NCBI RefSeq assembly: GCF_000007705.1
Contig: NC_005085.1
Coordinates: 310,001 to 374,000 of the forward strand
Direction: 5' to 3'
DNA: 64,000 nt
Origin: Chromobacterium violaceum ATCC 12472
GTDB taxonomy: Bacteria > Pseudomonadota > Gammaproteobacteria > Burkholderiales > Chromobacteriaceae
Within the stretch, counting starts at the first letter, position 1. Each line of letters starts with the position of its first letter. The translations under genes were made by a program, and so were the position numbers. Under the pieces are notes generated by a model. That model saw nothing but the letters and a program-made list of their open reading frames with translations, ran no database searches and had not been told where the DNA came from. This document shows, one piece after another, positions 1 through 64,000 of the stretch.

Positions 1-529
1 CGGTCAGGTGGGCCTTGACCGTGCGCTCGGTGATGTCCAGCTCGCGGGCGATCTCCTTGTTGGAGCGGCCCTGCTTGAGGATGGCGATCACCTCGGCCTC
101 GCGGCTGGACACCCGCTCGCGCCAGCCGGCCTGCTCGGACGGCGGCACCAGCGCGCCGAAGCGCTGGCACAGCCGCAGCAGCAGGCTGCGCCCCAACCAG
201 GTGCCGCCGGCGGCGACGCTGGCGGCGATCTGGCGCAGCTCGTCGGCGCCGGCGTAGGCGTGGGCGTAGCCGGCCGCGCCCAGCTGCAGCCAGTGCATGC
301 CTTCGGCGTCGTTGGGCGAGGAACTGAGCGCCACCACCCGGTAGCACTGGCACAGCGACGGCCAGTCCGCGTCGCGCTCTGCGGCGTCCAGGCTGGCTAG
401 GTCCAGCCACAGCGCGGCGTCCCGCTCTTGCGGCGGCTGCGGCAGGCGCGCGCAGCGGCGCGCCTCGCCCAGCGCGTCCTGCCAGTAGCCGGCCAGCACC
501 GAGCTGGCGGTGAACAGCAGGTGGGCCAT
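1..529 (-). CDS. LuxR-family response regulator (3' end outside window)
   Basis: About 176 residues are visible; the gene runs off the left edge before its stop codon. The N-terminal part looks like a receiver domain, with the typical late-receiver pattern around VVALSSSPND and GAAGYAHAY. The C-terminal part is a LuxR-type helix-turn-helix (SSREAEVIAILKQGRSNKEI then TERTVKAHLT). The ATG at 529 follows the stop codon of the upstream membrane-fusion gene with one base between, so it is probably translated in the same operon. It is likely a DNA-binding regulator of the adhesin/exporter locus. That role is inferred from position only; no partner histidine kinase is visible. Confidence 0.85.
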   Translation of the reverse strand, partial: MAHLLFTASSVLAGYWQDALGEARRCARLPQPPQERDAALWLDLASLDAAERDADWPSLCQCYRVVALSSSPNDAEGMHWLQLGAAGYAHAYAGADELRQIAASVAAGGTWLGRSLLLRLCQRFGALVPPSEQAGWRERVSSREAEVIAILKQGRSNKEIARELDITERTVKAHLT

Positions 530-530
530 G

Positions 531-1940
531 TCAGCGCTCCCGCAACGCTTCCGCCTTGGCGCGCAGCACCGGCTTCAGCAGATAGGACAGGATGCTCTTC
601 TTGCCGGTCATGATGTCCACCTGGGCCACCATGCCGGGGAAGATGGGCAGCTTTTCCTTGCCCAGCAGCGAACCCTGGGTCTTCACCTTGACGATGTAGA
701 AGGCGTTGCCTTTCTCGTCGGTGATGGTGTCGGCGCCGATCTCGGCCACGCTGCCCTCCATGCCGCCGTAGATGGTGAAGTCGTAGGCGGTGAAGCGCAC
801 CACGGCGCGCTGGCCGGGATGGAGGAAGGCGATGTCGCGCGGGGTGATCCGGGTTTCCAGCAGCAGCGAGTCGTCCATCGGCACGATCTCGATGATGTCC
901 TTGCCCGGCTGCACCACGCCGCCGATGGTATTGATGAACAGCCGCTTGATCTGGCCGCGCACCGGGGAGCGCACTTCGGACAGCTTGACCTTGTCGGCCA
1001 GCGCCACGCTGCCGGCGGACAGGCTGCTGGCCTTGGCCATGGTGTCGGACAGCTCGGCGCTGGCGGTGTTGCGCATCGCCAGCTCCACTTCCTGGATCTT
1101 GCGCTGCGCTTCGCCGATGGCGGCCTGGATCTTGGGCATCTGGGCGGCGGCCTGGTCGCGCTCGCCGCGGAAGCGGGCGACGTCGCGCTCCAGGCGCAGC
1201 AGGTCGACGTCGGACACCGCGCCGGACTCCTTCAGCGGCCGGGTGACGTTCAGCTCCTTCACCGTCAGGTCGTAGCTGGTGATCGCCTGGTCGCGGCGGG
1301 CGCGCACCTCGTTCAGCTCCTGGCTGCGCTGGGCCAGCTGCTGGCGGGCGATGCCGACGCTGGCGTTCAGCTCCATCTGCTTGGAGTTGTAGAGGTCCAT
1401 TTCCTGCTTGGCGATCTCCGGCGCCAGCTGCAGCACCTTGGGCGGCAGCTCGAACGGCGTGCCGTTGGCCAGCGCCTTCAAGCGCGCGGTCTTGGCCTGC
1501 AAGGCCAGGTACTGCGCCTGGTTTTCCTCCAGCGAGGAGACGAAGCGGGTGTTGTCCACCTTGAGCAGCAGCTGGCCCTTCTGCACCACCTGGCCTTCCT
1601 TGACCAGGATCTGCGACACCACGCCGCCGTCCAGGCTCTGCAGGTGCTGGTTCTGGCTGGAGGGGATCACCTTGCCTTCGCCGCGCGACACTTCGTCCAC
1701 CTTGGCGAAGGCCGCCCACAGAAAGGCGACGATGAACACGCCCAGCATGCTCCAGACGAAGATGCGCGGCCGGCCCGGGTTCTGCTGCAGGATCGCCCAG
1801 TCGGCGTCGGCGGCGAAGTCGTTGCGGTCGGCCAGGTCGCGGGCGGAGGCCCAGTCCATCAGCTTGTCCCAGTACGGGGCGGTGCGTTCCTGACCGCGCT
1901 CCACCCAGCCGTTGACGCGTTGTTTCCAATTAATTTCCAT
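531..1940 (-). CDS. lapC: HlyD/LapC-type membrane fusion protein of type I secretion system
   Basis: 469 residues. A short cytoplasmic N-terminus is followed by one membrane segment (about residues 59-78), a lipoyl-like hairpin, a long alpha-helical coiled coil and a C-terminal beta domain ending in SYLLKPVLRAKAEALRER, the layout of HlyD-family periplasmic adaptors. It would bridge the inner-membrane ABC exporter and the TolC-like outer-membrane channel and export the giant adhesin at 8745-21137. Its ATG lies one base beyond the stop of the ABC transporter gene, so the two are co-translated. The lapC symbol is by analogy to Pseudomonas fluorescens LapC. Confidence 0.93.
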   Translation of the reverse strand: MEINWKQRVNGWVERGQERTAPYWDKLMDWASARDLADRNDFAADADWAILQQNPGRPRIFVWSMLGVFIVAFLWAAFAKVDEVSRGEGKVIPSSQNQHLQSLDGGVVSQILVKEGQVVQKGQLLLKVDNTRFVSSLEENQAQYLALQAKTARLKALANGTPFELPPKVLQLAPEIAKQEMDLYNSKQMELNASVGIARQQLAQRSQELNEVRARRDQAITSYDLTVKELNVTRPLKESGAVSDVDLLRLERDVARFRGERDQAAAQMPKIQAAIGEAQRKIQEVELAMRNTASAELSDTMAKASSLSAGSVALADKVKLSEVRSPVRGQIKRLFINTIGGVVQPGKDIIEIVPMDDSLLLETRITPRDIAFLHPGQRAVVRFTAYDFTIYGGMEGSVAEIGADTITDEKGNAFYIVKVKTQGSLLGKEKLPIFPGMVAQVDIMTGKKSILSYLLKPVLRAKAEALRER

Positions 1941-1941
1941 C

Positions 1942-4110
1942 TCAGACGCCCGCCTTTCCGATCTTGCCCTGTTGCAGCGCCTCGATCACCTGTTGCTTGG
2001 GACCGTCGGCGACGATGGTGCCGTGGTCGACCACGATCAGCCGGTCCACCAGGTCCAGCAAGGTGTTGTGGTGGGTGACCAGCAGCATGGTCTTGCCGGA
2101 CGACGCCCGCGCCAGCGTCTGGCGGATCTGCGCCTCGCTGCTGTGGTCCATATTGCTGGTCGGCTCGTCCAAGAGCAGGATGGGCGGCGCGTTCAGCAGC
2201 GCGCGGGCGATGGTCACCGCCTTGCGCTGGCCGCCGGACAGCGACTCGCCGCGCTCGCTGATCAGCATGTCGAAGCCTTGCGGATGGCTGTTGACGAACT
2301 CGGTCAGCCCGGCCTGTTCGGCGGCGGCGGCGATGCTGGCGTCGAAGGCGTGCGGCGAGCCCATGGCGATGTTCTGCCGCATGGTGCCGTAGAACAGCAC
2401 CGGGTCCTGCGGCACGTAGCCGATCTGGCGGCGCAGCTCGGCCGGGTCGATCTGCTTGATGTCCATGCCGTCGATGCGGATCGCGCCCTCGGTCGGCTGG
2501 TACAGGCCCAGTATCATTTTCTGGATGGTGGTCTTGCCGGAGCCGACGCGGCCGATGATGGCGACGCGCTCGCCGGCGCGGATCTTGAACGACACCTCGC
2601 GCAGCGCCACCATCGGGTTGTTCGGGTAATTGAACGACACGTTGCGGAACTCGATCTCGCCCTTGAAGCTGGTGCGGTGGAAGAAGGCGGCGTCCTTCTC
2701 GCGCTCCACCGGCATCTTCATGAAGCCGTCCAGCGAGGCCAGCGAAGTCTTGGCGTTGTGGTACTGGGTCAGCAGGCTGACCACCTGGCTCAGCGGCGCC
2801 ATCGCCCGGCCGGACAGCATCACCGCGGCGATCACGCCGCCCATGGACACGCTGCCGGACATGATCTCGTACACGCCCAGCACCAGCATGGCGACCGACA
2901 GCAGCTGCTGGATGAAGCCGGCGAAGTTCATCGTCGACGCGGCCAGGATCTTCAGCCGCGAGCCGACCTGGGCCAGGAACAGCGTGGCCTGCTCCCACTT
3001 GCCCTGCAGCACGCCCTCGGCGGCCAGCACCTTGACGGTTTCCAGCCCGGACAGGCTTTCCACCAGGTAGGCGTTGCGCTGCGAGCTGGCGCGCAGCGTG
3101 GTCTCGGTCAGCGCCTGCATCCGCTCCTGCACCAGCAGCGCGAACACCAGCATGACGAAGATGGCGATCACCATCGGCACCGCCATCAACGGCGAAATCC
3201 ACAGGATGGCGACCAGGAAGATCAGCACGAAGGGCACGTCGATCAGCGCGGTGATCGACGCCGAGGCGATGAAGTCGCGCACGGTCTCGAAGGCGCGCAG
3301 GTTGGCGGCGAAGGCGCCGACCGATGCCGGCCGCGCCTCCATCCGGATGCCCAGCACCCGCTCCATGATCAGCGCCGACAGCGCGACGTCGATCCGCTTG
3401 CTGGCCAGATCTATCAGGTAGCCGCGGGTCAGCTTGAGCAGGAAGTCGAACACCAGTACCAGCGCGGCGCCTATCGCCAGCACCCACAGCGTTTCCAACG
3501 CCATGTTCGGCACCACGCGGTCGTACACCGCCATCGACACGATGGGCATCGCCAGCGCGAAGACGTTGATCAGGAAGGCGGCCATCAGCGCGTCGCGGTA
3601 CAGCGACTTGCTGCCGTAGACGGTGCGCCAGAACCAGTGGCGCGAGCGGATCTCGGCCAGCTCCGGCGCGCGCTTCTCGTACTGGAAGCGCGGCTTCACC
3701 AGGATGGCGATGCCTTCGAAGCTGTGCTCCAGCTCGTCCAGCGGAATCTCGACGACGGCATCGGGCAGCTCGGACATGCTGAGGAAGGCGACGCCGTCGC
3801 GGATCTCGCGCAGGATGCCGGCGGTGTTGTTTTCCAGCAGCAGCACGGCGGGCAGCAGCTGCTGGCGCAGGCTGGACAGCGGCTGCCGCACCACGCGGGT
3901 GGACAGGCCGATGCGGCGCGCCGAACGCGCGAACATCGACGGCGACAGCCGGTTGTCCACCAGCGGAATGCCGGCCACAAGCGATTCGCGGGTGGCGGTG
4001 ATGCCGTAGCCGCGCGCCAGCGAGAACAGGCAGTCGAGCAGGGGGTCGAGATGGGTCGCCTGCGCGCTCAGCGGCGGCGTGGTTTCAGGATTGGATATTT
4101 CGGAAGCCAT
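1942..4110 (-). CDS. lapB: Type I secretion ABC transporter with N-terminal C39-like domain (LapB type)
   Basis: 722 residues from the ATG at 4110, preceded by AAGGGAG at good spacing; an in-frame extension to 4272 has no ribosome site and is rejected. Order: a peptidase-C39-like domain (about 1-140) without the catalytic Cys motif, a six-helix exporter membrane domain, then a nucleotide-binding domain with Walker A GRVGSGKTT, signature LSGGQRKAV and Walker B ILLLDEPTSNMD. A dead C39-like domain is typical of RTX/adhesin exporters, where it binds substrate instead of cleaving a leader. It probably exports the adhesin at 8745-21137 with the adaptor at 531 and the TolC homologue at 4316. Confidence 0.95.
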   Translation of the reverse strand: MASEISNPETTPPLSAQATHLDPLLDCLFSLARGYGITATRESLVAGIPLVDNRLSPSMFARSARRIGLSTRVVRQPLSSLRQQLLPAVLLLENNTAGILREIRDGVAFLSMSELPDAVVEIPLDELEHSFEGIAILVKPRFQYEKRAPELAEIRSRHWFWRTVYGSKSLYRDALMAAFLINVFALAMPIVSMAVYDRVVPNMALETLWVLAIGAALVLVFDFLLKLTRGYLIDLASKRIDVALSALIMERVLGIRMEARPASVGAFAANLRAFETVRDFIASASITALIDVPFVLIFLVAILWISPLMAVPMVIAIFVMLVFALLVQERMQALTETTLRASSQRNAYLVESLSGLETVKVLAAEGVLQGKWEQATLFLAQVGSRLKILAASTMNFAGFIQQLLSVAMLVLGVYEIMSGSVSMGGVIAAVMLSGRAMAPLSQVVSLLTQYHNAKTSLASLDGFMKMPVEREKDAAFFHRTSFKGEIEFRNVSFNYPNNPMVALREVSFKIRAGERVAIIGRVGSGKTTIQKMILGLYQPTEGAIRIDGMDIKQIDPAELRRQIGYVPQDPVLFYGTMRQNIAMGSPHAFDASIAAAAEQAGLTEFVNSHPQGFDMLISERGESLSGGQRKAVTIARALLNAPPILLLDEPTSNMDHSSEAQIRQTLARASSGKTMLLVTHHNTLLDLVDRLIVVDHGTIVADGPKQQVIEALQQGKIGKAGV

Positions 4111-4270
4111 GCTTCCACTCCCTTGGATATTGTCGGCAATCGTGCCGGGTCTGACTGTATGCTGCGGGCCGGCGCGGCAAGGCGCGCGGCCGGGCAATGC
4201 TGTTAAGACGCGGGAGCGGGCTCGATGCGAACCCGCGCGCGTCCCGGCCTCGGCGGCCGCCTGAATGGCC

Positions 4271-4291
4271 AAAAGACCCGCCAGGCGGGTC
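4271..4291 (-). terminator. Rho-independent terminator after lapE-like gene
   Basis: On the minus strand GACCCGCC and GGCGGGTC form a tight GC-rich hairpin followed by TTTT, 25 bases past the stop codon of the TolC-like gene. The ABC transporter gene further downstream therefore probably has its own promoter in the 4111-4270 gap, or is reached by partial readthrough. Confidence 0.75.
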
Positions 4292-4315
4292 TCATGGGGT
4301 CACGGCGGCCGGGAT

Positions 4316-5803
4316 TCAGCGCTTGACGGCCTTGCTCGTCTTCTTCAGTGCCGCGGCGTCGGGCGCGTCGGCCATCGTGGTGGACACATAGGGATGGACC
4401 GGAATGCCGGCGGTGCTGAACGGCTGCGGCGGCGTGTAGGCGGTGCTGCAGGCGTCGCGCTGCGAGTCGTCGCCGTCGGATTCGAACTGCTGCTGTTCGA
4501 TCGGCTTCAGCTGCAGGCTGGGCAGCAGCAGGCCGGAGGCGGCCAGCACGCGGGCCTGGGCCAGCTTGTTGTCGTATTCGGCGTTGACCAGCGCGCGCTT
4601 GGAGTCGTACAGCTCGTTTTCGCTGTCCAGCACGTCCAGCAGCGAACGCTGGCCGATGTCGAACTGCTTCAGGTAGGCGTCGCGCGCTTTCTCGGTGGAC
4701 AACGCGTGCTGGCGCAGGTAGCCCATCTGTTCGCTGAGCTTGCGGGCGTCGTTGCTGGCGATGCGCACCGTCTGCTGCAGATCGCGGCAGGCCTTGTCGC
4801 GCAGGTCCAGCGCCGAGTTATAGCGCTCGGCGGACACGCCCAGGCGGGCCTTGTCGGCGCCGCCGCGGAACAGGTTGATGTTGAACACCAGCGCCACCGA
4901 CTGCTTGTCGTGGGTGCCGTAGACGCTGTTGAGGTTGTCGGTCTTCTCGGCGTGGGCGCGCAGGTCCAGCGTCGGCGAGAAGGCGCCGCGCTTGACCTTG
5001 AGGTCGCTCTGGGCGGCGCGCACGTTTTCCAGCGCGGCCAGGTAGGCGGGGCTGCTGCGCACGGCGGAGACCAGCAGGTCCTTGTCGCGCGGCAGCTTGT
5101 CCTGCAGCGCCGGCGCCGGCGCCAAGTCGGCCGGCGGCTCCTCGCCGATCAGGCGGGCGTAGCGGGCCGATACGTCGTGCAGATTGGAGGACTCGTTGAT
5201 CATATTGGTCTCGGACAGGGCGAGACGGCCGGCGGCCTGTTCCAGATCGACGCGGCGGCCGACGCCGGCTTTCACTTTTTGTTCAATCTGATCGTAGATG
5301 CCCTTATGAACGCCGTAGCTTTCCTTGGCGTAATCCAGCAACTGGCGGTAGCGCAGCACGTCCAGATAGGTGCGGGTGGCTTCCAGGCCCAGCTGTTCCG
5401 ACGCGTCGACGAATTCGTAGTATTTGCCGCGTTTGCCGAATTCCAGCTGCCTGACCGTGTTCATGGTCTGGAAGCCCTGGAACAGGTTCTGGCTCAGGTC
5501 GGCCGACCAGCCTTTGCGGTTGAAGTCGCTGGTGACCTGGGGGCCGTAGTTGACCAGCGGCTCCTTGTTGTTCTCGCGGGCGGAGGTGTAGGAGACGTCG
5601 ACGGTGGGCAGGTAGCCGGCGCGGCCGATGCCGGTCTCTTCGGCCGACGAGCGGAATTCATGGAAGCGGAAGCGGACTTCCGGGTTGCTGACGATGGTTT
5701 TTTCCACCACCGAACGTAGATCCGTTGCTTGCGACAGCGAGGCTGTCATGCTCATCAATGCGGCGAGAGTCAGGCGAACGCTGCATTTTTGTAAGCGTTT
5801 CAT
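4316..5803 (-). CDS. lapE: TolC-family outer membrane efflux protein (LapE type)
   Basis: 495 residues from the ATG at 5803, which has a GGAGA ribosome site; a longer in-frame extension to 5914 lies in A+T-rich promoter DNA. A signal peptide (LTLAALMSMTASLSQATDL) is followed by the duplicated TolC helical-barrel repeat (SAVRSSPAYLAALENVRAAQ and later RSLLDVLDSENELYDSKRAL, a hallmark of the family). It would be the outer-membrane channel of the type I system for the adhesin. The last ~60 residues (after LLLPSLQLKPIEQQ) are a low-complexity tail of unknown role. Confidence 0.93.
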   Translation of the reverse strand: MKRLQKCSVRLTLAALMSMTASLSQATDLRSVVEKTIVSNPEVRFRFHEFRSSAEETGIGRAGYLPTVDVSYTSARENNKEPLVNYGPQVTSDFNRKGWSADLSQNLFQGFQTMNTVRQLEFGKRGKYYEFVDASEQLGLEATRTYLDVLRYRQLLDYAKESYGVHKGIYDQIEQKVKAGVGRRVDLEQAAGRLALSETNMINESSNLHDVSARYARLIGEEPPADLAPAPALQDKLPRDKDLLVSAVRSSPAYLAALENVRAAQSDLKVKRGAFSPTLDLRAHAEKTDNLNSVYGTHDKQSVALVFNINLFRGGADKARLGVSAERYNSALDLRDKACRDLQQTVRIASNDARKLSEQMGYLRQHALSTEKARDAYLKQFDIGQRSLLDVLDSENELYDSKRALVNAEYDNKLAQARVLAASGLLLPSLQLKPIEQQQFESDGDDSQRDACSTAYTPPQPFSTAGIPVHPYVSTTMADAPDAAALKKTSKAVKR

Positions 5804-5954
5804 GGTTAATCGTCTCCGGATGCAAGGGGTTGATATTATTAAATATTTCAACAAATAGATTAAACAAGTTTGCTTTAAATGGCAAGTGAATATTCCGCGC
5901 CAAGCGAATATCATTCGTCAATCTGCTAAAGTGGCGATCATTGATCGGCATGGA
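5804..5954. promoter_or_regulatory. Divergent A+T-rich promoter region between lapE-like and lapG-like genes
   Basis: A 151-bp, markedly A+T-rich stretch between two divergent start codons, with runs such as TATTATTAAATATTTC near 5834-5850. Promoters for both directions must lie here, but no -35/-10 pair is convincing enough to name. Confidence 0.5.
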
Positions 5955-5960
5955 ATGACC

Positions 5961-6629
5961 ATGAAGCTTTCCTCGCTCGTTTTCAGGCGCCGCCTGCGGC
6001 GTTGCCTGATGCCCGCGGTGCTGTTGCTGGCGGGCCTGTGCGTCGCCGCGGCCAGCCTGCCGACCGAGCGTTCCGCCGCCCGCTACGGGCCGCGCGCGGT
6101 CGCGCTTTACCGCGAATGGAACCAGCTGCTGGGCAAGCTGCAGAGCGTCGACGAGCGGCAAAAGCTGGCCGAGGTTAACCAGTTTTTCAACCGGCGCATC
6201 CTGTACCGCGAGGACATAGACAACTGGGGCGTCCAGGATTACTGGGCGACGCCGCTGGAGATGTTCGGCAAGGGGGCGGGCGACTGCGAGGACTTCAGCA
6301 TAGGCAAGTACATATCGCTGCTGGTGCTGGGCGTTTCGCCGGACAAGCTGCGCATCACCTACGTCAAGGCGCGCATCGGCGGGCCGGACAGCGCGATCAG
6401 CCAGGCTCACATGGTGCTGGCCTATTATCCCACGCCCAGCGCCGAACCGCTGATTCTGGACAGCCTGGTGACGTCGATCGAGCCGGCTTCGCAGCGCGCC
6501 GACCTGCAGCCGGTGTTCAGCTTCAACGCCCAGGGCTTGTGGGTGGGCAACCGCAGCAGCAACGTGTCCAAGCTGACCCGCTGGCGGCAGGTGATGGACA
6601 AGATGAAAAACGAGGGTTTCACTTTTTGA
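5961..6629 (+). CDS. lapG: LapG-type periplasmic cysteine protease (BTLCP, transglutaminase-like)
   Basis: 222 residues from ATG 5961 (GGAA five bases upstream; ATG 5955 is an alternative). A membrane/signal segment (about 15-32) precedes the bacterial transglutaminase-like cysteine proteinase domain. The catalytic triad is visible: Cys109 in GDCEDF, His150 in AHMVLAYY and Asp167 in LILDSL. The family motif DNWGVQDYWATPLE is intact. In Pseudomonas, LapG clips the N-terminus of LapA and releases the adhesin from the surface; the substrate here is most likely the protein at 8745-21137. The LapD-like gene follows at once. Confidence 0.93.
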   Translation: MKLSSLVFRRRLRRCLMPAVLLLAGLCVAAASLPTERSAARYGPRAVALYREWNQLLGKLQSVDERQKLAEVNQFFNRRILYREDIDNWGVQDYWATPLEMFGKGAGDCEDFSIGKYISLLVLGVSPDKLRITYVKARIGGPDSAISQAHMVLAYYPTPSAEPLILDSLVTSIEPASQRADLQPVFSFNAQGLWVGNRSSNVSKLTRWRQVMDKMKNEGFTF

Positions 6630-6636
6630 TTCCGAG

Positions 6637-8550
6637 ATGGGCGACGCGATGAAAAACCTTTCCCTGATCCAGCGGCTGTGGCTGCTGCTGGTGCTGCTGG
6701 TGTTCCTGTCGTTGTCGGGCGCGCTGCTGGCCAATCTATACAACGCCCGCAGTTATTTGGAACAGCAGCTGACTGGCCAGAATGCCAATGCCGCCAATGC
6801 GTTGGCGCTGGCGATCACCCAGAGCCAGGCGGACAAGGCGATGGCCGAAACCCTGATCAACGCGACCTTCGACCAAGGGTATTTCCACCATATCCGCTGG
6901 CAGGGCGCGGACGGCAAGGTGAGGGTGGACCGCGTCAACGAAGCGGTTTTCCCGGCGGCGCCGGGCTGGTTCCGGGCGCTGCTGCCGCTGTCGCCGCAGC
7001 CGGGCAGCGCGCTGGTGACCGCCGGCTGGATGCAGGCCGGCGAGATACGCGTGGAGGCCGCGCTGGGCTATGCCTACGAATCGCTGTGGCGCGGCGCGCT
7101 GCAGACCATGCTGTGGCTTCTCGGGACCGGCTTGCTGGCCGGCCTGCTCGGCTCCATCGACATCTTCAAGCTGAGGCGCGACCTGCAGCGGGTGGTCAAT
7201 CAGGCGCGGGCGATCAGCGAACACCGCTTCCAGCGCATGACCGAGCCCAAGGTGCCGGAGCTGGCGAGGGTGGTCGGCGCGATGAACCAGATGGTGGAGA
7301 GGCTGCAGTCCTTCCTCGGCGAGCAGTCGGAAGAGGTGGAGCAGCTGCGGCGCGAGCGCCACACCGATCCGGTGACCGGCCTGCCCAACCGCGAGGCGCT
7401 GGAGCAGGCGGTGTCCAGCACGCTGGCAGAGGAGGATGACGTCCGCGGCTGCCTGCTGCTGCTGAGGCTGGCCGGGCTGGCGGAATTGAACCAGCGGCTG
7501 GGCGGCGAGCGCGCGGACGCGTTGCTGGTCCGCCTGGCCGCGGACCTGGAGGACCTGGCCGCGAGGCGCAAGGGCTGGATGGCGGCTCGCCTGCGCGGCG
7601 CGGATTTCGCCGTGTTCTGTCCTGAGCTGGACATGGACGGCGGCCGGCAACTGGCGGAGACGCTGTGCGAGCAGCTGGCGCTGTACCGGCAGATGGGCCT
7701 GAGCGACCGGGACGGCATCGGCCACATCGGCGTGTGCGGCATCGTCCAGGGCGACGGTTTGGCCAGCCTGCTGGCGCGCGCCAGCCAGGCGCTGGCCGAG
7801 GCGGAGGCCGCGGGCGACAACCAGTGGCGGGTCGACGACGGCGCTGGTCCGGACGTGGGCAGCGAATGGGATTGGCGCGAGCTGATCGAGGCCGCGTGCC
7901 GCGAGCATAGCCTGAGGCTGCGCTGGTTCCCGGTGCGGGACGCCGCGCGCGGCATCCTGTGGCAGGAGGGCATGCTGTACCGTCCGCCGATGGACGGCCT
8001 GCCGGCGATCAACGCGATGCGGCTGGTGTCGCACAGCCTGCGGCTGGGTCTGAGCCATCTGGCCGACCTGGAGGCGCTGCGGCTGGCGCTGGCCGACGCG
8101 CCGGGCGCGGCGCTGGCGGTGAACCTGTCGCCGGCCTCGCTGGCGGCCAGAGGCTTCCAGTGGCAGGTGACGGAGATGCTGGCCGGCAGCCGGGCGACGG
8201 TGTCCTTCGAATTCGACGAGGCTGGCCTGGACGAGCACTGGGCAGCCTTCCTGGCTTTCGGCGAGGCGGTGAAGGGCGCCGGCCACCGGCTGGCGGTGGA
8301 AATCCGCGGCCACCGGCTGGAGCTGGTGGCGCGGCTGAACCAGGCCGGCATCGACTACCTGGTGCTGGACGGCGCGCTGACGCGCGGCATCCACCGGGAC
8401 GAGGGTCGGAAGGTGCTGGTCAAGGGCGTGCAGCGCATGACCTCGCTGATGGGCGCCAGGCTGATCGCCAAGGGCGTGGCCAGCGAGGAGGATGCCCGGC
8501 TGCTGCTGGAGCTGCGCGTCGATGGACTGACCGGCCCCGCCATCGCCTGA
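6637..8550 (+). CDS. lapD: LapD-type inner-membrane c-di-GMP receptor (degenerate GGDEF-EAL)
   Basis: 637 residues; ATG 6649 is an alternative start. Order: membrane helix (about 8-32), periplasmic LapD/MoxY-like domain, second membrane helix (about 150-172), HAMP, degenerate GGDEF (active-site position reads LRGADF) and degenerate EAL (EGMLYR instead of EALLR; the DDFGTG loop is lost). Loss of both catalytic motifs fits a c-di-GMP sensor. In the known system, c-di-GMP-bound LapD sequesters LapG at the periplasmic side so that the adhesin stays attached. Only 7 bases separate it from lapG. Confidence 0.93.
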   Translation: MGDAMKNLSLIQRLWLLLVLLVFLSLSGALLANLYNARSYLEQQLTGQNANAANALALAITQSQADKAMAETLINATFDQGYFHHIRWQGADGKVRVDRVNEAVFPAAPGWFRALLPLSPQPGSALVTAGWMQAGEIRVEAALGYAYESLWRGALQTMLWLLGTGLLAGLLGSIDIFKLRRDLQRVVNQARAISEHRFQRMTEPKVPELARVVGAMNQMVERLQSFLGEQSEEVEQLRRERHTDPVTGLPNREALEQAVSSTLAEEDDVRGCLLLLRLAGLAELNQRLGGERADALLVRLAADLEDLAARRKGWMAARLRGADFAVFCPELDMDGGRQLAETLCEQLALYRQMGLSDRDGIGHIGVCGIVQGDGLASLLARASQALAEAEAAGDNQWRVDDGAGPDVGSEWDWRELIEAACREHSLRLRWFPVRDAARGILWQEGMLYRPPMDGLPAINAMRLVSHSLRLGLSHLADLEALRLALADAPGAALAVNLSPASLAARGFQWQVTEMLAGSRATVSFEFDEAGLDEHWAAFLAFGEAVKGAGHRLAVEIRGHRLELVARLNQAGIDYLVLDGALTRGIHRDEGRKVLVKGVQRMTSLMGARLIAKGVASEEDARLLLELRVDGLTGPAIA

Positions 8551-8697
8551 TGCCGCTTCGGCACGCCCGCCGGTTTCGGCCGGCTGGCGGCGCCGCCCCG
8601 CTTGCCGCCGACAGGCTGTTTTTCAGGCCACGATTCTTTCCGCGCGCCTCCCCGCTTTGCCCTGATCCCATCCGCCCTTGACGCCTGCCAGGCATGT

Positions 8698-8725
8698 AAA
8701 AGCCCCCCGCGCGGGCGGGGGGCTT
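8698..8725 (-). terminator. Terminator of giant adhesin gene
   Basis: Minus-strand hairpin AAGCCCCCCGC / GCGGGGGGCTT with a 4-base loop followed by TT, 19 bases past the adhesin stop. It sits between the convergent lapD-like and adhesin genes and may stop transcripts from both. Confidence 0.75.
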
Positions 8726-8744
8726 GCGAGCCTGGCCGCGCGCC

Positions 8745-11700
8745 TCAGTCGGTGTGCAGCTGGCCGTGGTTCAGCAGGTTCTTCAGCACCTGCGCGTCGC
8801 TGAGCGTCGCGCCCTGGGTCAGGTCGACATTCTGCAGCACGATCTGCTGGGTGACCGGCGTGCCCTGGCCCTGGTGATGGACGTCTATCACCGTGTTGGC
8901 CCCCTCCTTGTGGAAGTTCAGGTATCCCTCCAGGCTGGACGCGCTGTGGCTTTCCCCTTGCAGCAGGTCCTTCAGGTCGAGCACGTCCTTTTCGCCATGC
9001 TGGCCGAAGTCGGTGATCACGTCGCGCGCCGGCTTGGCGGCGGTGCCCTGGTCGCCCAGCGTCCACTTGAAGGTGTCCACGCCAAGGCCGCCGGTCAGGA
9101 TGTCGTTGCCGGCGCCGCCGCGGATCAGTTCGTTGGCGTCGGTGCCCGTCAGGCGGTTGTCGCCGGCGTCGCCCTGAAGCAGCCGTTGGTTCGGATCCAG
9201 CGTCGACAGGTCGATGTGCAGCCTGGCGCTGGACAGGTCGCCGTCGGCGTCCCGCACCGTGTAGGTGAACGTGTCGGTCTGGCCGTTGCCCAGCAGCTTG
9301 CTGTCGCCGGTGAAGGTGTAGTTGTAGCTGCCGTCCGCGTGCATCAGCAGGTCGCCGAACTGGCCGTGCAGGATGGCCTCCACGCCGCCGTTGCCGGCCT
9401 GGGCGCCGCTGGCGCACGACACCACGCTCAGGCCGCCGTCGGCGCCGGCTGCGTCGTTCTGCAGCACATTGCCGCCGGTGGCCGGCTGGTGGTAATCGCT
9501 GCCCTCGACGATGCGGGCCATGATGCCGAAGGTGGAGCTGGCGTTTTCGGCGGTGTGGATCTCGTTGCCGATATGGCCCTTGCCATCGTCGAATCCCAGG
9601 ATCTGCAGGATGTACTGCCGGCCGTTGTACTCGAAGGTCTGGCTGGCGTTGTCGATGGTGACGATGTCCTTGCTGGCTTCGTAATCGCGGCTGTTCGGCG
9701 TTTCCTGGTGGTTCAGGTGGACCAGGAACTGCTGCGGCTGGACGCCCAGCGTGAACGCCAGGCCCAGCGTGGCGTTGCTGATGCCGGAGTTGCCGCTGAT
9801 CTCGTAGTTCAGATGGGTGAGGTCGCCCAGCTTGAAGGTCTGGTTCAGCGGCAGCGTGTTGTTCAGCAGCGCGTCGTTGTCGCGGAAGCTGTAGCCGGAC
9901 TGCTGGCCGAAGGTGTCGCCCCAGCGCAGCTGGTTCTGGCCGTCGTCATTGCCGCCCTGGTGGAAGGTGTTGACGCGATGGCCGCCGTCCCAACCCACCC
10001 AGTTGCCGACGATGCCGTCGCTGCTGATCTTCAGATCGCCGCTGAGCACAGCCAGGCTGGCGCGGTCGTCGGCCGCCAGCGGCGCGTCGTTGACGATGGC
10101 CACGTTCAGCTTGTCGCTGGCGCTGCTGCCGTCGCGGTCGCGCACATCGATGGCTATGCTGTCGACGAAGCGCTCGCCCGCGTTGGCGCCGGCGTGGCCC
10201 AGCGTGTACTGGTAGCCGAGCTTGCCGCTGGCGGCGTCGAAGGAAGTGACCTTCAGCGCGCCGTAGGCGGTGCTCAGCGTGTTGCCGGTGAGCCTGCCGT
10301 CGGCGCCGACCACTTCCACGCCGCCGAGGCGGATGCTGGCCACGCCGTCCGGCGCGTTCACCACGAAGCTGCCCTGCTGGGTCAACTGGGCGGCGTCCGG
10401 CGCGGTGCCGGCGGCCAGATGGCTTTCCTGCACGATGGCGTCGCTGCCGCCATCCAGCGCGTGCAGCCCGGACAGGGTGACCGGATGGTCGACCGCCTGG
10501 ATGGAGACGCTCAGGTTCTGGCTGCTGCTGGCCTGGCTGTGGTTGGACTGCTCGGTGGCCGTCGCGGTGACGGTGAGGTTCAGCTGGCCGTGGTAGCCGG
10601 CCGGGCCTTTCAATTGCAGGCTGTCCAGGCTCCAGTTGCTGATGTCCAGCTTGCCGGAGCCGTCCACCGCCGCCTGGTGGCCGGCGGCGTCCTTCAGTAC
10701 CGCGCCGCTCGGCAGGCCGGACAGGGAGACGTTCAGCGTTTCCGAGCCGTCGCGGTCGACCAGCGCCGCGTTGATGCTGCTCAGCTTGATGAAGCTGCCC
10801 TCATAGCCGACATTGTCCATCGCCTTGAAGCTGAGGTTGTCCAGGATGGCGCCGTAAGAGTCGCCGTCCTTGGCCTCGAACACCAGGCGGTACTTGCCAT
10901 CCTCGGCGATCGGCAGCGCCACCTGCTGGTCGCGCAGCCAGCCGGTGCCGGTGGGGTTGAAGTCGTACAGCACCGTGGTCTTGCCGGTGGGCTGGCCGAA
11001 GGCGTCCAGCGCGATCAGCTTCACCTGCAGCTGGGAGCTGCTCACCCAACCGGTGCGCGCGGCGATGTCGAAGCCCAACTGGTAGAAGCGGCCGGCTTCG
11101 CACTGGATGTCGGTGTACAGCGTGCGGTCGCCCGGGCCGTTCTCGATTTCCAGCACCTTGTTGGTCGAATTGCCGCCGGTGTAGGTGCGCTCGGTCCCCA
11201 CCTCGATCAGGCCGCGGCCGTTGTCGGTGTTCCACACGCCTATGGTGTTGGCGCCGCCGATCTTGTTGACCGCCACGTCCTGCCGCCATTCGCGGCCGCC
11301 CAGGTTGACGTCCTCGAAGTTGAGCGAGGCCAGCGACGAGTAGCCGCCCAGCGACAGCTGCGGCGCGTCGGCCACGGCTTCGACGTGGATGGCGGCCTTG
11401 GCCGGGCTGGCGTCCACCGCGCCCTGGTTGTCCTTGGCCGCGTAGCCGAAGCCGGTATCGCCGCTCCAGTGCGCGGTCGGCTTGAAGAAGACGGTTCCGC
11501 CTACGGTGTCGCCGGCCTTGACCGCCAGGGTGCCGGCGGCGTCGCTGTACAGCGCGCCGTTGGGCGGCAGGTCTTTGATCACGAAGCCGGAGACGCTGCC
11601 GTCGCCGTCCTTGCCGGACAGCGCGACGCTGATCAGCGGCTGGTCTTCCAGGCCGGACGCGGACACGTCGAAGGTTTCCGGCGCCATATTGGCCGCGTTG

Positions 11701-14700
11701 GCGCTGGCGTGGCCGGTCGCGGTGTCGCCGTTGCCGGTTTCACGTGAAACCGCGTCGACGGCGATGGACAGCGCGCCCTTGACGCTGCCGGGCACTTCCA
11801 GCTGCAGGCCGGACAGCTTCACGTCCAGCGCCTTGGCGTCCCAGTGGCTGGCCTGGGCGATGGTCAGGGTGCCGTCCTTGCCGATGGTGCCGATCAGGTT
11901 GTGCTGGCTGTCGAACAGCTGCGAGCCGGCGTACTTGGCGTCCAGCCGGACGACGATGCTGTCCAGCGTTTCGCTGCCGTCGCGGTCCACCAACGAGGCG
12001 CTGATGTCCACCGGGTAGCGGGTCAGGTCCGCTCCTTCCTTGGCCCATTCCTTGCCGTTCCAGTAATAGGTGCCGTCCTTGAACTGCAGCCGTTCGATGT
12101 CGTACAGGCTGTCGTGGCCCTCGCCGGCGTACGGATTGGCCGCCGTCACTTGCTTGTCGGTCACTTCGAAGAACACGCTGCCGCCGGCGCCGATGACCGG
12201 GCGGGTGATGGTGTAGTCCTTGAAGTTGCCGGCATAGACCGCGGTGTCGACGCCGTCGCCGCCGTACAGGCTGTCGTCGCCCTTGCCGCCGATCAGGATG
12301 TCGTTGCCCTTGCCGGCGTACAGCGTGTCGTTGACTTCATTCGGCTTGCCGCTCAGCTGGTTCAGGTTGCCGTCGTCGCCGATCAGCACGTTGTCGGCCT
12401 TGCTGGTGTCCAGGTAGATGGCGTCGTTGCCGCCCATGCCGCGCACGGCGAAGCCGGTGTCGGTCTTGCCGCGCAGGTCGGCGAACGAGTTGTTGCCATC
12501 GTCCAGCGTGATCGCGTTCTTGCCGTATTCGGCCGCGGTTTTTTCCCACGATTCGAAGTTGCGGCCGCCGACATAGGGGCTGCCCGGCTGGTAGCTGCCC
12601 TGGCCGATCAGCACGCCGACCGCCGGCGCGTCGGCGACCGGGGTCATGGTCAGCGTCAGCGTCGAGCTGCTGCCGGTATTGGTGGTGTAGCCGATCTGCG
12701 GCAGCTCGCCGGCGTAGTGGGCGGCCGGGGCGAAGCTGTAGCTGCCGTCGGCGTTGACGTGCAGCACGCCCTTGCCGTCCAGCGCCACGTCGACGCCCTG
12801 TTTCCCCAGTTGGTAGGTCTGGCCCGCCACGGTGACGCTTTGCACGCTGAGCGGGCTGTCCACGTCGTAATCGTTGGCCAGCAAGCCGTGGGCGGCGTCC
12901 ACCGCCAGCGTTTTGTCTTCGACTACATTGCCGCTGTCCGGCTTCAGCACCGACGGATCGTCCACCGGCGTGATGCCGACGTGGATGGTGATGGTGTCGG
13001 TGGCGCCGGCCTTGTCGGTGACCGTCACCTTGAAGCTGTCGCTGCCGTTGTAGTCCTGGTTCGGCGTGTAGGTCCAGCTGCCGTCCTTGCCCAGCGTCAC
13101 CGTGCCGTGCTGCGGATTGCCGCTGGTGGCGTAGCTCAGTTGGTCGTTGGCGTCGACGTCCTGCGCGTGCAGCTGGCCGCTGACCGGGGTGTCTTCGGCG
13201 GTGGTGACCTGGATGCCGCCGTCTTTGGCGAAGCCGTGGGCCTGATCGCCGACGAAGACCGGCGCGTCGTTGGTGCCATGCACGTCGACGCTGATCTTGT
13301 GCTCGGTGCCGTCCTTGGCGTAGATGGTGAACACCTCGGTGCGCGTTTCGTCCTGGCCCAGATACTGCACCTTGGCGTTGTCGACCTGGTACTGCCAGTG
13401 GCCGTCCTTGTCTATCGTCAGCGTGCCGTAATTGCCGGCATGACTGTCGACGCGCCCGGTGTCGAATACCGCGCGGCCCTTGTCCGGCGTGGCGATGTCG
13501 AGCTTGCCGCTGTGGACCAGCATGCCGTCGGCGCTGACGGCGACATCCTCGGTGACGGCGCCCTTGTCGTTGCCGGTGATGACGGCGAAGTTGTCGGTGC
13601 CGTAGACCGTGATGTTGACGTTGTGCGAAGTGCCGTCCAGCGACTGGACCGGGAAGGTGTAGTTGATCTTGTCCTGGCTGGTCAGCTCCTGCGCCGTGTC
13701 GTTCAGCGTGAACGTCCACTGACCGGTGGCGCTGTCGAAATGGAAGGTGCCGTATTTGACCTGCACGTCGGCCTGCGGACGGAAGGCCGCCTCGCCGGTA
13801 TCCACATCCTTGACCAGCAAGGTGCCGGTGGCCGACGGGAAGGTGCCTTCCACCAGGGTGGCGCCGTCGGTGCCGCCGAATACGGCCGGATCGTTGACGC
13901 CCTTGATGGTTACGGTGATGTCGTGCGAGGTGCCATCCTTGGAGTAGACGGTGAACACCTCGGTGCGGGTGACATCCTGGCCCAGGTACTGCACCTTGGC
14001 GTCATCGACGCTGTAATGCCAGTTGCCGTTGGCGTCTATGGTCAGCTTGCCGAGGTTGGCGGTCTTGTTGTCGATGCGGCTGGTGTCGAACACCGCCTGG
14101 CCCTGGTCGACGTCGGACACATTGAGTTTGCCGACGTAGTCCAGGGTGTTGGTCGTGGAGACGTTCTTATCCTCGGTCACGCTGCCGGTGTCGTTGCCGG
14201 AGAAGGTGGCGGCGTCATTGGTGCCCAGCACCTGGATGGACACCACCGAGCTGGCGCTGCCGTCCTTGGACCACACGGTGAACTGCAACGGCACTTTGTC
14301 GCCTTCGCCCAAGGCCTGCACCTTGGCGCTGCCGTTGTCGATGGTGAAGGTCCAGGTGCCGTCGGCGTTGACCTGGAAGGTGCCGTAATCGGTCGTCTGC
14401 TGGTAAGGCTGCAGCTGGGCCTGGCCCTGATCGACATCGACCACGGTCAGCTTGCCGCTGGCGACGGTCTGGGCGGCGGTGTCTTCCTTGACCGCGCCCG
14501 CGCCGATGTCGCCGGCGCCGTGACCGACGTCGGCGGCGTCGTTGACGCCGTTGACCACCACGGTGATGTCGTGGGCGGTGCCGTCCTTGGCATAGACGGT
14601 GAACACCTCGGTGCGAGTGTCGCCCTGGCCCAGATACTGCACCTTGGCGTTGTCGACGCTGTAGTGCCAGTTGCCGTCGGCGTCGATGCTGATGCTGCCG

Positions 14701-17700
14701 AGGTTGGCGGTCTTGTTGTCGATGCGGGCGGTGTCGAACGATGCCTGGCCCTGGTCGGCGTCGGCCACGTTCAGCTTGCCGCTGTAGTCCAGGGTGTTGG
14801 CAGCCGACACGTTCAAGTCTTCGGTCACCGCGCCGGCATCGTTGCCGGAGAAGGTGGCGGCATCGTTGACGCCGTTGACGACGACGGTGATGTCATGGGC
14901 GGTGCCGTCCTTGGCATAGACGGTGAAGATTTCGGTGCGGGTGTCGCCCTGGCCCAGGTACTGCACCTTGGCGTTGTCGACGCTGTAATGCCAGTTGCCG
15001 TCGGCGTCGATGCTGATGCTGCCGAGGTTGGCGGTCTTGTTGTCGACGCGGGCGGTGTCGAACGCAGCCTGGCCCTGGTCGGCGTCGGCCACGTTCAGCT
15101 TGCCGCTGTAGTCCAGGGTGTTGGCGGCGGAGACGTTCAAGTCTTCGGTCACCGCGCCGGCATCGTTGCCGGAGAAGGTGGCGGCGTCGTTGACGCCGTT
15201 GACCACCACGGTGATGTCATGGGCGGTGCCGTCCTTGGCATAGACGGTGAACACCTCGGTGCGGGTGTCGCCCTGGCCGAGGTACTGCACCTTGGCGTTG
15301 TCGACGCTGTAATGCCAGTTGCCGGCGGCGTCGATGCTGATGCTGCCGAGGTTGGCGGTCTTGTTGTCGACGCGGGCGGTGTCGAACGCAGCCTGGCCCT
15401 GGTCGGCGTCGGCCACGTTCAGCTTGCCGCTGTAGTCCAGGGTGTTGGCGGCCGACACGTTCAAGTCTTCGGTGACCGCGCCGGCATCGTTGCCGGAGAA
15501 GGTGGCGGCGTCGTTGACGCCGTTGACCACCACGGTGATGTCGTGGGCGGTGCCGTCCTTGGCATAGACGGTGAAGATTTCGGTACGAGTATCGCCCTGG
15601 CCCAGATACTGCACCTTGGCGTTGTCGACGCTGTAGTGCCAGTTGCCGGCGGCGTCGATGGTGATGCTGCCGAGGTTGGTGGTCTTGTTGTCGACGCGGG
15701 CGGTGTCGAACGAAGCCTGGCCCTGGTCGGCGTCGGCCACGTTCAACTTGCCGCTGTAGTCCAGGGTGTTGGCGGCCGACACGTTCAAGTCTTCGGTGAC
15801 CGCGCCGGCATCGTTGCCGGAGAAGGTGGCGGCGTCGTTGACGCCGTTGACCACCACGGTGATGTCGTGGGCGGTGCCGTCCTTGGCATAGACGGTGAAG
15901 ATTTCGGTACGAGTATCGCCCTGGCCCAGATACTGCACCTTGGCGTTGTCGACGCTGTAGTGCCAGTTGCCGGCGGCGTCGATGGTGATGCTGCCGAGGT
16001 TGGTGGTCTTGTTGTCGACGCGGGCGGTGTCGAACGAAGCCTGGCCCTGGTCGGCGTCGGCCACGTTCAACTTGCCGCTGTAGTCCAGGGTGTTGGCGGC
16101 CGACACGTTCAAGTCTTCGGTGACCGCGCCGGCATCGTTGCCGGAGAAGGTGGCGGCGTCGTTGACGCCGTTGACCACCACGGTGATGTCGTGGGCGGTG
16201 CCGTCTTTGGAGTAGACGGTGAACACCTCGGTGCGGGTTTCGCCCTGTCCCAGATACTGCACCTTGGCGTTGTCGACGCTGTAGTGCCAGTTGCCGGCGG
16301 CGTCGATGGTGATGCTGCCGAGGTTGGCGGTCTTGTTGTCGACGCGGGCGGTGTCGAACGACGCCTGGCCCTGGTCGGCGTCGGCCACATTCAACTTGCC
16401 GCTGTAGTCCAGGGTGTTGGCGGCGGAGACGTTCAAGTCTTCGGTTACCGCGCCGGCGTCGTTGCCGGAGAAGGTGGCGGCATCGTTGACGCCGTTGACC
16501 ACCACGGTGATGTCGTGGGCGGTGCCGTCCTTGGCATAGACGGTGAACACCTCGGTGCGGGTATCGCCCTGGCCCAGATACTGCACCTTGGCGTTGTCGA
16601 CGCTGTAGTGCCAGTTGCCGTCGGCGTCGATGCTGATGCTGCCGAGGTTGGCGGTCTTGTTGTCGATGCGGGCGGTGTCGAACACGGCCTGGCCCTGGTC
16701 GGCGTCGGCCACGTTCAACTTGCCGCTGTAGTCCAGGGTGTTGGCGGCGGAGACGTTCAAGTCTTCGGTGACCGCGCCGGCATCGTTGCCGGAGAAGGTG
16801 GCGGCGTCATTGGTGCCCAGCACCTGGATGGACACCACCGAGCTGGCGCTGCCGTCCTTGGACCACACGGTGAACTGCAACGGCACTTTGTCGCCTTCGC
16901 CCAAGGCCTGCACCTTGGCGCTGCCGTTGTCGATGGTGAAGGTCCAGGTGCCATCGGCGTTGACCTGGAAGGTGCCGTAATCGGTCGTCTGCTGGTAAGG
17001 CTGCAGCTGAGCCTGGCCCTGGTCGGCATCGACCACGGTCAGCTTGCCGCTGGCGACGGTCTGGGCGGCGGTATCTTCCTTGACCGCGCCCGCGCCGATG
17101 TCGCCGGCGCCGTGGCCAACGTCGGCGGCGTCGTTGACGCCGTTGACCACCACGGTGATGTCGTGGGCGGTGCCGTCCTTGGCATAGACGGTGAACACCT
17201 CGGTGCGGGTGTCGCCCTGGCCCAGGTACTGGACCTTGGCGTTGTCGACGCTGTAATGCCAGTTGCCGTCGGCGTCGATGGTGATGCTGCCGAGGTTGGT
17301 GGTCTTGTTGTCGACGCGGGCGGTGTCGAACACCGCCTGGCCTTGGTCGGCGTCGGCCACGTTCAGCTTGCCGCTGTAGTCCAGGGTATTCGCTGCCGAC
17401 ACGTTCAAGTCTTCGGTCACCGCGCCGGCGTCGTTGCCGGAGAAGGTGGCGGCGTCGTTGACGCCGTTGACGACGACGGTGATGTCGTGGGCGGTGCCGT
17501 CCTTGGCATAGACGGTGAACACCTCGGTGCGGGTGTCGCCCTGGCCCAGGTACTGCACCTTGGCGTTGTCGACGCTGTAATGCCAGTTGCCGTCGGCGTC
17601 GATGGTGATGCTGCCGAGGTTGGCGGTCTTGTTATCGACGCGGGCGGTGTCGAACACGGCCTGGCCTTTGTCGGGATCGACGATATCCAACTTGCCGGCG

Positions 17701-20700
17701 TAGTCGAGCGTGTTGGCCGTCGATACGTTCAGATCTTCGGTGACCACACCTTGGTCGTTGCCGCTGATGATTGCAGAGTCGTCCTGGCCCTGGATGGTGA
17801 CGGTGACGGTATGCGCGGTGCCATCGACCGAGTGCACGGTGAAATTGCGGTCCAGGCGGTCGGCGCTGGTCAGCTCCTGAGCCTTGGCGTTATCCAGCGT
17901 GAAGGTCCACTGGCCGGTGGCGCTGTCGAAGTGGAAGGTGCCATAGTCGACCTGGACGTCGGCCATCGGCTGGAAGGCAGACTGGTTCTGATCCACGTCC
18001 TTGACCAGCAGCGTGCCGCCCACCTGCAGGATCGTGTCTTCGACCACGATGCCGTGGTCGGTGCCGCCGATGACGGCGGCGTCGTTGACGCCGTTGACGA
18101 CGACGGTGATGTCGTGGGCGGTGCCGTCCTTGGAATAGACGGTGAACACCTCGGTGCGGGTGTCGCCCTGTCCCAGGTACTGCACCTTGGCGTTGTCGAC
18201 GCTGTAATGCCAGTTGCCGGCGGCGTCGATGGTGATGCTGCCGAGATTGGCCGTTTTATTGACGATGCGGCTGGTATCGAACACCGCCTGGCCCTGATCG
18301 GCGTCGCTGACGTTCAGCTTGCCGACGTAGTCCAGCGTCTTGGCTGCAGAGACGTTCAGGTCTTCGGTGACGCTGCCCTGATCGTTGCCGCTGATCACCG
18401 CGGCGTCGTTGACGCCGTTGACGACGACGGTGATGTCGTGGGCGGTGCCGTCCTTGGCATAGACGGTGAACACCTCGGTGCGGGTGTCGCCCTGTCCCAG
18501 GTACTGCACCTTGGCGTTGTCGACGCTGTAGTGCCAGTTGCCGTTGGCGTCGATGGTGATCGAACCCAGATTATTGGTCTTGTTGTCGACGCGGCTGGTA
18601 TCGAAGCTGGATTGGCCCTGGTCAGGGTCGGCCACGTTCAGCTTGCCGGCGTAATCCAGGGTGTTGGCCGGCGATACGTTCAGATCTTCGGTGACGCTGC
18701 CCTGGTCATTGCCGCTGATGTCCGCCGGATCGTCCTTGCCGATGATGGTAACGGTGACGGTATGGGGCGTGCCGTCCAGGGACAGCACGGTGAAGGTCCG
18801 GTCGAAGCGGTCGGCGCTGGTCAGCGCCTGCGCCTTGGCGTTATCCAGCGTGAAGGTCCACTGGCCGGTGGCATTGTCGAAATGGAAGGTGCCGTAGTCG
18901 ACCTGGACGTCGGCCATCGGCTGGAAGGCGGACTGGTTCTGATCCACGTCCTTGACCAGCAGCGTGCCGCCCACCTGGGTGATGTCGTCCTCGACCACGA
19001 CGCCGTGGTCGGTGCCGCCGATGACGGCGGCGTCGTTGACGCCGTTGACGACGACGGTGATGTCGTGGGCGGTGCCGTCCTTGGAATAGACGGTGAACAC
19101 CTCGGTGCGGGTGTCGCCCTGTCCCAGGTACTGCACCTTGGCGTTGTCGACGCTGTAATGCCAGTTGCCGGCGGCGTCGATGGTGATGCTGCCGAGATTG
19201 GCCGTTTTATTGACGATGCGGCTGGTATCGAACACCGCCTGGCCCTGATCGGCGTCGCTGACGTTCAGCTTGCCGACGTAGTCCAGCGTCTTGGCTGCAG
19301 AGACGTTCAGGTCTTCGGTGACGCTGCCCTGATCGTTGCCGCTGATCACCGCGGCGTCGTTGACGCCGTTGACGACGACGGTGATGTCGTGGGCGGTGCC
19401 GTCCTTGGCATAGACGGTGAACACCTCGGTGCGGGTGTCGCCCTGGCCCAGGTACTGGACCTTGCTGTTGTCGACGCTGTAATGCCAGTTGCCGTTGGCG
19501 TCGATGGTGATCGAGCCCAGATTATTGGTCTTGTTGTCGATGCGGGCGGTGTTGAATACCGCCTGGCCCTGGTCGACGTCGCTGATATTCAGCTTGCCGC
19601 TGTAGTCCAGGGTGTTGGCGGGGGAGACGTTCAGGTCTTCGGTGACGCTGCCCAGATCGTTGCCGCTGATCACCGCGGCGTCATTGGTGCCCAGCACCTG
19701 GATGGACACCACCGAACTGGCGCTGCCGTCCTTGGAGACGACGGTGAATTGCAGCGGCACCTTGTCGCCTTCGCCCAAGGCCTGCACCTTGGCGCTGCCG
19801 TTGTCGATGGTGAAGGTCCAGGTGCCGTCGGCATTGACCTGGAAGGTGCCGTAATCGGTCGTCTGCTGGTAAGGCTGCAGCTGGGCCTGGCCCTGGTCGG
19901 CATCGACCACGGTCAGCTTGCCGCTGGCGACGGTCTGGGCGGCGGTGTCCTCCTTGACCGCGCCCGCGCCGATGTCGCCGGCGCCGTGGCCGACGTCGGC
20001 GGCATCGTTGACGCCGTTGACGACGACGGTGATGTCATGGGCGGTGCCGTCCTTGGAATAGACGGTAAAGATTTCGGTGCGGGTTTCGCCCTGTCCCAGA
20101 TACTGCACCTTGGCGTTGTCGACGCTGTAATGCCAGTTGCCGGCGGCGTCGATGGTGATGCTGCCCAGGTTATTGGTCTTGTTGTCGACGCGGGCGGTGT
20201 TGAACACCGCTTCGCCCTGATCGGGGTCGGCCACGTTCAACTTGCCGTTGTAATCCAAGGTGTTGGCGGCGGAAACGTTCAGGTCTTCGGTGACGGCGCC
20301 CTGGTCGTTGCCGGTGATCACGGCGGGGTCGTTGACCGGGTTGACGCCGATATTGACGGTCACGGTGGCGGTGCCGCCGCGGCCATCGCTGACGGTGACG
20401 GTGAATTTATCGCTGCCGTTGTAGTCCTGGGCCGGGGTATAGGTCCAGCTGCCGTTCGGATTGACGGTGACCGTGCCGTGTTGCGGGTCGGAGCCTTTGA
20501 CGAAGGTCAGCGGATCGCCGTTGGGGTCGCTGGCGGTCAGCGTGCCGCTGACAGGCGTGTCCTCGTCGGTGGCGACATTCATGTCGCTGCCCAGGGGCGC
20601 CCCGTTGGCGGCGGTGAAGAAGGGCGGCGAGTTCTGCGTTTGGATGTCGGCGGCCCGGTTTTCCGGCACCAGCGCCTCGCTTGCCGGCGCAGCCGACAGC

Positions 20701-21137
20701 TGCAGGCCGGTCAGCGTTTCCGCGATGCGGCCGATGCGGATGAACGAGTGGCCGCTGTTCTCGCCGCCCGCGTCGTTCAGGCCGGCGGCGGCCGGGTCGA
20801 GGTTGTCGAAAGGATTGCCGGGATTGGCCGAGGGGTTGTCCAGCGCCGCCAGGATCTGCTGCGCTTCCGGCGCCAGCGGGGCGATGCTGGCCTCGGTGGC
20901 GTCGGCATGCTGTCCGTGCAGCACCTCATCGGTCAGCATGACCTGGCGGTCGCCCTCCAGGCGCACCACCTCGCCGTCGGCCCGGCTGAGGCTGACGGCG
21001 GCGCCGTTTTCCAGCTGCAGTTGTTCGCCGGGCTGCAGGATGTCGCCCACTTTCAGGAGGCGTGCCTTGCCGTCGACGCCGATCGCCTTGACGCTGCCTT
21101 GCAGCGACAGAACCTGTCCCTGGGTGCTGGTGGCCAT
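8745..21137 (-). CDS. lapA: Giant LapA-like RTX/VCBS-repeat adhesin
   Basis: 4130 residues; ATG 21137 has AAAGGA eight bases upstream. Residues 1-~115 are a retention module (GSVKAIGVDGKARLLKVGD), ending in a DPAAAGL segment (114-120) that resembles the Ala-Ala-Gly LapG processing site. A cadherin-like repeat (~171-270) is followed by about 22 VCBS repeats of three subtypes (16 of ~108 aa opening near SGNDxGxVTEDLNVS, three opening DVGHGAGDIGAG, three opening GGTD). Next come another cadherin-like domain, Ig-like and calcium-binding RTX segments (GGKGDDSLYGGDGVD near 12240-12300; GGAGNDILTGG near 9080-9120) and a C-terminal type I secretion signal. It is probably a cell-surface biofilm adhesin, exported by LapBCE and controlled by LapG/LapD. 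Symbol by analogy. Confidence 0.93.
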   Translation of the reverse strand: MATSTQGQVLSLQGSVKAIGVDGKARLLKVGDILQPGEQLQLENGAAVSLSRADGEVVRLEGDRQVMLTDEVLHGQHADATEASIAPLAPEAQQILAALDNPSANPGNPFDNLDPAAAGLNDAGGENSGHSFIRIGRIAETLTGLQLSAAPASEALVPENRAADIQTQNSPPFFTAANGAPLGSDMNVATDEDTPVSGTLTASDPNGDPLTFVKGSDPQHGTVTVNPNGSWTYTPAQDYNGSDKFTVTVSDGRGGTATVTVNIGVNPVNDPAVITGNDQGAVTEDLNVSAANTLDYNGKLNVADPDQGEAVFNTARVDNKTNNLGSITIDAAGNWHYSVDNAKVQYLGQGETRTEIFTVYSKDGTAHDITVVVNGVNDAADVGHGAGDIGAGAVKEDTAAQTVASGKLTVVDADQGQAQLQPYQQTTDYGTFQVNADGTWTFTIDNGSAKVQALGEGDKVPLQFTVVSKDGSASSVVSIQVLGTNDAAVISGNDLGSVTEDLNVSPANTLDYSGKLNISDVDQGQAVFNTARIDNKTNNLGSITIDANGNWHYSVDNSKVQYLGQGDTRTEVFTVYAKDGTAHDITVVVNGVNDAAVISGNDQGSVTEDLNVSAAKTLDYVGKLNVSDADQGQAVFDTSRIVNKTANLGSITIDAAGNWHYSVDNAKVQYLGQGDTRTEVFTVYSKDGTAHDITVVVNGVNDAAVIGGTDHGVVVEDDITQVGGTLLVKDVDQNQSAFQPMADVQVDYGTFHFDNATGQWTFTLDNAKAQALTSADRFDRTFTVLSLDGTPHTVTVTIIGKDDPADISGNDQGSVTEDLNVSPANTLDYAGKLNVADPDQGQSSFDTSRVDNKTNNLGSITIDANGNWHYSVDNAKVQYLGQGDTRTEVFTVYAKDGTAHDITVVVNGVNDAAVISGNDQGSVTEDLNVSAAKTLDYVGKLNVSDADQGQAVFDTSRIVNKTANLGSITIDAAGNWHYSVDNAKVQYLGQGDTRTEVFTVYSKDGTAHDITVVVNGVNDAAVIGGTDHGIVVEDTILQVGGTLLVKDVDQNQSAFQPMADVQVDYGTFHFDSATGQWTFTLDNAKAQELTSADRLDRNFTVHSVDGTAHTVTVTIQGQDDSAIISGNDQGVVTEDLNVSTANTLDYAGKLDIVDPDKGQAVFDTARVDNKTANLGSITIDADGNWHYSVDNAKVQYLGQGDTRTEVFTVYAKDGTAHDITVVVNGVNDAATFSGNDAGAVTEDLNVSAANTLDYSGKLNVADADQGQAVFDTARVDNKTTNLGSITIDADGNWHYSVDNAKVQYLGQGDTRTEVFTVYAKDGTAHDITVVVNGVNDAADVGHGAGDIGAGAVKEDTAAQTVASGKLTVVDADQGQAQLQPYQQTTDYGTFQVNADGTWTFTIDNGSAKVQALGEGDKVPLQFTVWSKDGSASSVVSIQVLGTNDAATFSGNDAGAVTEDLNVSAANTLDYSGKLNVADADQGQAVFDTARIDNKTANLGSISIDADGNWHYSVDNAKVQYLGQGDTRTEVFTVYAKDGTAHDITVVVNGVNDAATFSGNDAGAVTEDLNVSAANTLDYSGKLNVADADQGQASFDTARVDNKTANLGSITIDAAGNWHYSVDNAKVQYLGQGETRTEVFTVYSKDGTAHDITVVVNGVNDAATFSGNDAGAVTEDLNVSAANTLDYSGKLNVADADQGQASFDTARVDNKTTNLGSITIDAAGNWHYSVDNAKVQYLGQGDTRTEIFTVYAKDGTAHDITVVVNGVNDAATFSGNDAGAVTEDLNVSAANTLDYSGKLNVADADQGQASFDTARVDNKTTNLGSITIDAAGNWHYSVDNAKVQYLGQGDTRTEIFTVYAKDGTAHDITVVVNGVNDAATFSGNDAGAVTEDLNVSAANTLDYSGKLNVADADQGQAAFDTARVDNKTANLGSISIDAAGNWHYSVDNAKVQYLGQGDTRTEVFTVYAKDGTAHDITVVVNGVNDAATFSGNDAGAVTEDLNVSAANTLDYSGKLNVADADQGQAAFDTARVDNKTANLGSISIDADGNWHYSVDNAKVQYLGQGDTRTEIFTVYAKDGTAHDITVVVNGVNDAATFSGNDAGAVTEDLNVSAANTLDYSGKLNVADADQGQASFDTARIDNKTANLGSISIDADGNWHYSVDNAKVQYLGQGDTRTEVFTVYAKDGTAHDITVVVNGVNDAADVGHGAGDIGAGAVKEDTAAQTVASGKLTVVDVDQGQAQLQPYQQTTDYGTFQVNADGTWTFTIDNGSAKVQALGEGDKVPLQFTVWSKDGSASSVVSIQVLGTNDAATFSGNDTGSVTEDKNVSTTNTLDYVGKLNVSDVDQGQAVFDTSRIDNKTANLGKLTIDANGNWHYSVDDAKVQYLGQDVTRTEVFTVYSKDGTSHDITVTIKGVNDPAVFGGTDGATLVEGTFPSATGTLLVKDVDTGEAAFRPQADVQVKYGTFHFDSATGQWTFTLNDTAQELTSQDKINYTFPVQSLDGTSHNVNITVYGTDNFAVITGNDKGAVTEDVAVSADGMLVHSGKLDIATPDKGRAVFDTGRVDSHAGNYGTLTIDKDGHWQYQVDNAKVQYLGQDETRTEVFTIYAKDGTEHKISVDVHGTNDAPVFVGDQAHGFAKDGGIQVTTAEDTPVSGQLHAQDVDANDQLSYATSGNPQHGTVTLGKDGSWTYTPNQDYNGSDSFKVTVTDKAGATDTITIHVGITPVDDPSVLKPDSGNVVEDKTLAVDAAHGLLANDYDVDSPLSVQSVTVAGQTYQLGKQGVDVALDGKGVLHVNADGSYSFAPAAHYAGELPQIGYTTNTGSSSTLTLTMTPVADAPAVGVLIGQGSYQPGSPYVGGRNFESWEKTAAEYGKNAITLDDGNNSFADLRGKTDTGFAVRGMGGNDAIYLDTSKADNVLIGDDGNLNQLSGKPNEVNDTLYAGKGNDILIGGKGDDSLYGGDGVDTAVYAGNFKDYTITRPVIGAGGSVFFEVTDKQVTAANPYAGEGHDSLYDIERLQFKDGTYYWNGKEWAKEGADLTRYPVDISASLVDRDGSETLDSIVVRLDAKYAGSQLFDSQHNLIGTIGKDGTLTIAQASHWDAKALDVKLSGLQLEVPGSVKGALSIAVDAVSRETGNGDTATGHASANAANMAPETFDVSASGLEDQPLISVALSGKDGDGSVSGFVIKDLPPNGALYSDAAGTLAVKAGDTVGGTVFFKPTAHWSGDTGFGYAAKDNQGAVDASPAKAAIHVEAVADAPQLSLGGYSSLASLNFEDVNLGGREWRQDVAVNKIGGANTIGVWNTDNGRGLIEVGTERTYTGGNSTNKVLEIENGPGDRTLYTDIQCEAGRFYQLGFDIAARTGWVSSSQLQVKLIALDAFGQPTGKTTVLYDFNPTGTGWLRDQQVALPIAEDGKYRLVFEAKDGDSYGAILDNLSFKAMDNVGYEGSFIKLSSINAALVDRDGSETLNVSLSGLPSGAVLKDAAGHQAAVDGSGKLDISNWSLDSLQLKGPAGYHGQLNLTVTATATEQSNHSQASSSQNLSVSIQAVDHPVTLSGLHALDGGSDAIVQESHLAAGTAPDAAQLTQQGSFVVNAPDGVASIRLGGVEVVGADGRLTGNTLSTAYGALKVTSFDAASGKLGYQYTLGHAGANAGERFVDSIAIDVRDRDGSSASDKLNVAIVNDAPLAADDRASLAVLSGDLKISSDGIVGNWVGWDGGHRVNTFHQGGNDDGQNQLRWGDTFGQQSGYSFRDNDALLNNTLPLNQTFKLGDLTHLNYEISGNSGISNATLGLAFTLGVQPQQFLVHLNHQETPNSRDYEASKDIVTIDNASQTFEYNGRQYILQILGFDDGKGHIGNEIHTAENASSTFGIMARIVEGSDYHQPATGGNVLQNDAAGADGGLSVVSCASGAQAGNGGVEAILHGQFGDLLMHADGSYNYTFTGDSKLLGNGQTDTFTYTVRDADGDLSSARLHIDLSTLDPNQRLLQGDAGDNRLTGTDANELIRGGAGNDILTGGLGVDTFKWTLGDQGTAAKPARDVITDFGQHGEKDVLDLKDLLQGESHSASSLEGYLNFHKEGANTVIDVHHQGQGTPVTQQIVLQNVDLTQGATLSDAQVLKNLLNHGQLHTD
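13270..20327 (-). repeat. VCBS repeat tract of the adhesin (about 22 units, mostly 324 bp)
   Basis: Units of mostly 108 codons in head-to-tail order. Subtype order from the N-terminus, read by eye: A B A A C A A C A A B A A A A A A A B A C A. The B and C subtypes interrupt the A series at intervals. Adjacent A units around 15.4-16.2 kb are identical at DNA level, so the tract is recombining. Confidence 0.9.
15423..16205 (-). repeat. Identical tandem copies of one 324-bp VCBS unit
   Basis: Comparing each base with the one 324 positions on, I find no difference from 15423 through 15881 (partner 15747-16205). The first mismatches are 15422/15746 and about 15882/16206. Identity over more than one full unit points to a recent duplication or gene conversion in the adhesin gene. 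Confidence 0.85.
20781..20798 (-). other. Putative LapG cleavage motif (DPAAAG) in adhesin N-terminus
   Basis: Codes for residues 114-119, Asp-Pro-Ala-Ala-Ala-Gly. LapG of Pseudomonas cleaves LapA inside an Ala-Ala-Gly motif at about residue 108, between the retention module and the repeats, which is the same relative place. Processing here is inferred. Confidence 0.65.
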
Positions 21138-21444
21138 GGTGGAAATCCTTTGACAATTATTGATTCCAGCAGGATAGCGATGCCCGGGGCGGAAAAATAT
21201 TGTACCGAAGCGCTAAAAATGCGGTTCATTTTGTATTTTGTCAGACATGTTGAATGGATAGTATGAGCAGGCCTAGACCATCTACATGAAATACATACCT
21301 GACACTTAGTATGGGTTTGGCTATAAACCGGTAAGAAAAGGGGGAGCAGGGCGCCGAAATCGCGGGGATGACGCTGGCGCCGTATAATGTCTGACAGTTC
21401 GGGCCATCCCGCGGCACCGCTGTCACTGTCGCGGGGAATTCATC
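21138..21444. promoter_or_regulatory. 307-bp intergenic region upstream of the adhesin
   Basis: A+T-richer than its surroundings. It must hold the adhesin promoter (minus strand); TACAAT at about 21199-21204 read on the minus strand could be a -10 but has no convincing -35. No repeat or RNA gene is recognisable. Confidence 0.4.
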
Positions 21445-21747
21445 ATGGAACTCTATCTGCTCTGCCTGGTTTTCTTTCTGACCGACATCGGCGCCAGGCT
21501 GGCGCTGCGCACCCGCTCTTGGCGCGCGGTGGAACTGACGCTGGTGGCCGGCTTGCTGCTGGCCTGGCTGTTGTATCCGCATCTGAGCGACTGGGCGGTG
21601 CCGTGGATGCCGCTGGGCTGGGGCATGTTGCTGTACGCGGTGATGGTCGGCCTGCAGCTGGGGCTGATGGATGCCGCGCTGCGCACGGGATTCGGCCGCT
21701 GGCGGGCGGCCCACGCGCCAGCCAGCCAGACGCGCCGGCGGTGGTGA
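21445..21747 (+). CDS. Small hypothetical membrane protein
   Basis: 100 residues with a GGGGAA ribosome site before ATG 21445. Three hydrophobic stretches can be seen (MELYLLCLVFFLTDIGARL; VELTLVAGLLLAWLLYP; MLLYAVMVGLQLGLM), so it is probably an inner-membrane protein. The tail is basic (HAPASQTRRRW). No family is recognised and the neighbours give no clue to function. Confidence 0.7.
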   Translation: MELYLLCLVFFLTDIGARLALRTRSWRAVELTLVAGLLLAWLLYPHLSDWAVPWMPLGWGMLLYAVMVGLQLGLMDAALRTGFGRWRAAHAPASQTRRRW

Positions 21748-21924
21748 GCCGGCGGCCTTTGCCGTCTTATGCTTGACGAATGGCCAGCGGCGGGAGCAGA
21801 CTGCGCGCTCCCGCCGCTTCACGCATCCTGAAACGCAATGCTCGCGGGAATGTATCGGAGTCGCCGCGCCGCCCGGCGCGATCGTCTCCTCGCTCTTTAA
21901 TCGTTCTTTACAGGTACCGCCATC

Positions 21925-22110
21925 ATGGCATCGATCTTTATCCTGTCGCGCCATCTGCTGCGCGACATGCTCGGCGATGAGCCCGTTTCCCCATCCATTC
22001 TTTCCACTGAAGCGCCGCCGCGGCAGCTGCTGGCCGAAGAAGACCATCTGCGCAGATCGCGGCTGGAACTGCGCGTCGACCAGCGCCGGCTGGAGGTCTG
22101 CTCATGCTGA
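21925..22110 (+). CDS. Small hypothetical protein overlapping the GNAT gene
   Basis: 61 residues (MASIFILSRHLLRDMLGDEP...), many charged. Its stop codon overlaps the start of the following acetyltransferase (ATG 22104, TGA 22108), the arrangement expected for translational coupling, which supports it being real. The ribosome site is weak. No domain recognised; it could also be a chance frame. Confidence 0.45.
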   Translation: MASIFILSRHLLRDMLGDEPVSPSILSTEAPPRQLLAEEDHLRRSRLELRVDQRRLEVCSC

Positions 22111-22601
22111 TATTGGCCGAGCGCGACGGCAGGCTGAAGCTGCGGGATTTCAGAGAATCCGATTTCGACGCCTATCTGGCGATGCGCCGGGGCGCGGCTT
22201 TCGGCCGCCACTACGAGCCGGAGCAGATGAGCGCGGCGTTCAGCGCGCGCTTGCTGGAAGGCTTCCTGGCGCAGCGGAGGCAGACGCCGCGCGTCGACTG
22301 GCAACTGGCCATCGAGCGTTGCGGCGACGGCGCGCTGATCGGCTCGGTCGGCTTGCGCGGCGCGGGCGGCGGCGAGGCCGAATTCGGCATCGAGCTGGCC
22401 GAGACCGCCTGGCGGCAAGGCTACGCGGAGGAGACCGCCCGGCTGATGCTGGCCTTCGGCCGCGAGCGGCTGGCATGCCGGCGTTTCCACGCGCATTGCG
22501 CGCCCGGCAACGTGGCGATGCTGCTGCTGGCGCAGAGGCTGGGCTTCGGCATGCAGCCGCTGCGTGACGGCCGCCGGCTGGATCTGCTGCTCTCCGCCTG
22601 A
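22104..22601 (+). CDS. GNAT-family N-acetyltransferase (RimJ/RimL-like)
   Basis: 165 residues. It begins LILAERDGRLKLRDFRESDFDAYLAMR, the usual RimJ/RimL-type opening. IGSVGLRGAGGGEAEFGIELAETAWRQGYAEE carries the acetyl-CoA binding strand and a motif A in which the usual Gln/Arg-x-x-Gly-x-Gly/Ala reads RQGYAEE. NVAMLLLAQRLGFG is the conserved C-terminal helix. It would transfer an acetyl group from acetyl-CoA to an amine; the substrate cannot be told from sequence. Confidence 0.88.
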   Translation: MLILAERDGRLKLRDFRESDFDAYLAMRRGAAFGRHYEPEQMSAAFSARLLEGFLAQRRQTPRVDWQLAIERCGDGALIGSVGLRGAGGGEAEFGIELAETAWRQGYAEETARLMLAFGRERLACRRFHAHCAPGNVAMLLLAQRLGFGMQPLRDGRRLDLLLSA

Positions 22602-22693
22602 GACCGTCGGGGCGTCAGGGCCATTCGATCGAGGCGGCGGGCGGCTTCCTGCGCGCGGCGGGCGGAGTGTCCATCGGCGGCGTCGTGGCTAAT

Positions 22694-22778
22694 GCATGCG
22701 CAAGTTTCATGCTTTTTAATGGAAATCTTCAGTATTTGCTTGACCTTGAAGATAGTCTGAAATGAAACTTGCTCATGC
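22694..22778. repeat. Long inverted repeat upstream of the M3 peptidase
   Basis: Left arm GCATGCGCAAGTTTCAT (22694-22710) and right arm ATGAAACTTGCTCATGC (22762-22778) are complementary at 16 of 17 positions, with a 51-bp A+T-rich spacer. It lies 72 bp before the peptidase start. It may be a pair of operator half-sites or a transcript hairpin; there is no T-tract, so it is not an ordinary terminator. Confidence 0.6.
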
Positions 22779-22850
22779 ATGCCGTTGTCGTTTCCAGCGG
22801 CCGCGCCTAGCCGCCGATCGAGCGGCCAAACCATCCAAGGAGAAAAGGGA

Positions 22851-24725
22851 ATGACCGCACTGGCAGCGCTGCGCGGCGAGTTCGACGCGCTCAACCGCGA
22901 TTACCTGGCCATACACAAGGCCAAGGAAGACCTGTTCTGGGACACCTATATGGCGGTGTCCGACGACGACGCCGGCTTCGCCCGCGCCGAGGCCGCGTTC
23001 AAGGATTTCATTTCCAGCCCGGAGCGGCTGGCGCAGACCAAGGCCGCCATCGCCAAGCTGGAGGCGCTGCCGGCCGGCGCCGAGCGCGATGCGCTGCTGC
23101 ACGGCTTCAAGGGCTGGCGGGCGCTGTTCGACAGCAACATCATCGAAAGCGACGCGGCGCGCAAGCTGATGACCGAGCTGGTGGAGCTGGAGTCCGAGCT
23201 GTTTTCCAAGCGCCGCGGCTACAAGATGCGCCACATCAACGAAAACGGCGAGCTGGAGGAGGCGACGCTGAGCGGGCTGTCCACCAATATGGGCACCAAC
23301 CGCGACGAGCCGGCGCGCAAGAGCTCGCACGACGCGCTGATGGGGCTGGAACGCTGGGTGCTGGACAACGGCTTCCTCGCCATCGTCGACAAGCGCAACC
23401 AGTTCGCCCGCAGCCTGGGCTACGCCGACTACTTCGAATACAAGGTGAAGAAGAACGAGCAGATGACGCCGGATCAGCTGTTCGCGATCCTGGACGATTT
23501 CGAGGCCCGCACCCGCGACGCCAACCAGCGCGCGCTGGACCAGTTGCAGGCCAAGCACGGCGACGGCGCGTTGCAGGCGCACAATCTGCGCTTCCACATG
23601 AGCGGCGACGTCACCCGCCAGATGGATCCCTACCTGCCGTTCGCCAAGGCGGTCGAGCGTTGGGTGCTGAGCTTCCGCCGCCTGGGCATCCAGTATCGCG
23701 GCGCGACGATGCAGCTGGACCTGATCGAACGCCAGGGCAAGTACCAGAACGGTTTCTGCCACGGCCCGATCCCATCCTTCTTCGACGGCGAAACCTGGGT
23801 CGCCGGCCAGATCAACTTCACCGCCGACGCCAAGCCGGACCAGGTGGGCAGCGGCGCGCGCGCGATCAACACCCTGTTCCACGAAGGCGGCCACGCCGCG
23901 CACTTCGCCAACGTCACGCAGAATGCGCCGTGCTTCTCGCAGGAATTCGCGCCCACGTCGATGGCCTACGCCGAAACCCAGAGCATGTTCTGCGACAGCC
24001 TGCTGGACGACGCGGACTGGCTGAAGCGCTACGCCCGCAACGGCAAGGGCGAGGTCATTCCGGACGAGCTGATCCGCGCCCGCATCGCGGCGACGCAGCC
24101 TTTCGCCGCCTACGCCGAACGCTCGATCGCCGTGGTCGCCTATTTCGAGCGCGCCTTGTACGCGCTGCCGGAGCGCGAGTTGACCGCCGAGCGCGTGCTG
24201 CAGCTGGCGCGCGACAGCGAGAAGCGCATCCTGGGCATTGAAGTCAGCCCGCGCCCGCTGCTGGCCATTCCGCACCTGTTGAACCAGGAATCGGCCGCCG
24301 CCTACCACGGCTACCTGCTGGCGAATATGGCGGTGTACCAGACCCGCGCCTACTTCATCGGCAAGTTCGGCTACCTGACCGACAACCCGGCCATCGGCCC
24401 GCTGCTGGCCGAGCACTACTGGGGCCCGGGCAACAGCATCAACCACAACGCCACGCTGCTGAGCCTGACCGGCGAGCCGTTCAACGCGCGCTACCTGGCC
24501 GACAACTGCAACCAGAGCGTGGACGAGGCCTGGGCCGACGCGCAGAGGCTGATCGCGGAATCCGGCGCCCGCGACTATCCGGCGCAGTACCCGGATGCGC
24601 TGGACGCGCACATCCGCCTGGTGCATGGCGCGGAGCTGATCGCCGACAACGCTGCCGGCGACGCAGCGATGTTCGACCGCTTCGAGAGCTGGGTGGCCGG
24701 CCATTACCCGGCCAGCGTGCACTGA
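22851..24725 (+). CDS. M3-family zinc oligopeptidase
   Basis: 624 residues from ATG 22851 with AAGGAG upstream; the frame also opens at 22779 but without a ribosome site. The zinc-binding helix reads FHEGGHAAHF (HExxH with HEGGH), the M3 signature. The upstream helical domain and FCHGPIPSFFDGETWVAGQINF also fit the thimet-oligopeptidase/PepF clan. There is no signal peptide, so it probably degrades short peptides in the cytoplasm. It stands alone, with an inverted repeat in its promoter region. Confidence 0.9.
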   Translation: MTALAALRGEFDALNRDYLAIHKAKEDLFWDTYMAVSDDDAGFARAEAAFKDFISSPERLAQTKAAIAKLEALPAGAERDALLHGFKGWRALFDSNIIESDAARKLMTELVELESELFSKRRGYKMRHINENGELEEATLSGLSTNMGTNRDEPARKSSHDALMGLERWVLDNGFLAIVDKRNQFARSLGYADYFEYKVKKNEQMTPDQLFAILDDFEARTRDANQRALDQLQAKHGDGALQAHNLRFHMSGDVTRQMDPYLPFAKAVERWVLSFRRLGIQYRGATMQLDLIERQGKYQNGFCHGPIPSFFDGETWVAGQINFTADAKPDQVGSGARAINTLFHEGGHAAHFANVTQNAPCFSQEFAPTSMAYAETQSMFCDSLLDDADWLKRYARNGKGEVIPDELIRARIAATQPFAAYAERSIAVVAYFERALYALPERELTAERVLQLARDSEKRILGIEVSPRPLLAIPHLLNQESAAAYHGYLLANMAVYQTRAYFIGKFGYLTDNPAIGPLLAEHYWGPGNSINHNATLLSLTGEPFNARYLADNCNQSVDEAWADAQRLIAESGARDYPAQYPDALDAHIRLVHGAELIADNAAGDAAMFDRFESWVAGHYPASVH

Positions 24726-24784
24726 GTTCCGCTGACCACGCGAAACGGGCAGGTTTTCCCGGCCGTTTTTCATGCGCTGCCGTT

Positions 24785-25110
24785 TCAGAGGACGGGAGCG
24801 GCGGCGTCTTCCGCCTGATACGCGGCCTGCACCGCCGGGCGGGCGTCAATGTGCTGGAAGTAGGCATGCAGCGCCGGCCAAGGCGCGAGGAGGATGTCGA
24901 AGCGCGGCAGCCAGCCCTGCTCCGCATACAAATAGGCGTCGGCGACGCCGAAGCGCTCGCCCAGCAGGTAGTTCTCCGTCTTCAGTTTATTTTCCAGCAA
25001 GTCCGGCCGCCGGAACAGCTTGTCGCGGAATATTTGCCGCGCGGCTTCCGGCAGGTCGGAACGGAACGGCGGCGCTGCGGGATTGGTTGGCGGCCAGGGC
25101 CGGAACGGAT
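24785..25110 (-). pseudogene. Glutathione S-transferase remnant (C-terminal domain only)
   Basis: An open frame encodes a recognisable GST C-terminal all-helical domain (LLENKLKTENYLLGERFGVADAYLY, then LAPWPALHAYFQHIDARPAV). The N-terminal thioredoxin-fold domain that binds glutathione is missing. Translation would have to begin at a weak codon such as TTG 25000. Upstream the frame runs through GST-like sequence (FRSDLPEAARQIFRDKLF) and then meets the promoter of the next, divergent gene. It is best read as a gene that lost its 5' half by deletion. Confidence 0.7.
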
Positions 25111-25169
25111 GATTGATGTCTGGATTGCTGGAACGCCTGTTTCGGCATCAAATTTGTGTAGGAGGAAGA

Positions 25170-25502
25170 GTGAGCAAGATCGCAAGCGAAGTGAGGAGTG
25201 TGCGAGCGTACAAGGCGATGTTGCAGGGAGAGGGCGCCTTGTCGGACGAGCAGGTATTGGAGATTCTGCAGGCGCAGCGGCAGATGCTCGATCTGATTAC
25301 CCGCAAATGGCGGGCCGATGCCAAAAAGCGCCAGACCAGCGGCGGCGCGGCGGGTTCCGTCGATTCGTACCGTGCGATGGCGGAGATGCTGGAGGCCTTG
25401 GACAGGCTGGCGCAGGCTTGCGGCGCCGTTGAGCCGAAGAAAGCGAATCCGCCGCCGGCTACCGGTGTGAGCCGGACCGCGAATGGCAAAGACAAGCTTT
25501 AG
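25170..25502 (+). CDS. Hypothetical protein
   Basis: 110 residues from GTG 25170, chosen because GGAGGA lies at the right distance; the frame is open from 25113 but lacks a ribosome site there. Mostly helical and charged (SEVRSVRAYKAMLQGEGALSDEQVLEILQAQRQMLDLITRKW), with a Pro-rich basic tail. No membrane segment, signal or known domain is seen. It begins close to the GST remnant and may have replaced that gene's 5' end. Confidence 0.6.
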   Translation: MSKIASEVRSVRAYKAMLQGEGALSDEQVLEILQAQRQMLDLITRKWRADAKKRQTSGGAAGSVDSYRAMAEMLEALDRLAQACGAVEPKKANPPPATGVSRTANGKDKL

Positions 25503-25544
25503 CGCCGGTTCAAAGTTGTTTCCGGCGGCGACGAGGCGCCGGCT

Positions 25545-26096
25545 TCACTGCTGGCGATAGATCAACCGGCCTTCCAGCAGCAGCTCGCTGGGCGTCAGCG
25601 CCAAGTTGCTGCCCGGCGCCGCGCGGTCGAACACGAAGCGCTGTCCCTGGTACTCGATCCAGGCGCAGATCGGCTCGCCCTGGAAGCGGCCCAGGATTTC
25701 CTCGGAGCGGACCACGTCGGCGTCGGCCGGCAACATCAGGCCCTTGGGTTCGCTGTCGGCCTGCTCCAGCTCCCAGCTGTCGTTGTCGACCGGCTGCGGA
25801 TCGTGGCGGGTGGCGGTTTTCATCCACAGGCGGAAGATCCACAAGGGCAGCAGCACGCGGTGCACGCGCTTGTCGTCGGTGATCACGCAGGCCACCGGGA
25901 AGCGCTGCTCGCACTGCGGGCAACAGGCTTCGGCGGACAGGTAGATCTTGCCCTGCATCAGGCTGGCCAGGCCTTCCATGTGCTCGGCGCCGACCATCGC
26001 GCGGCACTGCGGGCAGTGCTTGCCGAAGCGGCGCACGCTGTTGCCGTTGGCGAAGGTGAGCGGGAGAAAGCGGGAAATCTTGTCGGGTCGTGCCAT
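25545..26096 (-). CDS. Zinc-ribbon-like hypothetical protein
   Basis: 183 residues from ATG 26096; a much longer open frame upstream is a shadow of the mutarotase gene. Two Cys pairs (C28/C31 in HCPQC and C58 or C59/C62 in CCPQC) suggest a structural zinc site. A hydrophobic patch (RVLLPLWIFRLWM) and an acidic middle follow. Function unknown; a redox or metal role is only a guess. Confidence 0.7.
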   Translation of the reverse strand: MARPDKISRFLPLTFANGNSVRRFGKHCPQCRAMVGAEHMEGLASLMQGKIYLSAEACCPQCEQRFPVACVITDDKRVHRVLLPLWIFRLWMKTATRHDPQPVDNDSWELEQADSEPKGLMLPADADVVRSEEILGRFQGEPICAWIEYQGQRFVFDRAAPGSNLALTPSELLLEGRLIYRQQ

Positions 26097-26173
26097 TGCT
26101 GAGGTCCGGATAGCCAGGGAAGCGCCGCCGGACCTGGGTCGCGGCGGCCGTCTCGAACTGTCGATTATAACCC

Positions 26174-27025
26174 CTAGTCGTGACAAGAGAAATGCAGCCT
26201 GCAAGCCAGCCGGTGGCGTGCGCCGGGCGCCAGCGCGCGGGCGTCGTCGCCGGCGTTGGCGGTTTCCACGCAGACGAAGCGCCGCCAGTCGCCGTCGGGC
26301 AGGTCTGCCAGCCTTTGCGCCTTGTCCTGAGCGGGGTTCCACACCACCGCGCTGTGCGAGCCGGCGCTTTCGATCCGGATGTCGCGCCGCCAGCCGGCGT
26401 CGCGCAGCGTGACCAGGCCGCCGCGGTAGGCGATCAGGTCGGTCTCGCCGTCGAAGCGCAAGGGCAGGGCCGGCAGGTTCACGCGCTGGTCCGCCACCTT
26501 GTCGTGCGCCGGCGCGCTCTCCAGACCCAGCAGATCGACCTTGTCGATGCCGGATACCGCGAAATAGCTGTGCAGCGCGGCGCCGACGGTTTGCGCGGCG
26601 TCGCCAAGATTGGCGGTGGTCAGCGCGATTTCCACGCCATCGGGGCCGATGCGGAAATCCAGCTCGGCGGCCAGTCCGCCGTGGCGGGGTCCGTCCAGTT
26701 TCACGTGGAACACGTCGCCGTCGCGGCCGGCGTCGCTCAGCCGCCAGACTTGCTGTCGCGCGACGCCGTGCGCCGGCAAGCCGGCATCGGAGGGGTGCGG
26801 GCCGAACCACGGCCAGCATACCGGCACGCCGCCGCGTATCGCCTTGCCGGGCTGGTAGGTGGTTTGCGGCGATAGGTAGAGCAGCGGCGGCTCCCCGTCG
26901 CGGCGGTAGTCGATCAACTGGCCGCCCAGCAGGGCGATGCGGGCGGAAAAGCGGTCGCCGGCCAGCAGGATCTGGTCGACGCCGGGCGCCAGCGTGGCGA
27001 GGCTCATGCCTTGGGGAAGGGACAT
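26174..27025 (-). CDS. D-hexose-6-phosphate mutarotase (YeaD/aldose-1-epimerase family)
   Basis: 283 residues from ATG 27025 (GGAG seven bases upstream; ATG 27037 is possible). It shows the galactose-mutarotase beta-sandwich features: RIALLGGQLIDYR, IRGGVPVCWPWFGPHP, GVARQQVWRL, ALHSYFAVSGIDKVDLLGLE (catalytic His) and the late FVCVETAN containing the catalytic Glu. It interconverts alpha and beta anomers of hexose 6-phosphates and is probably cytoplasmic. It is single and is followed by the zinc-ribbon gene in the same direction with a 77-bp gap. Confidence 0.9.
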   Translation of the reverse strand: MSLPQGMSLATLAPGVDQILLAGDRFSARIALLGGQLIDYRRDGEPPLLYLSPQTTYQPGKAIRGGVPVCWPWFGPHPSDAGLPAHGVARQQVWRLSDAGRDGDVFHVKLDGPRHGGLAAELDFRIGPDGVEIALTTANLGDAAQTVGAALHSYFAVSGIDKVDLLGLESAPAHDKVADQRVNLPALPLRFDGETDLIAYRGGLVTLRDAGWRRDIRIESAGSHSAVVWNPAQDKAQRLADLPDGDWRRFVCVETANAGDDARALAPGARHRLACRLHFSCHD

Positions 27026-27087
27026 CGCGCGCTCCATCGGAATCGGGAAAACGCCGATGATAGCGCGCGGCGGGGCGGTTCAGCGCG

Positions 27088-27528
27088 TCATTCGATCAAG
27101 CCCAGCCGCCGCCACAGCGAGCGCAGCGTCCACAGCGGGCCGATCAGCAGGAACTGCAGATCCTGGGTGAACGAGGGCTTTTTGCCTTCGCGCGCGTGGC
27201 CGGCGAACTGGCCGGTCCAGGCCAGCGCGAACACCAGCAGCGAGACGAGGCCCAGCGGCAGGCCCTGGCTCTGGGCGATGGTCAAGAGCAGCAGCGCCAT
27301 GCCGCCGAGCATGGCCATCACCAGCGCCGCCGGCTTGGACAGCCGCCAGTACCAGGCCACGGCGGCCAGCGCCGCCAGCCAGGCCCAGGGCAGCGGGCCG
27401 GGCAGCACGATCAGCATGCCCAGCAGCGACAGCGCGATCAGCGGCACGCACAACTTGTGCATGGCGATGTTGAACGGATGGCGGTGGCTTTCGTCGTAGG
27501 CCGCCAGCCATTGCGGCAGGGTCATCAT
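27088..27528 (-). CDS. DUF962/Mpo1-like membrane protein
   Basis: 146 residues. It starts with the family pattern WLAAYDESHRHPFNIAMHKLCVPLIALSLLG (the Tyr...His...Asn...His spacing of the YGL010w/Mpo1 family). At least four hydrophobic segments follow. Yeast Mpo1 is an Fe-dependent dioxygenase acting on 2-hydroxy fatty acids. The His and Asn residues are present here, but the bacterial substrate is unknown. Confidence 0.82.
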   Translation of the reverse strand: MMTLPQWLAAYDESHRHPFNIAMHKLCVPLIALSLLGMLIVLPGPLPWAWLAALAAVAWYWRLSKPAALVMAMLGGMALLLLTIAQSQGLPLGLVSLLVFALAWTGQFAGHAREGKKPSFTQDLQFLLIGPLWTLRSLWRRLGLIE

Positions 27529-27616
27529 GGTTCGCCTCCCTTTATCTGCGCTGGATCAGCCAGCGATGCGGCCGCTCGCGCTACAATCGCTCATTCCCGT
27601 CAAGACTGGAGCCAAG

Positions 27617-28333
27617 GTGTCAGACGCCGCCCAACCCCGTTACCAGCGCATCAAGGACTATATCCTGTCCGGCATCCGCGACCGCCATTTCCTGCCCGGC
27701 TGCAAGATTCCGCCGGAGCTGGAGCTGGCGCGGCAGTTCGGCGTGTCCCGCATGACGGTCAACAAGGCGGTGCGCGATCTGGCCGAGGCCGGCATCCTGC
27801 TGCGCTTCGCCGGCGACGGCACCTATGTGGCCGAGCGCAAGGCGGAGTCGCCGCTGCTGGACATCAACAACATCGCCGCCGAGATCGAGGCCCGCGGCCA
27901 TCGCCACACCGCCCAGGTGATCCTGCTGGAGGCCGTTCCGGCCAGCGAGGAGGTGGCGCTGCGGCTCAGCATGCGCGCCGGCGGCATCGTCTACCATTCG
28001 CTGATTGTCCATTGCGAGGACGATGTGCCTATCCAGCTGGAGGACCGCTACGTCAACCCGGCCTTCGCGCCCGACTACCTGCGGCAGGACTTCTCCGAGC
28101 GCACGCCCAACGATTACCTGATGCAGAGCTGTCCGCTCACCGATATCGAGCATAGCGTGGAAGCGGTGCTGCCGGGCGTGGCGGAGCAGACGCTGCTGGG
28201 CATCGCCGCCGCCGAGCCCTGCCTGCTGGTGCTGCGGCGCACCTGGTCGCACAAGAAGCTGGTCAGCTTCGCGCGGCTCACCCATCCGGGACTGCGTTAC
28301 AAACTGCGGTCGCAGACGCGCGTGAAGAAGTAA
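27617..28333 (+). CDS. hutC: HutC, GntR-family repressor of histidine utilisation
   Basis: 238 residues from GTG 27617, preceded by TGGAG; an ATG at 27527 would add 30 residues unlike the family. An N-terminal GntR winged helix (ILSGIRDRHFLPGCKIPPEL then FGVSRMTVNKAVRDL) is followed by a UTRA ligand domain (about 90-230). HutC normally binds hut operators and is released by urocanate. It stands first in the hut cluster, is separated from hutI by a terminator, and a TTGTATATACAA palindrome lies at the hutI promoter. Confidence 0.94.
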   Translation: MSDAAQPRYQRIKDYILSGIRDRHFLPGCKIPPELELARQFGVSRMTVNKAVRDLAEAGILLRFAGDGTYVAERKAESPLLDINNIAAEIEARGHRHTAQVILLEAVPASEEVALRLSMRAGGIVYHSLIVHCEDDVPIQLEDRYVNPAFAPDYLRQDFSERTPNDYLMQSCPLTDIEHSVEAVLPGVAEQTLLGIAAAEPCLLVLRRTWSHKKLVSFARLTHPGLRYKLRSQTRVKK

Positions 28334-28368
28334 ACGGTATATACAATTGGCCTGAGATGGCCGATGGA

Positions 28369-28397
28369 AAAGGGCCGCCGGATAGGCGGCCTTTTTT
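28369..28397 (+). terminator. Terminator after hutC
   Basis: GGCCGCC (28373-28379) pairs with GGCGGCC (28385-28391), flanked by A's on the left and TTTTTT on the right. It should uncouple hutC from hutIGU-H. Confidence 0.85.
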
Positions 28398-28457
28398 ATT
28401 GCCATGCAACATCAGTGCCTTGCATGAGACAGTGCGGGGAAAGATTTCCTCCAGAGC

Positions 28458-28500
28458 TTGACACCGCTACGCCAGGCGATTAATTGTATATACAAATAAC
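28458..28500 (+). promoter_or_regulatory. hutI promoter with HutC operator
   Basis: A consensus -35 TTGACA (28458-28463) is followed, at the place of the -10, by the perfect 12-bp palindrome TTGTATATACAA (28484-28495). The hutI ATG follows at 28515. TGTATA-centred palindromes are the known type of HutC/GntR operator, so repressor binding would block RNA polymerase. The exact -10 hexamer is unclear because it overlaps the operator. Confidence 0.75.
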
Positions 28501-28514
28501 CCGGCAGGACGATC

Positions 28515-29756
28515 ATGAACGTTCCCCATCCCCACCGCCCCAGCCTGTGGCTGAACGCCAGGCTGGCCACCATGGACCCGGCCCACGGCGCGCCCTACGG
28601 CGCGCTGGAAGGCCATGCGCTGCTGTTGCGTGACGGCCACATCGAGGCGGTGCTGCCGCAGGCCGAAGCGGACGCCGCCGCCTTCGACGGCGAGGTGTTC
28701 GATCTGCAGGGCCGCTGGGTCACGCCGGGCTTCGTCGATTGCCACACCCATCTGGTGTACGGTGGCAGCCGCGCCGCGGAGTGGGAAAAGCGGCTGACCG
28801 GTGTGCCTTACCAGCAGATCGCCGCCGAGGGCGGCGGCATCGTCTCCACCGTCCGCGCCACCCGCTGGCTGGACGAGGAGGAGCTGGCGCTGGCCAGCCT
28901 GCCCAGGCTCAAGGCCTTGATGGCCGAAGGCGTGACCACGGTGGAAATCAAGTCCGGCTACGGCCTGACCCTGGCTGACGAATTGAAGCAACTGGCCGCT
29001 GCGCGGCGGCTGCAGGCGTCGTTGCCGGTGGAAGTGGCGACGACCTTGCTGGCCGCGCACGCGGTGCCGCCGGAATACGCCGGCGACGCTGACGGCTATG
29101 TCGACCTGGTGGTGGAATCCATCCTGCCGGTGGCGGCGCGGGCGGGCTTGGCCGAGGCGGTGGACGCGTTCTGCGAGAGCGTGGGCTTTTCCCCGGCGCA
29201 GACCCGCCGGGTGTTCGAGGCGGCGCGCGCGCATGGCTTGAAAGTGAAGGGCCATGTCGAGCAGCTATCCAACCTCCACGGTGCCGAGCTGGTGGCCGAA
29301 TTTGGTGGCCTGTCGGCCGACCACATCGAATATCTGGACGATGCCGGCGTGGCAGCGCTGAAACGCGCCGGCACCGTGGCGGTGCTGCTGCCCGGTGCCT
29401 TCTATTTCCTGCGCGAAACGCAAAAACCGCCGGTGGACAAGCTGCGCGCCGCCGGCGTGCCGATGGCGGTGTCCACCGATCTCAATCCCGGCACCAGCCC
29501 GTTCGCGTCGATCCGGCTGGCGATGAACCAGGCCTGCGTGCTGTTCGGCCTGACGCCGGAAGAGGCGCTGGCCGGCGTCACCCGCCACGCGGCGCAAGCA
29601 TTGGGCCGGGGCGCCACCCATGGCCGGCTGGCTGCCGGCTGCGTGGCGGACCTGTTGGTCTGGGACATCGCCCATCCGGCCGAACTGGCCTACAGCGTGG
29701 GCGTGCCGCTGCTCAAGCAGCGGGTGTTCCGCGGCGCGGCTCAACATATCGACTGA
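28515..29756 (+). CDS. hutI: HutI, imidazolonepropionase
   Basis: 413 residues, the usual family length. Metal-dependent amidohydrolase features: [26 protein letters not shown] near the N-terminus, [44 protein letters not shown] and [11 protein letters not shown] with the catalytic Asp. It hydrolyses 4-imidazolone-5-propionate to N-formimidoyl-L-glutamate, step 3 of histidine breakdown. First gene after the hut operator; hutG follows 64 bases later. Confidence 0.97.
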
Positions 29757-29820
29757 TTACCGTTCGGCCCGCCGGACGCTGCGAGCTTCCGGCCGGGACG
29801 GCGACAAAGGAAGCTTGCTC

Positions 29821-30750
29821 ATGGTGGACATGAAAATCTGGACCGGCCGCGTGGACGCGGCCGAAGGCGAGGCGGCCAAGCGCTGGCATCAGGCGGTGCA
29901 GGCCATGCCTGAAAACGGCGCGCCCGGCATCGCCATCATCGGCTTCGCCTGCGACGAGGGCGTGCGCCGCAACCAGGGCCGCGTCGGCGCGGCCGGCGGC
30001 CCGAAGACGCTGCGCAAGGCGCTGGCCAATCTGGCCTACCACCCGACCTTGCCGCTGTACGACGCCGGCGATGTGGCCTGCGCCGACGGCGATCTGGCCG
30101 CCGCGCAGCAACGATTGGGCGAGCGCGTGGCGCAGGTCATCGCCGCCGGCCATCTGCCGCTGGTGCTGGGCGGCGGCCACGAGACCGCCTACGGCCACTG
30201 GCTGGGCCTGTCGGCCGCGCATCCGGACAAACGCATCGGCGTGATCAATTTCGACGCCCATTTCGATTTGCGCCAGGCCAGCGAGGCCACCAGCGGCACG
30301 CCGTTCGCGCAGATCGCCGCCGACTGCGCCCGCCATGGCCGCGTGTTCCGCTACCTGTGCCTGGGCGTGGCCGAAACCGCCAACACCCAGGCGCTGTTCG
30401 ACACCGCCCGGCGCTTGGGCGCCGAATGGCGGCTGGACACCGACATGAACGGCTGGCAGCTGGCCGACATCCGCGGCCAGCTGGCCGAGTTCCTCGACAG
30501 CGTCGACGCCGTCTACCTGACCATAGACCTGGACGTGTTGCCGGCAGCGCAGATGCCGGCGGTGTCGGCCCCGGCCGGCTACGGCGTCGACATCGCCGTG
30601 GTGGAGGCGCTGGCTGGCCGCATCGCCAAGAGCGGCAAGCTCGCCGGCGCCGACCTGGTGGAATTCAATCCTGATTACGACATCGACAGCCATGGCGCCA
30701 AGGCGGCGGCGCGGCTGGCCTGGAGCCTGAGCCGCCACCTGCGCCGTTGA
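29821..30750 (+). CDS. hutG: HutG, formimidoylglutamase (arginase family)
   Basis: 309 residues from ATG 29821 with AAGGAAG upstream. Mn-binding motifs of the ureohydrolase fold are present: [20 protein letters not shown] and TIDLDVLP, then [10 protein letters not shown]. It splits N-formimidoyl-glutamate into glutamate and formamide, so this organism uses the formimidoylglutamase route rather than deimination to formylglutamate. It lies between hutI and hutU in one operon. Confidence 0.95.
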
Positions 30751-30788
30751 AGTTCGCGCGATTCAAGGAAAACAGAGGAGAGAGAACC

Positions 30789-32459
30789 ATGACCGACCCG
30801 CGTTTTGACCCATCCCGCCACATCCGCGCGCCGCGCGGCAACCAGCTGACATGTAAAAGCTGGCTGACCGAAGCCGCCTACCGGATGATCCAGAACAATC
30901 TGGACGCCGAAGTGGCCGAGCACCCGCAAAGCCTGGTGGTGTACGGTGGCATCGGCCGCGCCGCCCGCAATTGGGAATGCTACGACAAGATCCTGGAGAC
31001 GCTGCGGAGGCTGGAGGACGATGAAACGCTGCTGGTGCAGTCCGGCAAGCCGGTCGGCGTGTTCAAGACCCACGAGAACGCGCCGCGGGTGCTGATCGCC
31101 AACTCCAACCTGGTGCCGCACTGGGCCAACTGGGAACACTTCAACGAGCTGGATAAGAAGGGCCTGATGATGTACGGCCAGATGACGGCCGGCTCCTGGA
31201 TCTACATCGGCTCGCAAGGCATCGTCCAGGGGACGTACGAAACCTTCTTCGCCGTCGCCAACCAGCACTTCGGCGGCAAGCCGCAAGGCCGCTGGATCCT
31301 GACCGGCGGCCTGGGCGGCATGGGCGGCGCGCAGCCCTTGGCCGCCACCATGGCGGGATTCTCCATGATCGCCGTCGAATGCGACGAGACCCGCATCGAT
31401 TTCCGTCTGAAAACCCGTTACGTCGACCGCAAGGCCACCACCTTGGACGAGGCGCTGGCCATCGTCGAGGACGCCAAGCAGTCCGGTAAAGCGGTGTCAG
31501 TTGGCTTGCTCGGCAACGCCGCCGACGTGTTCGCCGAGCTGGTGGCGCGCGGCATCACCCCGGACGTGGTCACCGACCAGACCTCGGCCCACGACCCGGT
31601 GCACGGCTATCTGCCGCAAGGCTGGACCGTGGCTCAGTGGCGCGACAAGCAGAAGACCGCCGCCGCCGAAATCACCGCCGCCGCCAAAAAGTCGATGGCG
31701 GTGCAGGTGCGCGCGATGCTGACCCTGCAGCAGCGCGGCGCCGCCACGCTGGATTACGGCAACAACATCCGCCAGATGGCGCTGGAAGAGGGCGTAGAGA
31801 ACGCTTTCGACTTCCCCGGCTTCGTCCCGGCCTATGTGCGCCCGCTGTTCTGCGAAGGCATCGGTCCCTTCCGCTGGGTGGCGCTGTCCGGCGATCCGGA
31901 GGACATCTACAAGACCGACCAGAAGGTGAAGGAGCTGATCCCGGACGATCCGCACCTGCATAACTGGCTGGACATGGCCAAGGAGCGCATCGCCTTCCAG
32001 GGCCTGCCGGCGCGCATCTGCTGGGTGGGCCTGAAAGACCGCGCCCGCCTGGGCCAGGCGTTCAACGAAATGGTGAAGAACGGCGAACTGAAGGCGCCCA
32101 TCGTCATCGGCCGCGATCACCTGGACTCCGGCTCGGTCGCCAGCCCCAACCGCGAAACCGAAAGCATGCGCGACGGCTCCGACGCCGTGTCCGACTGGCC
32201 GCTCTTGAACGCCTTGCTCAACACCGCCGGCGGCGCCACCTGGGTCTCGCTGCACCACGGCGGCGGCGTGGGCATGGGCTTCAGCCAGCATTCCGGCGTG
32301 GTCATCGTCTGCGACGGGACGGATGCCGCGTCCGAGCGTCTGGGCCGCGTGCTGCGCAACGACCCGGGCACCGGCGTGATGCGCCATGCCGACGCCGGCT
32401 ACGACATCGCGGTGAATTGCGCCAGAGAGCAGGGCCTGGACCTGCCGATGCTGAAGTAA
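30789..32459 (+). CDS. hutU: HutU, urocanate hydratase
   Basis: 556 residues, normal for urocanase; ATG 30789 has a GAGGAG site. Family motifs: [16 protein letters not shown] (Rossmann NAD loop), DQTSAHDP, and [25 protein letters not shown] with the conserved NAD-contact region. It hydrates urocanate to imidazolone propionate using tightly bound NAD+. It is cytoplasmic. A long GTAG-type hairpin follows its stop codon. Confidence 0.97.
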
Positions 32460-32463
32460 AAAC

Positions 32464-32498
32464 GTAGGGCGGAAGCCCCGCCAGCGGGGCGTTCCGCC
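32464..32498 (+). repeat. REP-like palindrome (GTAG type) between hutU and the lipocalin-like gene
   Basis: GTAGGG followed by arms GGCGGAA-GCCCCGC and GCGGGGC-G-TTCCGCC around a CA loop, with one bulged base. No T-tract, so it is not a standard terminator. The GTAG head followed by a hairpin is the layout of REPs mobilised by RAYT proteins; a RAYT gene lies at 36244. It may also stabilise the hut mRNA 3' ends. Confidence 0.7.
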
Positions 32499-32519
32499 TG
32501 CATCATGGGAGATTTGGCA

Positions 32520-32906
32520 GTGCAAGCATCAGACCTGATCGGCGAATGGAAGCTGGACGACTTCATCGTCCACCGTGAAAACGGCGAAGCTTTCCATTGG
32601 CCGGGCGAGCAAAGCGGCACGCTGATCTACACCGCCAGCGGCTACGTCAGTGTCGCGCAGAACCGCCAGCCGCTGGCGAATCCCAGCCCGGAGGACGCGC
32701 AGCGCGTGTCCAACTTCTACACCGGCCGCTGGCGGCTGGGCGAGGAGGCGGGCGTGGTCTACCACACCGCTTTGCAGTCGAACGTGCCGGCGGTGATCGG
32801 CCAGACCATGCGCCGCGAAGTGGAGAAGCTGCCTGACGGGCGCTTGAAGCTGTCCGGGCAAGGACTGAAAGAAAGTGTCACCCTGATCTGGTCCCGTCTG
32901 GGCTAG
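32520..32906 (+). CDS. Lipocalin-like domain protein inside the hut operon
   Basis: 128 residues from GTG 32520, which has GGGAG seven bases upstream (ATG 32505 in the same frame lacks a ribosome site). The chain opens [10 protein letters not shown] and continues [18 protein letters not shown] and RRLSGQG-like strands, the pattern of the lipocalin-like (Lipocalin_5) small beta-barrel family. No signal peptide. It lies between hutU and hutH, so it may bind a pathway intermediate or act like the accessory HutD; both are guesses. Confidence 0.78.
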
Positions 32907-32950
32907 ATCGCGCAACAACAGAACATAGAGAAGCAAGAGAGACAGAAGCC

Positions 32951-34483
32951 ATGAGCATCCTCAACATTGTACCGGGCCGGCTGACGCTGGCCGAGCTGCG
33001 CCGCGTTTCACGTGAAACCGGCCTGCAACTGCAACTGGATCCGTCCAGCCACGCCGCCATCGACGCCTCCGCCGCCACCGTGGCGCGGGTGCTGTCCGAA
33101 GGCCGCACCGTCTACGGCATCAACACCGGCTTCGGCCTGCTGGCCAGCACCAAGATCGCGCCGGAAGAGCTGGAACTGCTGCAGCGCTCCATCGTGCTGT
33201 CGCACGCCGCCGGCATCGGCGCGCCGATGGATGACAGCACCGTGCGCCTGGTGATGGCGCTGAAGATCAACTCGCTGGCGCGCGGCTTCTCCGGCATCCG
33301 CCGCCAGGTGATCGAGGCGCTGGTCACGCTGTTCAACCGCCAGATCTATCCTGTGATTCCGCAAAAAGGCTCGGTCGGCGCGTCCGGCGATTTGGCGCCG
33401 CTGTCGCATATGAGCGCGGTGCTGATCGGCGAGGGCGAAGCCTTTGTCGACGGCGTGCGCGTGCCGGGTTCGGTGGCGATGCGCTCCGCCGGCCTGGAGC
33501 CGATCACGCTGGCGCCTAAGGAAGGCCTGGCCTTGCTGAACGGCACCCAGGCATCCACCGCCTTCGCGCTGGAAGGCCTGTTCGCCGCCGAAGACCTGTA
33601 CGTCTCCGCCACCGTGGCCGGCAGCCTGTCGGTGGAGGCCGCGCTGGGCAGCCGCACCCCGTTCGACGCCCGCATCCACGAAGTGCGCGGCCACCAGGGC
33701 CAGATCGACGCCGCCCGGCTGTACCGCGATTTGCTGGCGCACAGCCAGATCGAGCAATCGCATGAAAACTGCGGCAAGGTACAGGATCCGTACAGCCTGC
33801 GCTGCCAGCCGCAAGTGATGGGCGCCTGCCTGACCCAGATCCGCCAGGCGGCAGAGGTGCTGCGCGTCGAGGCCAACTCGGTGTCCGACAACCCGCTGGT
33901 GTTCGCCGGCGACAACGACATCCTGTCCGGCGGCAACTTCCACGCCGAGCCGGTGGCCTTCGCCGCCGACAACCTGGCGCTGGCCATCGCCGAAATCGGA
34001 TCCTTGTCCGAGCGCCGGATGGCGTTGTTGATCGACAGCAATCTGTCCAAGCTGCCGCCCTTCCTGGTCAACAACGGCGGCGTCAATTCCGGCTTCATGA
34101 TCGCTCAGGTGACCTCCGCCGCGCTGGCCAGCGAGAACAAGTCGCTGGCGCATCCGGCCTCGGTGGACAGCCTGCCCACCAGCGCCAACCAGGAAGACCA
34201 CGTGTCCATGGCCACTTTCGCCGGCCGCCGCTTGCGCGACATGGCCGGCAACACCGCCGGCATCCTGGCGGTGGAGCTCTTGGCGGCCTGCCAGGGCATA
34301 GACTTCCGCGCGCCGCACCAATCCAGCGACAAGCTGGAGGCGGCCAAGGGCATGCTGCGCGAGCAGGTGCCGTTCTACGACAAGGACCGCTATTTCGCGC
34401 CTGACATCGAGAAGGCGGCGGCGCTGGTGGCCAGCGGCCGTTTCAATAGCCTGGTGGATGGCGAGGTATTGCCGTCGCTGTAA
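32951..34483 (+). CDS. hutH: HutH, histidine ammonia-lyase
   Basis: 510 residues. The MIO prosthetic group forms from Ala-Ser-Gly in [25 protein letters not shown] near the N-terminus and [15 protein letters not shown] are further family signatures. It removes ammonia from L-histidine to give trans-urocanate, the first pathway step and the source of the HutC inducer. Last gene of the hut operon; a terminator follows at 34543. Confidence 0.97.
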
Positions 34484-34492
34484 CGTGGATGG

Positions 34493-34524
34493 GTAGGGTG
34501 CGTCACCCGAAAGGGCGACGCACC
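34493..34524 (+). repeat. REP-like palindrome (GTAG type) after hutH
   Basis: GTAG (34493-34496), then GGTGCGTC pairs with GACGCACC, inner CCC with GGG, and a GAAA tetraloop. Same design as the element at 32464. Not followed by T's. Confidence 0.75.
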
Positions 34525-34542
34525 GTCAAATGTAAGTCGCGA

Positions 34543-34568
34543 GGGCAGGCCGGATGGCTTGCCCTTTT
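34543..34568 (+). terminator. hut operon terminator
   Basis: GGGCAGGCC pairs with GGCTTGCCC (one G-T pair) around a GGAT loop, followed by TTTT, 60 bases after the hutH stop. Confidence 0.7.
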
Positions 34569-34592
34569 GTCTGCATGGCACGCGCCGGATGC

Positions 34593-35450
34593 TTAGCGTG
34601 CGACGCGGAAACCTATGTAATTGGCGCGGAAATCCGCATCGATGGAATGGTAGGTGTCGATGCCCACCGACTTGGCGTCATACGACCAAGCGCCGCCCCG
34701 ATATAGGTAAGCCATGCAGGTCTGGTTGTCCTCGCCCGGTTTGGAACGGATCGGCACGCAGGTGGACACCCATTCGCTGACATTGCCGACCATGTCGTAC
34801 AAGCCGAAGCGATTGGGCGCGAACGACGCGACCGGCGCGGTCTTTTTGCCATCCCAGCGGCTGCCGCAACCGTTGCAGTTGCCGCGGTTTTTCCCCAGCT
34901 TGGTGCCCCAGGCGAAGCGGGCGTGGGAACCCGCCGCCGCCGCGTATTCCCACTCCTCCGAAGTCGGCAGGCGATAGCGCTGCCCGGTTTTCTGGCTGAG
35001 CCAGTCGACATAGCGCTGCGCGTCGTTCCAGCTGACGTGGATGACCGGACGATCGCCCCGTCCCCAACCTTCGTCATAGGGGTAGTTGCAGGGGCTGCCG
35101 GCTTGGCAGGGCGGCTGGTTCGGCCGGGTTTGGTATGCCCAGCCGGTGTCGGGTTCCTGGCAGCCGCCATCATCGACGCAGGCATCCCATTGCGCGAAGG
35201 TGACGGCGGTAGCCGATAGTTGAAACGGCGCGATCTGTAGGGTTTGCCGCAGGTATTTTTCTGGCGGGCAGACGCGTCCTTCTTTCCATCCCGGGCAGGC
35301 GTCGGTTTGCCATTCTCCCGCGGGGATGTCGACCATCCGGGGCAACGTTTCCGCCATGACCGGGGTGCTGAGTCCGGCGAGGGCAAGCAGGCTGGCGAGT
35401 CGGATATGGCGGCTTGGCTTGGTTTGTACCGAGGGAAGATGTGGCTTCAT
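34593..35450 (-). CDS. Exported formylglycine-generating-enzyme (SUMF1)-like protein
   Basis: 285 residues. A signal peptide (LASLLALAGLSTPVMAET) is followed by an FGE-sulfatase fold: MVDIPAGEWQTD, PVIHVSWNDAQRYVDWLS, YRLPTSEEWEYAAAAG, FGLYDMVGNVSEW and ending YIGFRVAR. Many Cys residues (about 11) suggest disulfides. Family members either make formylglycine in sulfatases or are non-catalytic domains in anchored proteins. No sulfatase is nearby, and the Cys pair of true FGEs cannot be assigned by eye, so the activity is open. Confidence 0.85.
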   Translation of the reverse strand: MKPHLPSVQTKPSRHIRLASLLALAGLSTPVMAETLPRMVDIPAGEWQTDACPGWKEGRVCPPEKYLRQTLQIAPFQLSATAVTFAQWDACVDDGGCQEPDTGWAYQTRPNQPPCQAGSPCNYPYDEGWGRGDRPVIHVSWNDAQRYVDWLSQKTGQRYRLPTSEEWEYAAAAGSHARFAWGTKLGKNRGNCNGCGSRWDGKKTAPVASFAPNRFGLYDMVGNVSEWVSTCVPIRSKPGEDNQTCMAYLYRGGAWSYDAKSVGIDTYHSIDADFRANYIGFRVAR

Positions 35451-35570
35451 TGCGGCTTGCGTGAATGGAGTGCGCCCATTTTAGCGCGTGTCATGATTGG
35501 GAAAATATTGGCCTTGTACTGTGGCGGATGGTTATGTACCTGCTGCGCGGACGGATGGCTTGGGTGTCGG

Positions 35571-35711
35571 TTCCGCCCAGCGAGCGGGCCAGGGGCTGTG
35601 CGGCCAGCCCCTTGGCGATCCCAGGCCGCCCCAGCAGCGCGGCGAAACCCCGTCTCCAAAACCCTTTCCAAGGCGCTGCCCAACTCGCGGGGCGCAAGCG
35701 TCGTCCCGCTC
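35571..35711 (+). repeat. Dispersed ~140-bp repeat, copy A
   Basis: Starts TTCCGCCCAG and ends CCCGCTC. It is clearly alike (about four bases in five by eye) to the reverse complement of 35944-36083; the best block is GCGGCCAGCCCC...CCCAGGCCGCCCC...GCGAAACCCCG. It contains one arm of a shorter perfect inverted repeat (AACCCTTTCCAAGG at 35660-35673, matched by 35733-35746). Confidence 0.75.
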
Positions 35712-35943
35712 TGACAGGGGGGCGGTTTAAAACCTTGGAAAGGGTTGCGGAGCCGGCTTGCGCTGATGGAGAGGGGCGGCATCGGTTCGGTTCTACGGCG
35801 CGAGAACTAACAATTTAGCGAGATGGAACGATATATCCATGCCTTGCCTGCAAAACGAGATGTATATCGATAGTCTCCTGCTTTCCCCTTCCGCGCGCGC
35901 TGCTCAAAAATCGTCCGGTCAGGTTTTAAGCCGCCGCTTGCTT

Positions 35944-36083
35944 GAGCGGCGCGACGGTAGCGCGACGCCAGTTCGGCGGCGCCTGGCCGGGCTGTTTTAG
36001 AGCGGGGTTTCGCGCGTGGTAGGGGCGGCCTGGGGTTGTCAGGGGGCTGGCCGCGCAGCCCTCTGACCCGCCTTTGGGCGGAA
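35944..36083 (-). repeat. Dispersed ~140-bp repeat, copy B (inverted to copy A)
   Basis: Reverse-complement partner of 35571-35711, so the two copies face each other across about 230 bp. Together they fill most of the gene-free stretch before the RAYT gene. Open frames in them (Gly-Cys-Ala-Ala-Ser-Pro-Leu runs) look like translations of repeat DNA, not genes. Confidence 0.75.
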
Positions 36084-36137
36084 CTCGCTTTTTCAAAGAG
36101 GCGGGTATGTGAGCGGCAACCGCCTGGTTGTAGTCAC

Positions 36138-36168
36138 GTAGGGCCCATGTCGCGACGATGGACATGCC
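36138..36168 (+). repeat. REP-like palindrome (GTAG type) upstream of the RAYT gene
   Basis: GTAGGG followed by imperfect arms around CATGTC (36146-36151) and GACATG (36161-36166). Weaker than the copies at 32464 and 34493 but with the same GTAG head, 76 bp before the RAYT start. Confidence 0.5.
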
Positions 36169-36243
36169 ACTCGCCCCGGCTTTCGGCCGGTCCCCCGATC
36201 TCCCCGTTTCCGCTAGTCTGGATTCTTTTGCCAGGGGCCTGCG

Positions 36244-36756
36244 ATGTCCCCTCTCCCTCCCGGAGTCGTGGCCGGCGCGTGCTTTTTCTTCACCGTGGCC
36301 ACCACGCGCCAGCATGCGGTGCTTATCGACGAGATGGTCCGCGTCGCGTTGCGGCGGGCCATTGTCGCCGTGCGATCGGCGAGGCCGTTCCGGATCGAGG
36401 GCTGGGTGCTGTTGCCGGACCGGATGCATGCGATCTGGACGCTGCCGGCCGGCGACGCCGACCACGGATCGCGCTGGCGCGAGATCAAGCGCAAGGTGAC
36501 GCGGTTGGTGGGCGCGCATTATCTGCGCACGGATGGGAGGCCGGGCCGCGAACGGGAAGCGCTCTGGCAGCAGCGCTACGAGCTGAGGCGGCTGGACGAT
36601 GCGCGGGAGCTGGCGCGCCATCTGGATTTCCTGCATTACAGTCCGGTGCGGCATGGCTGGGCGGAGCGGGTGCGCGATTGGCCGTACTCGTCGTTTCACC
36701 GTCATGTCATCGGCGGCCGTTATCCGCCGGACTGGATGGAAGGCCAGGTTGGCTGA
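36244..36756 (+). CDS. REP-associated tyrosine transposase (RAYT, Y1/TnpA_REP family)
   Basis: 170 residues; ATG 36244 has AGGGG upstream. Family markers in order: FFFTVATTRQHAVL, FRIEGWVLLPDRMHAIWTLP, SRWREIKRKVTR, LWQQRYELRRLDDARELARHLDFLHYSPVRHGW and WPYSSFHRHV. RAYTs are single-copy, domesticated IS200/IS605-like HUH nucleases that act on nearby REP hairpins. In this protein the usual His-x-His metal motif reads Arg-Met-His, so the first His is lost, which may disable it. Nearby REP-like hairpins fit the role. Confidence 0.9.
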   Translation: MSPLPPGVVAGACFFFTVATTRQHAVLIDEMVRVALRRAIVAVRSARPFRIEGWVLLPDRMHAIWTLPAGDADHGSRWREIKRKVTRLVGAHYLRTDGRPGREREALWQQRYELRRLDDARELARHLDFLHYSPVRHGWAERVRDWPYSSFHRHVIGGRYPPDWMEGQVG

Positions 36757-36831
36757 ACCCTGGCTGTCCCGCGGGGTCTCAGCCGCTGGTGCCTCTGGCC
36801 CTCTTTATTTACAGACGAATAGGAGCCCGCC

Positions 36832-37377
36832 ATGACCGACATGTCTACGCTCAGCTTCGCGATCGTTCCCAATCGCGATCTCACCGCGCAGCAGCGCGAC
36901 CACATCGTGAGCCTATGCTCGCAGGCGTACGAGGAGGACTTCTCGCCTTACATGGAGATGTTGGACGACGCCACCCACCTGATGGTCAGCGACGAAGGCG
37001 AGCTGGTCAGCCACGCCGCCTGGCTGCCGCGGGAGCTGCGCGCCGAAGGCTTGCCGCCGCTGCGTTCCGCCTACGTGGAAGCGATGGCCACGCTGCCGGA
37101 CCGCCAGGGCAAGGGCTATGGCAGCGCGATGCTGTCCACCATCCCGGCCTTGATCGGCGACGACTACGACATCGCCGCGCTGTCGCCGTCCGAAGCCGAT
37201 TTCTATGCCCGCCGCGGTTGGGAACTGTGGCTGGGGCCGCTGGCCTACCAGGATAACGGCAGCCTGGTGGAAACGCCGGAGGAGGAAGTGATGATCTACC
37301 GCCTGTTCTACACGCCGTCGGCGCTGGACATCAGCGCGTCGCTGGAAACCGACTGGCGGCCGGGCGAGGTGTGGTAA
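36832..37377 (+). CDS. GNAT acetyltransferase resembling aminoglycoside 2'-N-acetyltransferase (AAC(2')-I)
   Basis: 181 residues. Order and motifs follow the AAC(2')-I family: a long lead-in with HLMVSDEGELVSHAAWLPREL, then LRSAYVEAMATLPDRQGKGYGSAML (acetyl-CoA loop), DDYDIAALSPSEADFYARRGWELWLGP, and the family-type end ISASLETDWRPGEVW. Known members acetylate the 2' amine of gentamicin, tobramycin and kasugamycin-like drugs, but many chromosomal homologues have other substrates. Alone in its unit with a clear terminator after it. Confidence 0.78.
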   Translation: MTDMSTLSFAIVPNRDLTAQQRDHIVSLCSQAYEEDFSPYMEMLDDATHLMVSDEGELVSHAAWLPRELRAEGLPPLRSAYVEAMATLPDRQGKGYGSAMLSTIPALIGDDYDIAALSPSEADFYARRGWELWLGPLAYQDNGSLVETPEEEVMIYRLFYTPSALDISASLETDWRPGEVW

Positions 37378-37396
37378 GCGTTTGATTAGGCAAATG

Positions 37397-37422
37397 ACCG
37401 GCCCCGCGGGGCCGGTTTTTTT
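37397..37422 (+). terminator. Terminator after AAC(2')-like gene
   Basis: ACCGGCCCC and GGGGCCGGT form a perfect stem (central CG), followed by T7. Confidence 0.88.
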
Positions 37423-37578
37423 ATCTCCGCGCGCGTTGCGCTTGCGGCGCAAAGCCTTGCCAGGCCAGGCTATGCCTCAGGGATAGCGGTCCGCTATCGC
37501 GCTTATCCTGAAATCCAATTGGAATTGCCAGGTGTCGCGGCGCACAGTGAGGAAGAATGAATCGCGAAGGGGATGCCG

Positions 37579-38565
37579 ATGTTGCAAGCGTTGTTGCCGC
37601 CATTGCTGGCCTATTCCGGCGGTTACCGGCAAGGCTTGTCCAATCATGTGCCCATGGCTCTGCAAGCCCTGGCCGAGCTGGGCGCGGACGAGGCTGAGCT
37701 GCGCCGCCGGGCCGCGTCGTGCGCGCATCTGGAAGCGCTGGTCGATGACGGCCGCGATATCGCGGATATCGGCGGCTGGCTGGGAGACCCGTCCAGCGAG
37801 GCTGCCTGGCGGCGGCGCTTCGCTTGGGAACGGGAGAGCGAGCGCTGGCAGCGGTGCTGGCCTCAGCGCCTGCAACTGGTGTTGGAGGCGCCGGCTTCTG
37901 CGTCGTTCCATGGCGTGATCCGTCTGGCCTACGCGGTGCGCGGCGGGATGGGGGCGGAGGTCGACGCCGCGCTGGCTTATGCGCTGGCTAACTGGCGGCT
38001 GCTGCCGTCGCCGGGCCGCAGCGCGGTGCCGCTGACCCTGCCGGAGCTGCTGCGCGAATGGCACCGCGCGCCGATTCCGCCGGGCGAAGAGGGCAGGTTG
38101 ATCGCCGACGATATCGAACACGCGCTGGCCGCGTCTGTGCTGCCGTGGCGGCTGCCACCCGGCTTGCTGGCCGGGGCGCGCGAGCAGCGCCGCCTGTGCC
38201 GCCTGCTGTTTCTGGCCAGGCGCAAGTTCAATACCCTGCATCTGCTCACCGCCTGGGAGGCCAGCCTGAGCCTGGCGCGCGGGCAAGGCTGGAGCGAAGT
38301 GCCGGATTGCGCGGTCTTGCAGATGCAGATGGCGTTGTTGGGGGCGTTCATTTACCACGGCTGCCCGGCGCTGCCGACGCTGCGCCGGGATCCCTTGCCG
38401 CCGCTGGCCGACATCCGCCGTCTGGCGCGGGCGCAGCGGGACGACCACAGCGTCAAGCTGGCGCTCAGTTGCATGCGCCTGGCGGAGCTGGACGGCGACG
38501 CCGCCTGGCTGGAGCTGGCTACCGAGGTCGCGGTGCACGGCTGGCCGGAACGGGTGGCGGCCTGA
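37579..38565 (+). CDS. Questin oxidase-like protein (DUF4243 family)
   Basis: 328 residues from ATG 37579, six bases after GAAGGGG (ATG 37573 would leave no spacing). Motifs: YSGGYRQGLSNHVPMALQAL at the N-terminus, SFHGVIRLAYAVRGG in the middle and DDHSVKLALSCMRLAEL at the C-terminus, as in the questin oxidase-like family. Fungal members perform Baeyer-Villiger-type oxidation in anthraquinone pathways without an obvious cofactor motif. The bacterial role is unknown and no secondary-metabolite genes are adjacent. Confidence 0.8.
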   Translation: MLQALLPPLLAYSGGYRQGLSNHVPMALQALAELGADEAELRRRAASCAHLEALVDDGRDIADIGGWLGDPSSEAAWRRRFAWERESERWQRCWPQRLQLVLEAPASASFHGVIRLAYAVRGGMGAEVDAALAYALANWRLLPSPGRSAVPLTLPELLREWHRAPIPPGEEGRLIADDIEHALAASVLPWRLPPGLLAGAREQRRLCRLLFLARRKFNTLHLLTAWEASLSLARGQGWSEVPDCAVLQMQMALLGAFIYHGCPALPTLRRDPLPPLADIRRLARAQRDDHSVKLALSCMRLAELDGDAAWLELATEVAVHGWPERVAA

Positions 38566-38649
38566 TGGAAAACGGCGGGCCGCCGCATCGCGACGGTCCC
38601 GCCGTACCGAAACGTCCGGCCCGCGCCATGCGGGCCGGCGCTGCCGCGC

Positions 38650-39843
38650 TTACTGCACCTGGGCGAAGGCCTGGGCCACGTAGGGCGCGTTGGCGGCGTT
38701 GAGGCCGGCCACGCACATGCGGCCGCTGCCCACCAGGTAGACGGCGAACTGCTCGCGCAGCTTGTCCACCTGCGCCTGGCTGAAGCCGGTGTAGCTGAAC
38801 ATGCCGCGCTGGTTCACCAGGTAGCCGAAGTCGCGCTCGGGCAGCGCTTCCTTCAGCACTTGCACCAGCACGCCGCGCATCGCCTGGATGCGCTCGCGCA
38901 TCTCGTTCACCTCGGACACCCACAGCGCCTTCAGCTCCGGATCGTTCAGCACGGTGGCGATCACCCTGGCGCCGTGCGTCGGCGGGCTGGAGTAGTTGCG
39001 GCGCACGGTGGCCTTGAGCTGGCCGGACACCAGCGCCGCCTCGGCGGCGGTTTCGCACACCACGGACAGGCCGCCGCAGCGTTCGCCGTACAACGAGAAG
39101 ATCTTGGAGAAGGAGTTGCTGACCAGGAAGGCGATGCCGGCGTCTGCCATCGCGCGGATGGCGTAGGCGTCTTCCTCCAGACCGGCGCCGAAGCCCTGGT
39201 AGGCAATGTCCAGGAAGGGAATCAGCTGGCGCGCCTTGGCCACTTCCACCACCTGGTCCCACTGCGCGTCGGTGAGGTCCGCGCCGGTGGGGTTGTGGCA
39301 ACACGGGTGCAGCAGCACGATGCTCTTGGCCGGCAGCGTCTGCAGCTTGGCCAGCATGGCCGGGAAATCCACGCCGCGGGTGGCCGGGTCGAAATACGGG
39401 TAGCGCTCCACGGCCAGGCCCGCGCCTTCGAAGATGGCGACGTGGTTGTCCCAGGTCGGGTCGCTGACCCAGACGCCGGATGCCGGGAAATAGCGCTTGA
39501 GGAAGTCGGCGCCCACTTTCAGCGCGCCGGAGCCGCCCAGCGTCTGCAGCGTGGCGATGCGGCCGTCTTTCACCGCCGGATGCTCGGCGCCGAATAGTAG
39601 CGTCTGGATGGCGCTGCGGTAAGCCGGCATGCCGTCCATCGGCAGATAGGTGCACGGCGGCTGCGGCTGGCTGGCCAGCAGCGCCTCGGCCTGCTCCACC
39701 GCCTTCAGCCGCGGGATGCGGCCTGCCTCGTCGTAATACAGGCCGATGCTGAGGTTGACCTTCTGCTCGCGCGGGTCTTTGCCGAAAGCTTCCACCAGCG
39801 ACAGGATGGGATCGCCGGCGTAGGCGTCTACATGTTGGAACAC
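38650..39843 (-). CDS. Aromatic/aspartate aminotransferase (class I, TyrB/AspC type)
   Basis: 397 residues, start GTG 39843 with GAGGAG at correct spacing. PLP lysine lies in [20 protein letters not shown]; other family motifs are [44 protein letters not shown] and the C-terminal [12 protein letters not shown] with the substrate-carboxylate Arg. It transfers amino groups between aromatic or dicarboxylic amino acids and 2-oxo acids. TyrB-like more than AspC-like by overall style, but I cannot settle the substrate, so no symbol is given. Confidence 0.93.
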
Positions 39844-39901
39844 AGTCTTCTCCTCTTGGTTTGCGGGCTCCCGCGCTGTAGTCCGGCGGGTCGCCTTGAA
39901 A

Positions 39902-40189
39902 TCAGGCCAGGTCGTCGCGTTTCAGCGCCAGCGCCATCGCCGCGATCCATGGCACGATCAGCCAGCCGCCCAGCACGTTGACCAGCGCCACCCGCTTCAG
40001 CCGCGGGCTCTTCACCAGCGCGGCGGTGATGGTGGGCAGCAGGTAGGCCCCGCCCATCACCAACGCGTCGCCCAGCCAGATGGCGATTTCGGTCAGCAGC
40101 GGCATCCCGCCCCAGCTACCGGCGCACCACAGCGCGATCACGGCCAGCAACAGGGCGGACAGCAGGTTTCTCAGCAAGGGCAGGGGCAT
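39902..40189 (-). CDS. Small membrane protein of superinfection-immunity (Imm) type
   Basis: 95 residues from ATG 40189; the longer frame to 40324 has no ribosome site. Two or three membrane helices. The C-terminal half, [43 protein letters not shown], matches the pattern of T4 Imm-like superinfection-immunity proteins (LPT...A..R.......NVL.GW....WI.AL). Such small proteins are common on chromosomes, often without a known phage role. It ends 58 bp downstream of the aminotransferase start, same strand. Confidence 0.7.
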
Positions 40190-40385
40190 GACGGGTCTTA
40201 CCGTGGGCAAACCCTTATCCTGCGAGTTTTTGCCGCGGCTGGCAACGGCCGCATGCGTGAGATAAAGGTGGAAAATGCCATAAATCAAGGACGATCCGTC
40301 ATTTTCTTGTTGTTTGTATGCCAAACGCTTGTTCGGCGGGCGGTGTTTGTTTACGCTGAAACTTTCCTCAAGGCGAGAAACGGCG

Positions 40386-40823
40386 ATGGCGGTGGCGATA
40401 GACAGCGATCCGGCGCGGCTGGATCGGGATCGGATTTACCAATACTTGTCGGGCGAGTCTTACTGGGCGCGCGGGCTGCCGCGCGAGGTATTCGAGCGCT
40501 CGCTGGATCATTCGCTGTGCTTCGGCGCTTATGCCGACGACGGCCAGCTGATCGGCTTCGCCCGCGCCATCACCGACCGCGCCACTTTCGCTTACCTGGC
40601 CGATGTGTTCGTGCTGGAGCGCTGGCAGGGGCAGGGCGTGGGCAAGCGGCTGGTGGCGGCGGCGATGGCGCACCCGGATCTGGCCGGCCTGCGCCGGATG
40701 ATGCTGGCCACCGCCGACGCCCACGGCCTGTACGCGCAATACGGTTTCACCGCGCTGAACCGTCCGGAGCGGATGATGGAGAGGCTGGACCAGGATGTGT
40801 ATTTGCGCTTGGCGCGAGAATGA
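40386..40823 (+). CDS. GNAT-family N-acetyltransferase
   Basis: 145 residues from ATG 40386 (AAGGCGAG upstream). Motif A is clear: FAYLADVFVLERWQGQGVGKRLVAAAM, with Gln-Gly-Gln-Gly-Val-Gly-Lys for acetyl-CoA, followed by MLATADAHGLYAQYGF. This resembles small single-domain acetyltransferases of unknown target. Nothing nearby points to a substrate. Confidence 0.88.
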   Translation: MAVAIDSDPARLDRDRIYQYLSGESYWARGLPREVFERSLDHSLCFGAYADDGQLIGFARAITDRATFAYLADVFVLERWQGQGVGKRLVAAAMAHPDLAGLRRMMLATADAHGLYAQYGFTALNRPERMMERLDQDVYLRLARE

Positions 40824-40841
40824 TTTGAGGGCATAGAATAT

Positions 40842-41804
40842 GTGTCTTTTAGTCATGAAAAGAAAATCCACGTGATGAGACTGGCGCAGATCTATCTGAA
40901 AGGTATTGGCGCAGAATTGGGACGTGCCTCGCACAACCATTTTTCCCCGCAAGACTGCGTCAACGTGGCGCCCAGCGATGGCATCGATTTTGTCCATCCG
41001 CGCGACCTGGACGATTTTCGCCATTATTCGCAAGAGCAGGCCGGTTACGGTATTGCGCCGGCCCGGGTCGATCATGTGGCCGATGCCGCGGCGCTTCCTT
41101 TCGGCGATGCCTCGCTCGACTACATCGTCACATCCCACGTTCTCGAACATATTCCCGACGTGATTTCCGCCTGGCAGGAATGGGAGCGCGTGCTCAAGCC
41201 CGGCGGCATCAATTTCATGGTGGTGCCCAAGCGCGACGCCGAAGCGACGGACCAGACCCGTGCCATCACGCAGCTGGATGATCTGGTGGCCGCTTATGAG
41301 CGCCGGGACACGGTGCTCTCATTTCCGGAGTTGCCCTGGCGGGGCCACTACCACGTTTTCACTTTGCAGGTATTGCTGGCGGCGTTGAACTGGTACAACC
41401 AGAACGAGATGGGGCACTGGCAGCTGGAGGCATTGGAAGAAACCGACGGCCAGATCGGGAACGGCCACACGCTGGTGCTCAGCCGCCAGGATGGGGCGCC
41501 GCCTGCATTGGCCGCGGTGTTGGATGATCTGGTCGGCGCGTTCAACGACGGCCAGGATTGGGACCGGGTGCAGTGGCGGGCCAGGCAGGCGCTGTCGCAG
41601 AATTTCCGCCTGCACGAAGTGTGGCTGCTGTTATCGATTGCCGAGGAAAAACGGCTCGACATCACCGCGGCGCGGGAGGCGATGTCCCAGGCACTCATCC
41701 TGCAGCCTGCCAACACCAACTACCATGCGCGTTACCGCGAATTGACCGGGCAGGCGTTTTCCTACCCGATCAGTTTGATCGATTATCTGGCACGCTCGTT
41801 ATGA
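40842..41804 (+). CDS. SAM-dependent methyltransferase (type 11)
   Basis: 320 residues from GTG 40842 with GAGGG upstream; ATG 40875 is an alternative. The class I methyltransferase core is partial: ADAAALPFGDASLDYIVTSHVLEHIPDVISAWQEWERVLKPGGINFMVVPKR contains motifs II-III. The glycine-rich motif I seems weak (IGAELGRASHNHF). The C-terminal ~90 residues look like TPR helices. Its stop overlaps the AlaX gene start (ATGA), so they are co-translated. Substrate unknown. Confidence 0.82.
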   Translation: MSFSHEKKIHVMRLAQIYLKGIGAELGRASHNHFSPQDCVNVAPSDGIDFVHPRDLDDFRHYSQEQAGYGIAPARVDHVADAAALPFGDASLDYIVTSHVLEHIPDVISAWQEWERVLKPGGINFMVVPKRDAEATDQTRAITQLDDLVAAYERRDTVLSFPELPWRGHYHVFTLQVLLAALNWYNQNEMGHWQLEALEETDGQIGNGHTLVLSRQDGAPPALAAVLDDLVGAFNDGQDWDRVQWRARQALSQNFRLHEVWLLLSIAEEKRLDITAAREAMSQALILQPANTNYHARYRELTGQAFSYPISLIDYLARSL

Positions 41805-42445
41805 CCATCAAACGATTCTGGGCTGACCCCTACCAGACAGAACTCGCCACCCGGATTTCCCGAGTGGACGGCGAGCGGATGTGGCTGGCGGAAACCATCT
41901 TCTACGCCTTCTCCGGCGGCCAGGAGAGCGACAGCGGCCGCATCGCCGGCCATCCGGTGCGGCTGGCGGAGAGGCAGGGAGCGGACATCGCCTACACGCT
42001 GGATGCCGGTCACGGCCTGCAAGCCGGCGACGCGGCGATGGTAGAGATAGACTGGCCGCGCCGCTACCGGCTGATGCGGCTGCATTTCGCCGCCGAGCTG
42101 GTGCTGGAAGTGATCTGCCGCCAGGTGGACGGCGTGGAGAAGATCGGCGCCCACATCGCCGAGGACAAGGCGCGGATAGACTTCGCGCTCGATCTGCCGA
42201 TCACGCCTTTGCTGGCCGACATCGCCGCCGCCGCGCAGCGGCTGATAAACGACGATCTGCCCATCGTCAGCGCCTTTTCCGACGAGGCGGCCGGACGCCG
42301 CTACTGGGAGCTGCCCGGCTTCGCCCGCGTGCCCTGCGGCGGCACCCACCTCAAGCGCAGCGGCGAGGTGGGGCGGATCGCCCTCAAGCGCCGCAATATC
42401 GGCAAGGGCAAGGAACGGGTGGAAATCTATTTACTGGAACCATGA
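41801..42445 (+). CDS. Alanyl-tRNA editing protein (AlaX family)
   Basis: 214 residues; ATG 41801 overlaps the upstream stop. It opens FWADPYQTELATRISRV and carries the AlaRS-editing core, including the second zinc motif PCGGTHLKRSGEVG. The first zinc motif, normally HxxxH, reads HFAAE here, with Glu in place of the second His. AlaX proteins hydrolyse Ser-tRNA(Ala) or Gly-tRNA(Ala). Its last codon overlaps the start of the following transporter gene, giving a coupled three-gene operon. Confidence 0.88.
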   Translation: MTIKRFWADPYQTELATRISRVDGERMWLAETIFYAFSGGQESDSGRIAGHPVRLAERQGADIAYTLDAGHGLQAGDAAMVEIDWPRRYRLMRLHFAAELVLEVICRQVDGVEKIGAHIAEDKARIDFALDLPITPLLADIAAAAQRLINDDLPIVSAFSDEAAGRRYWELPGFARVPCGGTHLKRSGEVGRIALKRRNIGKGKERVEIYLLEP

Positions 42446-43332
42446 TGCTGTATGACCTTGCCGCGGTCGGTGCCGCCGGCTGCTGGGCGCTGGGCGGATT
42501 GCTCGGCGCCGGGCCTTCCCGCCATTTCGGCCCCTTCGCCTTCACCCGGCTGCGGCTGACGCTGCTGACCATGGTGCTGGGCGGCGTCAGTCTGCTGTCC
42601 GGCGGCTGGCATTCCATCAGCGCGGCCAGCCTGTGGCCGGCGCTGCTGTCGGGGCTGGCCGGCATTTTCCTGGGCGACACGGTGATGTTTGCATCCATGA
42701 ACCGGCTGGGGCCGCGCCGCACCGGCTTGCTGTTCGCCACCCATTCGGTGTTCTCGGTGCTGCTGGGCGTGCTGTTCCTGGCAGAGCGCTTGAGCGCGGG
42801 CGCGCTGCTGGGCAGCCTGCTGGTGTTCGGCGGCGTGCTGCTGGCGGTGGCCTTCGGCCGGCGCGAGGTGGACGCCCACGTGTGGGAGCGCAACGACAAG
42901 CTGGCCGCCGGCGTCGCGCTGGGCCTGGCCGCCGCGTTGTGCCAGGCGTTGGGGACTTTCTTCGCCAAGCCGGCGATGGCGGCCGGCCTGGAGCCGGTGA
43001 CCGCGTCGGCGCTGCGCATGGGTGTCAGCTGCGGCGCCCACTATCTGTTGTGGCTCAGCGGCTGGAAACTGGCGCAAAGCCGCGGCCGGTACACGCCGCG
43101 TATGCTGGGCCAGACCGCGCTCAACGGACTGGTGGCGCTGGGCCTGGGCATGACGCTGATCATGCTGGCCTTGCAGCATGCGAATGTCGCGACGGTGGGC
43201 ATTTTGTCGGCGCTGAGTCCGGTGCTGATTCTGCCCATGCTTTGGGTGGTTTTGAAGCGTCCGCCGCCGCCCTTGGCCTGGCTGGGCGCCGCAGTCAGCT
43301 GCGCCGGCACCGCGCTGGTGGTGCTGCGTTGA
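42442..43332 (+). CDS. EamA/DMT-family transporter
   Basis: 296 residues from ATG 42442, overlapping the AlaX stop (ATGA). About ten membrane helices in two EamA halves (GPSRHFGPFAFTRLRLTLLTM ... GLLFATHSVFSVLLGVLFLAERLSAGALLGSLLVFGGVLLAV; then ALGTFFAKPAMAAGLEPVTASALRM ... VGILSALSPVLILPMLWVVL). It is probably an inner-membrane metabolite exporter of unknown substrate. Co-transcribed with AlaX, so it may export an amino acid or derivative. Confidence 0.9.
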   Translation: MMLYDLAAVGAAGCWALGGLLGAGPSRHFGPFAFTRLRLTLLTMVLGGVSLLSGGWHSISAASLWPALLSGLAGIFLGDTVMFASMNRLGPRRTGLLFATHSVFSVLLGVLFLAERLSAGALLGSLLVFGGVLLAVAFGRREVDAHVWERNDKLAAGVALGLAAALCQALGTFFAKPAMAAGLEPVTASALRMGVSCGAHYLLWLSGWKLAQSRGRYTPRMLGQTALNGLVALGLGMTLIMLALQHANVATVGILSALSPVLILPMLWVVLKRPPPPLAWLGAAVSCAGTALVVLR

Positions 43333-43339
43333 ATAACGA

Positions 43340-43363
43340 AAACCGCGCCGTGAGGCGCGGTTT
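43340..43363. terminator. Bidirectional terminator between EamA operon and tail-fibre gene
   Basis: AAACCGCGCC and GGCGCGGTTT form a 10-bp stem with a GTGA loop. A's on one side and T's on the other let it work for both converging transcripts. It marks the left edge of the phage-tail region. Confidence 0.85.
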
Positions 43364-43383
43364 CACGTGGAACGTTGCGGGCG

Positions 43384-44691
43384 TCAGTACTTGATGCAGG
43401 CGAGCAGGGCGATGTTGCGGGGGCGGATTGAACGAATAAAGCTGGAATCGGCGGGGTTGCTGATAGTCGTTGAATTAATGAAGTGAAGATTGGCCGCATT
43501 GGCTTGCGCCGGCTCATACCCAAGCGCGGACAGATTATTCGAAGACCAGTCGATGGCGCCCACGGTCTGCAAGCCATCATTGTCGACCAGCAACTGGGTA
43601 GAAATCTGGCTGGAACCGATGGCTCGGCCGGTATCCACGCCGCGTCCATTATCCCAGCCGCGGATGAACTCGCCGCAAAGGTTGGGCAATCCGAATGTCG
43701 TCGAGCCGTCGCCATTTCCATAGAGGCCGCCAATGGCGGCGAACAGCGCCGGGTAGTCCTTGCGCGCAACGGTCCGCCCGTCGGCGATCAGCCAGCCGGC
43801 CGGCGCGTCTTTCATCGCGAAGTAGGCCACCATGCCAGCCGGCGCGGCGGCATTGACCTGAGTCACGGTGGCGCCGTCGGCGATGCCGTAGCCGGCCAGC
43901 GTGGTGGCCTTGTCGGCTTTGTTCGATAGCTGCTTGGTGATCGAGGCTGCGTAATTGGCGTCGTTGCCCAGCGCCGCAGCCAGCTCTTGCAAGGTGTTCA
44001 GCGCGCCTGGCGCGCCGGCCACCAGATCATTGATTGCTTTTTGCAAGTCGGTCTTGCTGGCACCGTCGGTGATGCCGTAATCGGCCAGCGTGCTTTGCTG
44101 TCCGGTTTTCAGCAGCTTGACCCAGGGCTGCCAATTGCCGTCTTGCAGCCGCTGTTCGTAAGTGGCGCCGCCCCACATCCAGTAGACCTGGCTGCCCCAC
44201 TTATCGTTGAGGAAGTTGGCCAGCAGCATGCCGTTGCTTTTATCCGGGGTTCCGCTGACTAGGCTGCTGTCGACGTGGTAGAGGCCGTTGGGACGCACGG
44301 TTTGCAGCGAGCCGCTGGCGATGTTCTTGGCGTAGCCGGATAGGCCGGCGGCGTTCAGCGCCTGTTCGACGCGCAGCGGCGTCATCGCCTTGACGTTGTC
44401 GGTGCCCGCTTCCGCCTCGGCCTGGCTGGCGATGGCGATGCCGTAGCCGGCCAGTGTGGTGGGCTTGCTGTTGCCGCCCCAGGCGATGTTGCGCACGGCT
44501 TGCAGCAACTGGTCCTGGCGTGTCGAGTCAGGGGTCTGGCCGCTGTTCTTGATCACGATCAGCAGTTCCTGCGCGGCCGATTGCACGCCGTTCAGCCAGT
44601 CGGCGGAGACGATGGTGCCGAGCTCGCCGGTGGCGGGGTTGCCGTCATGAAACAGGCTGTCGGGGCTATTGATGGGTTTGAGATCTTGCAT
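43384..44691 (-). CDS. Phage tail fibre protein with tail-collar domain (fibre 3)
   Basis: 435 residues. The N-terminus (MQDLKPINSPDSLFHDGNPATGELGTIVSADWLN) is shared with the two other fibres and is probably the baseplate-attachment end. Repeated TTLAGYGI segments form the shaft. The C-terminus is a phage tail-collar domain (MVAYFAMKDAPAGWLIADGRTV ... GDGSTTFGLPNLCGEFIRGWDNGRG) that should bind receptors. Its middle is nearly identical to fibre 2. It has its own promoter-like motif upstream (44769-44812) but no chaperone gene of its own downstream. Confidence 0.9.
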   Translation of the reverse strand: MQDLKPINSPDSLFHDGNPATGELGTIVSADWLNGVQSAAQELLIVIKNSGQTPDSTRQDQLLQAVRNIAWGGNSKPTTLAGYGIAIASQAEAEAGTDNVKAMTPLRVEQALNAAGLSGYAKNIASGSLQTVRPNGLYHVDSSLVSGTPDKSNGMLLANFLNDKWGSQVYWMWGGATYEQRLQDGNWQPWVKLLKTGQQSTLADYGITDGASKTDLQKAINDLVAGAPGALNTLQELAAALGNDANYAASITKQLSNKADKATTLAGYGIADGATVTQVNAAAPAGMVAYFAMKDAPAGWLIADGRTVARKDYPALFAAIGGLYGNGDGSTTFGLPNLCGEFIRGWDNGRGVDTGRAIGSSQISTQLLVDNDGLQTVGAIDWSSNNLSALGYEPAQANAANLHFINSTTISNPADSSFIRSIRPRNIALLACIKY

Positions 44692-44768
44692 GGAAAACGC
44701 CTCCCGCTGGCTAAAGAAAAATCGGCCGCAGGGCCGATGACGGATGTCGCTGTTTGAGAATGACGGTT

Positions 44769-44812
44769 ATTGTGCGGGAGGCTGACGAGCGGGGTTAGTA
44801 GACGGGTGTCAG
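44769..44812 (-). promoter_or_regulatory. Putative tailocin late promoter, copy P3 (before fibre 3)
   Basis: On the minus strand CTGACACCCGTC ... CACAAT, with exactly 32 bases between CTGACA and CACAAT; the fibre ATG begins 77 bases after CACAAT. The same two blocks at the same spacing occur at 47065-47108 and 59595-59638. Confidence 0.65.
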
Positions 44813-44838
44813 CGCTGACATGATGGCGGGACGCATGG

Positions 44839-44864
44839 TAAAACCGCGCGTCAGCGCGGTTTTA
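44839..44864 (-). terminator. Terminator after fibre chaperone 2
   Basis: TAAAACCGCGC and GCGCGGTTTTA form an 11-bp stem with a GTCA loop, 28 bases past the stop of the gene at 44892; minus-strand T's follow the GC stem. Confidence 0.82.
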
Positions 44865-44891
44865 CGCAAGGCAAGTCTGGTTTGGGGCTGG

Positions 44892-45458
44892 CTACTGCGG
44901 TTTCATGTCCCAGCGTATGGCGGAGATTCGGGACGCGGCATCCGGTGCGGACAGGTCTAAGGCATCCAATTCATCTATCAAAGCCTGCTTGCGGCCGATG
45001 ATCTTGCCTGCCGCGGCGGCATAAGCGTCCGCCTTGGCTCGGACTCGGCGGACCAATTCTTCCACAGGCAAGCTCCGAGCTTGGGCGATTGCCGACAGCA
45101 TAGGAGTGGGCGCAGCCGGATTGAGGGCGATGTCGCGGGCTTCCCGTTCCTGTTGCGGCCAACTGTCGACCTCGCGTTCCGGATAGGCCTGGCGCAGCGC
45201 TGCCAGTTCTTGATCGCATGCGGCGCGGATGATGGCTTGCTGCTTGGCACGCAATTGTTCCGCTGCGGGTTGGGGGGCGATGTAGGGTTGAACGGCGCCA
45301 TCGCGTACCATCATTTCGCCTTGATCGCGCATTTGCCACTCGGTGTCGGTGCAGGCATGAAGCAACGAGGCATCGGGAAGGTGGCAGGCGTGGGACTCGG
45401 TGTCTATCCATTGCAGCACGAGGCCGTCCTGAGGGTTGAAGTAGGCGAATTTGCTCAT
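44892..45458 (-). CDS. Tail fibre assembly chaperone (cassette 2)
   Basis: 188 residues from ATG 45458 with GGAG upstream. It starts MSKFAYFNPQDGLVLQWIDTE and has a helical C-terminal half (AAPTPMLSAIAQARSLPVEELVRRV), the layout of phage tail-fibre assembly proteins. It would act in the cytoplasm, helping the adjacent fibre at 45470 to trimerise. It follows that gene by 11 bases. Confidence 0.72.
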   Translation of the reverse strand: MSKFAYFNPQDGLVLQWIDTESHACHLPDASLLHACTDTEWQMRDQGEMMVRDGAVQPYIAPQPAAEQLRAKQQAIIRAACDQELAALRQAYPEREVDSWPQQEREARDIALNPAAPTPMLSAIAQARSLPVEELVRRVRAKADAYAAAAGKIIGRKQALIDELDALDLSAPDAASRISAIRWDMKPQ

Positions 45459-45469
45459 TGATTGACTCC

Positions 45470-46987
45470 TTACCATTCGATGAAGATTACGCCGGGCGCG
45501 CCGTTGGCACCTGCGATGCCACCGCCGTCACTGCCTGCGAAGCCGCCGCCGCCGCCAGAGCCGAAGCCTGCGCCAGTTTGGGAAACACCGCCTGCCCAGT
45601 ACCATCCGACTGTGCTCCCGCCTCCGCCGAACGGCGAATTGCCGCCCAGCCCGCCGGGATAGCACATATTGGTAGTCGGTCCGCTCCAGCCTATGGTGCC
45701 CGGTGCCATGCCGGGGCCGCCATTACCTGGGCTGGCGCCATTCGCCCATATTCCGTTGGTATTGCCGGCGCCGCCGCCATTACCACCAGCCAGACTCAAG
45801 CCGATTTCGGCTATGGCGGTGGTGCCGCCGTTGGTGCCGCTGATGCCTGCGGAGCCTGTCGCGCCATTTTTCGGGCCGCCCAGACCTCCGCTGCCGCCGC
45901 CGCCGATGACGATGTTAAGGACTTGTCCTGGCCTGACCGGATAGTCCTGGCGCATGACATTGTTGCCGGCGCCGCCGCCGCCGCCTGCCGCCATGACGCT
46001 GGCGCTGCTCGCGCCGCTGCCGCCGCCGCCACCGCCGCCGCCGCAACCGGAGACATAGATGCGGGTCACGCCATCGGGCACGGTGAACTGGCCATTGCTG
46101 GTGAAGCGGGCGATGCGTTGAAAATAGCGGGCGTCGCTTTGCGTTTTGGTCTGCGCATCGCCTATGCCATAACCCGCCAGGGTGGTGGCTTTGCTTGCCT
46201 TGCCGGCCAGCTGATTGGTGATGGTGGCGGCGAAGTTCTGGTCATTGCCCAGCGCCGCCGCCAGCTCCTGCAAGGTGTTCAGCGCGCCCGGCGCGCCGGC
46301 CACCAGATTGTTGACTGCTGTTTGCAGATCGGTCTTGCTGGCGCCGTCGGTGATGCCGTAATCGGCCAGCGTGCTTTGCTGCCCGGTTTTCAGCAGCTTG
46401 ACCCAGGGCTGCCAGTTGCCGTTTTCCAGCCGCTGCTCGTAAGTGGCGCCGCCCCACATCCAGTAGACCTGGCTGCCCCATTTGTCGTTGAGGAAATTGG
46501 CGAGCAGCATGCCGTTGCTTTTATCCGGCGCGCCGCTGGTTTGACCGGCGTCTACATGGTAGAGGCCGTTGGGACGCACGGTTTGCAGCGATCCGCTGGC
46601 GATGTTTTTGGCGTAGCCCGACAGGCCGGCGGCGTTCAACGCCTGCTCCACGCGCAGCGGCGTCATCGCCTTGACGTTGTCGGTGCCCGCTTCCGCTTCG
46701 GCCTGGCTGGCGATGGCGATGCCGTAGCCGGCCAGTGTGGTGGGCTTGCTATTGCCGCCCCAGGCGATGTTCTGCACCGCTTGCTGCAGCTGATCCTTGC
46801 GGGAGGGGTCGGGGCTTTGGCCGCTGGTCTTGAGCAGGGTCAGCACTTCTTGTTGCGTGGATTGCACGGCGGACTGCATGCCGTTCAGCCACTCGGAGGT
46901 GACTACGGTGCCGAGTTCGCCGGTGTAGGGGTTGCCGTCGTGGAACAGGCCGTCCGGGCTGTTGATGGGTTTGAGCTGGTCTTGCAT
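45470..46987 (-). CDS. Phage tail fibre protein with glycine-rich tip (fibre 2)
   Basis: 505 residues. The N-terminal ~340 share the attachment end and shaft with fibre 3 (long stretches such as NGMLLANFLNDKWGSQVYWM match). The last ~170 are a Gly-rich tip (VSGCGGGGGGGGSGASS ... GAPGVIFIEW), the polyglycine-helix type of receptor-binding domain known from T2-like adhesins. It differs completely from the tips of fibres 1 and 3. Preceded by promoter-like copy P2. Confidence 0.9.
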   Translation of the reverse strand: MQDQLKPINSPDGLFHDGNPYTGELGTVVTSEWLNGMQSAVQSTQQEVLTLLKTSGQSPDPSRKDQLQQAVQNIAWGGNSKPTTLAGYGIAIASQAEAEAGTDNVKAMTPLRVEQALNAAGLSGYAKNIASGSLQTVRPNGLYHVDAGQTSGAPDKSNGMLLANFLNDKWGSQVYWMWGGATYEQRLENGNWQPWVKLLKTGQQSTLADYGITDGASKTDLQTAVNNLVAGAPGALNTLQELAAALGNDQNFAATITNQLAGKASKATTLAGYGIGDAQTKTQSDARYFQRIARFTSNGQFTVPDGVTRIYVSGCGGGGGGGGSGASSASVMAAGGGGGAGNNVMRQDYPVRPGQVLNIVIGGGGSGGLGGPKNGATGSAGISGTNGGTTAIAEIGLSLAGGNGGGAGNTNGIWANGASPGNGGPGMAPGTIGWSGPTTNMCYPGGLGGNSPFGGGGSTVGWYWAGGVSQTGAGFGSGGGGGFAGSDGGGIAGANGAPGVIFIEW

Positions 46988-47064
46988 GTGAGGCGCCTCC
47001 CGCTGGTAAAGAGAAATCGGCCGCCGGGGCCGATGACAGATGTCGCTGATTTGGAATGACGGCG

Positions 47065-47108
47065 ATTGTGCGGGAAGCCGGCGCGGCGGCTCAGTGGACG
47101 GATGTCAG
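47065..47108 (-). promoter_or_regulatory. Putative tailocin late promoter, copy P2 (before fibre 2)
   Basis: Minus strand CTGACATCCGTC ... CACAAT with 32 bases between the blocks; fibre ATG 77 bases beyond, as for P3. The flanking ~115 bp are also similar to the DNA before fibre 3. Confidence 0.65.
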
Positions 47109-47123
47109 TGCGGCCAGCGCGAA

Positions 47124-47148
47124 AAACGGCAGCGTGGCGCTGCCGTTT
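47124..47148 (-). terminator. Terminator after fibre chaperone 1
   Basis: AAACGGCAGCG and CGCTGCCGTTT, 11-bp stem, TGG loop; on the minus strand the stem is followed by TT. It lies 22 bases past the stop of the gene at 47171 and just before promoter-like copy P2. Confidence 0.8.
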
Positions 47149-47170
47149 CCAGGTGTCGCGAGCTAGGTTT

Positions 47171-47749
47171 TTAGGCAGGCTGCTTGGGCCAGTCTGCGCC
47201 CACCAGCCGTGGCCACATCGCCAGGTCCGGCAGGCGGGACAGGTCCACGCAGTAGCGCTTCCAGGCGGCCAGCTTTTGCAGTTCGTCGGCGGTGGCGATG
47301 CCGATGGACTCGGCGTCTTCCAGCGGGCGGCGGGCGGCGTAGGCGTCGGCTAGGCGCTGCTTCAATTCCGCGGCAGTTTTCTGCGCCAGCGCGGCGGACT
47401 GAGCCGTTTTGTTGATGCTCCAGCCCTTGCCGTCCCAGGTTGGGAATTCGCACGGTTGCAGCAGCGTGGCGCGCAGGCTGTCCGGGGTGTCGCCCAGACG
47501 GGCCTGGACTGGTTGCGCGGTGTCGACGCTCCACAGTTTGACGGCGCGCCAGTCGGGCAAGATGGTCCAGCCGCCGTCGCGGAACACTGCGGTCTGGCGT
47601 TCGGCGGCGGCTGGCGGCGGCAGCTCGGTGCTGTGGGCCGGCAGCAGCCAGACACCGGGTTGCAGCGGCGACGGATCGGCTGCGGTCGGCCCCTGGTATT
47701 CGCCGGTTTGCGGGTGGTAGGCGTAGACGGTTTTGTTGTTGTCTTGCAT
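47171..47749 (-). CDS. Tail fibre assembly chaperone (cassette 1)
   Basis: 192 residues from ATG 47749. The N-terminus YAYHPQTGEYQGPTAADPSPLQPGVWLLPAHSTELPPP and C-terminal RLPDLAMWPRLVGADWPKQPA are typical of Caudovirales fibre-assembly proteins (the DUF4376/tail-fibre assembly type). Downstream partner of the fibre at 47760, 10 bases apart. Confidence 0.85.
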   Translation of the reverse strand: MQDNNKTVYAYHPQTGEYQGPTAADPSPLQPGVWLLPAHSTELPPPAAAERQTAVFRDGGWTILPDWRAVKLWSVDTAQPVQARLGDTPDSLRATLLQPCEFPTWDGKGWSINKTAQSAALAQKTAAELKQRLADAYAARRPLEDAESIGIATADELQKLAAWKRYCVDLSRLPDLAMWPRLVGADWPKQPA

Positions 47750-47759
47750 GGTGGAATCC

Positions 47760-49535
47760 TCAGTATTTGATGCAGGCGAGCAGGGCGATGTTGCGGGGGC
47801 GGGTGGAACCATAGCCGTTGGCCCAGCCGCCGGAGTCCAGATCGGGAAGATAAACCCCGTTGGCGGTGGAGACTGATAGTCCTAAGTCATATTTGTTTTT
47901 GTCGACGGGGTCTGCGCCTAAGTCCAGGTAGCCAATGACTGTGTTGTCGTTGCGGTGGACTAGGCTAGCTACGCACGGCGAAGTAAGAGACGGATCGGAG
48001 AATGTTAAGGTACCTTTTTGCCAGGTGCCAAAGCCGCGCCCGTTATCCACACCGCGACCGTCATCCCATCCGCGCACGAACTCGCCGCGCAGGTCCGGCA
48101 GGTTGAAGGTGGTGGAACCGTCGCCTGCGCCATAATAGGTTCCCAGCGCCGCGAACAAGGACGGATAGTCCTTGCGGCTCACCGCCGCGCCGTTGGCCTT
48201 CAGCCAGCCCAGCGGCGGAGCGGACATGGCGAAGAAGGCGACCTGGCCGGTCAGGTAGTCTTCGTGGATCAGCGTGCGCCAGGGGTTCCAGCGGCCAGTT
48301 GTTCCGTCGTCATTGCGCGTGCGAAAACGCATCATGCTGCCGTTGCCGTAATCCGCGGTTAATTGGCAGCTGTAGTTGATGTTGTTGTCCACCAAGCCGC
48401 CAAAGGCGATAAACGGGCCATAGATGCCGCTGGAAGTACCGTAGTTGAACCCCATTTCTCCTGCGGCGACCGACGTATCCAGCGAGGTCTTGTCATCGGC
48501 ATGGATGCGGCCCCGCCGCTTCTTGATGAACTGGCCATCATTGCCGCTGTGCCAGACGCGATATTCGCCGCCGGCGGCTTCCTTCAGCACCAGGGTATCG
48601 TCGCCATAACCCTTATGCACCAGCGCCACCGCGCTGTTGCCGGGACGGTGCAGGCCCAGGGCCGGGAAGTCGGTGCCGGTGGAGCGCAGTTCCAGCGTGC
48701 CGTTGGTGTAGAGATTGTTGTCGTAGACGTTAGGCGTGGTTTTGACGATCTGCGCGGTCTGGGCGGTGGACAGCGCCAGCGTGTTGATGCCGTAGCCGGC
48801 CAGCGAACTGGACTTGTCGGCCTTGCCGGCCAGCTTGTTGGTGATGGTGGCGGCGAAGTTGTTGTCGTTGTCCAGCGCCGCGGCCAGTTCCTGCAGCGTG
48901 TTCAGCGCGCCCGGCGCGCCGCTGACCAGCCCGTCCACCGCCGCCTTCAGCTCGGCCTTGGTGGCGCCGTCGGTGATGCCATAACCGGCCAGCGTGGTGG
49001 CGGCGTCGGCCAGCCTCTGCCATTGGCTCCAGTTATCGCGGTAGCGGCAGCGGTACCAGCAGCCGGCGTTGTCGTAGCACTGGTATTGCTGATAGACCAT
49101 CAGACCATCGGAGAAAACAAACAACAGGCCAGCATGCGGAGTTGGGTAGTTGGCGCCGTTGGCGGCGTAATCGTTGCCCGGATTGTGATAGAGACCGTCG
49201 TCGACGATATTGTTCAAGTCGATCTTGTCGCCCAGTTGCGGCCGCAGGGTCAGGCCGTCGGCGATGCCGTAGCCCGCCAGGGTAGTCGGCTTGGCATTAC
49301 CGCCCCAGGCCAGCTGCTTGATCGCCTGCAGCAGCTGATCCTGGCGCGCTGGATCGGCTTTCTGGCCATTGTTGCTGCCGATCACGGACAGCACTTCCTG
49401 CTGGGTGGCCTGGAGGGCGGACTGCACCGTGTTCAGCCAGTCGGCGGAGACGATGGTGCCCAGCTCGCCGGTGGAGGGATTGCCGTCGTGGAACTTCTGG
49501 TCCGGGGTGGGAACGGGCTTGATCGGGTCTTGCAT
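47760..49535 (-). CDS. Phage tail fibre protein with tail-collar domain (fibre 1)
   Basis: 591 residues from ATG 49535. Same N-terminal attachment end (KPVPTPDQKFHDGNPSTGELGTIVSADWLN) and TTLAGYGI shaft motifs as fibres 2 and 3. A unique middle (VYDNNLYTNGTLELRSTGTDFPALGL...) is followed by a C-terminal collar domain (GWLKANGAAVSRKDYPSLF ... GDGSTTFNLPDLRGEFVRGWDDGRG). It is directly after the gp48-like baseplate gene, where a phage fibre gene is expected, so it is probably the original fibre. Confidence 0.92.
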   Translation of the reverse strand: MQDPIKPVPTPDQKFHDGNPSTGELGTIVSADWLNTVQSALQATQQEVLSVIGSNNGQKADPARQDQLLQAIKQLAWGGNAKPTTLAGYGIADGLTLRPQLGDKIDLNNIVDDGLYHNPGNDYAANGANYPTPHAGLLFVFSDGLMVYQQYQCYDNAGCWYRCRYRDNWSQWQRLADAATTLAGYGITDGATKAELKAAVDGLVSGAPGALNTLQELAAALDNDNNFAATITNKLAGKADKSSSLAGYGINTLALSTAQTAQIVKTTPNVYDNNLYTNGTLELRSTGTDFPALGLHRPGNSAVALVHKGYGDDTLVLKEAAGGEYRVWHSGNDGQFIKKRRGRIHADDKTSLDTSVAAGEMGFNYGTSSGIYGPFIAFGGLVDNNINYSCQLTADYGNGSMMRFRTRNDDGTTGRWNPWRTLIHEDYLTGQVAFFAMSAPPLGWLKANGAAVSRKDYPSLFAALGTYYGAGDGSTTFNLPDLRGEFVRGWDDGRGVDNGRGFGTWQKGTLTFSDPSLTSPCVASLVHRNDNTVIGYLDLGADPVDKNKYDLGLSVSTANGVYLPDLDSGGWANGYGSTRPRNIALLACIKY

Positions 49536-49642
49536 GAAGCGCTCCTGGAAAAGGATGGGACAGGGACAGCCGATTGGGGATCGGCGCCGGGGGAAGGGAA
49601 AGGCGGGAGGAAACGCGCGGGAAGCGCGCGTTTGGAGACGGT

Positions 49643-50221
49643 TTACGGCTGGTAGGCGAAGTAGACGAAGGTATGGGCCGGCTTGAGGTCGTTGAACAGT
49701 TCTTCCAGCCTGGGGTCGCCGAAGGCGCACAGGCGTTCGCCCGCCAGCGATTGGCCGGCGCGGAACTGGTAGGGGCGGACCTTGCTGCCGAATACGGTCA
49801 CCTGCCATACCCAGGGGATGTCGGCGCTCCACAGCTGCTGGCCGGCGCGGTTGACGCCGGCGCGGAACGGCTGCGGCTCGGCGATCTGGATCTTGTAGCC
49901 CATGCCGGCGGCCAGGCGGGTGAAGTAGGGAATGGACAGGCCGCCGGTCTCGGCCAGCTTGGCCAGCACCGCCTGCCGGCGTTGCTGGTAGGTGGCGTCG
50001 GAGGGCGGCGTCAGACCGCATACCCGCTCCCATTCCGGCAGCATCGCCTCCGCCTGCAAGGGCGTGACGGCGCCGGCCAACTGATGGGCGGAATGCTGCG
50101 CGCGGTCCAGCGCCGCGCCCTCGCTGGCCAGCTCGGCCTGCAGCCGCGGGCTGTCCGGGCTGTAGCTGACCGGCGGCAGCAGCCGGGTCAGCAAGTCCTG
50201 ATAGGGCGGTTGCGGCGTCAT
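49643..50221 (-). CDS. Mu gp48-like baseplate/tail protein (YmfQ, DUF2313)
   Basis: 192 residues; ATG 50221 overlaps the stop of the gp47-like gene. Features of the YmfQ family: MLPEWERVCGLTPPSDATYQQRRQAVLAKLAETGGLSIPYF and ending GDPRLEELFNDLKPAHTFVYFAYQP. In Mu this protein sits at the baseplate rim and links fibres. Gene order supports the call. Confidence 0.9.
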   Translation of the reverse strand: MTPQPPYQDLLTRLLPPVSYSPDSPRLQAELASEGAALDRAQHSAHQLAGAVTPLQAEAMLPEWERVCGLTPPSDATYQQRRQAVLAKLAETGGLSIPYFTRLAAGMGYKIQIAEPQPFRAGVNRAGQQLWSADIPWVWQVTVFGSKVRPYQFRAGQSLAGERLCAFGDPRLEELFNDLKPAHTFVYFAYQP

Positions 50222-51306
50222 TTCAGCAGCCCCACAGTCAGTTTGCCCAGCCGCAGCCATTCCACTTTAGTGGGATCAGAGACTGGATCGACGTTGCCGG
50301 CCGGCGAGTTGAGCTGGCGGTCCTGCACGCCGGGCAGGTCGGAGATCAGCGCCTCGATCCGGCTCTTGACCAGCCGCTCGCCTGGCGCCAAGCCGGCGAA
50401 GTAGGCTTGCAGCGTCTGCTGCAGCAACGGCGTGAACGCGTCCAGGTTCGCGCCGCCCAGATTGAGCGCGACGTCGATGTCTACCGGGCGCGGGGTCGGC
50501 GCCAGCACCAGGCAGCTCTTGGCGGTGACCGGGCGCAAATCCTCGATATGGGCCTGTACATTGTTCAGAATTTCCTGCGACGGCAAGTCGCCGTTGGCGG
50601 TGATCACCACGTCCACGGTGCCCAGGCCGCGGCGCAGCGGATAGACGTAGGCGGCGGAGACGCCCTTCACTTCCATCGCCCAGCGGCGGTAGTCGTGCCT
50701 GTTGCCGCCGGCCGGCGGGCGGCGGATCAGCTCCAGCAGCCGGTCCAGCAAGGCCGCGTCGTCCTCCACGTCCACGCCGTTGCGCATGCTGAGCAGCAGC
50801 GCCTTGGCGCTGACGCCGGACGGAGCCTGCATCAGTTCCACCGGCAGGCTCTCCGGCTGATTGCCGGCGGCGCCGGCCTGGCTGGCGAAGATGGGCAGCT
50901 CGGCCTGGCCGTTGGCGTCCAGCCTGGCGGCGTAGGGGCTGCCGTCCGGATTGGCGGCGGGGGTGGCGTACAGCTGCTCGCCGATGCGCAGTTGCAGGCT
51001 GCCGCTGACGACGGCGCCGGCGTTGCCGCTGATCCGCAGCGTGCCGCTGGCGGCGGCGGCCGGCTTGCGCACGATGCCGCGCAGGCGGGCGTGCTGTTCC
51101 AGGTATTCGCTGTCGGCGGTGTCGGGGAAGATCTGGCGGGCGATCCAGCTCTGGTGCTGGTACAGGCCCTCCACCGCGCTGGCCACCGAGCTGGCGCGGA
51201 CGAAGTAGTCGCTGTCCGGCGCGATGTCGGCATCAGCGCGCAGGTTTTGCAGGTCGCGCAGCAGCGTATCGCGGATGCTGGCGAAATCGGGAGTGGACAG
51301 GGGCAT
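50218..51306 (-). CDS. Mu gp47-like baseplate J protein
   Basis: 362 residues from ATG 51306, overlapping the gp46 stop (ATGA). Baseplate_J pattern: DYFVRASSVASAVEGLYQHQSWIARQIFPDTADSEYLEQHARLRGI, then KGVSAAYVYPLRRGLGTVDVVI and a C-terminal RLVKSRIEALISDLPGVQD. It would be a wedge protein of the contractile baseplate. Confidence 0.93.
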   Translation of the reverse strand: MPLSTPDFASIRDTLLRDLQNLRADADIAPDSDYFVRASSVASAVEGLYQHQSWIARQIFPDTADSEYLEQHARLRGIVRKPAAAASGTLRISGNAGAVVSGSLQLRIGEQLYATPAANPDGSPYAARLDANGQAELPIFASQAGAAGNQPESLPVELMQAPSGVSAKALLLSMRNGVDVEDDAALLDRLLELIRRPPAGGNRHDYRRWAMEVKGVSAAYVYPLRRGLGTVDVVITANGDLPSQEILNNVQAHIEDLRPVTAKSCLVLAPTPRPVDIDVALNLGGANLDAFTPLLQQTLQAYFAGLAPGERLVKSRIEALISDLPGVQDRQLNSPAGNVDPVSDPTKVEWLRLGKLTVGLLK

Positions 51307-51656
51307 CAGGCTATCCTCACTTGGTGTTGGAAATGGCGGATGTGGCCGCCGGTTTCGGCGACTTCGATGTTCAGGAGCAGCCGGCCGGGGCCTTGCCGCT
51401 GCGACGACACCTGGACGCGGCTGGCGCGGCCGTCCTGCAGCAGCGGCTGCAGCGCCTGCTCGGCGTACTGGCAGGCCAAGAGGTCGATGCGGTTGCTGTC
51501 CTTGCTGCGGGACAGCTCGTGCAGGCGCGAGCCCAGCGTCGGGTCGGCCCACCAGCCGCCCAGCGGGGTCATCAGGCGCAGGTAGACGGCGTTGGCGAGG
51601 GTGTCGGTGGAGGGGCCGGCGTAGTCGCCGGTGATGGGGTCCAGCAATGGGTCCAT
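51306..51656 (-). CDS. Mu gp46-like baseplate wedge protein (gp25-type)
   Basis: 116 residues. DYAGPSTDTLANAVYLRLMTPLGGWWADPTLGSRLHEL matches the Mu gp46/GPW-gp25 family. It belongs to the core baseplate bundle with the gp47-like protein, with which its reading frame overlaps. Confidence 0.9.
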   Translation of the reverse strand: MDPLLDPITGDYAGPSTDTLANAVYLRLMTPLGGWWADPTLGSRLHELSRSKDSNRIDLLACQYAEQALQPLLQDGRASRVQVSSQRQGPGRLLLNIEVAETGGHIRHFQHQVRIA

Positions 51657-51715
51657 GGCGTTATTTTCCGGGTTTGGCGGTTATGGGATCAGGGGACGAG
51701 GGTCAGTGGCGCGGC

Positions 51716-52342
51716 TTACTTGGGCGGGCTGGTGACGCCGCCGGAGTCGCCGTTGTGGATGTGGCCTTGCAGGCTGATGCCGCCGGCCTTCACGTCGCCG
51801 CTGGCGCTGACGCTGCCGGTGACCTTGGCGCCGCCGCCGCCCTGGATGGCTAGGCCGCCGTTGCCGCTGATCTGGCCCTGGGCGACGAACTGCGCGCTGG
51901 TGTTCAGCGTGGGCGTGGTGAAGCTGGCTTGTTCGCTGGCGTTGACCTGCCAGGTCTTGCAGTCGAGCTGGAAGGTGTCGCACTCCACGGCGATGATCCT
52001 GCCGCGTTTGAGCACGATCTTGCTGCCTTCGTCGCTGTACAGCGCCACCTCGCCCGGTTGCAGCGATTGCAGCCGGTAGCTGCCGTGCTCGGTGGCGATC
52101 ACCACGCTGTGGCTGGTGCGGCCGCCCAGCGGCAGCACCATGGCCATGCTGCCCGGCGGGGGGTTGGAGGTGTAGCCGTAATGCTGGAACAGCTCGGCGT
52201 CCTGCAGCCGCTCGCCGGCCAGCGCGTCGGCCTGCGCGGCCTGCACGCCGCCGTCGCTGTCCACATGGGTGAGCACCGCGCGGAAGCCCTGGCGCACATT
52301 GCTGAAGGCGCGGCGGATGCGTTGGTCTACTTCATGCCACAT
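51716..52342 (-). CDS. Mu gp45-like baseplate assembly protein V (spike)
   Basis: 208 residues; GAGGAGACCAATATG start. An OB-fold region (VQAAQADALAGERLQDAELFQHYGYTSNPPPGSMAMVLPLGG) is followed by a beta-helix-like tail (QGQISGNGGLAIQGGGGAKVTGSVSASGDVKAGGISLQGHIHNGDSGG). The HxH near the end resembles the iron-binding spike tip of gpV/Mu gp45. This is the membrane-piercing central spike. Confidence 0.93.
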   Translation of the reverse strand: MWHEVDQRIRRAFSNVRQGFRAVLTHVDSDGGVQAAQADALAGERLQDAELFQHYGYTSNPPPGSMAMVLPLGGRTSHSVVIATEHGSYRLQSLQPGEVALYSDEGSKIVLKRGRIIAVECDTFQLDCKTWQVNASEQASFTTPTLNTSAQFVAQGQISGNGGLAIQGGGGAKVTGSVSASGDVKAGGISLQGHIHNGDSGGVTSPPK

Positions 52343-52352
52343 ATTGGTCTCC

Positions 52353-53399
52353 TCATTGCTTGCCGGCGCGCATCACCGGAATCCAGCATTTGTCTTCCTT
52401 CAGCGTCAGCCGGGTGACGCTGCCCTGGCCGCGGCCGCCCTCGAAGGTGCGCGCCATCAGGAAATAGGTGCCGTTGATGCCGTGCGGCTCGCTTTCCACC
52501 TCGATGCGCTGGCCCGGCGTCCACAGCGCGCCCTGGCTGTCGCGGTGGCCGGCCACGGTGGCGGTCAGGGTGTAGCCGGCCAGGCGGGCGTCGGCCAGCA
52601 TCTTGTCGGCGCGGGCGGCCAGCTCGGCCGGGCTGGCGGCGTCCGGCTCCACCTGGATGCGCGGCTTGTGGTAGCAGACGTCGGAATCGAAGACGTGGTG
52701 CCGCATCGCGTGGCGGCCGGGCGTCAGCGACTGGCCGTGGCCCTGGCCCAGCAGCGTCAGCTCGGAATAGCGCTGCGCGTGGGAGCGGGTTTCGGCCAGG
52801 CTGAGCACATTGTTGCCCTTGCCGTCGCGGCGCAGGATCAGCCGCGCGCTGGCCGGCCGGCTGTAGTCCGGACCGCCCACCAACAGCGTGCCGTCCGGGT
52901 CGAACCAGGCGGTCAGGCCGTTGGCCTGGGCGGCGCGGGTGAGCACGTCCCAGGCGCTGTTGCCGGGATCGACATTGATCTTCTCGATCTGGCCGCGGGC
53001 CTTGGCGTCGACGCGGATGTTGGCGATGCCCAGCGGCTTCACCACGTTGTCCAGCACGTCCTGCAGCGTCATGCCCTTGCCGGTGAACAGCGGCGCGCTG
53101 CAATCGAGCAGCATGCCGGCCAGGTCGCGGCCGGACAGCGTCAGCTGATGGCTGCCGGAGGCGACGCTGTGGCTGATGTCGTCGATGCGGCCCATCAGCA
53201 CCGTCTCGCCGCCGACCTGCACCTTGACCATCGCGCCCGGCTCCACGTCGGGCGGGAAGACGCCGCCTGGCAGGCCCAGCGACACCTGCCAGGCGTCGGC
53301 GGCGACGACCAGGTCGGAGTCGACCGAGTAGTGGGTCCAGTCGCCGTGCTGGCGGCCGCCTATCTGCAGGCTGACGGTTTGCTTAGCGGGCGTAGCCAT
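52353..53399 (-). CDS. Mu gpP (gp44)-like baseplate hub protein
   Basis: 348 residues. Late-control-D/gpP type: MGRIDDISHSVASGSHQLTLSGRDLAGMLLDCSAPLF, NSAWDVLTRAAQANGLTAWFDPDGTLLVG, GQRIEVESEPHGINGTYFLMARTFEGGRGQG. Its start lies inside the end of the upstream gene (17-bp overlap), showing co-translation. It links tube and spike. Confidence 0.93.
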   Translation of the reverse strand: MATPAKQTVSLQIGGRQHGDWTHYSVDSDLVVAADAWQVSLGLPGGVFPPDVEPGAMVKVQVGGETVLMGRIDDISHSVASGSHQLTLSGRDLAGMLLDCSAPLFTGKGMTLQDVLDNVVKPLGIANIRVDAKARGQIEKINVDPGNSAWDVLTRAAQANGLTAWFDPDGTLLVGGPDYSRPASARLILRRDGKGNNVLSLAETRSHAQRYSELTLLGQGHGQSLTPGRHAMRHHVFDSDVCYHKPRIQVEPDAASPAELAARADKMLADARLAGYTLTATVAGHRDSQGALWTPGQRIEVESEPHGINGTYFLMARTFEGGRGQGSVTRLTLKEDKCWIPVMRAGKQ

Positions 53400-54687
53400 A
53401 GACCAGGGTCCCCGGAGTCAGATGGTTGGGTTGGGACAGCTGCGGATTCAGCCGCAGCAGCTCGGCGGCGCGCTCGCTGTCGCCATACCACAGGTGGGCC
53501 AGCTGGCGCAGATTGCAGGCGGATTCCACCTTGCGCTTCAGCAGCGGCGGCTTGGCGGCGATCAGCGCGGCGGCGCCCTGCTGCACCTGCAGGCCCAGCT
53601 CGCGCAGGCCGTCCACCACCTTGTAGGCGTCCTCGGACGGCATGCCGGCGCGCCATTGGTCTATCGTGGTCTGCAGCGAGGCGCGCACGTCACCGGCGAT
53701 CTGCTCCAGCGCCGGCGGCGTCAGCGTCGGCTTTTGCGCTTCGCTGGCGAAGATGCCGGCGGCGGCGGAGGCGAGCTTGGTGGACACGTTCAGCTGCAGC
53801 AACGCGTCGATGCGGCGCTGGTCGTCGCTCCATACCGACAGCGTGGCGCTGGCGGATACCGGCGAGATGCCCTGGCGCACCGCATCCGGCAGGCCCTCCA
53901 GCCGGCGGCGCAGCGCCTTCCAGTCGGCCAGCGTGGCGGACGACATCGCGGCGGCGGTTTTCAGCGCCGGCAGCGGGCCGAGGTCCACCTGCAGATCGAA
54001 GCGCCAGTTGGCCGCCGCGTCCACCAGCTGCTTGGCCTGGGCGACGAAGGCCTGCGGATAGGCGAGCAGGTCGGTCACCTGGGCCACCGCCTGGTTGGCC
54101 ATCGCGGCCAACTGGCGGACGGTGGCGGTCAGTTGCTGGCGCAGCGCGGCGACGCGGGCCAGCGCGCCCTTGGCGGTGGCCACCAGGCCCTGGGCCTTGG
54201 CAAAGGCCTCGCCGGCCATCTGGCGCAGCTTGTCCACCTGCGACGAGATGGCGTCCACCTGCGGCAGCGTCTTCTTGGCGGCGAAGAAAGGGTTGCCCGG
54301 CGTGGCCTCCACCCAGTTGACCTCCACGGTGCAGGAGTCGGTGGCGTCGGCGTCGTGGCTGATCTGGTAATCCACTACCTGGGCCTGCGGCATGCTGCCG
54401 AACACCGGGTGGACCAGCTCGCCGGGGCCGGCGGCGTCCAGCGCGGCGACGAACTGGCGCAACCGGTGCTGGTAGTCCTTGCCCCAGAACATCGCCGACA
54501 GCGACACCTTGCGCGCCTTGCGGCCCAGGTCCTCCACGTCGGCCCCGTCCTTGTACGGGTATTCGTGCATCGCCTGGTCGCGCTGCGCGCTGTCCACGCT
54601 CTTCAGGCAGTCGAAGCGCACGCCGCGGAAGCTGGCGTCCACCAGGGGGCCGGCGGACAGGCCGGCGAACACATTGAGGCTGAACAT
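53383..54687 (-). CDS. Mu gpN (gp43)-like tail/DNA circularisation protein
   Basis: 434 residues from ATG 54687, which overlaps the upstream stop (TGATG); a TTG at 54690 is not needed. The N-terminal domain [40 protein letters not shown] matches the phage DNA-circularisation N family. Next comes a long helical middle, and a LysM-like C-terminus ([26 protein letters not shown]). Structurally a distal tail/baseplate protein. Confidence 0.92.
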
Positions 54688-56687
54688 CAATTCCTCCTTT
54701 GTTGTTGGCTGTTGGCGGCGTTGACGGCGGCGACGATGTTGCCGTTTTGCACGTCGACGGTGATTTGGATGGGTTTGGCCAGCGGGGCCAGTGCGGCATT
54801 CAACTGGCCGAGCAGAGCGGCAAGCTGGGCTAGTTGGGCATCCAGATTGCCGGGACCCGCTGGCTGGGCGGGCTTGGCTTGAGCGGGCTGCTTTTGGGCC
54901 GGCTTCGCCGCGGCTTTTTGTTTCGGTTGAACGGGTTCTTTCTTTCCAACAGCTTCGATCTTGGTCTGTGCTTGCTCAGCTTCTTTCCGCTTCACAGCTT
55001 CCGCGTCGACGCCTTGTTTGGCTTTCGCCTGCTCTGCCGCTTTCTGTTTCGCAGCTTCGACGTCGGCGCGCTGCTTGGCTTTCGCCTGCTCTGCCGCTTT
55101 CTGCTTCGCGGCTTCGGCGTCGGCGCGTTGCTTGGCTTTCGCCTGTTCGGCCGCTTTCTGTTTCGCAGCTTCGGCGTCGGCGCGCTGTTTGGCTTTCGCC
55201 TGTTCGGCCGCTTTCTGTTTCGCAGCTTCGGCGTCGGCGCGTTGCTTGGCTTTCGCCTGTTCGGCCGCTTTCTGTTTCGCAGCTTCGGCATCGGCGTGTT
55301 GTTTGACCTTCGCCTGATCTTTTGCTTCCTGCCTTACTGCATCAACATCTGCTTGTGGCTTCTTTTGATCTACTTCATGTTTTATATCGGCGGCATGTTC
55401 ATTTTTTCCTTCAGTGTTAGGTTGGCTGACAGAGGAGAGTTCTTTTTCTATCGCACCTTGTCTTTTCTTATAATTCTCTCTCCAATATTTAAGATATTCT
55501 TTGGTTAAGTCACGGTCATTTAATGCCGCATATTTCTTTTTATCCTTGCTGGGTAAATTTCCTATTAGATTGGATTTGGTTTTCTCTCCAAGTGATTGGA
55601 GGCCAGCATTGACCTTTTGAATGATGGAATAGCCACCGGCCCCTTGTTGATGTGCAAGGTAAAGATCTAGTCCATTTGGGTTTTGCTCTCCTGATAGATA
55701 TTCTAGATTGTTCTTTTGTTTCTTTTTTTCTATTGCTTTTAAATTGTCTTTATATAGTTGAAGTGCGGCTTTTGTATTTTCTGTGGGATCAAACTCTTTC
55801 CCGTTGATTTTATATGCTTTTGCAGTGTCTGGTACAAATTGAAATAAGCCTTTCGCACCCGATTTTTTGTTGTAGGCTTTTTCATTGTAAGTTCCGCCAG
55901 TTTCTATATCGGCGAATGTTAGAAAGTCTTTTACAGGTACATTTGATTCTATTGCTTGTTTTTTAATTATTTCCTTATTCTTTCTTATTCTTTCAATGCG
56001 CTCATTCTCTTTTTCATTCTTCTTATGCTCATTCCCTTTTGGGGGTGTGTTTTTCGACTCATGCTTATTGCCTAAAGGTGTAGAGCTACTCTCAGGAAGT
56101 TTTGGTTTAGCCTGATCTTCTTTTTTTTCATTTTTCTGGTGCTGTCCAATATTATTTGGCCTGCTGAGCGAGATATTGCCAGACACAATGTCTGAGATAT
56201 ATTTCTTGTATGTTTCTTCATCCGTTTCGACATGAGAGTGAATAGGGTATTTGTGTTTTCCTGCCGAATCGCCAGTTTTGTATTGCAATCCTAGCCCTTG
56301 TCCATATTCGACACGATCCCCATTTTTGAATGTTTGAGTTTCTGGTTTTATGTGTTGCAGTTTTGCCAGTAAAGTACGATCTTTCCCTTCTGGCTTGTCA
56401 TATATTTCTATCGTCCCGTAGTTTTTAGAGTATGTGGCATACCCTGAAACAGGCGATGGTGTATATACATCCCTGTTCCCTTTTTCATCACTTAAGATGA
56501 AATCCTTTTTTATATTGACTCTATTTTTTTGATTGGCGACTTCTTCTAAATTTCCATGTATTCTTTCATATTGGCGGTTTCCCTCTTTTTCTTTGTCTGG
56601 ATGATGCTTTGGCATTGAGTCATAATCGGTTACTGGTATATTGCCTTTTGCTTTGCCTGCATACTGCATGATCTTATACTTTGACAT
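54687..56687 (-). CDS. Chimeric tape-measure-position protein with M23-like and lytic transglycosylase (SLT) domains
   Basis: 666 residues. Residues ~70-165 resemble an M23 LytM fold (LLAKLQHIKP, GDRVEYGQGLGLQYKTGDSAG, KYPIHSHVE), though the first zinc His is not obvious. Residues ~245-385 look like an SLT/lysozyme-like domain (DFLTFADIETGGTYNEKAYN with the likely catalytic Glu, SGAKGLFQFVPDTAKAY, LDLYLAHQQGAGG). Then come six 19-residue Ala/Lys/Gln repeats, and a C-terminal tail like Mu-type tape measures (ITVDVQNGNIVAAVNAANSQ). The first ~440 codons are strongly A+T-rich; the repeat and tail are G+C-rich. Its place between tube and gpN is where the tape measure belongs. Confidence 0.8.
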   Translation of the reverse strand: MSKYKIMQYAGKAKGNIPVTDYDSMPKHHPDKEKEGNRQYERIHGNLEEVANQKNRVNIKKDFILSDEKGNRDVYTPSPVSGYATYSKNYGTIEIYDKPEGKDRTLLAKLQHIKPETQTFKNGDRVEYGQGLGLQYKTGDSAGKHKYPIHSHVETDEETYKKYISDIVSGNISLSRPNNIGQHQKNEKKEDQAKPKLPESSSTPLGNKHESKNTPPKGNEHKKNEKENERIERIRKNKEIIKKQAIESNVPVKDFLTFADIETGGTYNEKAYNKKSGAKGLFQFVPDTAKAYKINGKEFDPTENTKAALQLYKDNLKAIEKKKQKNNLEYLSGEQNPNGLDLYLAHQQGAGGYSIIQKVNAGLQSLGEKTKSNLIGNLPSKDKKKYAALNDRDLTKEYLKYWRENYKKRQGAIEKELSSVSQPNTEGKNEHAADIKHEVDQKKPQADVDAVRQEAKDQAKVKQHADAEAAKQKAAEQAKAKQRADAEAAKQKAAEQAKAKQRADAEAAKQKAAEQAKAKQRADAEAAKQKAAEQAKAKQRADVEAAKQKAAEQAKAKQGVDAEAVKRKEAEQAQTKIEAVGKKEPVQPKQKAAAKPAQKQPAQAKPAQPAGPGNLDAQLAQLAALLGQLNAALAPLAKPIQITVDVQNGNIVAAVNAANSQQQRRN
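54972..55313 (-). repeat. 57-bp tandem repeat (six copies) encoding a coiled coil
   Basis: Six in-frame units of 57 bp, each coding 19 residues of the form AKAKQRADAEAAKQKAAEQ. The middle units are nearly identical in DNA and the end units diverged, as in a slippage-expanded array. Its length could set tail length. Confidence 0.88.
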
Positions 56688-56868
56688 TTCAGTTTCCTAA
56701 CCAAGTTCTCATCCAGTGAGATGACAATGCTTCCTTGTTTTTGGGATTGAATTATTTAAAATTCAATTGCCATGTATTTAACGGATGCAATGTTTGAGTA
56801 AGAAAGCCGAGCCATAAATGACTTGGCTTCCTTTTTCAATCTGGTTTTTTCTCCAGATAATTAGGGGC

Positions 56869-57243
56869 TTATTCCACGACCTTCCGCAGCGACATCAGCT
56901 TGATATCGCGGCGCGCTTCGCTTTCCACGCCGTATTTCTCGCCGACTTCCAACGTGAAGCAGTCCAGGTAGCTGGTGCGCTTGCCGCCCGGCGCCAGCGG
57001 GAATTCGGTCAGTTTGGCGCCTTCGATCGCTTCCCAGTCCAGGTCGCCGGTCAGCGGGATGGACACGGTGACGGACAGGTCGTACTCGGTGATGCCGCGG
57101 GCGAAGCCCTTGGCGCGGCCGGTGGCGTTCATCGTCTTCACCACCTTGCGGCCAGTCTTGCTGCTGACGTTGAGGTCGATGACGTCGATTTCCTGGCCGT
57201 TCACTTCCAGGACGATGGAGCCTGCGTATTCTTTCAAAGCCAT
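56869..57243 (-). CDS. Mu gpM (gp40)-like tail tube protein
   Basis: 124 residues, AAAGGA before ATG. Matches the tail-tube family: GSIVLEVNGQEIDVIDLNVSSKTGRKVVKTMNATGRAKGFARGITEYDLSVTVSIPLTGDLDWEAIEGAKLT. Forms the inner tube; lies directly after the sheath gene, as in Mu. Confidence 0.94.
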   Translation of the reverse strand: MALKEYAGSIVLEVNGQEIDVIDLNVSSKTGRKVVKTMNATGRAKGFARGITEYDLSVTVSIPLTGDLDWEAIEGAKLTEFPLAPGGKRTSYLDCFTLEVGEKYGVESEARRDIKLMSLRKVVE

Positions 57244-57367
57244 GAGACTTTCCTTTTCGATTCGGGATGGGGCGGCCGGGCGGCGGCCCGGCCGGCTGGG
57301 GTGTTGAAGGAAGGGGGAGAGGCGAGGCGGCCGAGCGCTGCGGGATCAGCCGCCTCGCCGCGCGCGC

Positions 57368-58792
57368 TTACAGCAGCAGGTCGATGCGGCCGGCGAACAC
57401 GTGCAGGCCGTTGACCACGTCCACCGGGATCTTGGCGTCCAGGCGGTTGACGTCCTGCAGGTCGCGCTCGACGATCAGGCCGGCCTTGTTGGCTTCGACT
57501 TGTTCGATGATTTCCAGCTCTTCCAGCTTGTACAGCACGTCCAGCAGCTCGGAGCGCACCTTGGACGGGGTGCGGTCGGACAGCTTCTCGCGCGGGAAGC
57601 GCAGCGCGATGCGCTCGCGGCAGGCCTTGCGGACGTAGTCCAGCGTGCGGATGGTGGTGATGTCCAGCAGCGACACGTCGTCCACGCCCTGCGCGTCCTT
57701 GGTGTAGGTGCTGATGGCGCGCACGATCTGCACACGGTCGCCGGCGCCCACTTCCAGCGGAGTCACGCCGTTGTACAGCGCGTTTTCCTGCTCGGTGCGG
57801 CTGGTGCGGGAAGCCAGGTCCACCACGTCCAGGCCTTTCAGCTCCAGGGTGTTCAGCGGACGGGCCGGGTCTTCCTCGCTGGCGATCACGGCGGCGTAGG
57901 CGGCGGCGATGTCGGCCGGCAGCTTGGCGGAGCCGCGGTACCAGGCGGCGGTGATGCGGCCGCTGTCCAGCTTGGCGGACAAGGCGGAGGCGTCGGCCAG
58001 CGCGCCGGTGGTGGCGATCACGCCGATGGCGCCGCGCTGTTCCAGCGGGCCGGACACGAAGTCCAGGTGGTTGCGCAGCGCGGTCAGCGCGGCGTCGCCG
58101 GTGAAGGGACTGGCGATGATCTGGTGGCCGCCGCTGACCACGGTGCCCAGAACCGGGACCAGGTCCGGCTCGCCGGCACCGCCTTTCATGGCGGCGACCA
58201 CGACGCCGAGGCCGGCGATCTGTTCCTGCGCCTTCAGCGCGATGCTGTTGCCGATGCTGCCCTTGTGGCGGGCGGCGAGGGTCAGCACTTCCTTGGCTGC
58301 GGTCGCGGTCACCGGCAGGTCGCTCAGCTTGGCGATGGCGGCCTGGGCGTTGGCGGCGATCTTGGCGGCGTCGTCGCCGGCGGCGACGGCCACGTCGACG
58401 CGCGCCGCGCCGATGAACAGGCTCAGCACGCCGGCGGCGGCGGCCGGACCGCTGAAGGTGAAGGAGCCGGAGGCGGCGGTGCCGGCGGCGGCATCGTCGA
58501 CGCCGATCACGGTCAGCTGCAGATAGGGGTTGGCGTTGATGGCGGCGCGCGCCATCAGGTGGGCGTTGGAGCCGCGGCCGAAGGCCTGGGCAGCTTGCTC
58601 GTCGCTGAACACGTCCAGCGCCGCCAGCGCCGGCTGGGCGGCGGTGTCGGCCAGGCGTTGGCCGATCACCAGCACGCGCTGCGGATTGCCCGGCAGCGTG
58701 CGTACCGCCAGTTTGGTGTTGAACTCGAAGTATTTGCCCGGCTTGCGGATGGAGGCCGGAATCTGGTCGAAGCTGATGTTGGCGCTAGCCAT
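57368..58792 (-). CDS. Mu gpL (gp39)-like contractile tail sheath protein
   Basis: 474 residues; starts SFDQIPASIRKPGKYFEFNTKLAVRTLPGNPQRVLVIGQRL and ends PVDVVNGLHVFAGRIDLLL, both features of Mu-type sheath subunits. It proves the tail is contractile. The small gp38-type gene usually just upstream in Mu is not seen in the 69-bp gap. Confidence 0.95.
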   Translation of the reverse strand: MASANISFDQIPASIRKPGKYFEFNTKLAVRTLPGNPQRVLVIGQRLADTAAQPALAALDVFSDEQAAQAFGRGSNAHLMARAAINANPYLQLTVIGVDDAAAGTAASGSFTFSGPAAAAGVLSLFIGAARVDVAVAAGDDAAKIAANAQAAIAKLSDLPVTATAAKEVLTLAARHKGSIGNSIALKAQEQIAGLGVVVAAMKGGAGEPDLVPVLGTVVSGGHQIIASPFTGDAALTALRNHLDFVSGPLEQRGAIGVIATTGALADASALSAKLDSGRITAAWYRGSAKLPADIAAAYAAVIASEEDPARPLNTLELKGLDVVDLASRTSRTEQENALYNGVTPLEVGAGDRVQIVRAISTYTKDAQGVDDVSLLDITTIRTLDYVRKACRERIALRFPREKLSDRTPSKVRSELLDVLYKLEELEIIEQVEANKAGLIVERDLQDVNRLDAKIPVDVVNGLHVFAGRIDLLL

Positions 58793-58861
58793 AAGGAAAG
58801 GCTCCTGGTGTGGCGGTTGGGGAAGGTGCCGCGCCGGTTGGCGCGGCGAGGGGAAAGCGGG

Positions 58862-59560
58862 TTATTTCTGGCTGGGGGCGGGATTGGCGACCACGTCCTG
58901 CGCCTTGACGCCGACGGAGCCGGCCAGGCTGTAGTTGAGCTGGGTGCTCTGCCAGGTCTTGGCCGGGTCTTCCAGCCGGCCGCCGAAGGCGCGGAACAGC
59001 GCGTCCGGGTCGGCGTCGGTTTGCGGCGACGGCCAGTGGCCGTTGTCCAGCGCCTCGTCCAGCCAGTAGGTGCTGAAATCGCAGGCCACCAGGCTCCAGG
59101 GCTGGCCGTCGCGCGGGGCCTGGCCCAGCGGGCGGACTTTTTCCGGCAGCAGCGGATTCACCGCCAGGCCGAAATCCTGCGAGGCCAGCAGGCGGCGCGC
59201 GGCGTAGACCAGTTGCCAGACGCCGGCGCCGGCGTAGTTGGCGTCGGCCTGCAGCCGGTCGCCGACGATGACGGTGAACAGCGCGTTGGCCTTGTAACGC
59301 AGGCGCTGGCTGGTCTGCGGCTGGCTGGAGGTGATGCCGCCGGCGACGGTCCACAGCGCCGGCAGCCTGGCCAGCGCCTGCGGGTTGATGGTGGGGCTGG
59401 ACTGGCCGGGGGTGAGCCGGCTGGCGTAATCGCCGTGGGCCAGCTGCAGGCCGCACAGGGCGGTTTCGTCCAGGTCCGCCGCCACTTCGCGCACCATCCG
59501 GCCCATGCCTTGGCGCAGGCGGTCGGCGATGGCGGTTTGCACGGAAATCAGCATGGACAT
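58862..59560 (-). CDS. Mu gp37-like protein (DUF1834)
   Basis: 232 residues from ATG 59560, six bases after AAGGA (ATG 59566 would have no spacing). LISVQTAIADRLRQGMGRMVREVAADLD and the RYKANALFTVIVGDRLQADANYAGAG region fit the DUF1834/Mu gp37 family, a tail-completion protein at the tube's proximal end. It is the first gene after promoter-like motif P1. Upstream there are no head genes. Confidence 0.85.
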   Translation of the reverse strand: MSMLISVQTAIADRLRQGMGRMVREVAADLDETALCGLQLAHGDYASRLTPGQSSPTINPQALARLPALWTVAGGITSSQPQTSQRLRYKANALFTVIVGDRLQADANYAGAGVWQLVYAARRLLASQDFGLAVNPLLPEKVRPLGQAPRDGQPWSLVACDFSTYWLDEALDNGHWPSPQTDADPDALFRAFGGRLEDPAKTWQSTQLNYSLAGSVGVKAQDVVANPAPSQK

Positions 59561-59594
59561 GGTCATTCCTTGGAACGATGGAGAGGATGGGGGG

Positions 59595-59638
59595 ATTGTG
59601 ACGCCGGGCGGCGCCGGGGCTTAGCTGAGGGGTGTCAG
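59595..59638 (-). promoter_or_regulatory. Putative tailocin late promoter, copy P1 (before tail operon)
   Basis: Minus strand CTGACACCCCTCAG ... CACAAT with 32 bases between CTGACA and CACAAT; gp37-like ATG 34 bases beyond CACAAT. CTGA-N6-TCAG is a perfect dyad. The motif overlaps the stop codon of the 71-residue gene at 59635. Confidence 0.65.
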
Positions 59639-59850
59639 TGCACCAGGCGCTTGAGCAGTTCGCCGGCCAGGGTGACCAGCAGCGCGGACAGGGCGCCGGA
59701 CACCGCGCCGCTCTTGGCGGCCTGGATCTCGACGTCGCGCAGGCGGCCGTCCAGCTCTTCCAGTTTTTTGTCCTGTTTGGCGAGGTGGGCGACGATCATG
59801 TCAAGCTTGCCTTCTATGCGGCCCAAGGCCAGCAGGTTGTCGTGTTCCAC
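59635..59850 (-). CDS. Small phage-associated coiled-coil/membrane protein
   Basis: 71 residues from GTG 59850 (GAGGGTTTCAC upstream). An amphipathic/coiled-coil part (IEGKLDMIVAHLAKQDKKLEELDGRLRDVEIQ) is followed by one C-terminal membrane helix (SGAVSGALSALLVTLAGELL). The layout recalls XhlA-type lysis accessory proteins; the function is not certain. It lies 9 bases after the zinc-finger gene. Confidence 0.7.
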   Translation of the reverse strand: MEHDNLLALGRIEGKLDMIVAHLAKQDKKLEELDGRLRDVEIQAAKSGAVSGALSALLVTLAGELLKRLVH

Positions 59851-59859
59851 GTGAAACCC

Positions 59860-60057
59860 TCACTTTTCCGCCAGTTGCTGGCACAGCACGCAGCGGGTGC
59901 AGCTGGGGATGGCCGCGCGGCGGGCGTCGGGAATCGCGTCGCCGCAGTCCTCGCAGTGGCTGAGTCCGTTTTGGCGCCATTGCTCGAAGTGGCGGGCAAG
60001 CGCCTGCTCGCGGAATTCGGTTTCCAGCTCGCTGGCCCGGTCGAAAAAGTCGGTCAT
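59860..60057 (-). CDS. TraR/DksA C4-type zinc finger protein
   Basis: 65 residues from ATG 60057, which overlaps the Rz-like stop by 4 bases. The four-Cys finger is complete: CEDC-GDAIPDARRAAIPSCTRCVLCQ. Short TraR-like proteins bind RNA polymerase's secondary channel and mimic DksA with ppGpp; Mu-like phages often carry one. It could tune host or late transcription. Confidence 0.88.
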   Translation of the reverse strand: MTDFFDRASELETEFREQALARHFEQWRQNGLSHCEDCGDAIPDARRAAIPSCTRCVLCQQLAEK

Positions 60058-60617
60058 GGTGTGGGTTCCTGTTGAGAGTAGAGTTGTTTCAGGGCGACAA
60101 GGCGTTGCTCCAGTTGCTGGCACCAGGCGCCGTAGTCGGCGGCGTGGGCGAGGAGATCGGGCGCCGGTAGCCCGGCGTCGGCGCCGGGGGTTTGGGCGGC
60201 AGCTCCAGCAGATAGGGGCTGGGCGCCGGGCAGCTCGTCGGCATAGCCGAGGAGCTGGCGGTAGAGGCGCAGGCTGTCAGGGCCAAGGCCAGTAAAGCGG
60301 GGACCATCGTTGCGGGTGACATCGTCTATCCTTTGCGCGTTTCGCCGCTGCTGCGCTTGCAGCGCCTGCTGTTGCTCCAGCAGCCGGCTTTCCAGTTGAT
60401 CGATGCGTTGGCGCCATTGCCGCTGCAGCTCCATGGCCGCGGCCTGGCGCTGTTGCTGCGCGCGGCTGTCGGCGGATTGCATCTCGGCGACGGTGGCCTG
60501 CAGCCTGGTTTGCCAGTACTGGCGGCTCTGGCCGCTGCCCAGCGCGTAGCCGCCGGCGGCGGCGAGCAGCGGCAGTAGCAGGCCGGCGCCCAGGCGCAGC
60601 AGCGCCGGGGGAATCAT
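60054..60617 (-). CDS. Rz-like inner-membrane spanin (i-spanin)
   Basis: 187 residues from ATG 60617. An N-terminal membrane anchor (LLRLGAGLLLPLLAAAGGYALG) is followed by a long periplasmic coiled coil rich in Gln (RAQQQRQAAAMELQRQWRQRIDQLESRLLEQQQALQAQQ). With the nested Rz1 frame it would disrupt the outer membrane during lysis. Confidence 0.82.
   Translation of the reverse strand: MIPPALLRLGAGLLLPLLAAAGGYALGSGQSRQYWQTRLQATVAEMQSADSRAQQQRQAAAMELQRQWRQRIDQLESRLLEQQQALQAQQRRNAQRIDDVTRNDGPRFTGLGPDSLRLYRQLLGYADELPGAQPLSAGAAAQTPGADAGLPAPDLLAHAADYGAWCQQLEQRLVALKQLYSQQEPTP
60089..60322 (-). CDS. Rz1-like outer-membrane lipoprotein spanin nested in Rz
   Basis: 77 residues in a different frame wholly inside the Rz-like gene. 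It has a short signal with lipobox LTAC (VPALLALALTAC) and a Pro-rich mature part (CPAPSPYLLELPPKPPAPTPG), the classic o-spanin. Nested Rz1 is a known phage arrangement. Start ATG 60322, or ATG 60307. Confidence 0.82.
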   Translation of the reverse strand: MSPATMVPALLALALTACASTASSSAMPTSCPAPSPYLLELPPKPPAPTPGYRRPISSPTPPTTAPGASNWSNALSP

Positions 60618-60835
60618 GGCCGGCTCCGGTCGCGATAGGCGGCGATCAGCCGCAGCGTGGCGGAATAGCCACCGACCACGCCCAGGTAGATCAGCCAGAT
60701 ATCGGCGCTCAGCGCGCCGCGCCAGCCGTTGACCAGGAACATGATGGTGGCCGCGGCGCAGGCGATATTGGCCCACAGCCGGCTGTGGCTGAGACGGCGG
60801 CTGCGCGGGTGGCGGATCAGGTCGGCGAGTCGCAT
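60614..60835 (-). CDS. Holin-like phage membrane protein
   Basis: 73 residues from ATG 60835. Two hydrophobic helices (LWANIACAAATIMFLVNGW and IWLIYLGVVGGYSATLRLI) with basic ends. Lies between endolysin and spanins, each overlapping or adjoining the next, so a holin role is likely by context. Confidence 0.75.
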   Translation of the reverse strand: MRLADLIRHPRSRRLSHSRLWANIACAAATIMFLVNGWRGALSADIWLIYLGVVGGYSATLRLIAAYRDRSRP

Positions 60836-60837
60836 GC

Positions 60838-61242
60838 TCATTTCTCCAGTGACAGTTGGAAATGGGGAATCTCGTGCAGCGGCGCTTCCAGCGTGCCGTG
60901 CCAGTACAGTCCCAGCGATTGGGCGACGCGCCCCATCACCTGCCAGTGAGGGTGGTCGATGTCGCAGATGGGCTTGCCGGCCAACAACGGCACCACGTCG
61001 AAGGCGCGGGCGGCGGGGTTGCCGTGCAGCGTCGCGTTGTGCGCGGATTCGCCGGGGCGGGCGTAGGTGACGATGGCGCCGGGCAGATCGCGGCCCCGGC
61101 GGTACAGCTGCGCCTGTTCTTCGGACGAACGCCAGGTGCAGATCAGCAGCGGGTCCACGCCCTGGTCGCGGCACAGGCGCAGAAAGGTTTCCGCCAGCGG
61201 TTGCAGTTGAGGATGCAGATCGGAAATGGCTCGGCTTGCCAT
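60838..61242 (-). CDS. M15-family peptidase endolysin
   Basis: 134 residues. Peptidase M15 (L-Ala-D-Glu / D-Ala-D-Ala type) pattern: DPLLICTWRSSEEQAQLYRRGRD, GESAHNATLHGNPAARAFDVVPL (His and Asp zinc ligands), HWQVMGRVAQSLGLYWHG and HEIPHFQLS (third His). It should cut peptidoglycan cross-peptides to release particles. It heads the lysis gene group. Confidence 0.87.
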   Translation of the reverse strand: MASRAISDLHPQLQPLAETFLRLCRDQGVDPLLICTWRSSEEQAQLYRRGRDLPGAIVTYARPGESAHNATLHGNPAARAFDVVPLLAGKPICDIDHPHWQVMGRVAQSLGLYWHGTLEAPLHEIPHFQLSLEK

Positions 61243-61322
61243 GGGGTCTCCTTTGCCTGATGGAATGCGTGGCGCGGTCTGGGAGGCGAGTCGGGGCCCA
61301 CGGCGGCGACGGGCTTGCCGGA

Positions 61323-61742
61323 TCAGTGAATTTCCTGATCGGCTGGCGGGGTTTTCAGCACGCGCCAGACCATGCGGTCGCTGAGCCGGTAGCGCATCGC
61401 CAGCACGCCGACCGCTTCGTTGGCGCCCAGGCCTTCCACCAGCATCGCGTCGAAGTCGCGGATCATCTGCTGGTTGCGCGCCTGGCGCAGCGCGGTGCTG
61501 CAGCGCGGGATATAGAGGATGTCGCCGCCGAAATGATGGGTCAGCCGCTCGGCCGCCTCCTGGCCGATCACCTCTACCAGCGCGGCGAAACGCAGCTGGC
61601 CGGCGCGGCTCTGGTTCTTGGAGAAGGGCAGGGTGGTGCCGCCCAGCGCCTGCACCAATTGCAAAGTTCGCGGCATGCCAATCAGCTGAGCGACCAGTTG
61701 CATGGTGGAGGGCAGAGCGGGATATTGCGCGGCTGTAGTCAT
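61323..61742 (-). CDS. Mor/C-family transcription activator
   Basis: 139 residues from ATG 61742 (GGAG eight bases upstream). Mor-family layout: a dimerisation half (LRFAALVEVIGQEAAERLTHHFGGDILYIPRC) and a C-terminal helix-turn-helix (FDAMLVEGLGANEAVGVLAMRYRLSDRMVWRVLK). In Mu, Mor and C activate middle and late promoters by binding a dyad upstream of a -10 without -35. Its likely targets are the P1-P3 motifs. It is first in the minus-strand cluster, facing the repressor gene. Confidence 0.87.
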   Translation of the reverse strand: MTTAAQYPALPSTMQLVAQLIGMPRTLQLVQALGGTTLPFSKNQSRAGQLRFAALVEVIGQEAAERLTHHFGGDILYIPRCSTALRQARNQQMIRDFDAMLVEGLGANEAVGVLAMRYRLSDRMVWRVLKTPPADQEIH

Positions 61743-62079
61743 CACGTGAGCTCCTGAAAGTCCCAAAGGGCCTTGGCAGACAAATAGTTCTAAATGAGTT
61801 ATAGTTTGAGTGAGGTCAAACGAAGGGCGACAGGTTCTTTATGTAAGCAGTTTTTAGAACTGCTGTGGTAGTTATGTGTTTATATTTTAGCACTTTGATA
61901 AGTAGCATTGCTAATTAGTAGAACTACTTATGAAGTATGATTGCTATTGTATGCGCTGTTTTTGAACTGAACAAGCAACGAGATGTCACTACTCATGTCA
62001 GTTACATTCGACAAAATGACAATGTAGTGGTACTCTGGGGCGCTGCTCCAGCCGTGCATGACTTCCGATGGAGTTCCAA
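61743..62079. promoter_or_regulatory. A+T-rich control region between Mor-like activator and S24 repressor
   Basis: 337 bp with several short dyads that look like operators: AGCAGTT-TTTAG-AACTGCT (61846-61864), AGTAG-AA-CTACT (61917-61928), and GTTCTAAA (61787-61794) matched in inverse by TTTAGAAC (61853-61860). Divergent promoters for the activator and repressor must lie here. No gene is seen. Confidence 0.6.
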
Positions 62080-62826
62080 ATGGAAAATTCGCAGCAACAC
62101 ACCGATTTCCGGCAGCGTCTGGAACTATTGATCGGCAGCGAGAAGCCCTACGCCTGGGCGGCGCGCAACGGCCTCAACAAGGGTTCGTTCACCAATATGT
62201 GGTACAAGGGCGGCGTGCCGCGGATCGGCACCGCGCAGAAGATCGCGGCCAACAGCGGATGCCGGGTCGAGTGGCTGCTGTACGGCGAGGGGCCGATGCA
62301 GGACGAGTGCGCGCAGGCGCACGATGCCCCGATGCCGGCGGGATTGCCCGCTTTGTCACCGCTGGCAGACGCCGACGAGCACGAGGTGCCGGCCGGAGTG
62401 CAAGAGGAGTTCTGTTTTATCCCGCGTTATAACCTGAAGGCGTCAGCCGGCTTTGGAACCAGCGCGGCCGGCGAGCAGCCGATGTTCTACATGGCCTTCC
62501 GCCGCTACTGGGTGAAGAACTATCTGAACGCCTCGCCGCGCAACCTGGTGGTCATCAGCGTCAAGGGCGACAGCATGAGCGGCGTGCTGGAGGACAGGGA
62601 CACCATCCTGGTCAACACCGCCGAGCGCCATCCCGGCGAAGGCTTGTTCGTGATCCGCATCGGCGACGATATCTTCGTCAAGCAGCTGCAGCGGCTGCCT
62701 GGCGGCGCGGTGCAGGTGAAAAGCGCCAACCCGCTGTACGAGACCTTCACCGTCGATCTGTCGCGCGCATCCGGCGAGTTCGAGGTCATCGGGCGCGTGG
62801 TGTGGTTCGGCCGGCAGATCGCCTGA
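62080..62826 (+). CDS. S24-family (CI/LexA-like) phage repressor
   Basis: 248 residues from ATG 62080 (GGAG seven bases upstream; ATG 62068 possible). An N-terminal helix-turn-helix (RLELLIGSEKPYAWAARNGLNKGSFTNMWYKGG) is joined to a C-terminal S24 peptidase. The self-cleavage site is probably Ala-Gly in LKASAGFG; catalytic Ser lies in VKGDSMSGVL and Lys in DIFVKQLQRL. RecA-triggered self-cleavage on DNA damage would derepress the activator and the tail genes. Confidence 0.93.
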   Translation: MENSQQHTDFRQRLELLIGSEKPYAWAARNGLNKGSFTNMWYKGGVPRIGTAQKIAANSGCRVEWLLYGEGPMQDECAQAHDAPMPAGLPALSPLADADEHEVPAGVQEEFCFIPRYNLKASAGFGTSAAGEQPMFYMAFRRYWVKNYLNASPRNLVVISVKGDSMSGVLEDRDTILVNTAERHPGEGLFVIRIGDDIFVKQLQRLPGGAVQVKSANPLYETFTVDLSRASGEFEVIGRVVWFGRQIA

Positions 62827-62955
62827 GCGCGCGGCCGGCAGCGGGCCGTCGCCATCGTCTGTCCGGCGCTGCCGGCAAGGGGCGGCGGGCCTTCGCGCGC
62901 TTGGCCGCTTGATCATCGGTGTACACTAGAACCTGACCAAGCAACGGAATTCATC

Positions 62956-63540
62956 ATGCAAGACCATATCCGCGCCAGTCTGGACGAGGCCAGGAGCGCG
63001 CTCGACAACCTTCTGGCCAATCCGCAGGCCCTGGCCTCCGTGGAGGCGGCTGCGCAGGCCGTCATCGCGGCGCTCGAGGCCGGCGGCCGCGTGTTCTCCT
63101 GCGGCAACGGCGGCTCGATGTGCGACGCGATGCACTTCGCCGAGGAACTGACCGGCCGCTACCGCGGCAACCGCCGCGGCATGGCGGCGATCGCCATCAG
63201 CGATCCCAGCCACATCAGCTGCGTCGGCAACGATTACGGCTATGACGAGATTTTCGCCCGCTATCTGGAAAGCCATGCCCGCGCCGGCGACGTGCTGATC
63301 GGCCTGAGCACCAGCGGCAACAGCCGCAACGTGGTGCGCGCCGCCGAAGTGGCGCGCGAGCTGGGCGTCAAGGTGGTGATCCTGACCGGCCGCGCCGGCA
63401 CCCGGCTGGAGCCGTTGGCCGATGTCTACGTCAACACGCCGGGCGGCCATTACGCCGACCGCGTGCAGGAGCTGCACATCAAGGTGCTGCACATCCTGAT
63501 CGAGCTGACCGAGCGGCATTTCTTCCCGGAAAACTACTGA
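62956..63540 (+). CDS. gmhA: GmhA, sedoheptulose-7-phosphate isomerase
   Basis: 194 residues. SIS-domain protein with family motifs SCGNGGSMCDAMHFAEELTGRYRGNR, SDPSHISCVGNDYGYDEIFARY, GLSTSGNSRNVVRAAEVAR and ELHIKVLHILIELTE. It converts sedoheptulose 7-phosphate to D-glycero-D-manno-heptose 7-phosphate, the first step of LPS core heptose synthesis. Chromosomal gene bordering the phage-tail cluster. Confidence 0.95.
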   Translation: MQDHIRASLDEARSALDNLLANPQALASVEAAAQAVIAALEAGGRVFSCGNGGSMCDAMHFAEELTGRYRGNRRGMAAIAISDPSHISCVGNDYGYDEIFARYLESHARAGDVLIGLSTSGNSRNVVRAAEVARELGVKVVILTGRAGTRLEPLADVYVNTPGGHYADRVQELHIKVLHILIELTERHFFPENY

Positions 63541-63610
63541 GCGCATCCTGCGCCTGCCGACGGCAGGCCGCCACGCTGACCGATTTCAGCGCGCTGGCGC
63601 CCGGATGCCG

Positions 63611-64000
63611 TCAACCGGCATTGAGAAAGGCGCCGATGCGCCGGTAAGCCAGTTCGCAGACTTCCGGCACCAGCGCTTCCATGTTCAGAAAGGCGTGCAC
63701 CTGGTCTTCCAGGTGCAGGAGCGCCACTTCGGCGCCGGCCGCCTGCAGCTTGCGCGCGTACTGCTGCCCTTGGTCGCGCAGGATGTCGTGCCCGGCGGTG
63801 ATCAGCAGCGTCGCCGGCATCTGCCCGTGCGCTTCCCAATGCAGCGGCGACGCCTGGCGGCGGTCCTCGCCATGCTGGAAATAATTGTCGAAGTACCAGT
63901 CGGTGCGGGCGCGGGTCAGGAAGAAGCCTTCGCCGTTTTCCGCCACCGACGGCTGGTCCAGCGTGTAATCGACGCAGGGGTAGATCAGCGCCTGGCGGGC
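63611..64000 (-). CDS. Alpha/beta hydrolase, HSL/GDXG lipase-esterase type (5' part outside window)
   Basis: The last 130 codons are visible; the start lies beyond the right edge. ALIYPCVDYTLDQPSVAENGEGFFLTRARTDWYFDNYF, then PATLLITAGHDILRDQGQQYARKLQAAGAEVALLHLEDQVHAFLNM gives the catalytic Asp (GHDILRD) and His (VHAFLNM) of the hormone-sensitive-lipase family. The Ser nucleophile and the HGGG oxyanion motif would be upstream. Probably hydrolyses short-chain esters. Convergent with gmhA. Confidence 0.9.
   Translation of the reverse strand, partial: ARQALIYPCVDYTLDQPSVAENGEGFFLTRARTDWYFDNYFQHGEDRRQASPLHWEAHGQMPATLLITAGHDILRDQGQQYARKLQAAGAEVALLHLEDQVHAFLNMEALVPEVCELAYRRIGAFLNAG

Follow-up and report, generated by a model that had tools for sequence, protein, structure and literature searches.

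The window analysed here is a 64,000-nt stretch of the Chromobacterium violaceum ATCC 12472 genome, with a mean GC of 0.656. It contains a phage-tail island with the following genes (E values in brackets).

49643..50260, minus strand: gp48 baseplate wedge (PF10076, 1.1e-40)
50218..51333, minus strand: gp47, Baseplate_J (PF04865, 4.2e-68)
51306..51656, minus strand: gp46 baseplate wedge (PF07409, 6.4e-20)
51716..52342, minus strand: gp45-like protein, presumably the spike (PF06890, 3.5e-28)
52353..53399, minus strand: gpP-like baseplate hub (phrog_177, 6.2e-127)
53383..54687, minus strand: gpN / DNA_circ_N baseplate hub protein (PF07157, 6.3e-34)
54687..56687, minus strand: the target, a chimeric protein in the tape-measure position (ORF of 666 aa, ATG start)
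56869..57243, minus strand: tail tube (phrog_185, 9.6e-29)
57368..58792, minus strand: tail sheath (phrog_165, 1.5e-177)
58862..59566, minus strand: Mu gp37-like protein (PF08873, 7e-47; phrog_490, 6e-31, labelled 'portal protein' in PHROGs)
59860..60123, minus strand: DksA-like zinc-finger protein (phrog_54, 1.7e-21)
60838..61242, minus strand: endolysin of the island (phrog_465, 5.1e-24)
61323..61766, minus strand: Mor-like late activator (phrog_836, 2.6e-39)
62068..62826, plus strand: CI-like repressor (phrog_4, 4.4e-41)

The tail module is complete, with sheath, tube and baseplate genes all found, and no head genes were seen between 43384 and 62826 in ORF lists and gene order, supplemented by profile scans on part of the ORFs. 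Judged from its genes, the island is a putative headless Mu-type tailocin and a putative killer. In the exoproteome of C. violaceum ATCC 12472, the sheath (CV_0350), CV_0349 and CV_0340 (tail-fibre assembly) were reported in the medium; CV_0348, the number expected for the target, is absent from the available text of that report (PMC3661913). A co-regulated cluster from quorum-sensing work on C. subtsugae resembles the island in gene order (peptidase, Gp37, sheath and tube), but it was not counted as evidence, as its available description also includes a 'capsid cement protein'. The Burkholderia tailocin described in the available part of PMC5411513 is a P2-type system.

The interval between tube and gpN (hereafter the slot) is the position of the Mu-type tape measure (phrog_794). 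In the ORF list it holds one gene only, that of the 666-residue target, and neither another tape-measure gene nor a gp41-like chaperone was found in this interval of the window, as the original prediction had anticipated. The target, for which its own genome yields a single match, is uneven in composition: the first 11 blocks of 120 nt (1,320 nt) have a GC of 0.32-0.42, and the remainder 0.53-0.68. Searched as a whole chain, it matches no Pfam family (E ≤ 1), DUF4157 included, and no NCBIfam family (E ≤ 0.1), and PADLOC returned nothing for it. The following features were located in and around the gene.

54690..54758, minus strand: constant C-tail, residues 644-666, common to Mu-type tape measures (HMM, blastn)
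54693..54698, minus strand: AGGAGG in the last codons, those of the final RR (motif position)
54759..56868, minus strand: exchanged cassette (no blastn match to islands L064 or L067 here)
54983..55316, minus strand: 19-residue (57-bp) repeat (TRF)
55713..55955, minus strand: SLT lytic transglycosylase core, residues 245-325 (PF01464, PDB matches, motifs)
56160..56606, minus strand: M23-like domain, residues 28-176 (PF01551 below cut-off; PDB 8kea)

The low-GC part had been described as a foreign hydrolase segment with M23-like and SLT domains, and an HMM search of both had been proposed; when it was run, the SLT assignment stood, whereas the M23 assignment fell below the Pfam cut-off. Residues 225-430 match PF01464 at 1.4e-7 (31.5 bits; cut-off 21.3), and the SLT motifs comprise Glu 262, GLFQF at 280 and, after the core, AHQQGAGG at 345. 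Among PDB sequences the top match of this part is 9b45 (1e-4, weak), a chain that bears the name tape measure protein. Weak but consistent matches were also obtained to the endolysin gp144 (9xps, 0.0025; 3bkh, 0.0026), with E262 aligned to Glu 115 of 9xps, which we take to be the catalytic residue of gp144. A predicted SLT transglycosylase domain is therefore supported at the sequence level. Residues 50-180, on the other hand, score only 16.7 bits against PF01551 (E 0.0083; cut-off 28.7). Because this match spans model positions 26-82 of 96, the first metal ligands and the HxH motif lie outside it; in an alignment by eye, D62, H112, H150 and H152 match canonical residues and the first zinc histidine is out of place. 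A 6-row profile of the M23-like part finds the hub protein 8kea at E 0.0023, and hhalign against three canonical M23 rows gives E 0.043 with a probability of 1.2%. Over 163 columns the domain shares 34% identity with an X-Tfe-like protein from the Xanthomonas phage fSU1 record, which also bears VgrG3-like_C and X-Tfes_XVIPCD, and it is found again beside a VgrG3-like domain in island L166. The M23 assignment of the N-terminal part is thus weak, and it is the one weak element in an original observation that is otherwise confirmed.

The repeat noticed earlier was recovered by TRF as a 57-bp unit (5.9 copies, 90% matches) and probably forms a coiled coil. The resemblance of the short tail to the end of a Mu tape measure also held up, with an HMM built from 12 classic Mu-type tape-measure ends matching the target at 2.3e-8. 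Of 23 slot proteins, 22 of them distinct (L059 and L066 are the same), this HMM matches 21 and misses L060 and L080; the L080 tail is divergent, and that of L115 differs more. It also matches 17/18 islands that were picked by sheath rather than by tail. Among 664 decoys it gave one match, with exactly the target's score and presumably the target's own entry in the set of window ORFs. The AGGAGG in the last codons is probably the Shine-Dalgarno sequence of gpN, whose ATG overlaps the target's stop. With the final RR doubling as the gpN ribosome-binding site, part of the C-tail conservation would need no protein function.

A domain swap that kept the C-terminus, as originally proposed, can be seen directly when the island is aligned with its close relatives. 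The DNA flanking the cassette is 96-97% identical to L064 and 93% to L067 on both sides, and the sheath, tube, gpN and gpP of L064, L066 and L067 show 93-98% identity. The alignment with L064 and L067 breaks at the tube stop codon and stays broken to codon 643, matching again in the last 23 codons; these boundaries are sharp, with the L064 and L067 edges agreeing within 2 bases. Relatives of target residues 1-420 were detected in only 2/18 fetched islands, L065 and L081 (blastp at E ≤ 1e-3, with residues 1-400 of the slot proteins as subjects).

Elsewhere, slot proteins carry NlpC/P60, GH19, M23 (at 4e-27), Glucosaminidase (9.2e-24), T6SS_VgrG3-like_C (2.3e-68, in L166) or Lipase_3, the lipase being found in one kind of slot protein (L077, L161). 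At least four slot proteins (L068, L074, L060 and L157) pair a glycan cutter with a peptidase, both scoring above their Pfam cut-offs. No recognised enzyme was found in the slots of L071, L075, L076 and L159, and three islands (L067, L072 and L073) are of a tape-measure-remnant type, so a hydrolase is not an obligatory occupant of the slot. Read as effectors, the cassette cargo would comprise peptidoglycan hydrolases, lipases and toxins of no recognised family. Co-evolution of tube and cargo was considered and dropped, since the tubes of the remnant-type islands are equally close (94-98%).

The contrast with classic tape measures was examined using profiles of both the tape measure and its chaperone. 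A full-length HMM from 8 classic tape measures (phrog_794) does not match the target and matches other chimeras at most in their C-terminal part; the remnants L067, L072 and L073 score 47-52 bits, in the N-terminal third. The chaperone HMM (phrog_508) has no match in the window or in 34/34 non-identical chimeras. These 34 are distinct sequences rather than independent lineages: near-copies (L155/L071, 98%) and three broken genes (L144, L148 and L149) are included, and L152, cut by a contig end, is left out. The same HMM matches 3/3 remnants and 34/41 classic-type loci, 9 of the latter being its own seeds; phrog_508 is named for L067 and L082. It does not see every chaperone, as the remaining seven classic-type loci, five of them distinct (L091/L140, L093, L117, L121 and L142/L183), are also without a match. 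A phrog_508 search of the whole genome found none but is uninformative, its control having matched nowhere either. No hydrophobic membrane segment was found in the target, whose maximum 19-residue hydropathy is 1.41 (residue 619, in the tail); this loss is weak evidence because the classes overlap and because the tape measures of T4 and T5 likewise have little or no hydrophobic region, according to the available text of PMC11329794.

Within the genus, the sheath is found at ≥77% identity in 18/19 genomes and the tail island is present in 18/19, with a polymorphic slot. In the order, the tube protein matches 12/399 genomes; the eight tube-positive genomes outside the family hold nine islands, one with a chimera (L115) and eight with tape-measure-like proteins, five of which match the classic HMM at >500 bits (L117, L120 and L121 do not). 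Wide occurrence across the class was not seen, the C-tail profile matching 1/369 genomes, the window's own.

These observations suggest a contractile tailocin of the Mu type with the gene product in its lumen. The conserved C-tail, equivalent to that of Mu-type tape measures, would anchor the protein to the baseplate, with exchangeable enzymes in place of the remainder of the tape measure, here the M23-like and SLT pair followed by the repeat. The chain would be packed inside the tube and set free as sheath contraction carries the tube across the outer membrane of the target cell, in whose periplasm the hydrolases would cut peptidoglycan and presumably kill. The slot enzymes differ between strains, so the locus would act as a cassette for cargo. 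We give this reading, an anchored lumen protein with exchangeable tube-cargo enzymes destined for the target's periplasm, a probability of about 0.65. Carriage in the tube with release on contraction, which the original interpretation had put forward beside a fixed ruler with drilling activity, is the best inference from the sequences, and that interpretation is supported. The protein may still set tail length; a constant-length ruler is not obvious, since unbroken chimeras vary from 543 to 769 aa. Against the cargo reading, folded domains of ~3.6 nm would be an estimated tight fit in a lumen of roughly 4 nm. The usual view of Gram-negative tailocins is that they kill by puncture. On a broader reading, which we consider evenly balanced, the tape-measure gene of these genus-wide tailocins would be an interchangeable effector cassette and the C-tail a universal loading and delivery tag, with killing by injected enzymes and not by puncture alone.

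Other readings of the chimera were weighed against the same evidence. The hydrolases might serve only to ease the tube through peptidoglycan, with membrane depolarisation doing the killing, as in R-type pyocins. The tape-measure name of the SLT part's top PDB match would suit such a role, as would phage TM4, whose tape-measure hydrolase motif is described in the available text as aiding infection of stationary cells while being dispensable for viability (PMC1796659). However, the Gram-negative wall is thin, some slot proteins pair a glycan cutter with a peptidase and one kind has a lipase, and slot polymorphism among close strains resembles weapon diversification, so we regard drilling alone as unlikely. 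It is more doubtful still that the target sits outside the tube, with tail length and lumen filling provided from elsewhere, for example by the tape measure of another prophage: the genome does have three other tape-measure-family matches, but at distances of 68 kb to 1.9 Mb, and the target has the C-tail of a Mu-type tape measure.

A second endolysin, lodged in the tail operon and freeing particles from the producer, is suggested by the 'endolysin' label of the nearest PHROGs family, phrog_3513 (1.2e-43). The best stretch of the target in this match is residues 475-665, that is, repeat and C-tail, and L060 matches over residues 1-695. The family thus evidently holds slot proteins of the target's kind, and its label, being no independent evidence, was set aside as an indication of function. 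This reading is very improbable: the island already has its own endolysin, and neither the tape-measure C-tail, nor the slot position, nor the lipase and VgrG3-type variants agree with it. Least credible of all is that the slot is a decaying or neutral mosaic, a functionless recombination scar. Broken slot genes do occur in three viral-contig islands (L061/L144 in two pieces, L149 in three and L148 apparently in two); tblastn against L149 also gives split matches for gp37, gp45, gp46 and gp47, pointing to sequencing error in that island. In 18/18 islands of one fetched set the slot gene nevertheless keeps a long open frame of 543-762 aa, and the slot modules are under purifying selection: dN/dS is 0.07-0.28 in 10/14 module pairs, the computable ones, and the other four, which involve the target, are saturated at synonymous sites (pS 0.74-0.88, pN 0.19-0.24).

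Enzymes fused to tape measures are already known, and the slot chimera is a new variant of these. Actinobacterial contractile injection systems have tape-measure-related effectors, Tme (PMC11126660) and Sle1 (PMC13277306), which, like the target, are tape-measure-derived cargo with functional domains in a phage-tail machine; the combination of a tape-measure part with variable domains seen here recalls Sle1, where the domains vary between species. In the available descriptions of Tme and Sle1, however, the functional domain is C-terminal and DUF4157 is found on the effector or its partner, whereas the target has N-terminal enzymes, a constant C-tail and, judging by gene content, a Mu-type tailocin as its machine. 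Tape measures of phages also carry enzymes, such as the muralytic motifs of TM4 (PMC1796659) and the fused RNA polymerase of P23-45 (PMC10770324), the latter likewise N-terminal. These are reported for DNA-delivering long-tailed phages, while here the tape measure is almost wholly replaced, in an island where no head genes were seen. Another close system is the contractile bacteriocin diffocin, which likewise combines a lytic transglycosylase and NlpC/P60 with a C-terminally anchored lumen protein, the tape-measure C-terminus sitting on the spike within the lumen; it differs in having its hydrolases on the hub and transmembrane helices in its tape measure, and the available text describes Gram-negative-targeting systems as lacking hydrolases (PMC11329794). 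The VgrG3-like_C domain of L166 recalls T6SS effectors of the VgrG3 type, and the fSU1-record protein, with its M23-like, VgrG3-like_C and XVIPCD domains, recalls X-Tfe; those use other delivery machines, whereas here the tape-measure C-tail would be the delivery signal.

If the proposed reading is correct, genus-wide tailocins with exchangeable enzymes would connect tailocins with T6SS and further weapons that deliver effectors. It would also show how far tape measures can shrink, down to about 23-70 C-terminal residues, and suggest a compact anchoring signal; the natural slot variants make the question of ruler or cargo directly testable.

The tail island spans positions 43384-62826 of the window, itself positions 310001-374000 of a 4,751,080-bp single-contig genome. 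It carries regulatory and lysis genes (a CI-like repressor, a Mor-like activator, an endolysin and a DksA-like protein) together with the tail genes gp37, sheath, tube, target, gpN, gpP and gp45-gp48, and fibre-like genes recognised by eye. The gp37-like gene falls in a PHROGs family labelled portal protein and is Mu gp37 in Pfam; inspection of the ORF lists, with part of the ORFs scanned against families, revealed no head genes. The target is the single gene between tube and gpN, and no gp41-like chaperone was found in that interval. The main features are:

43384-44691, tail-fibre-like gene (by eye)
45470-46987, tail-fibre-like gene (by eye)
about 47760-49530, tail-fibre-like gene (by eye)
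53383-54687, gpN
54687-56687, minus strand, target, 666 residues
56869-57243, tail tube

The three tandem fibre-like genes (43384-49620), among which fibre-assembly-like genes are interspersed (also by eye), suggest a variable host range of the tailocin. Three further tape-measure-family matches are present in the same genome, at ~0.43, 1.57 and 2.31 Mb (L188, L189 and L190).

The first 1,320 nt of the target have a GC content of 32-42% per 120-nt block, versus 65.6% for the window. The predicted SLT domain is supported by sequence comparison: residues 225-430 match PF01464 at 1.4e-7, several PHROG transglycosylase or tail-lysin families match at 1e-7 or better, and matches to PDB sequences (1e-4 to 0.0026) include one aligning E262 with Glu 115 of gp144. 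Assignment of the M23-like domain is weak, with a Pfam match of 0.0083 that is under the cut-off and covers only model positions 26-82 of 96, a match of 0.0023 to the PDB hub protein 8kea, and an hhalign comparison with canonical M23 at E 0.043 and 1.2% probability. D62, H112, H150 and H152 are invariant in a six-row alignment and in register with canonical M23 residues; the first zinc histidine is absent from its usual place, and an invariant HHP at 28-30 might stand in for it. A 19-residue repeat follows in 5.9 copies, and the final 23 residues are part of the C-tail common to classic Mu-type tape measures. An HMM built from 12 classic tails matches 21 of 23 proteins found in this tube-gpN slot, including the target (2.3e-8). 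Among 664 decoys it gave one match, presumably the target itself, as the score is identical to the target's.

Among 61 genomes of the family searched for the sheath, 18 of the 19 that belong to the genus have the tail, at an identity of at least 77%. Seventeen other islands of the genus (L064-L080), one from another genus (L081) and 20 more distant loci were compared. With target residues 1-420, blastp gives a relative in two of the 18 islands L064-L081 (L065 and L081), and the M23-like part has more relatives in L062, L063, L148 and L166. The window and L064 are 96.2% identical in DNA up to 56869, the final base of the tube gene, and 96.9% identical from 54758 onward, with no DNA similarity found between these positions. 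The boundaries with L067 (93.3%) are equal within 2 bases, and L149 rejoins the window at 54879. These sharp boundaries indicate that the exchanged cassette is almost the whole target gene, the C-tail being the retained part.

The cassettes differ widely in content. Of the 18 genus islands, window included, 11 are hydrolase-like (seven above a Pfam cut-off, counting the target by its fragment), one encodes a lipase, three have no recognised enzyme and three hold tape-measure remnants.

Recognised content of slot proteins in the compared loci (above the Pfam cut-off unless stated)
L064, L066, L079: NlpC/P60
L068, L074: NlpC/P60 and GH19
L157: GH19 and NlpC/P60
L060: Glucosaminidase and NlpC/P60
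L078: M23 (4e-27)
L081: SLT
L166: T6SS_VgrG3-like_C
L077: Lipase_3 and Mbeg1
L080: NlpC/P60, under the cut-off (21.4 versus 23)
L069, L070: hydrolase-like, indirectly, by similarity to scanned proteins
L115: GH19, indirectly, by 54% identity to L068
L065: second module, indirectly, by PHROG families only, one labelled endolysin
L071: no recognised enzyme; glycine zipper under the cut-off
L075, L076, L159: no recognised enzyme
L067, L072, L073: tape-measure remnants; L067 also phrog_794 (4.9e-20)

The slot proteins of L071, L075, L076 and L159 are mosaics of unrecognised modules, which are candidate new effector domains; L159 has stretches in common with each of L071 and L075. L080, alone among 18 islands, has an additional 440-residue ORF of 38% GC between slot gene and gpN (9305-10624, minus strand), for which family searches gave no confident match; it is possibly an accessory effector or immunity gene.

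Pairwise dN/dS between modules is 0.07-0.28 for the 10 of 14 pairs with computable dS. In the other four, all involving the target, dS is saturated, and pN is 0.19-0.24 versus a pS of 0.74-0.88. Of the 18 islands L064-L081, 12 have gmhA adjoining the repressor; in the other six it was not found within the retrieved stretch. Together, neighbourhood and selection suggest a locus that has been kept for a long time while its cassette is exchanged.

Absence of the chaperone was assessed with an HMM built from classic gp41-like chaperones and applied to 104 tube-gpN intervals, of which 39 match and 65 do not. No match was obtained in any of 34 non-identical chimeras, and all three remnants match. 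Among 41 classic-type loci 34 match (nine being HMM seeds) and seven (five distinct) do not, so the HMM does not capture all chaperones. PHROGs assigns the chaperones of L067 and L082 to phrog_508. Hydropathy maxima range from 1.06 to 1.58 in chimeras, from 2.09 to 2.23 in remnants and, excluding three short fragments, from 1.28 to 2.36 in classic tape measures; the classes therefore overlap. The transmembrane region is likewise small or absent in the T4 and T5 tape measures (PMC11329794, in part).

Searches with the C-tail returned 19 loci in species genomes and 43 in viral contigs, a mixture of chimeras and classic tape measures chosen by having the tail. As an unselected check, 17 of the 18 sheath-found islands match the tail HMM, the exception being L080, whose tail is divergent. 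In 369 genomes of the class the tail profile matched one, the window's own. A tube search of the order was positive in 12 of 399 genomes; of nine islands examined outside the family (from eight of these genomes), eight have tape-measure-like proteins and one (L115) holds a chimera whose tail is divergent. At a second Mu-like locus of Chromobacterium sphagni (L084/L137), the tape-measure C-tail (98-residue ORF) is in a different frame from the main part (783 residues), through an assembly error or a real split.

Particles of the tailocin exist, judging from the available portions of published reports. The C. violaceum ATCC 12472 exoproteome contains the phage sheath (CV_0350) together with CV_0349 and CV_0340 (tail fibre assembly) (PMC3661913), CV_0350 increases 4.4-fold with H2O2 (PMC4913304), and tail-like particles of the species were observed in the 1970s (as cited in PMC5871888). 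If genes are counted from the sheath, the tube would correspond to CV_0349, the target to CV_0348 and the fibre-assembly gene to CV_0340; CV_0348 is absent from the available exoproteome text. In C. subtsugae, quorum sensing strongly induces a cluster whose genes run peptidase, Gp37, sheath, tube. This cluster is possibly the island described here, although its listed genes include a 'capsid cement protein' (PMC12114271, in part).

The M23-like domain also has 34% identity over 163 columns to a 784-residue protein in a record of 10,956 bp entitled Xanthomonas phage fSU1 (L187, PQ067315.1). This X-Tfe-like protein further carries VgrG3-like_C, two peptidoglycan-binding stretches and X-Tfes_XVIPCD. 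L166 combines a target-type M23-like domain, VgrG3-like_C and the tape-measure C-tail in one protein. X-Tfes_XVIPCD characterises the type IV antibacterial effectors of Xanthomonas. By family names, therefore, this tailocin has modules that are also present in T6SS and T4SS weapons.

In diffocin, the lumen is filled by the tape measure, whose C-terminus sits on the spike (PMC11329794, in part). By analogy, the constant C-tail would tether the chain close to gpN, gpP and gp45, with the enzymes occupying the tube and then exiting with it into the periplasm. The target's volume is estimated at ~89 nm3 (666 residues x ~0.133 nm3). In an assumed lumen of 4 by 100 nm (~1,250 nm3), an estimated three to six copies would occupy 270-530 nm3, so packing is possible by volume. 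AGGAGG lies within the last slot-gene codons, just ahead of the gpN start, in the window and 12 of the 18 islands L064-L081 (AGGAGA in five, neither in L080), which argues that part of the C-tail is kept for gpN translation. The conserved VDVQNGNIVAAVN stretch of the tail is not explained in this way.

No slot of this kind is described in the titles or abstract openings of the papers that literature searches on tailocins, tape measures, effectors and Chromobacterium returned. The nearest known systems, from partial texts, are Tme (PMC11126660), Sle1 (PMC13277306), TM4 (PMC1796659) and P23-45 (PMC10770324), and on this literature the slot is a variation on already known systems.
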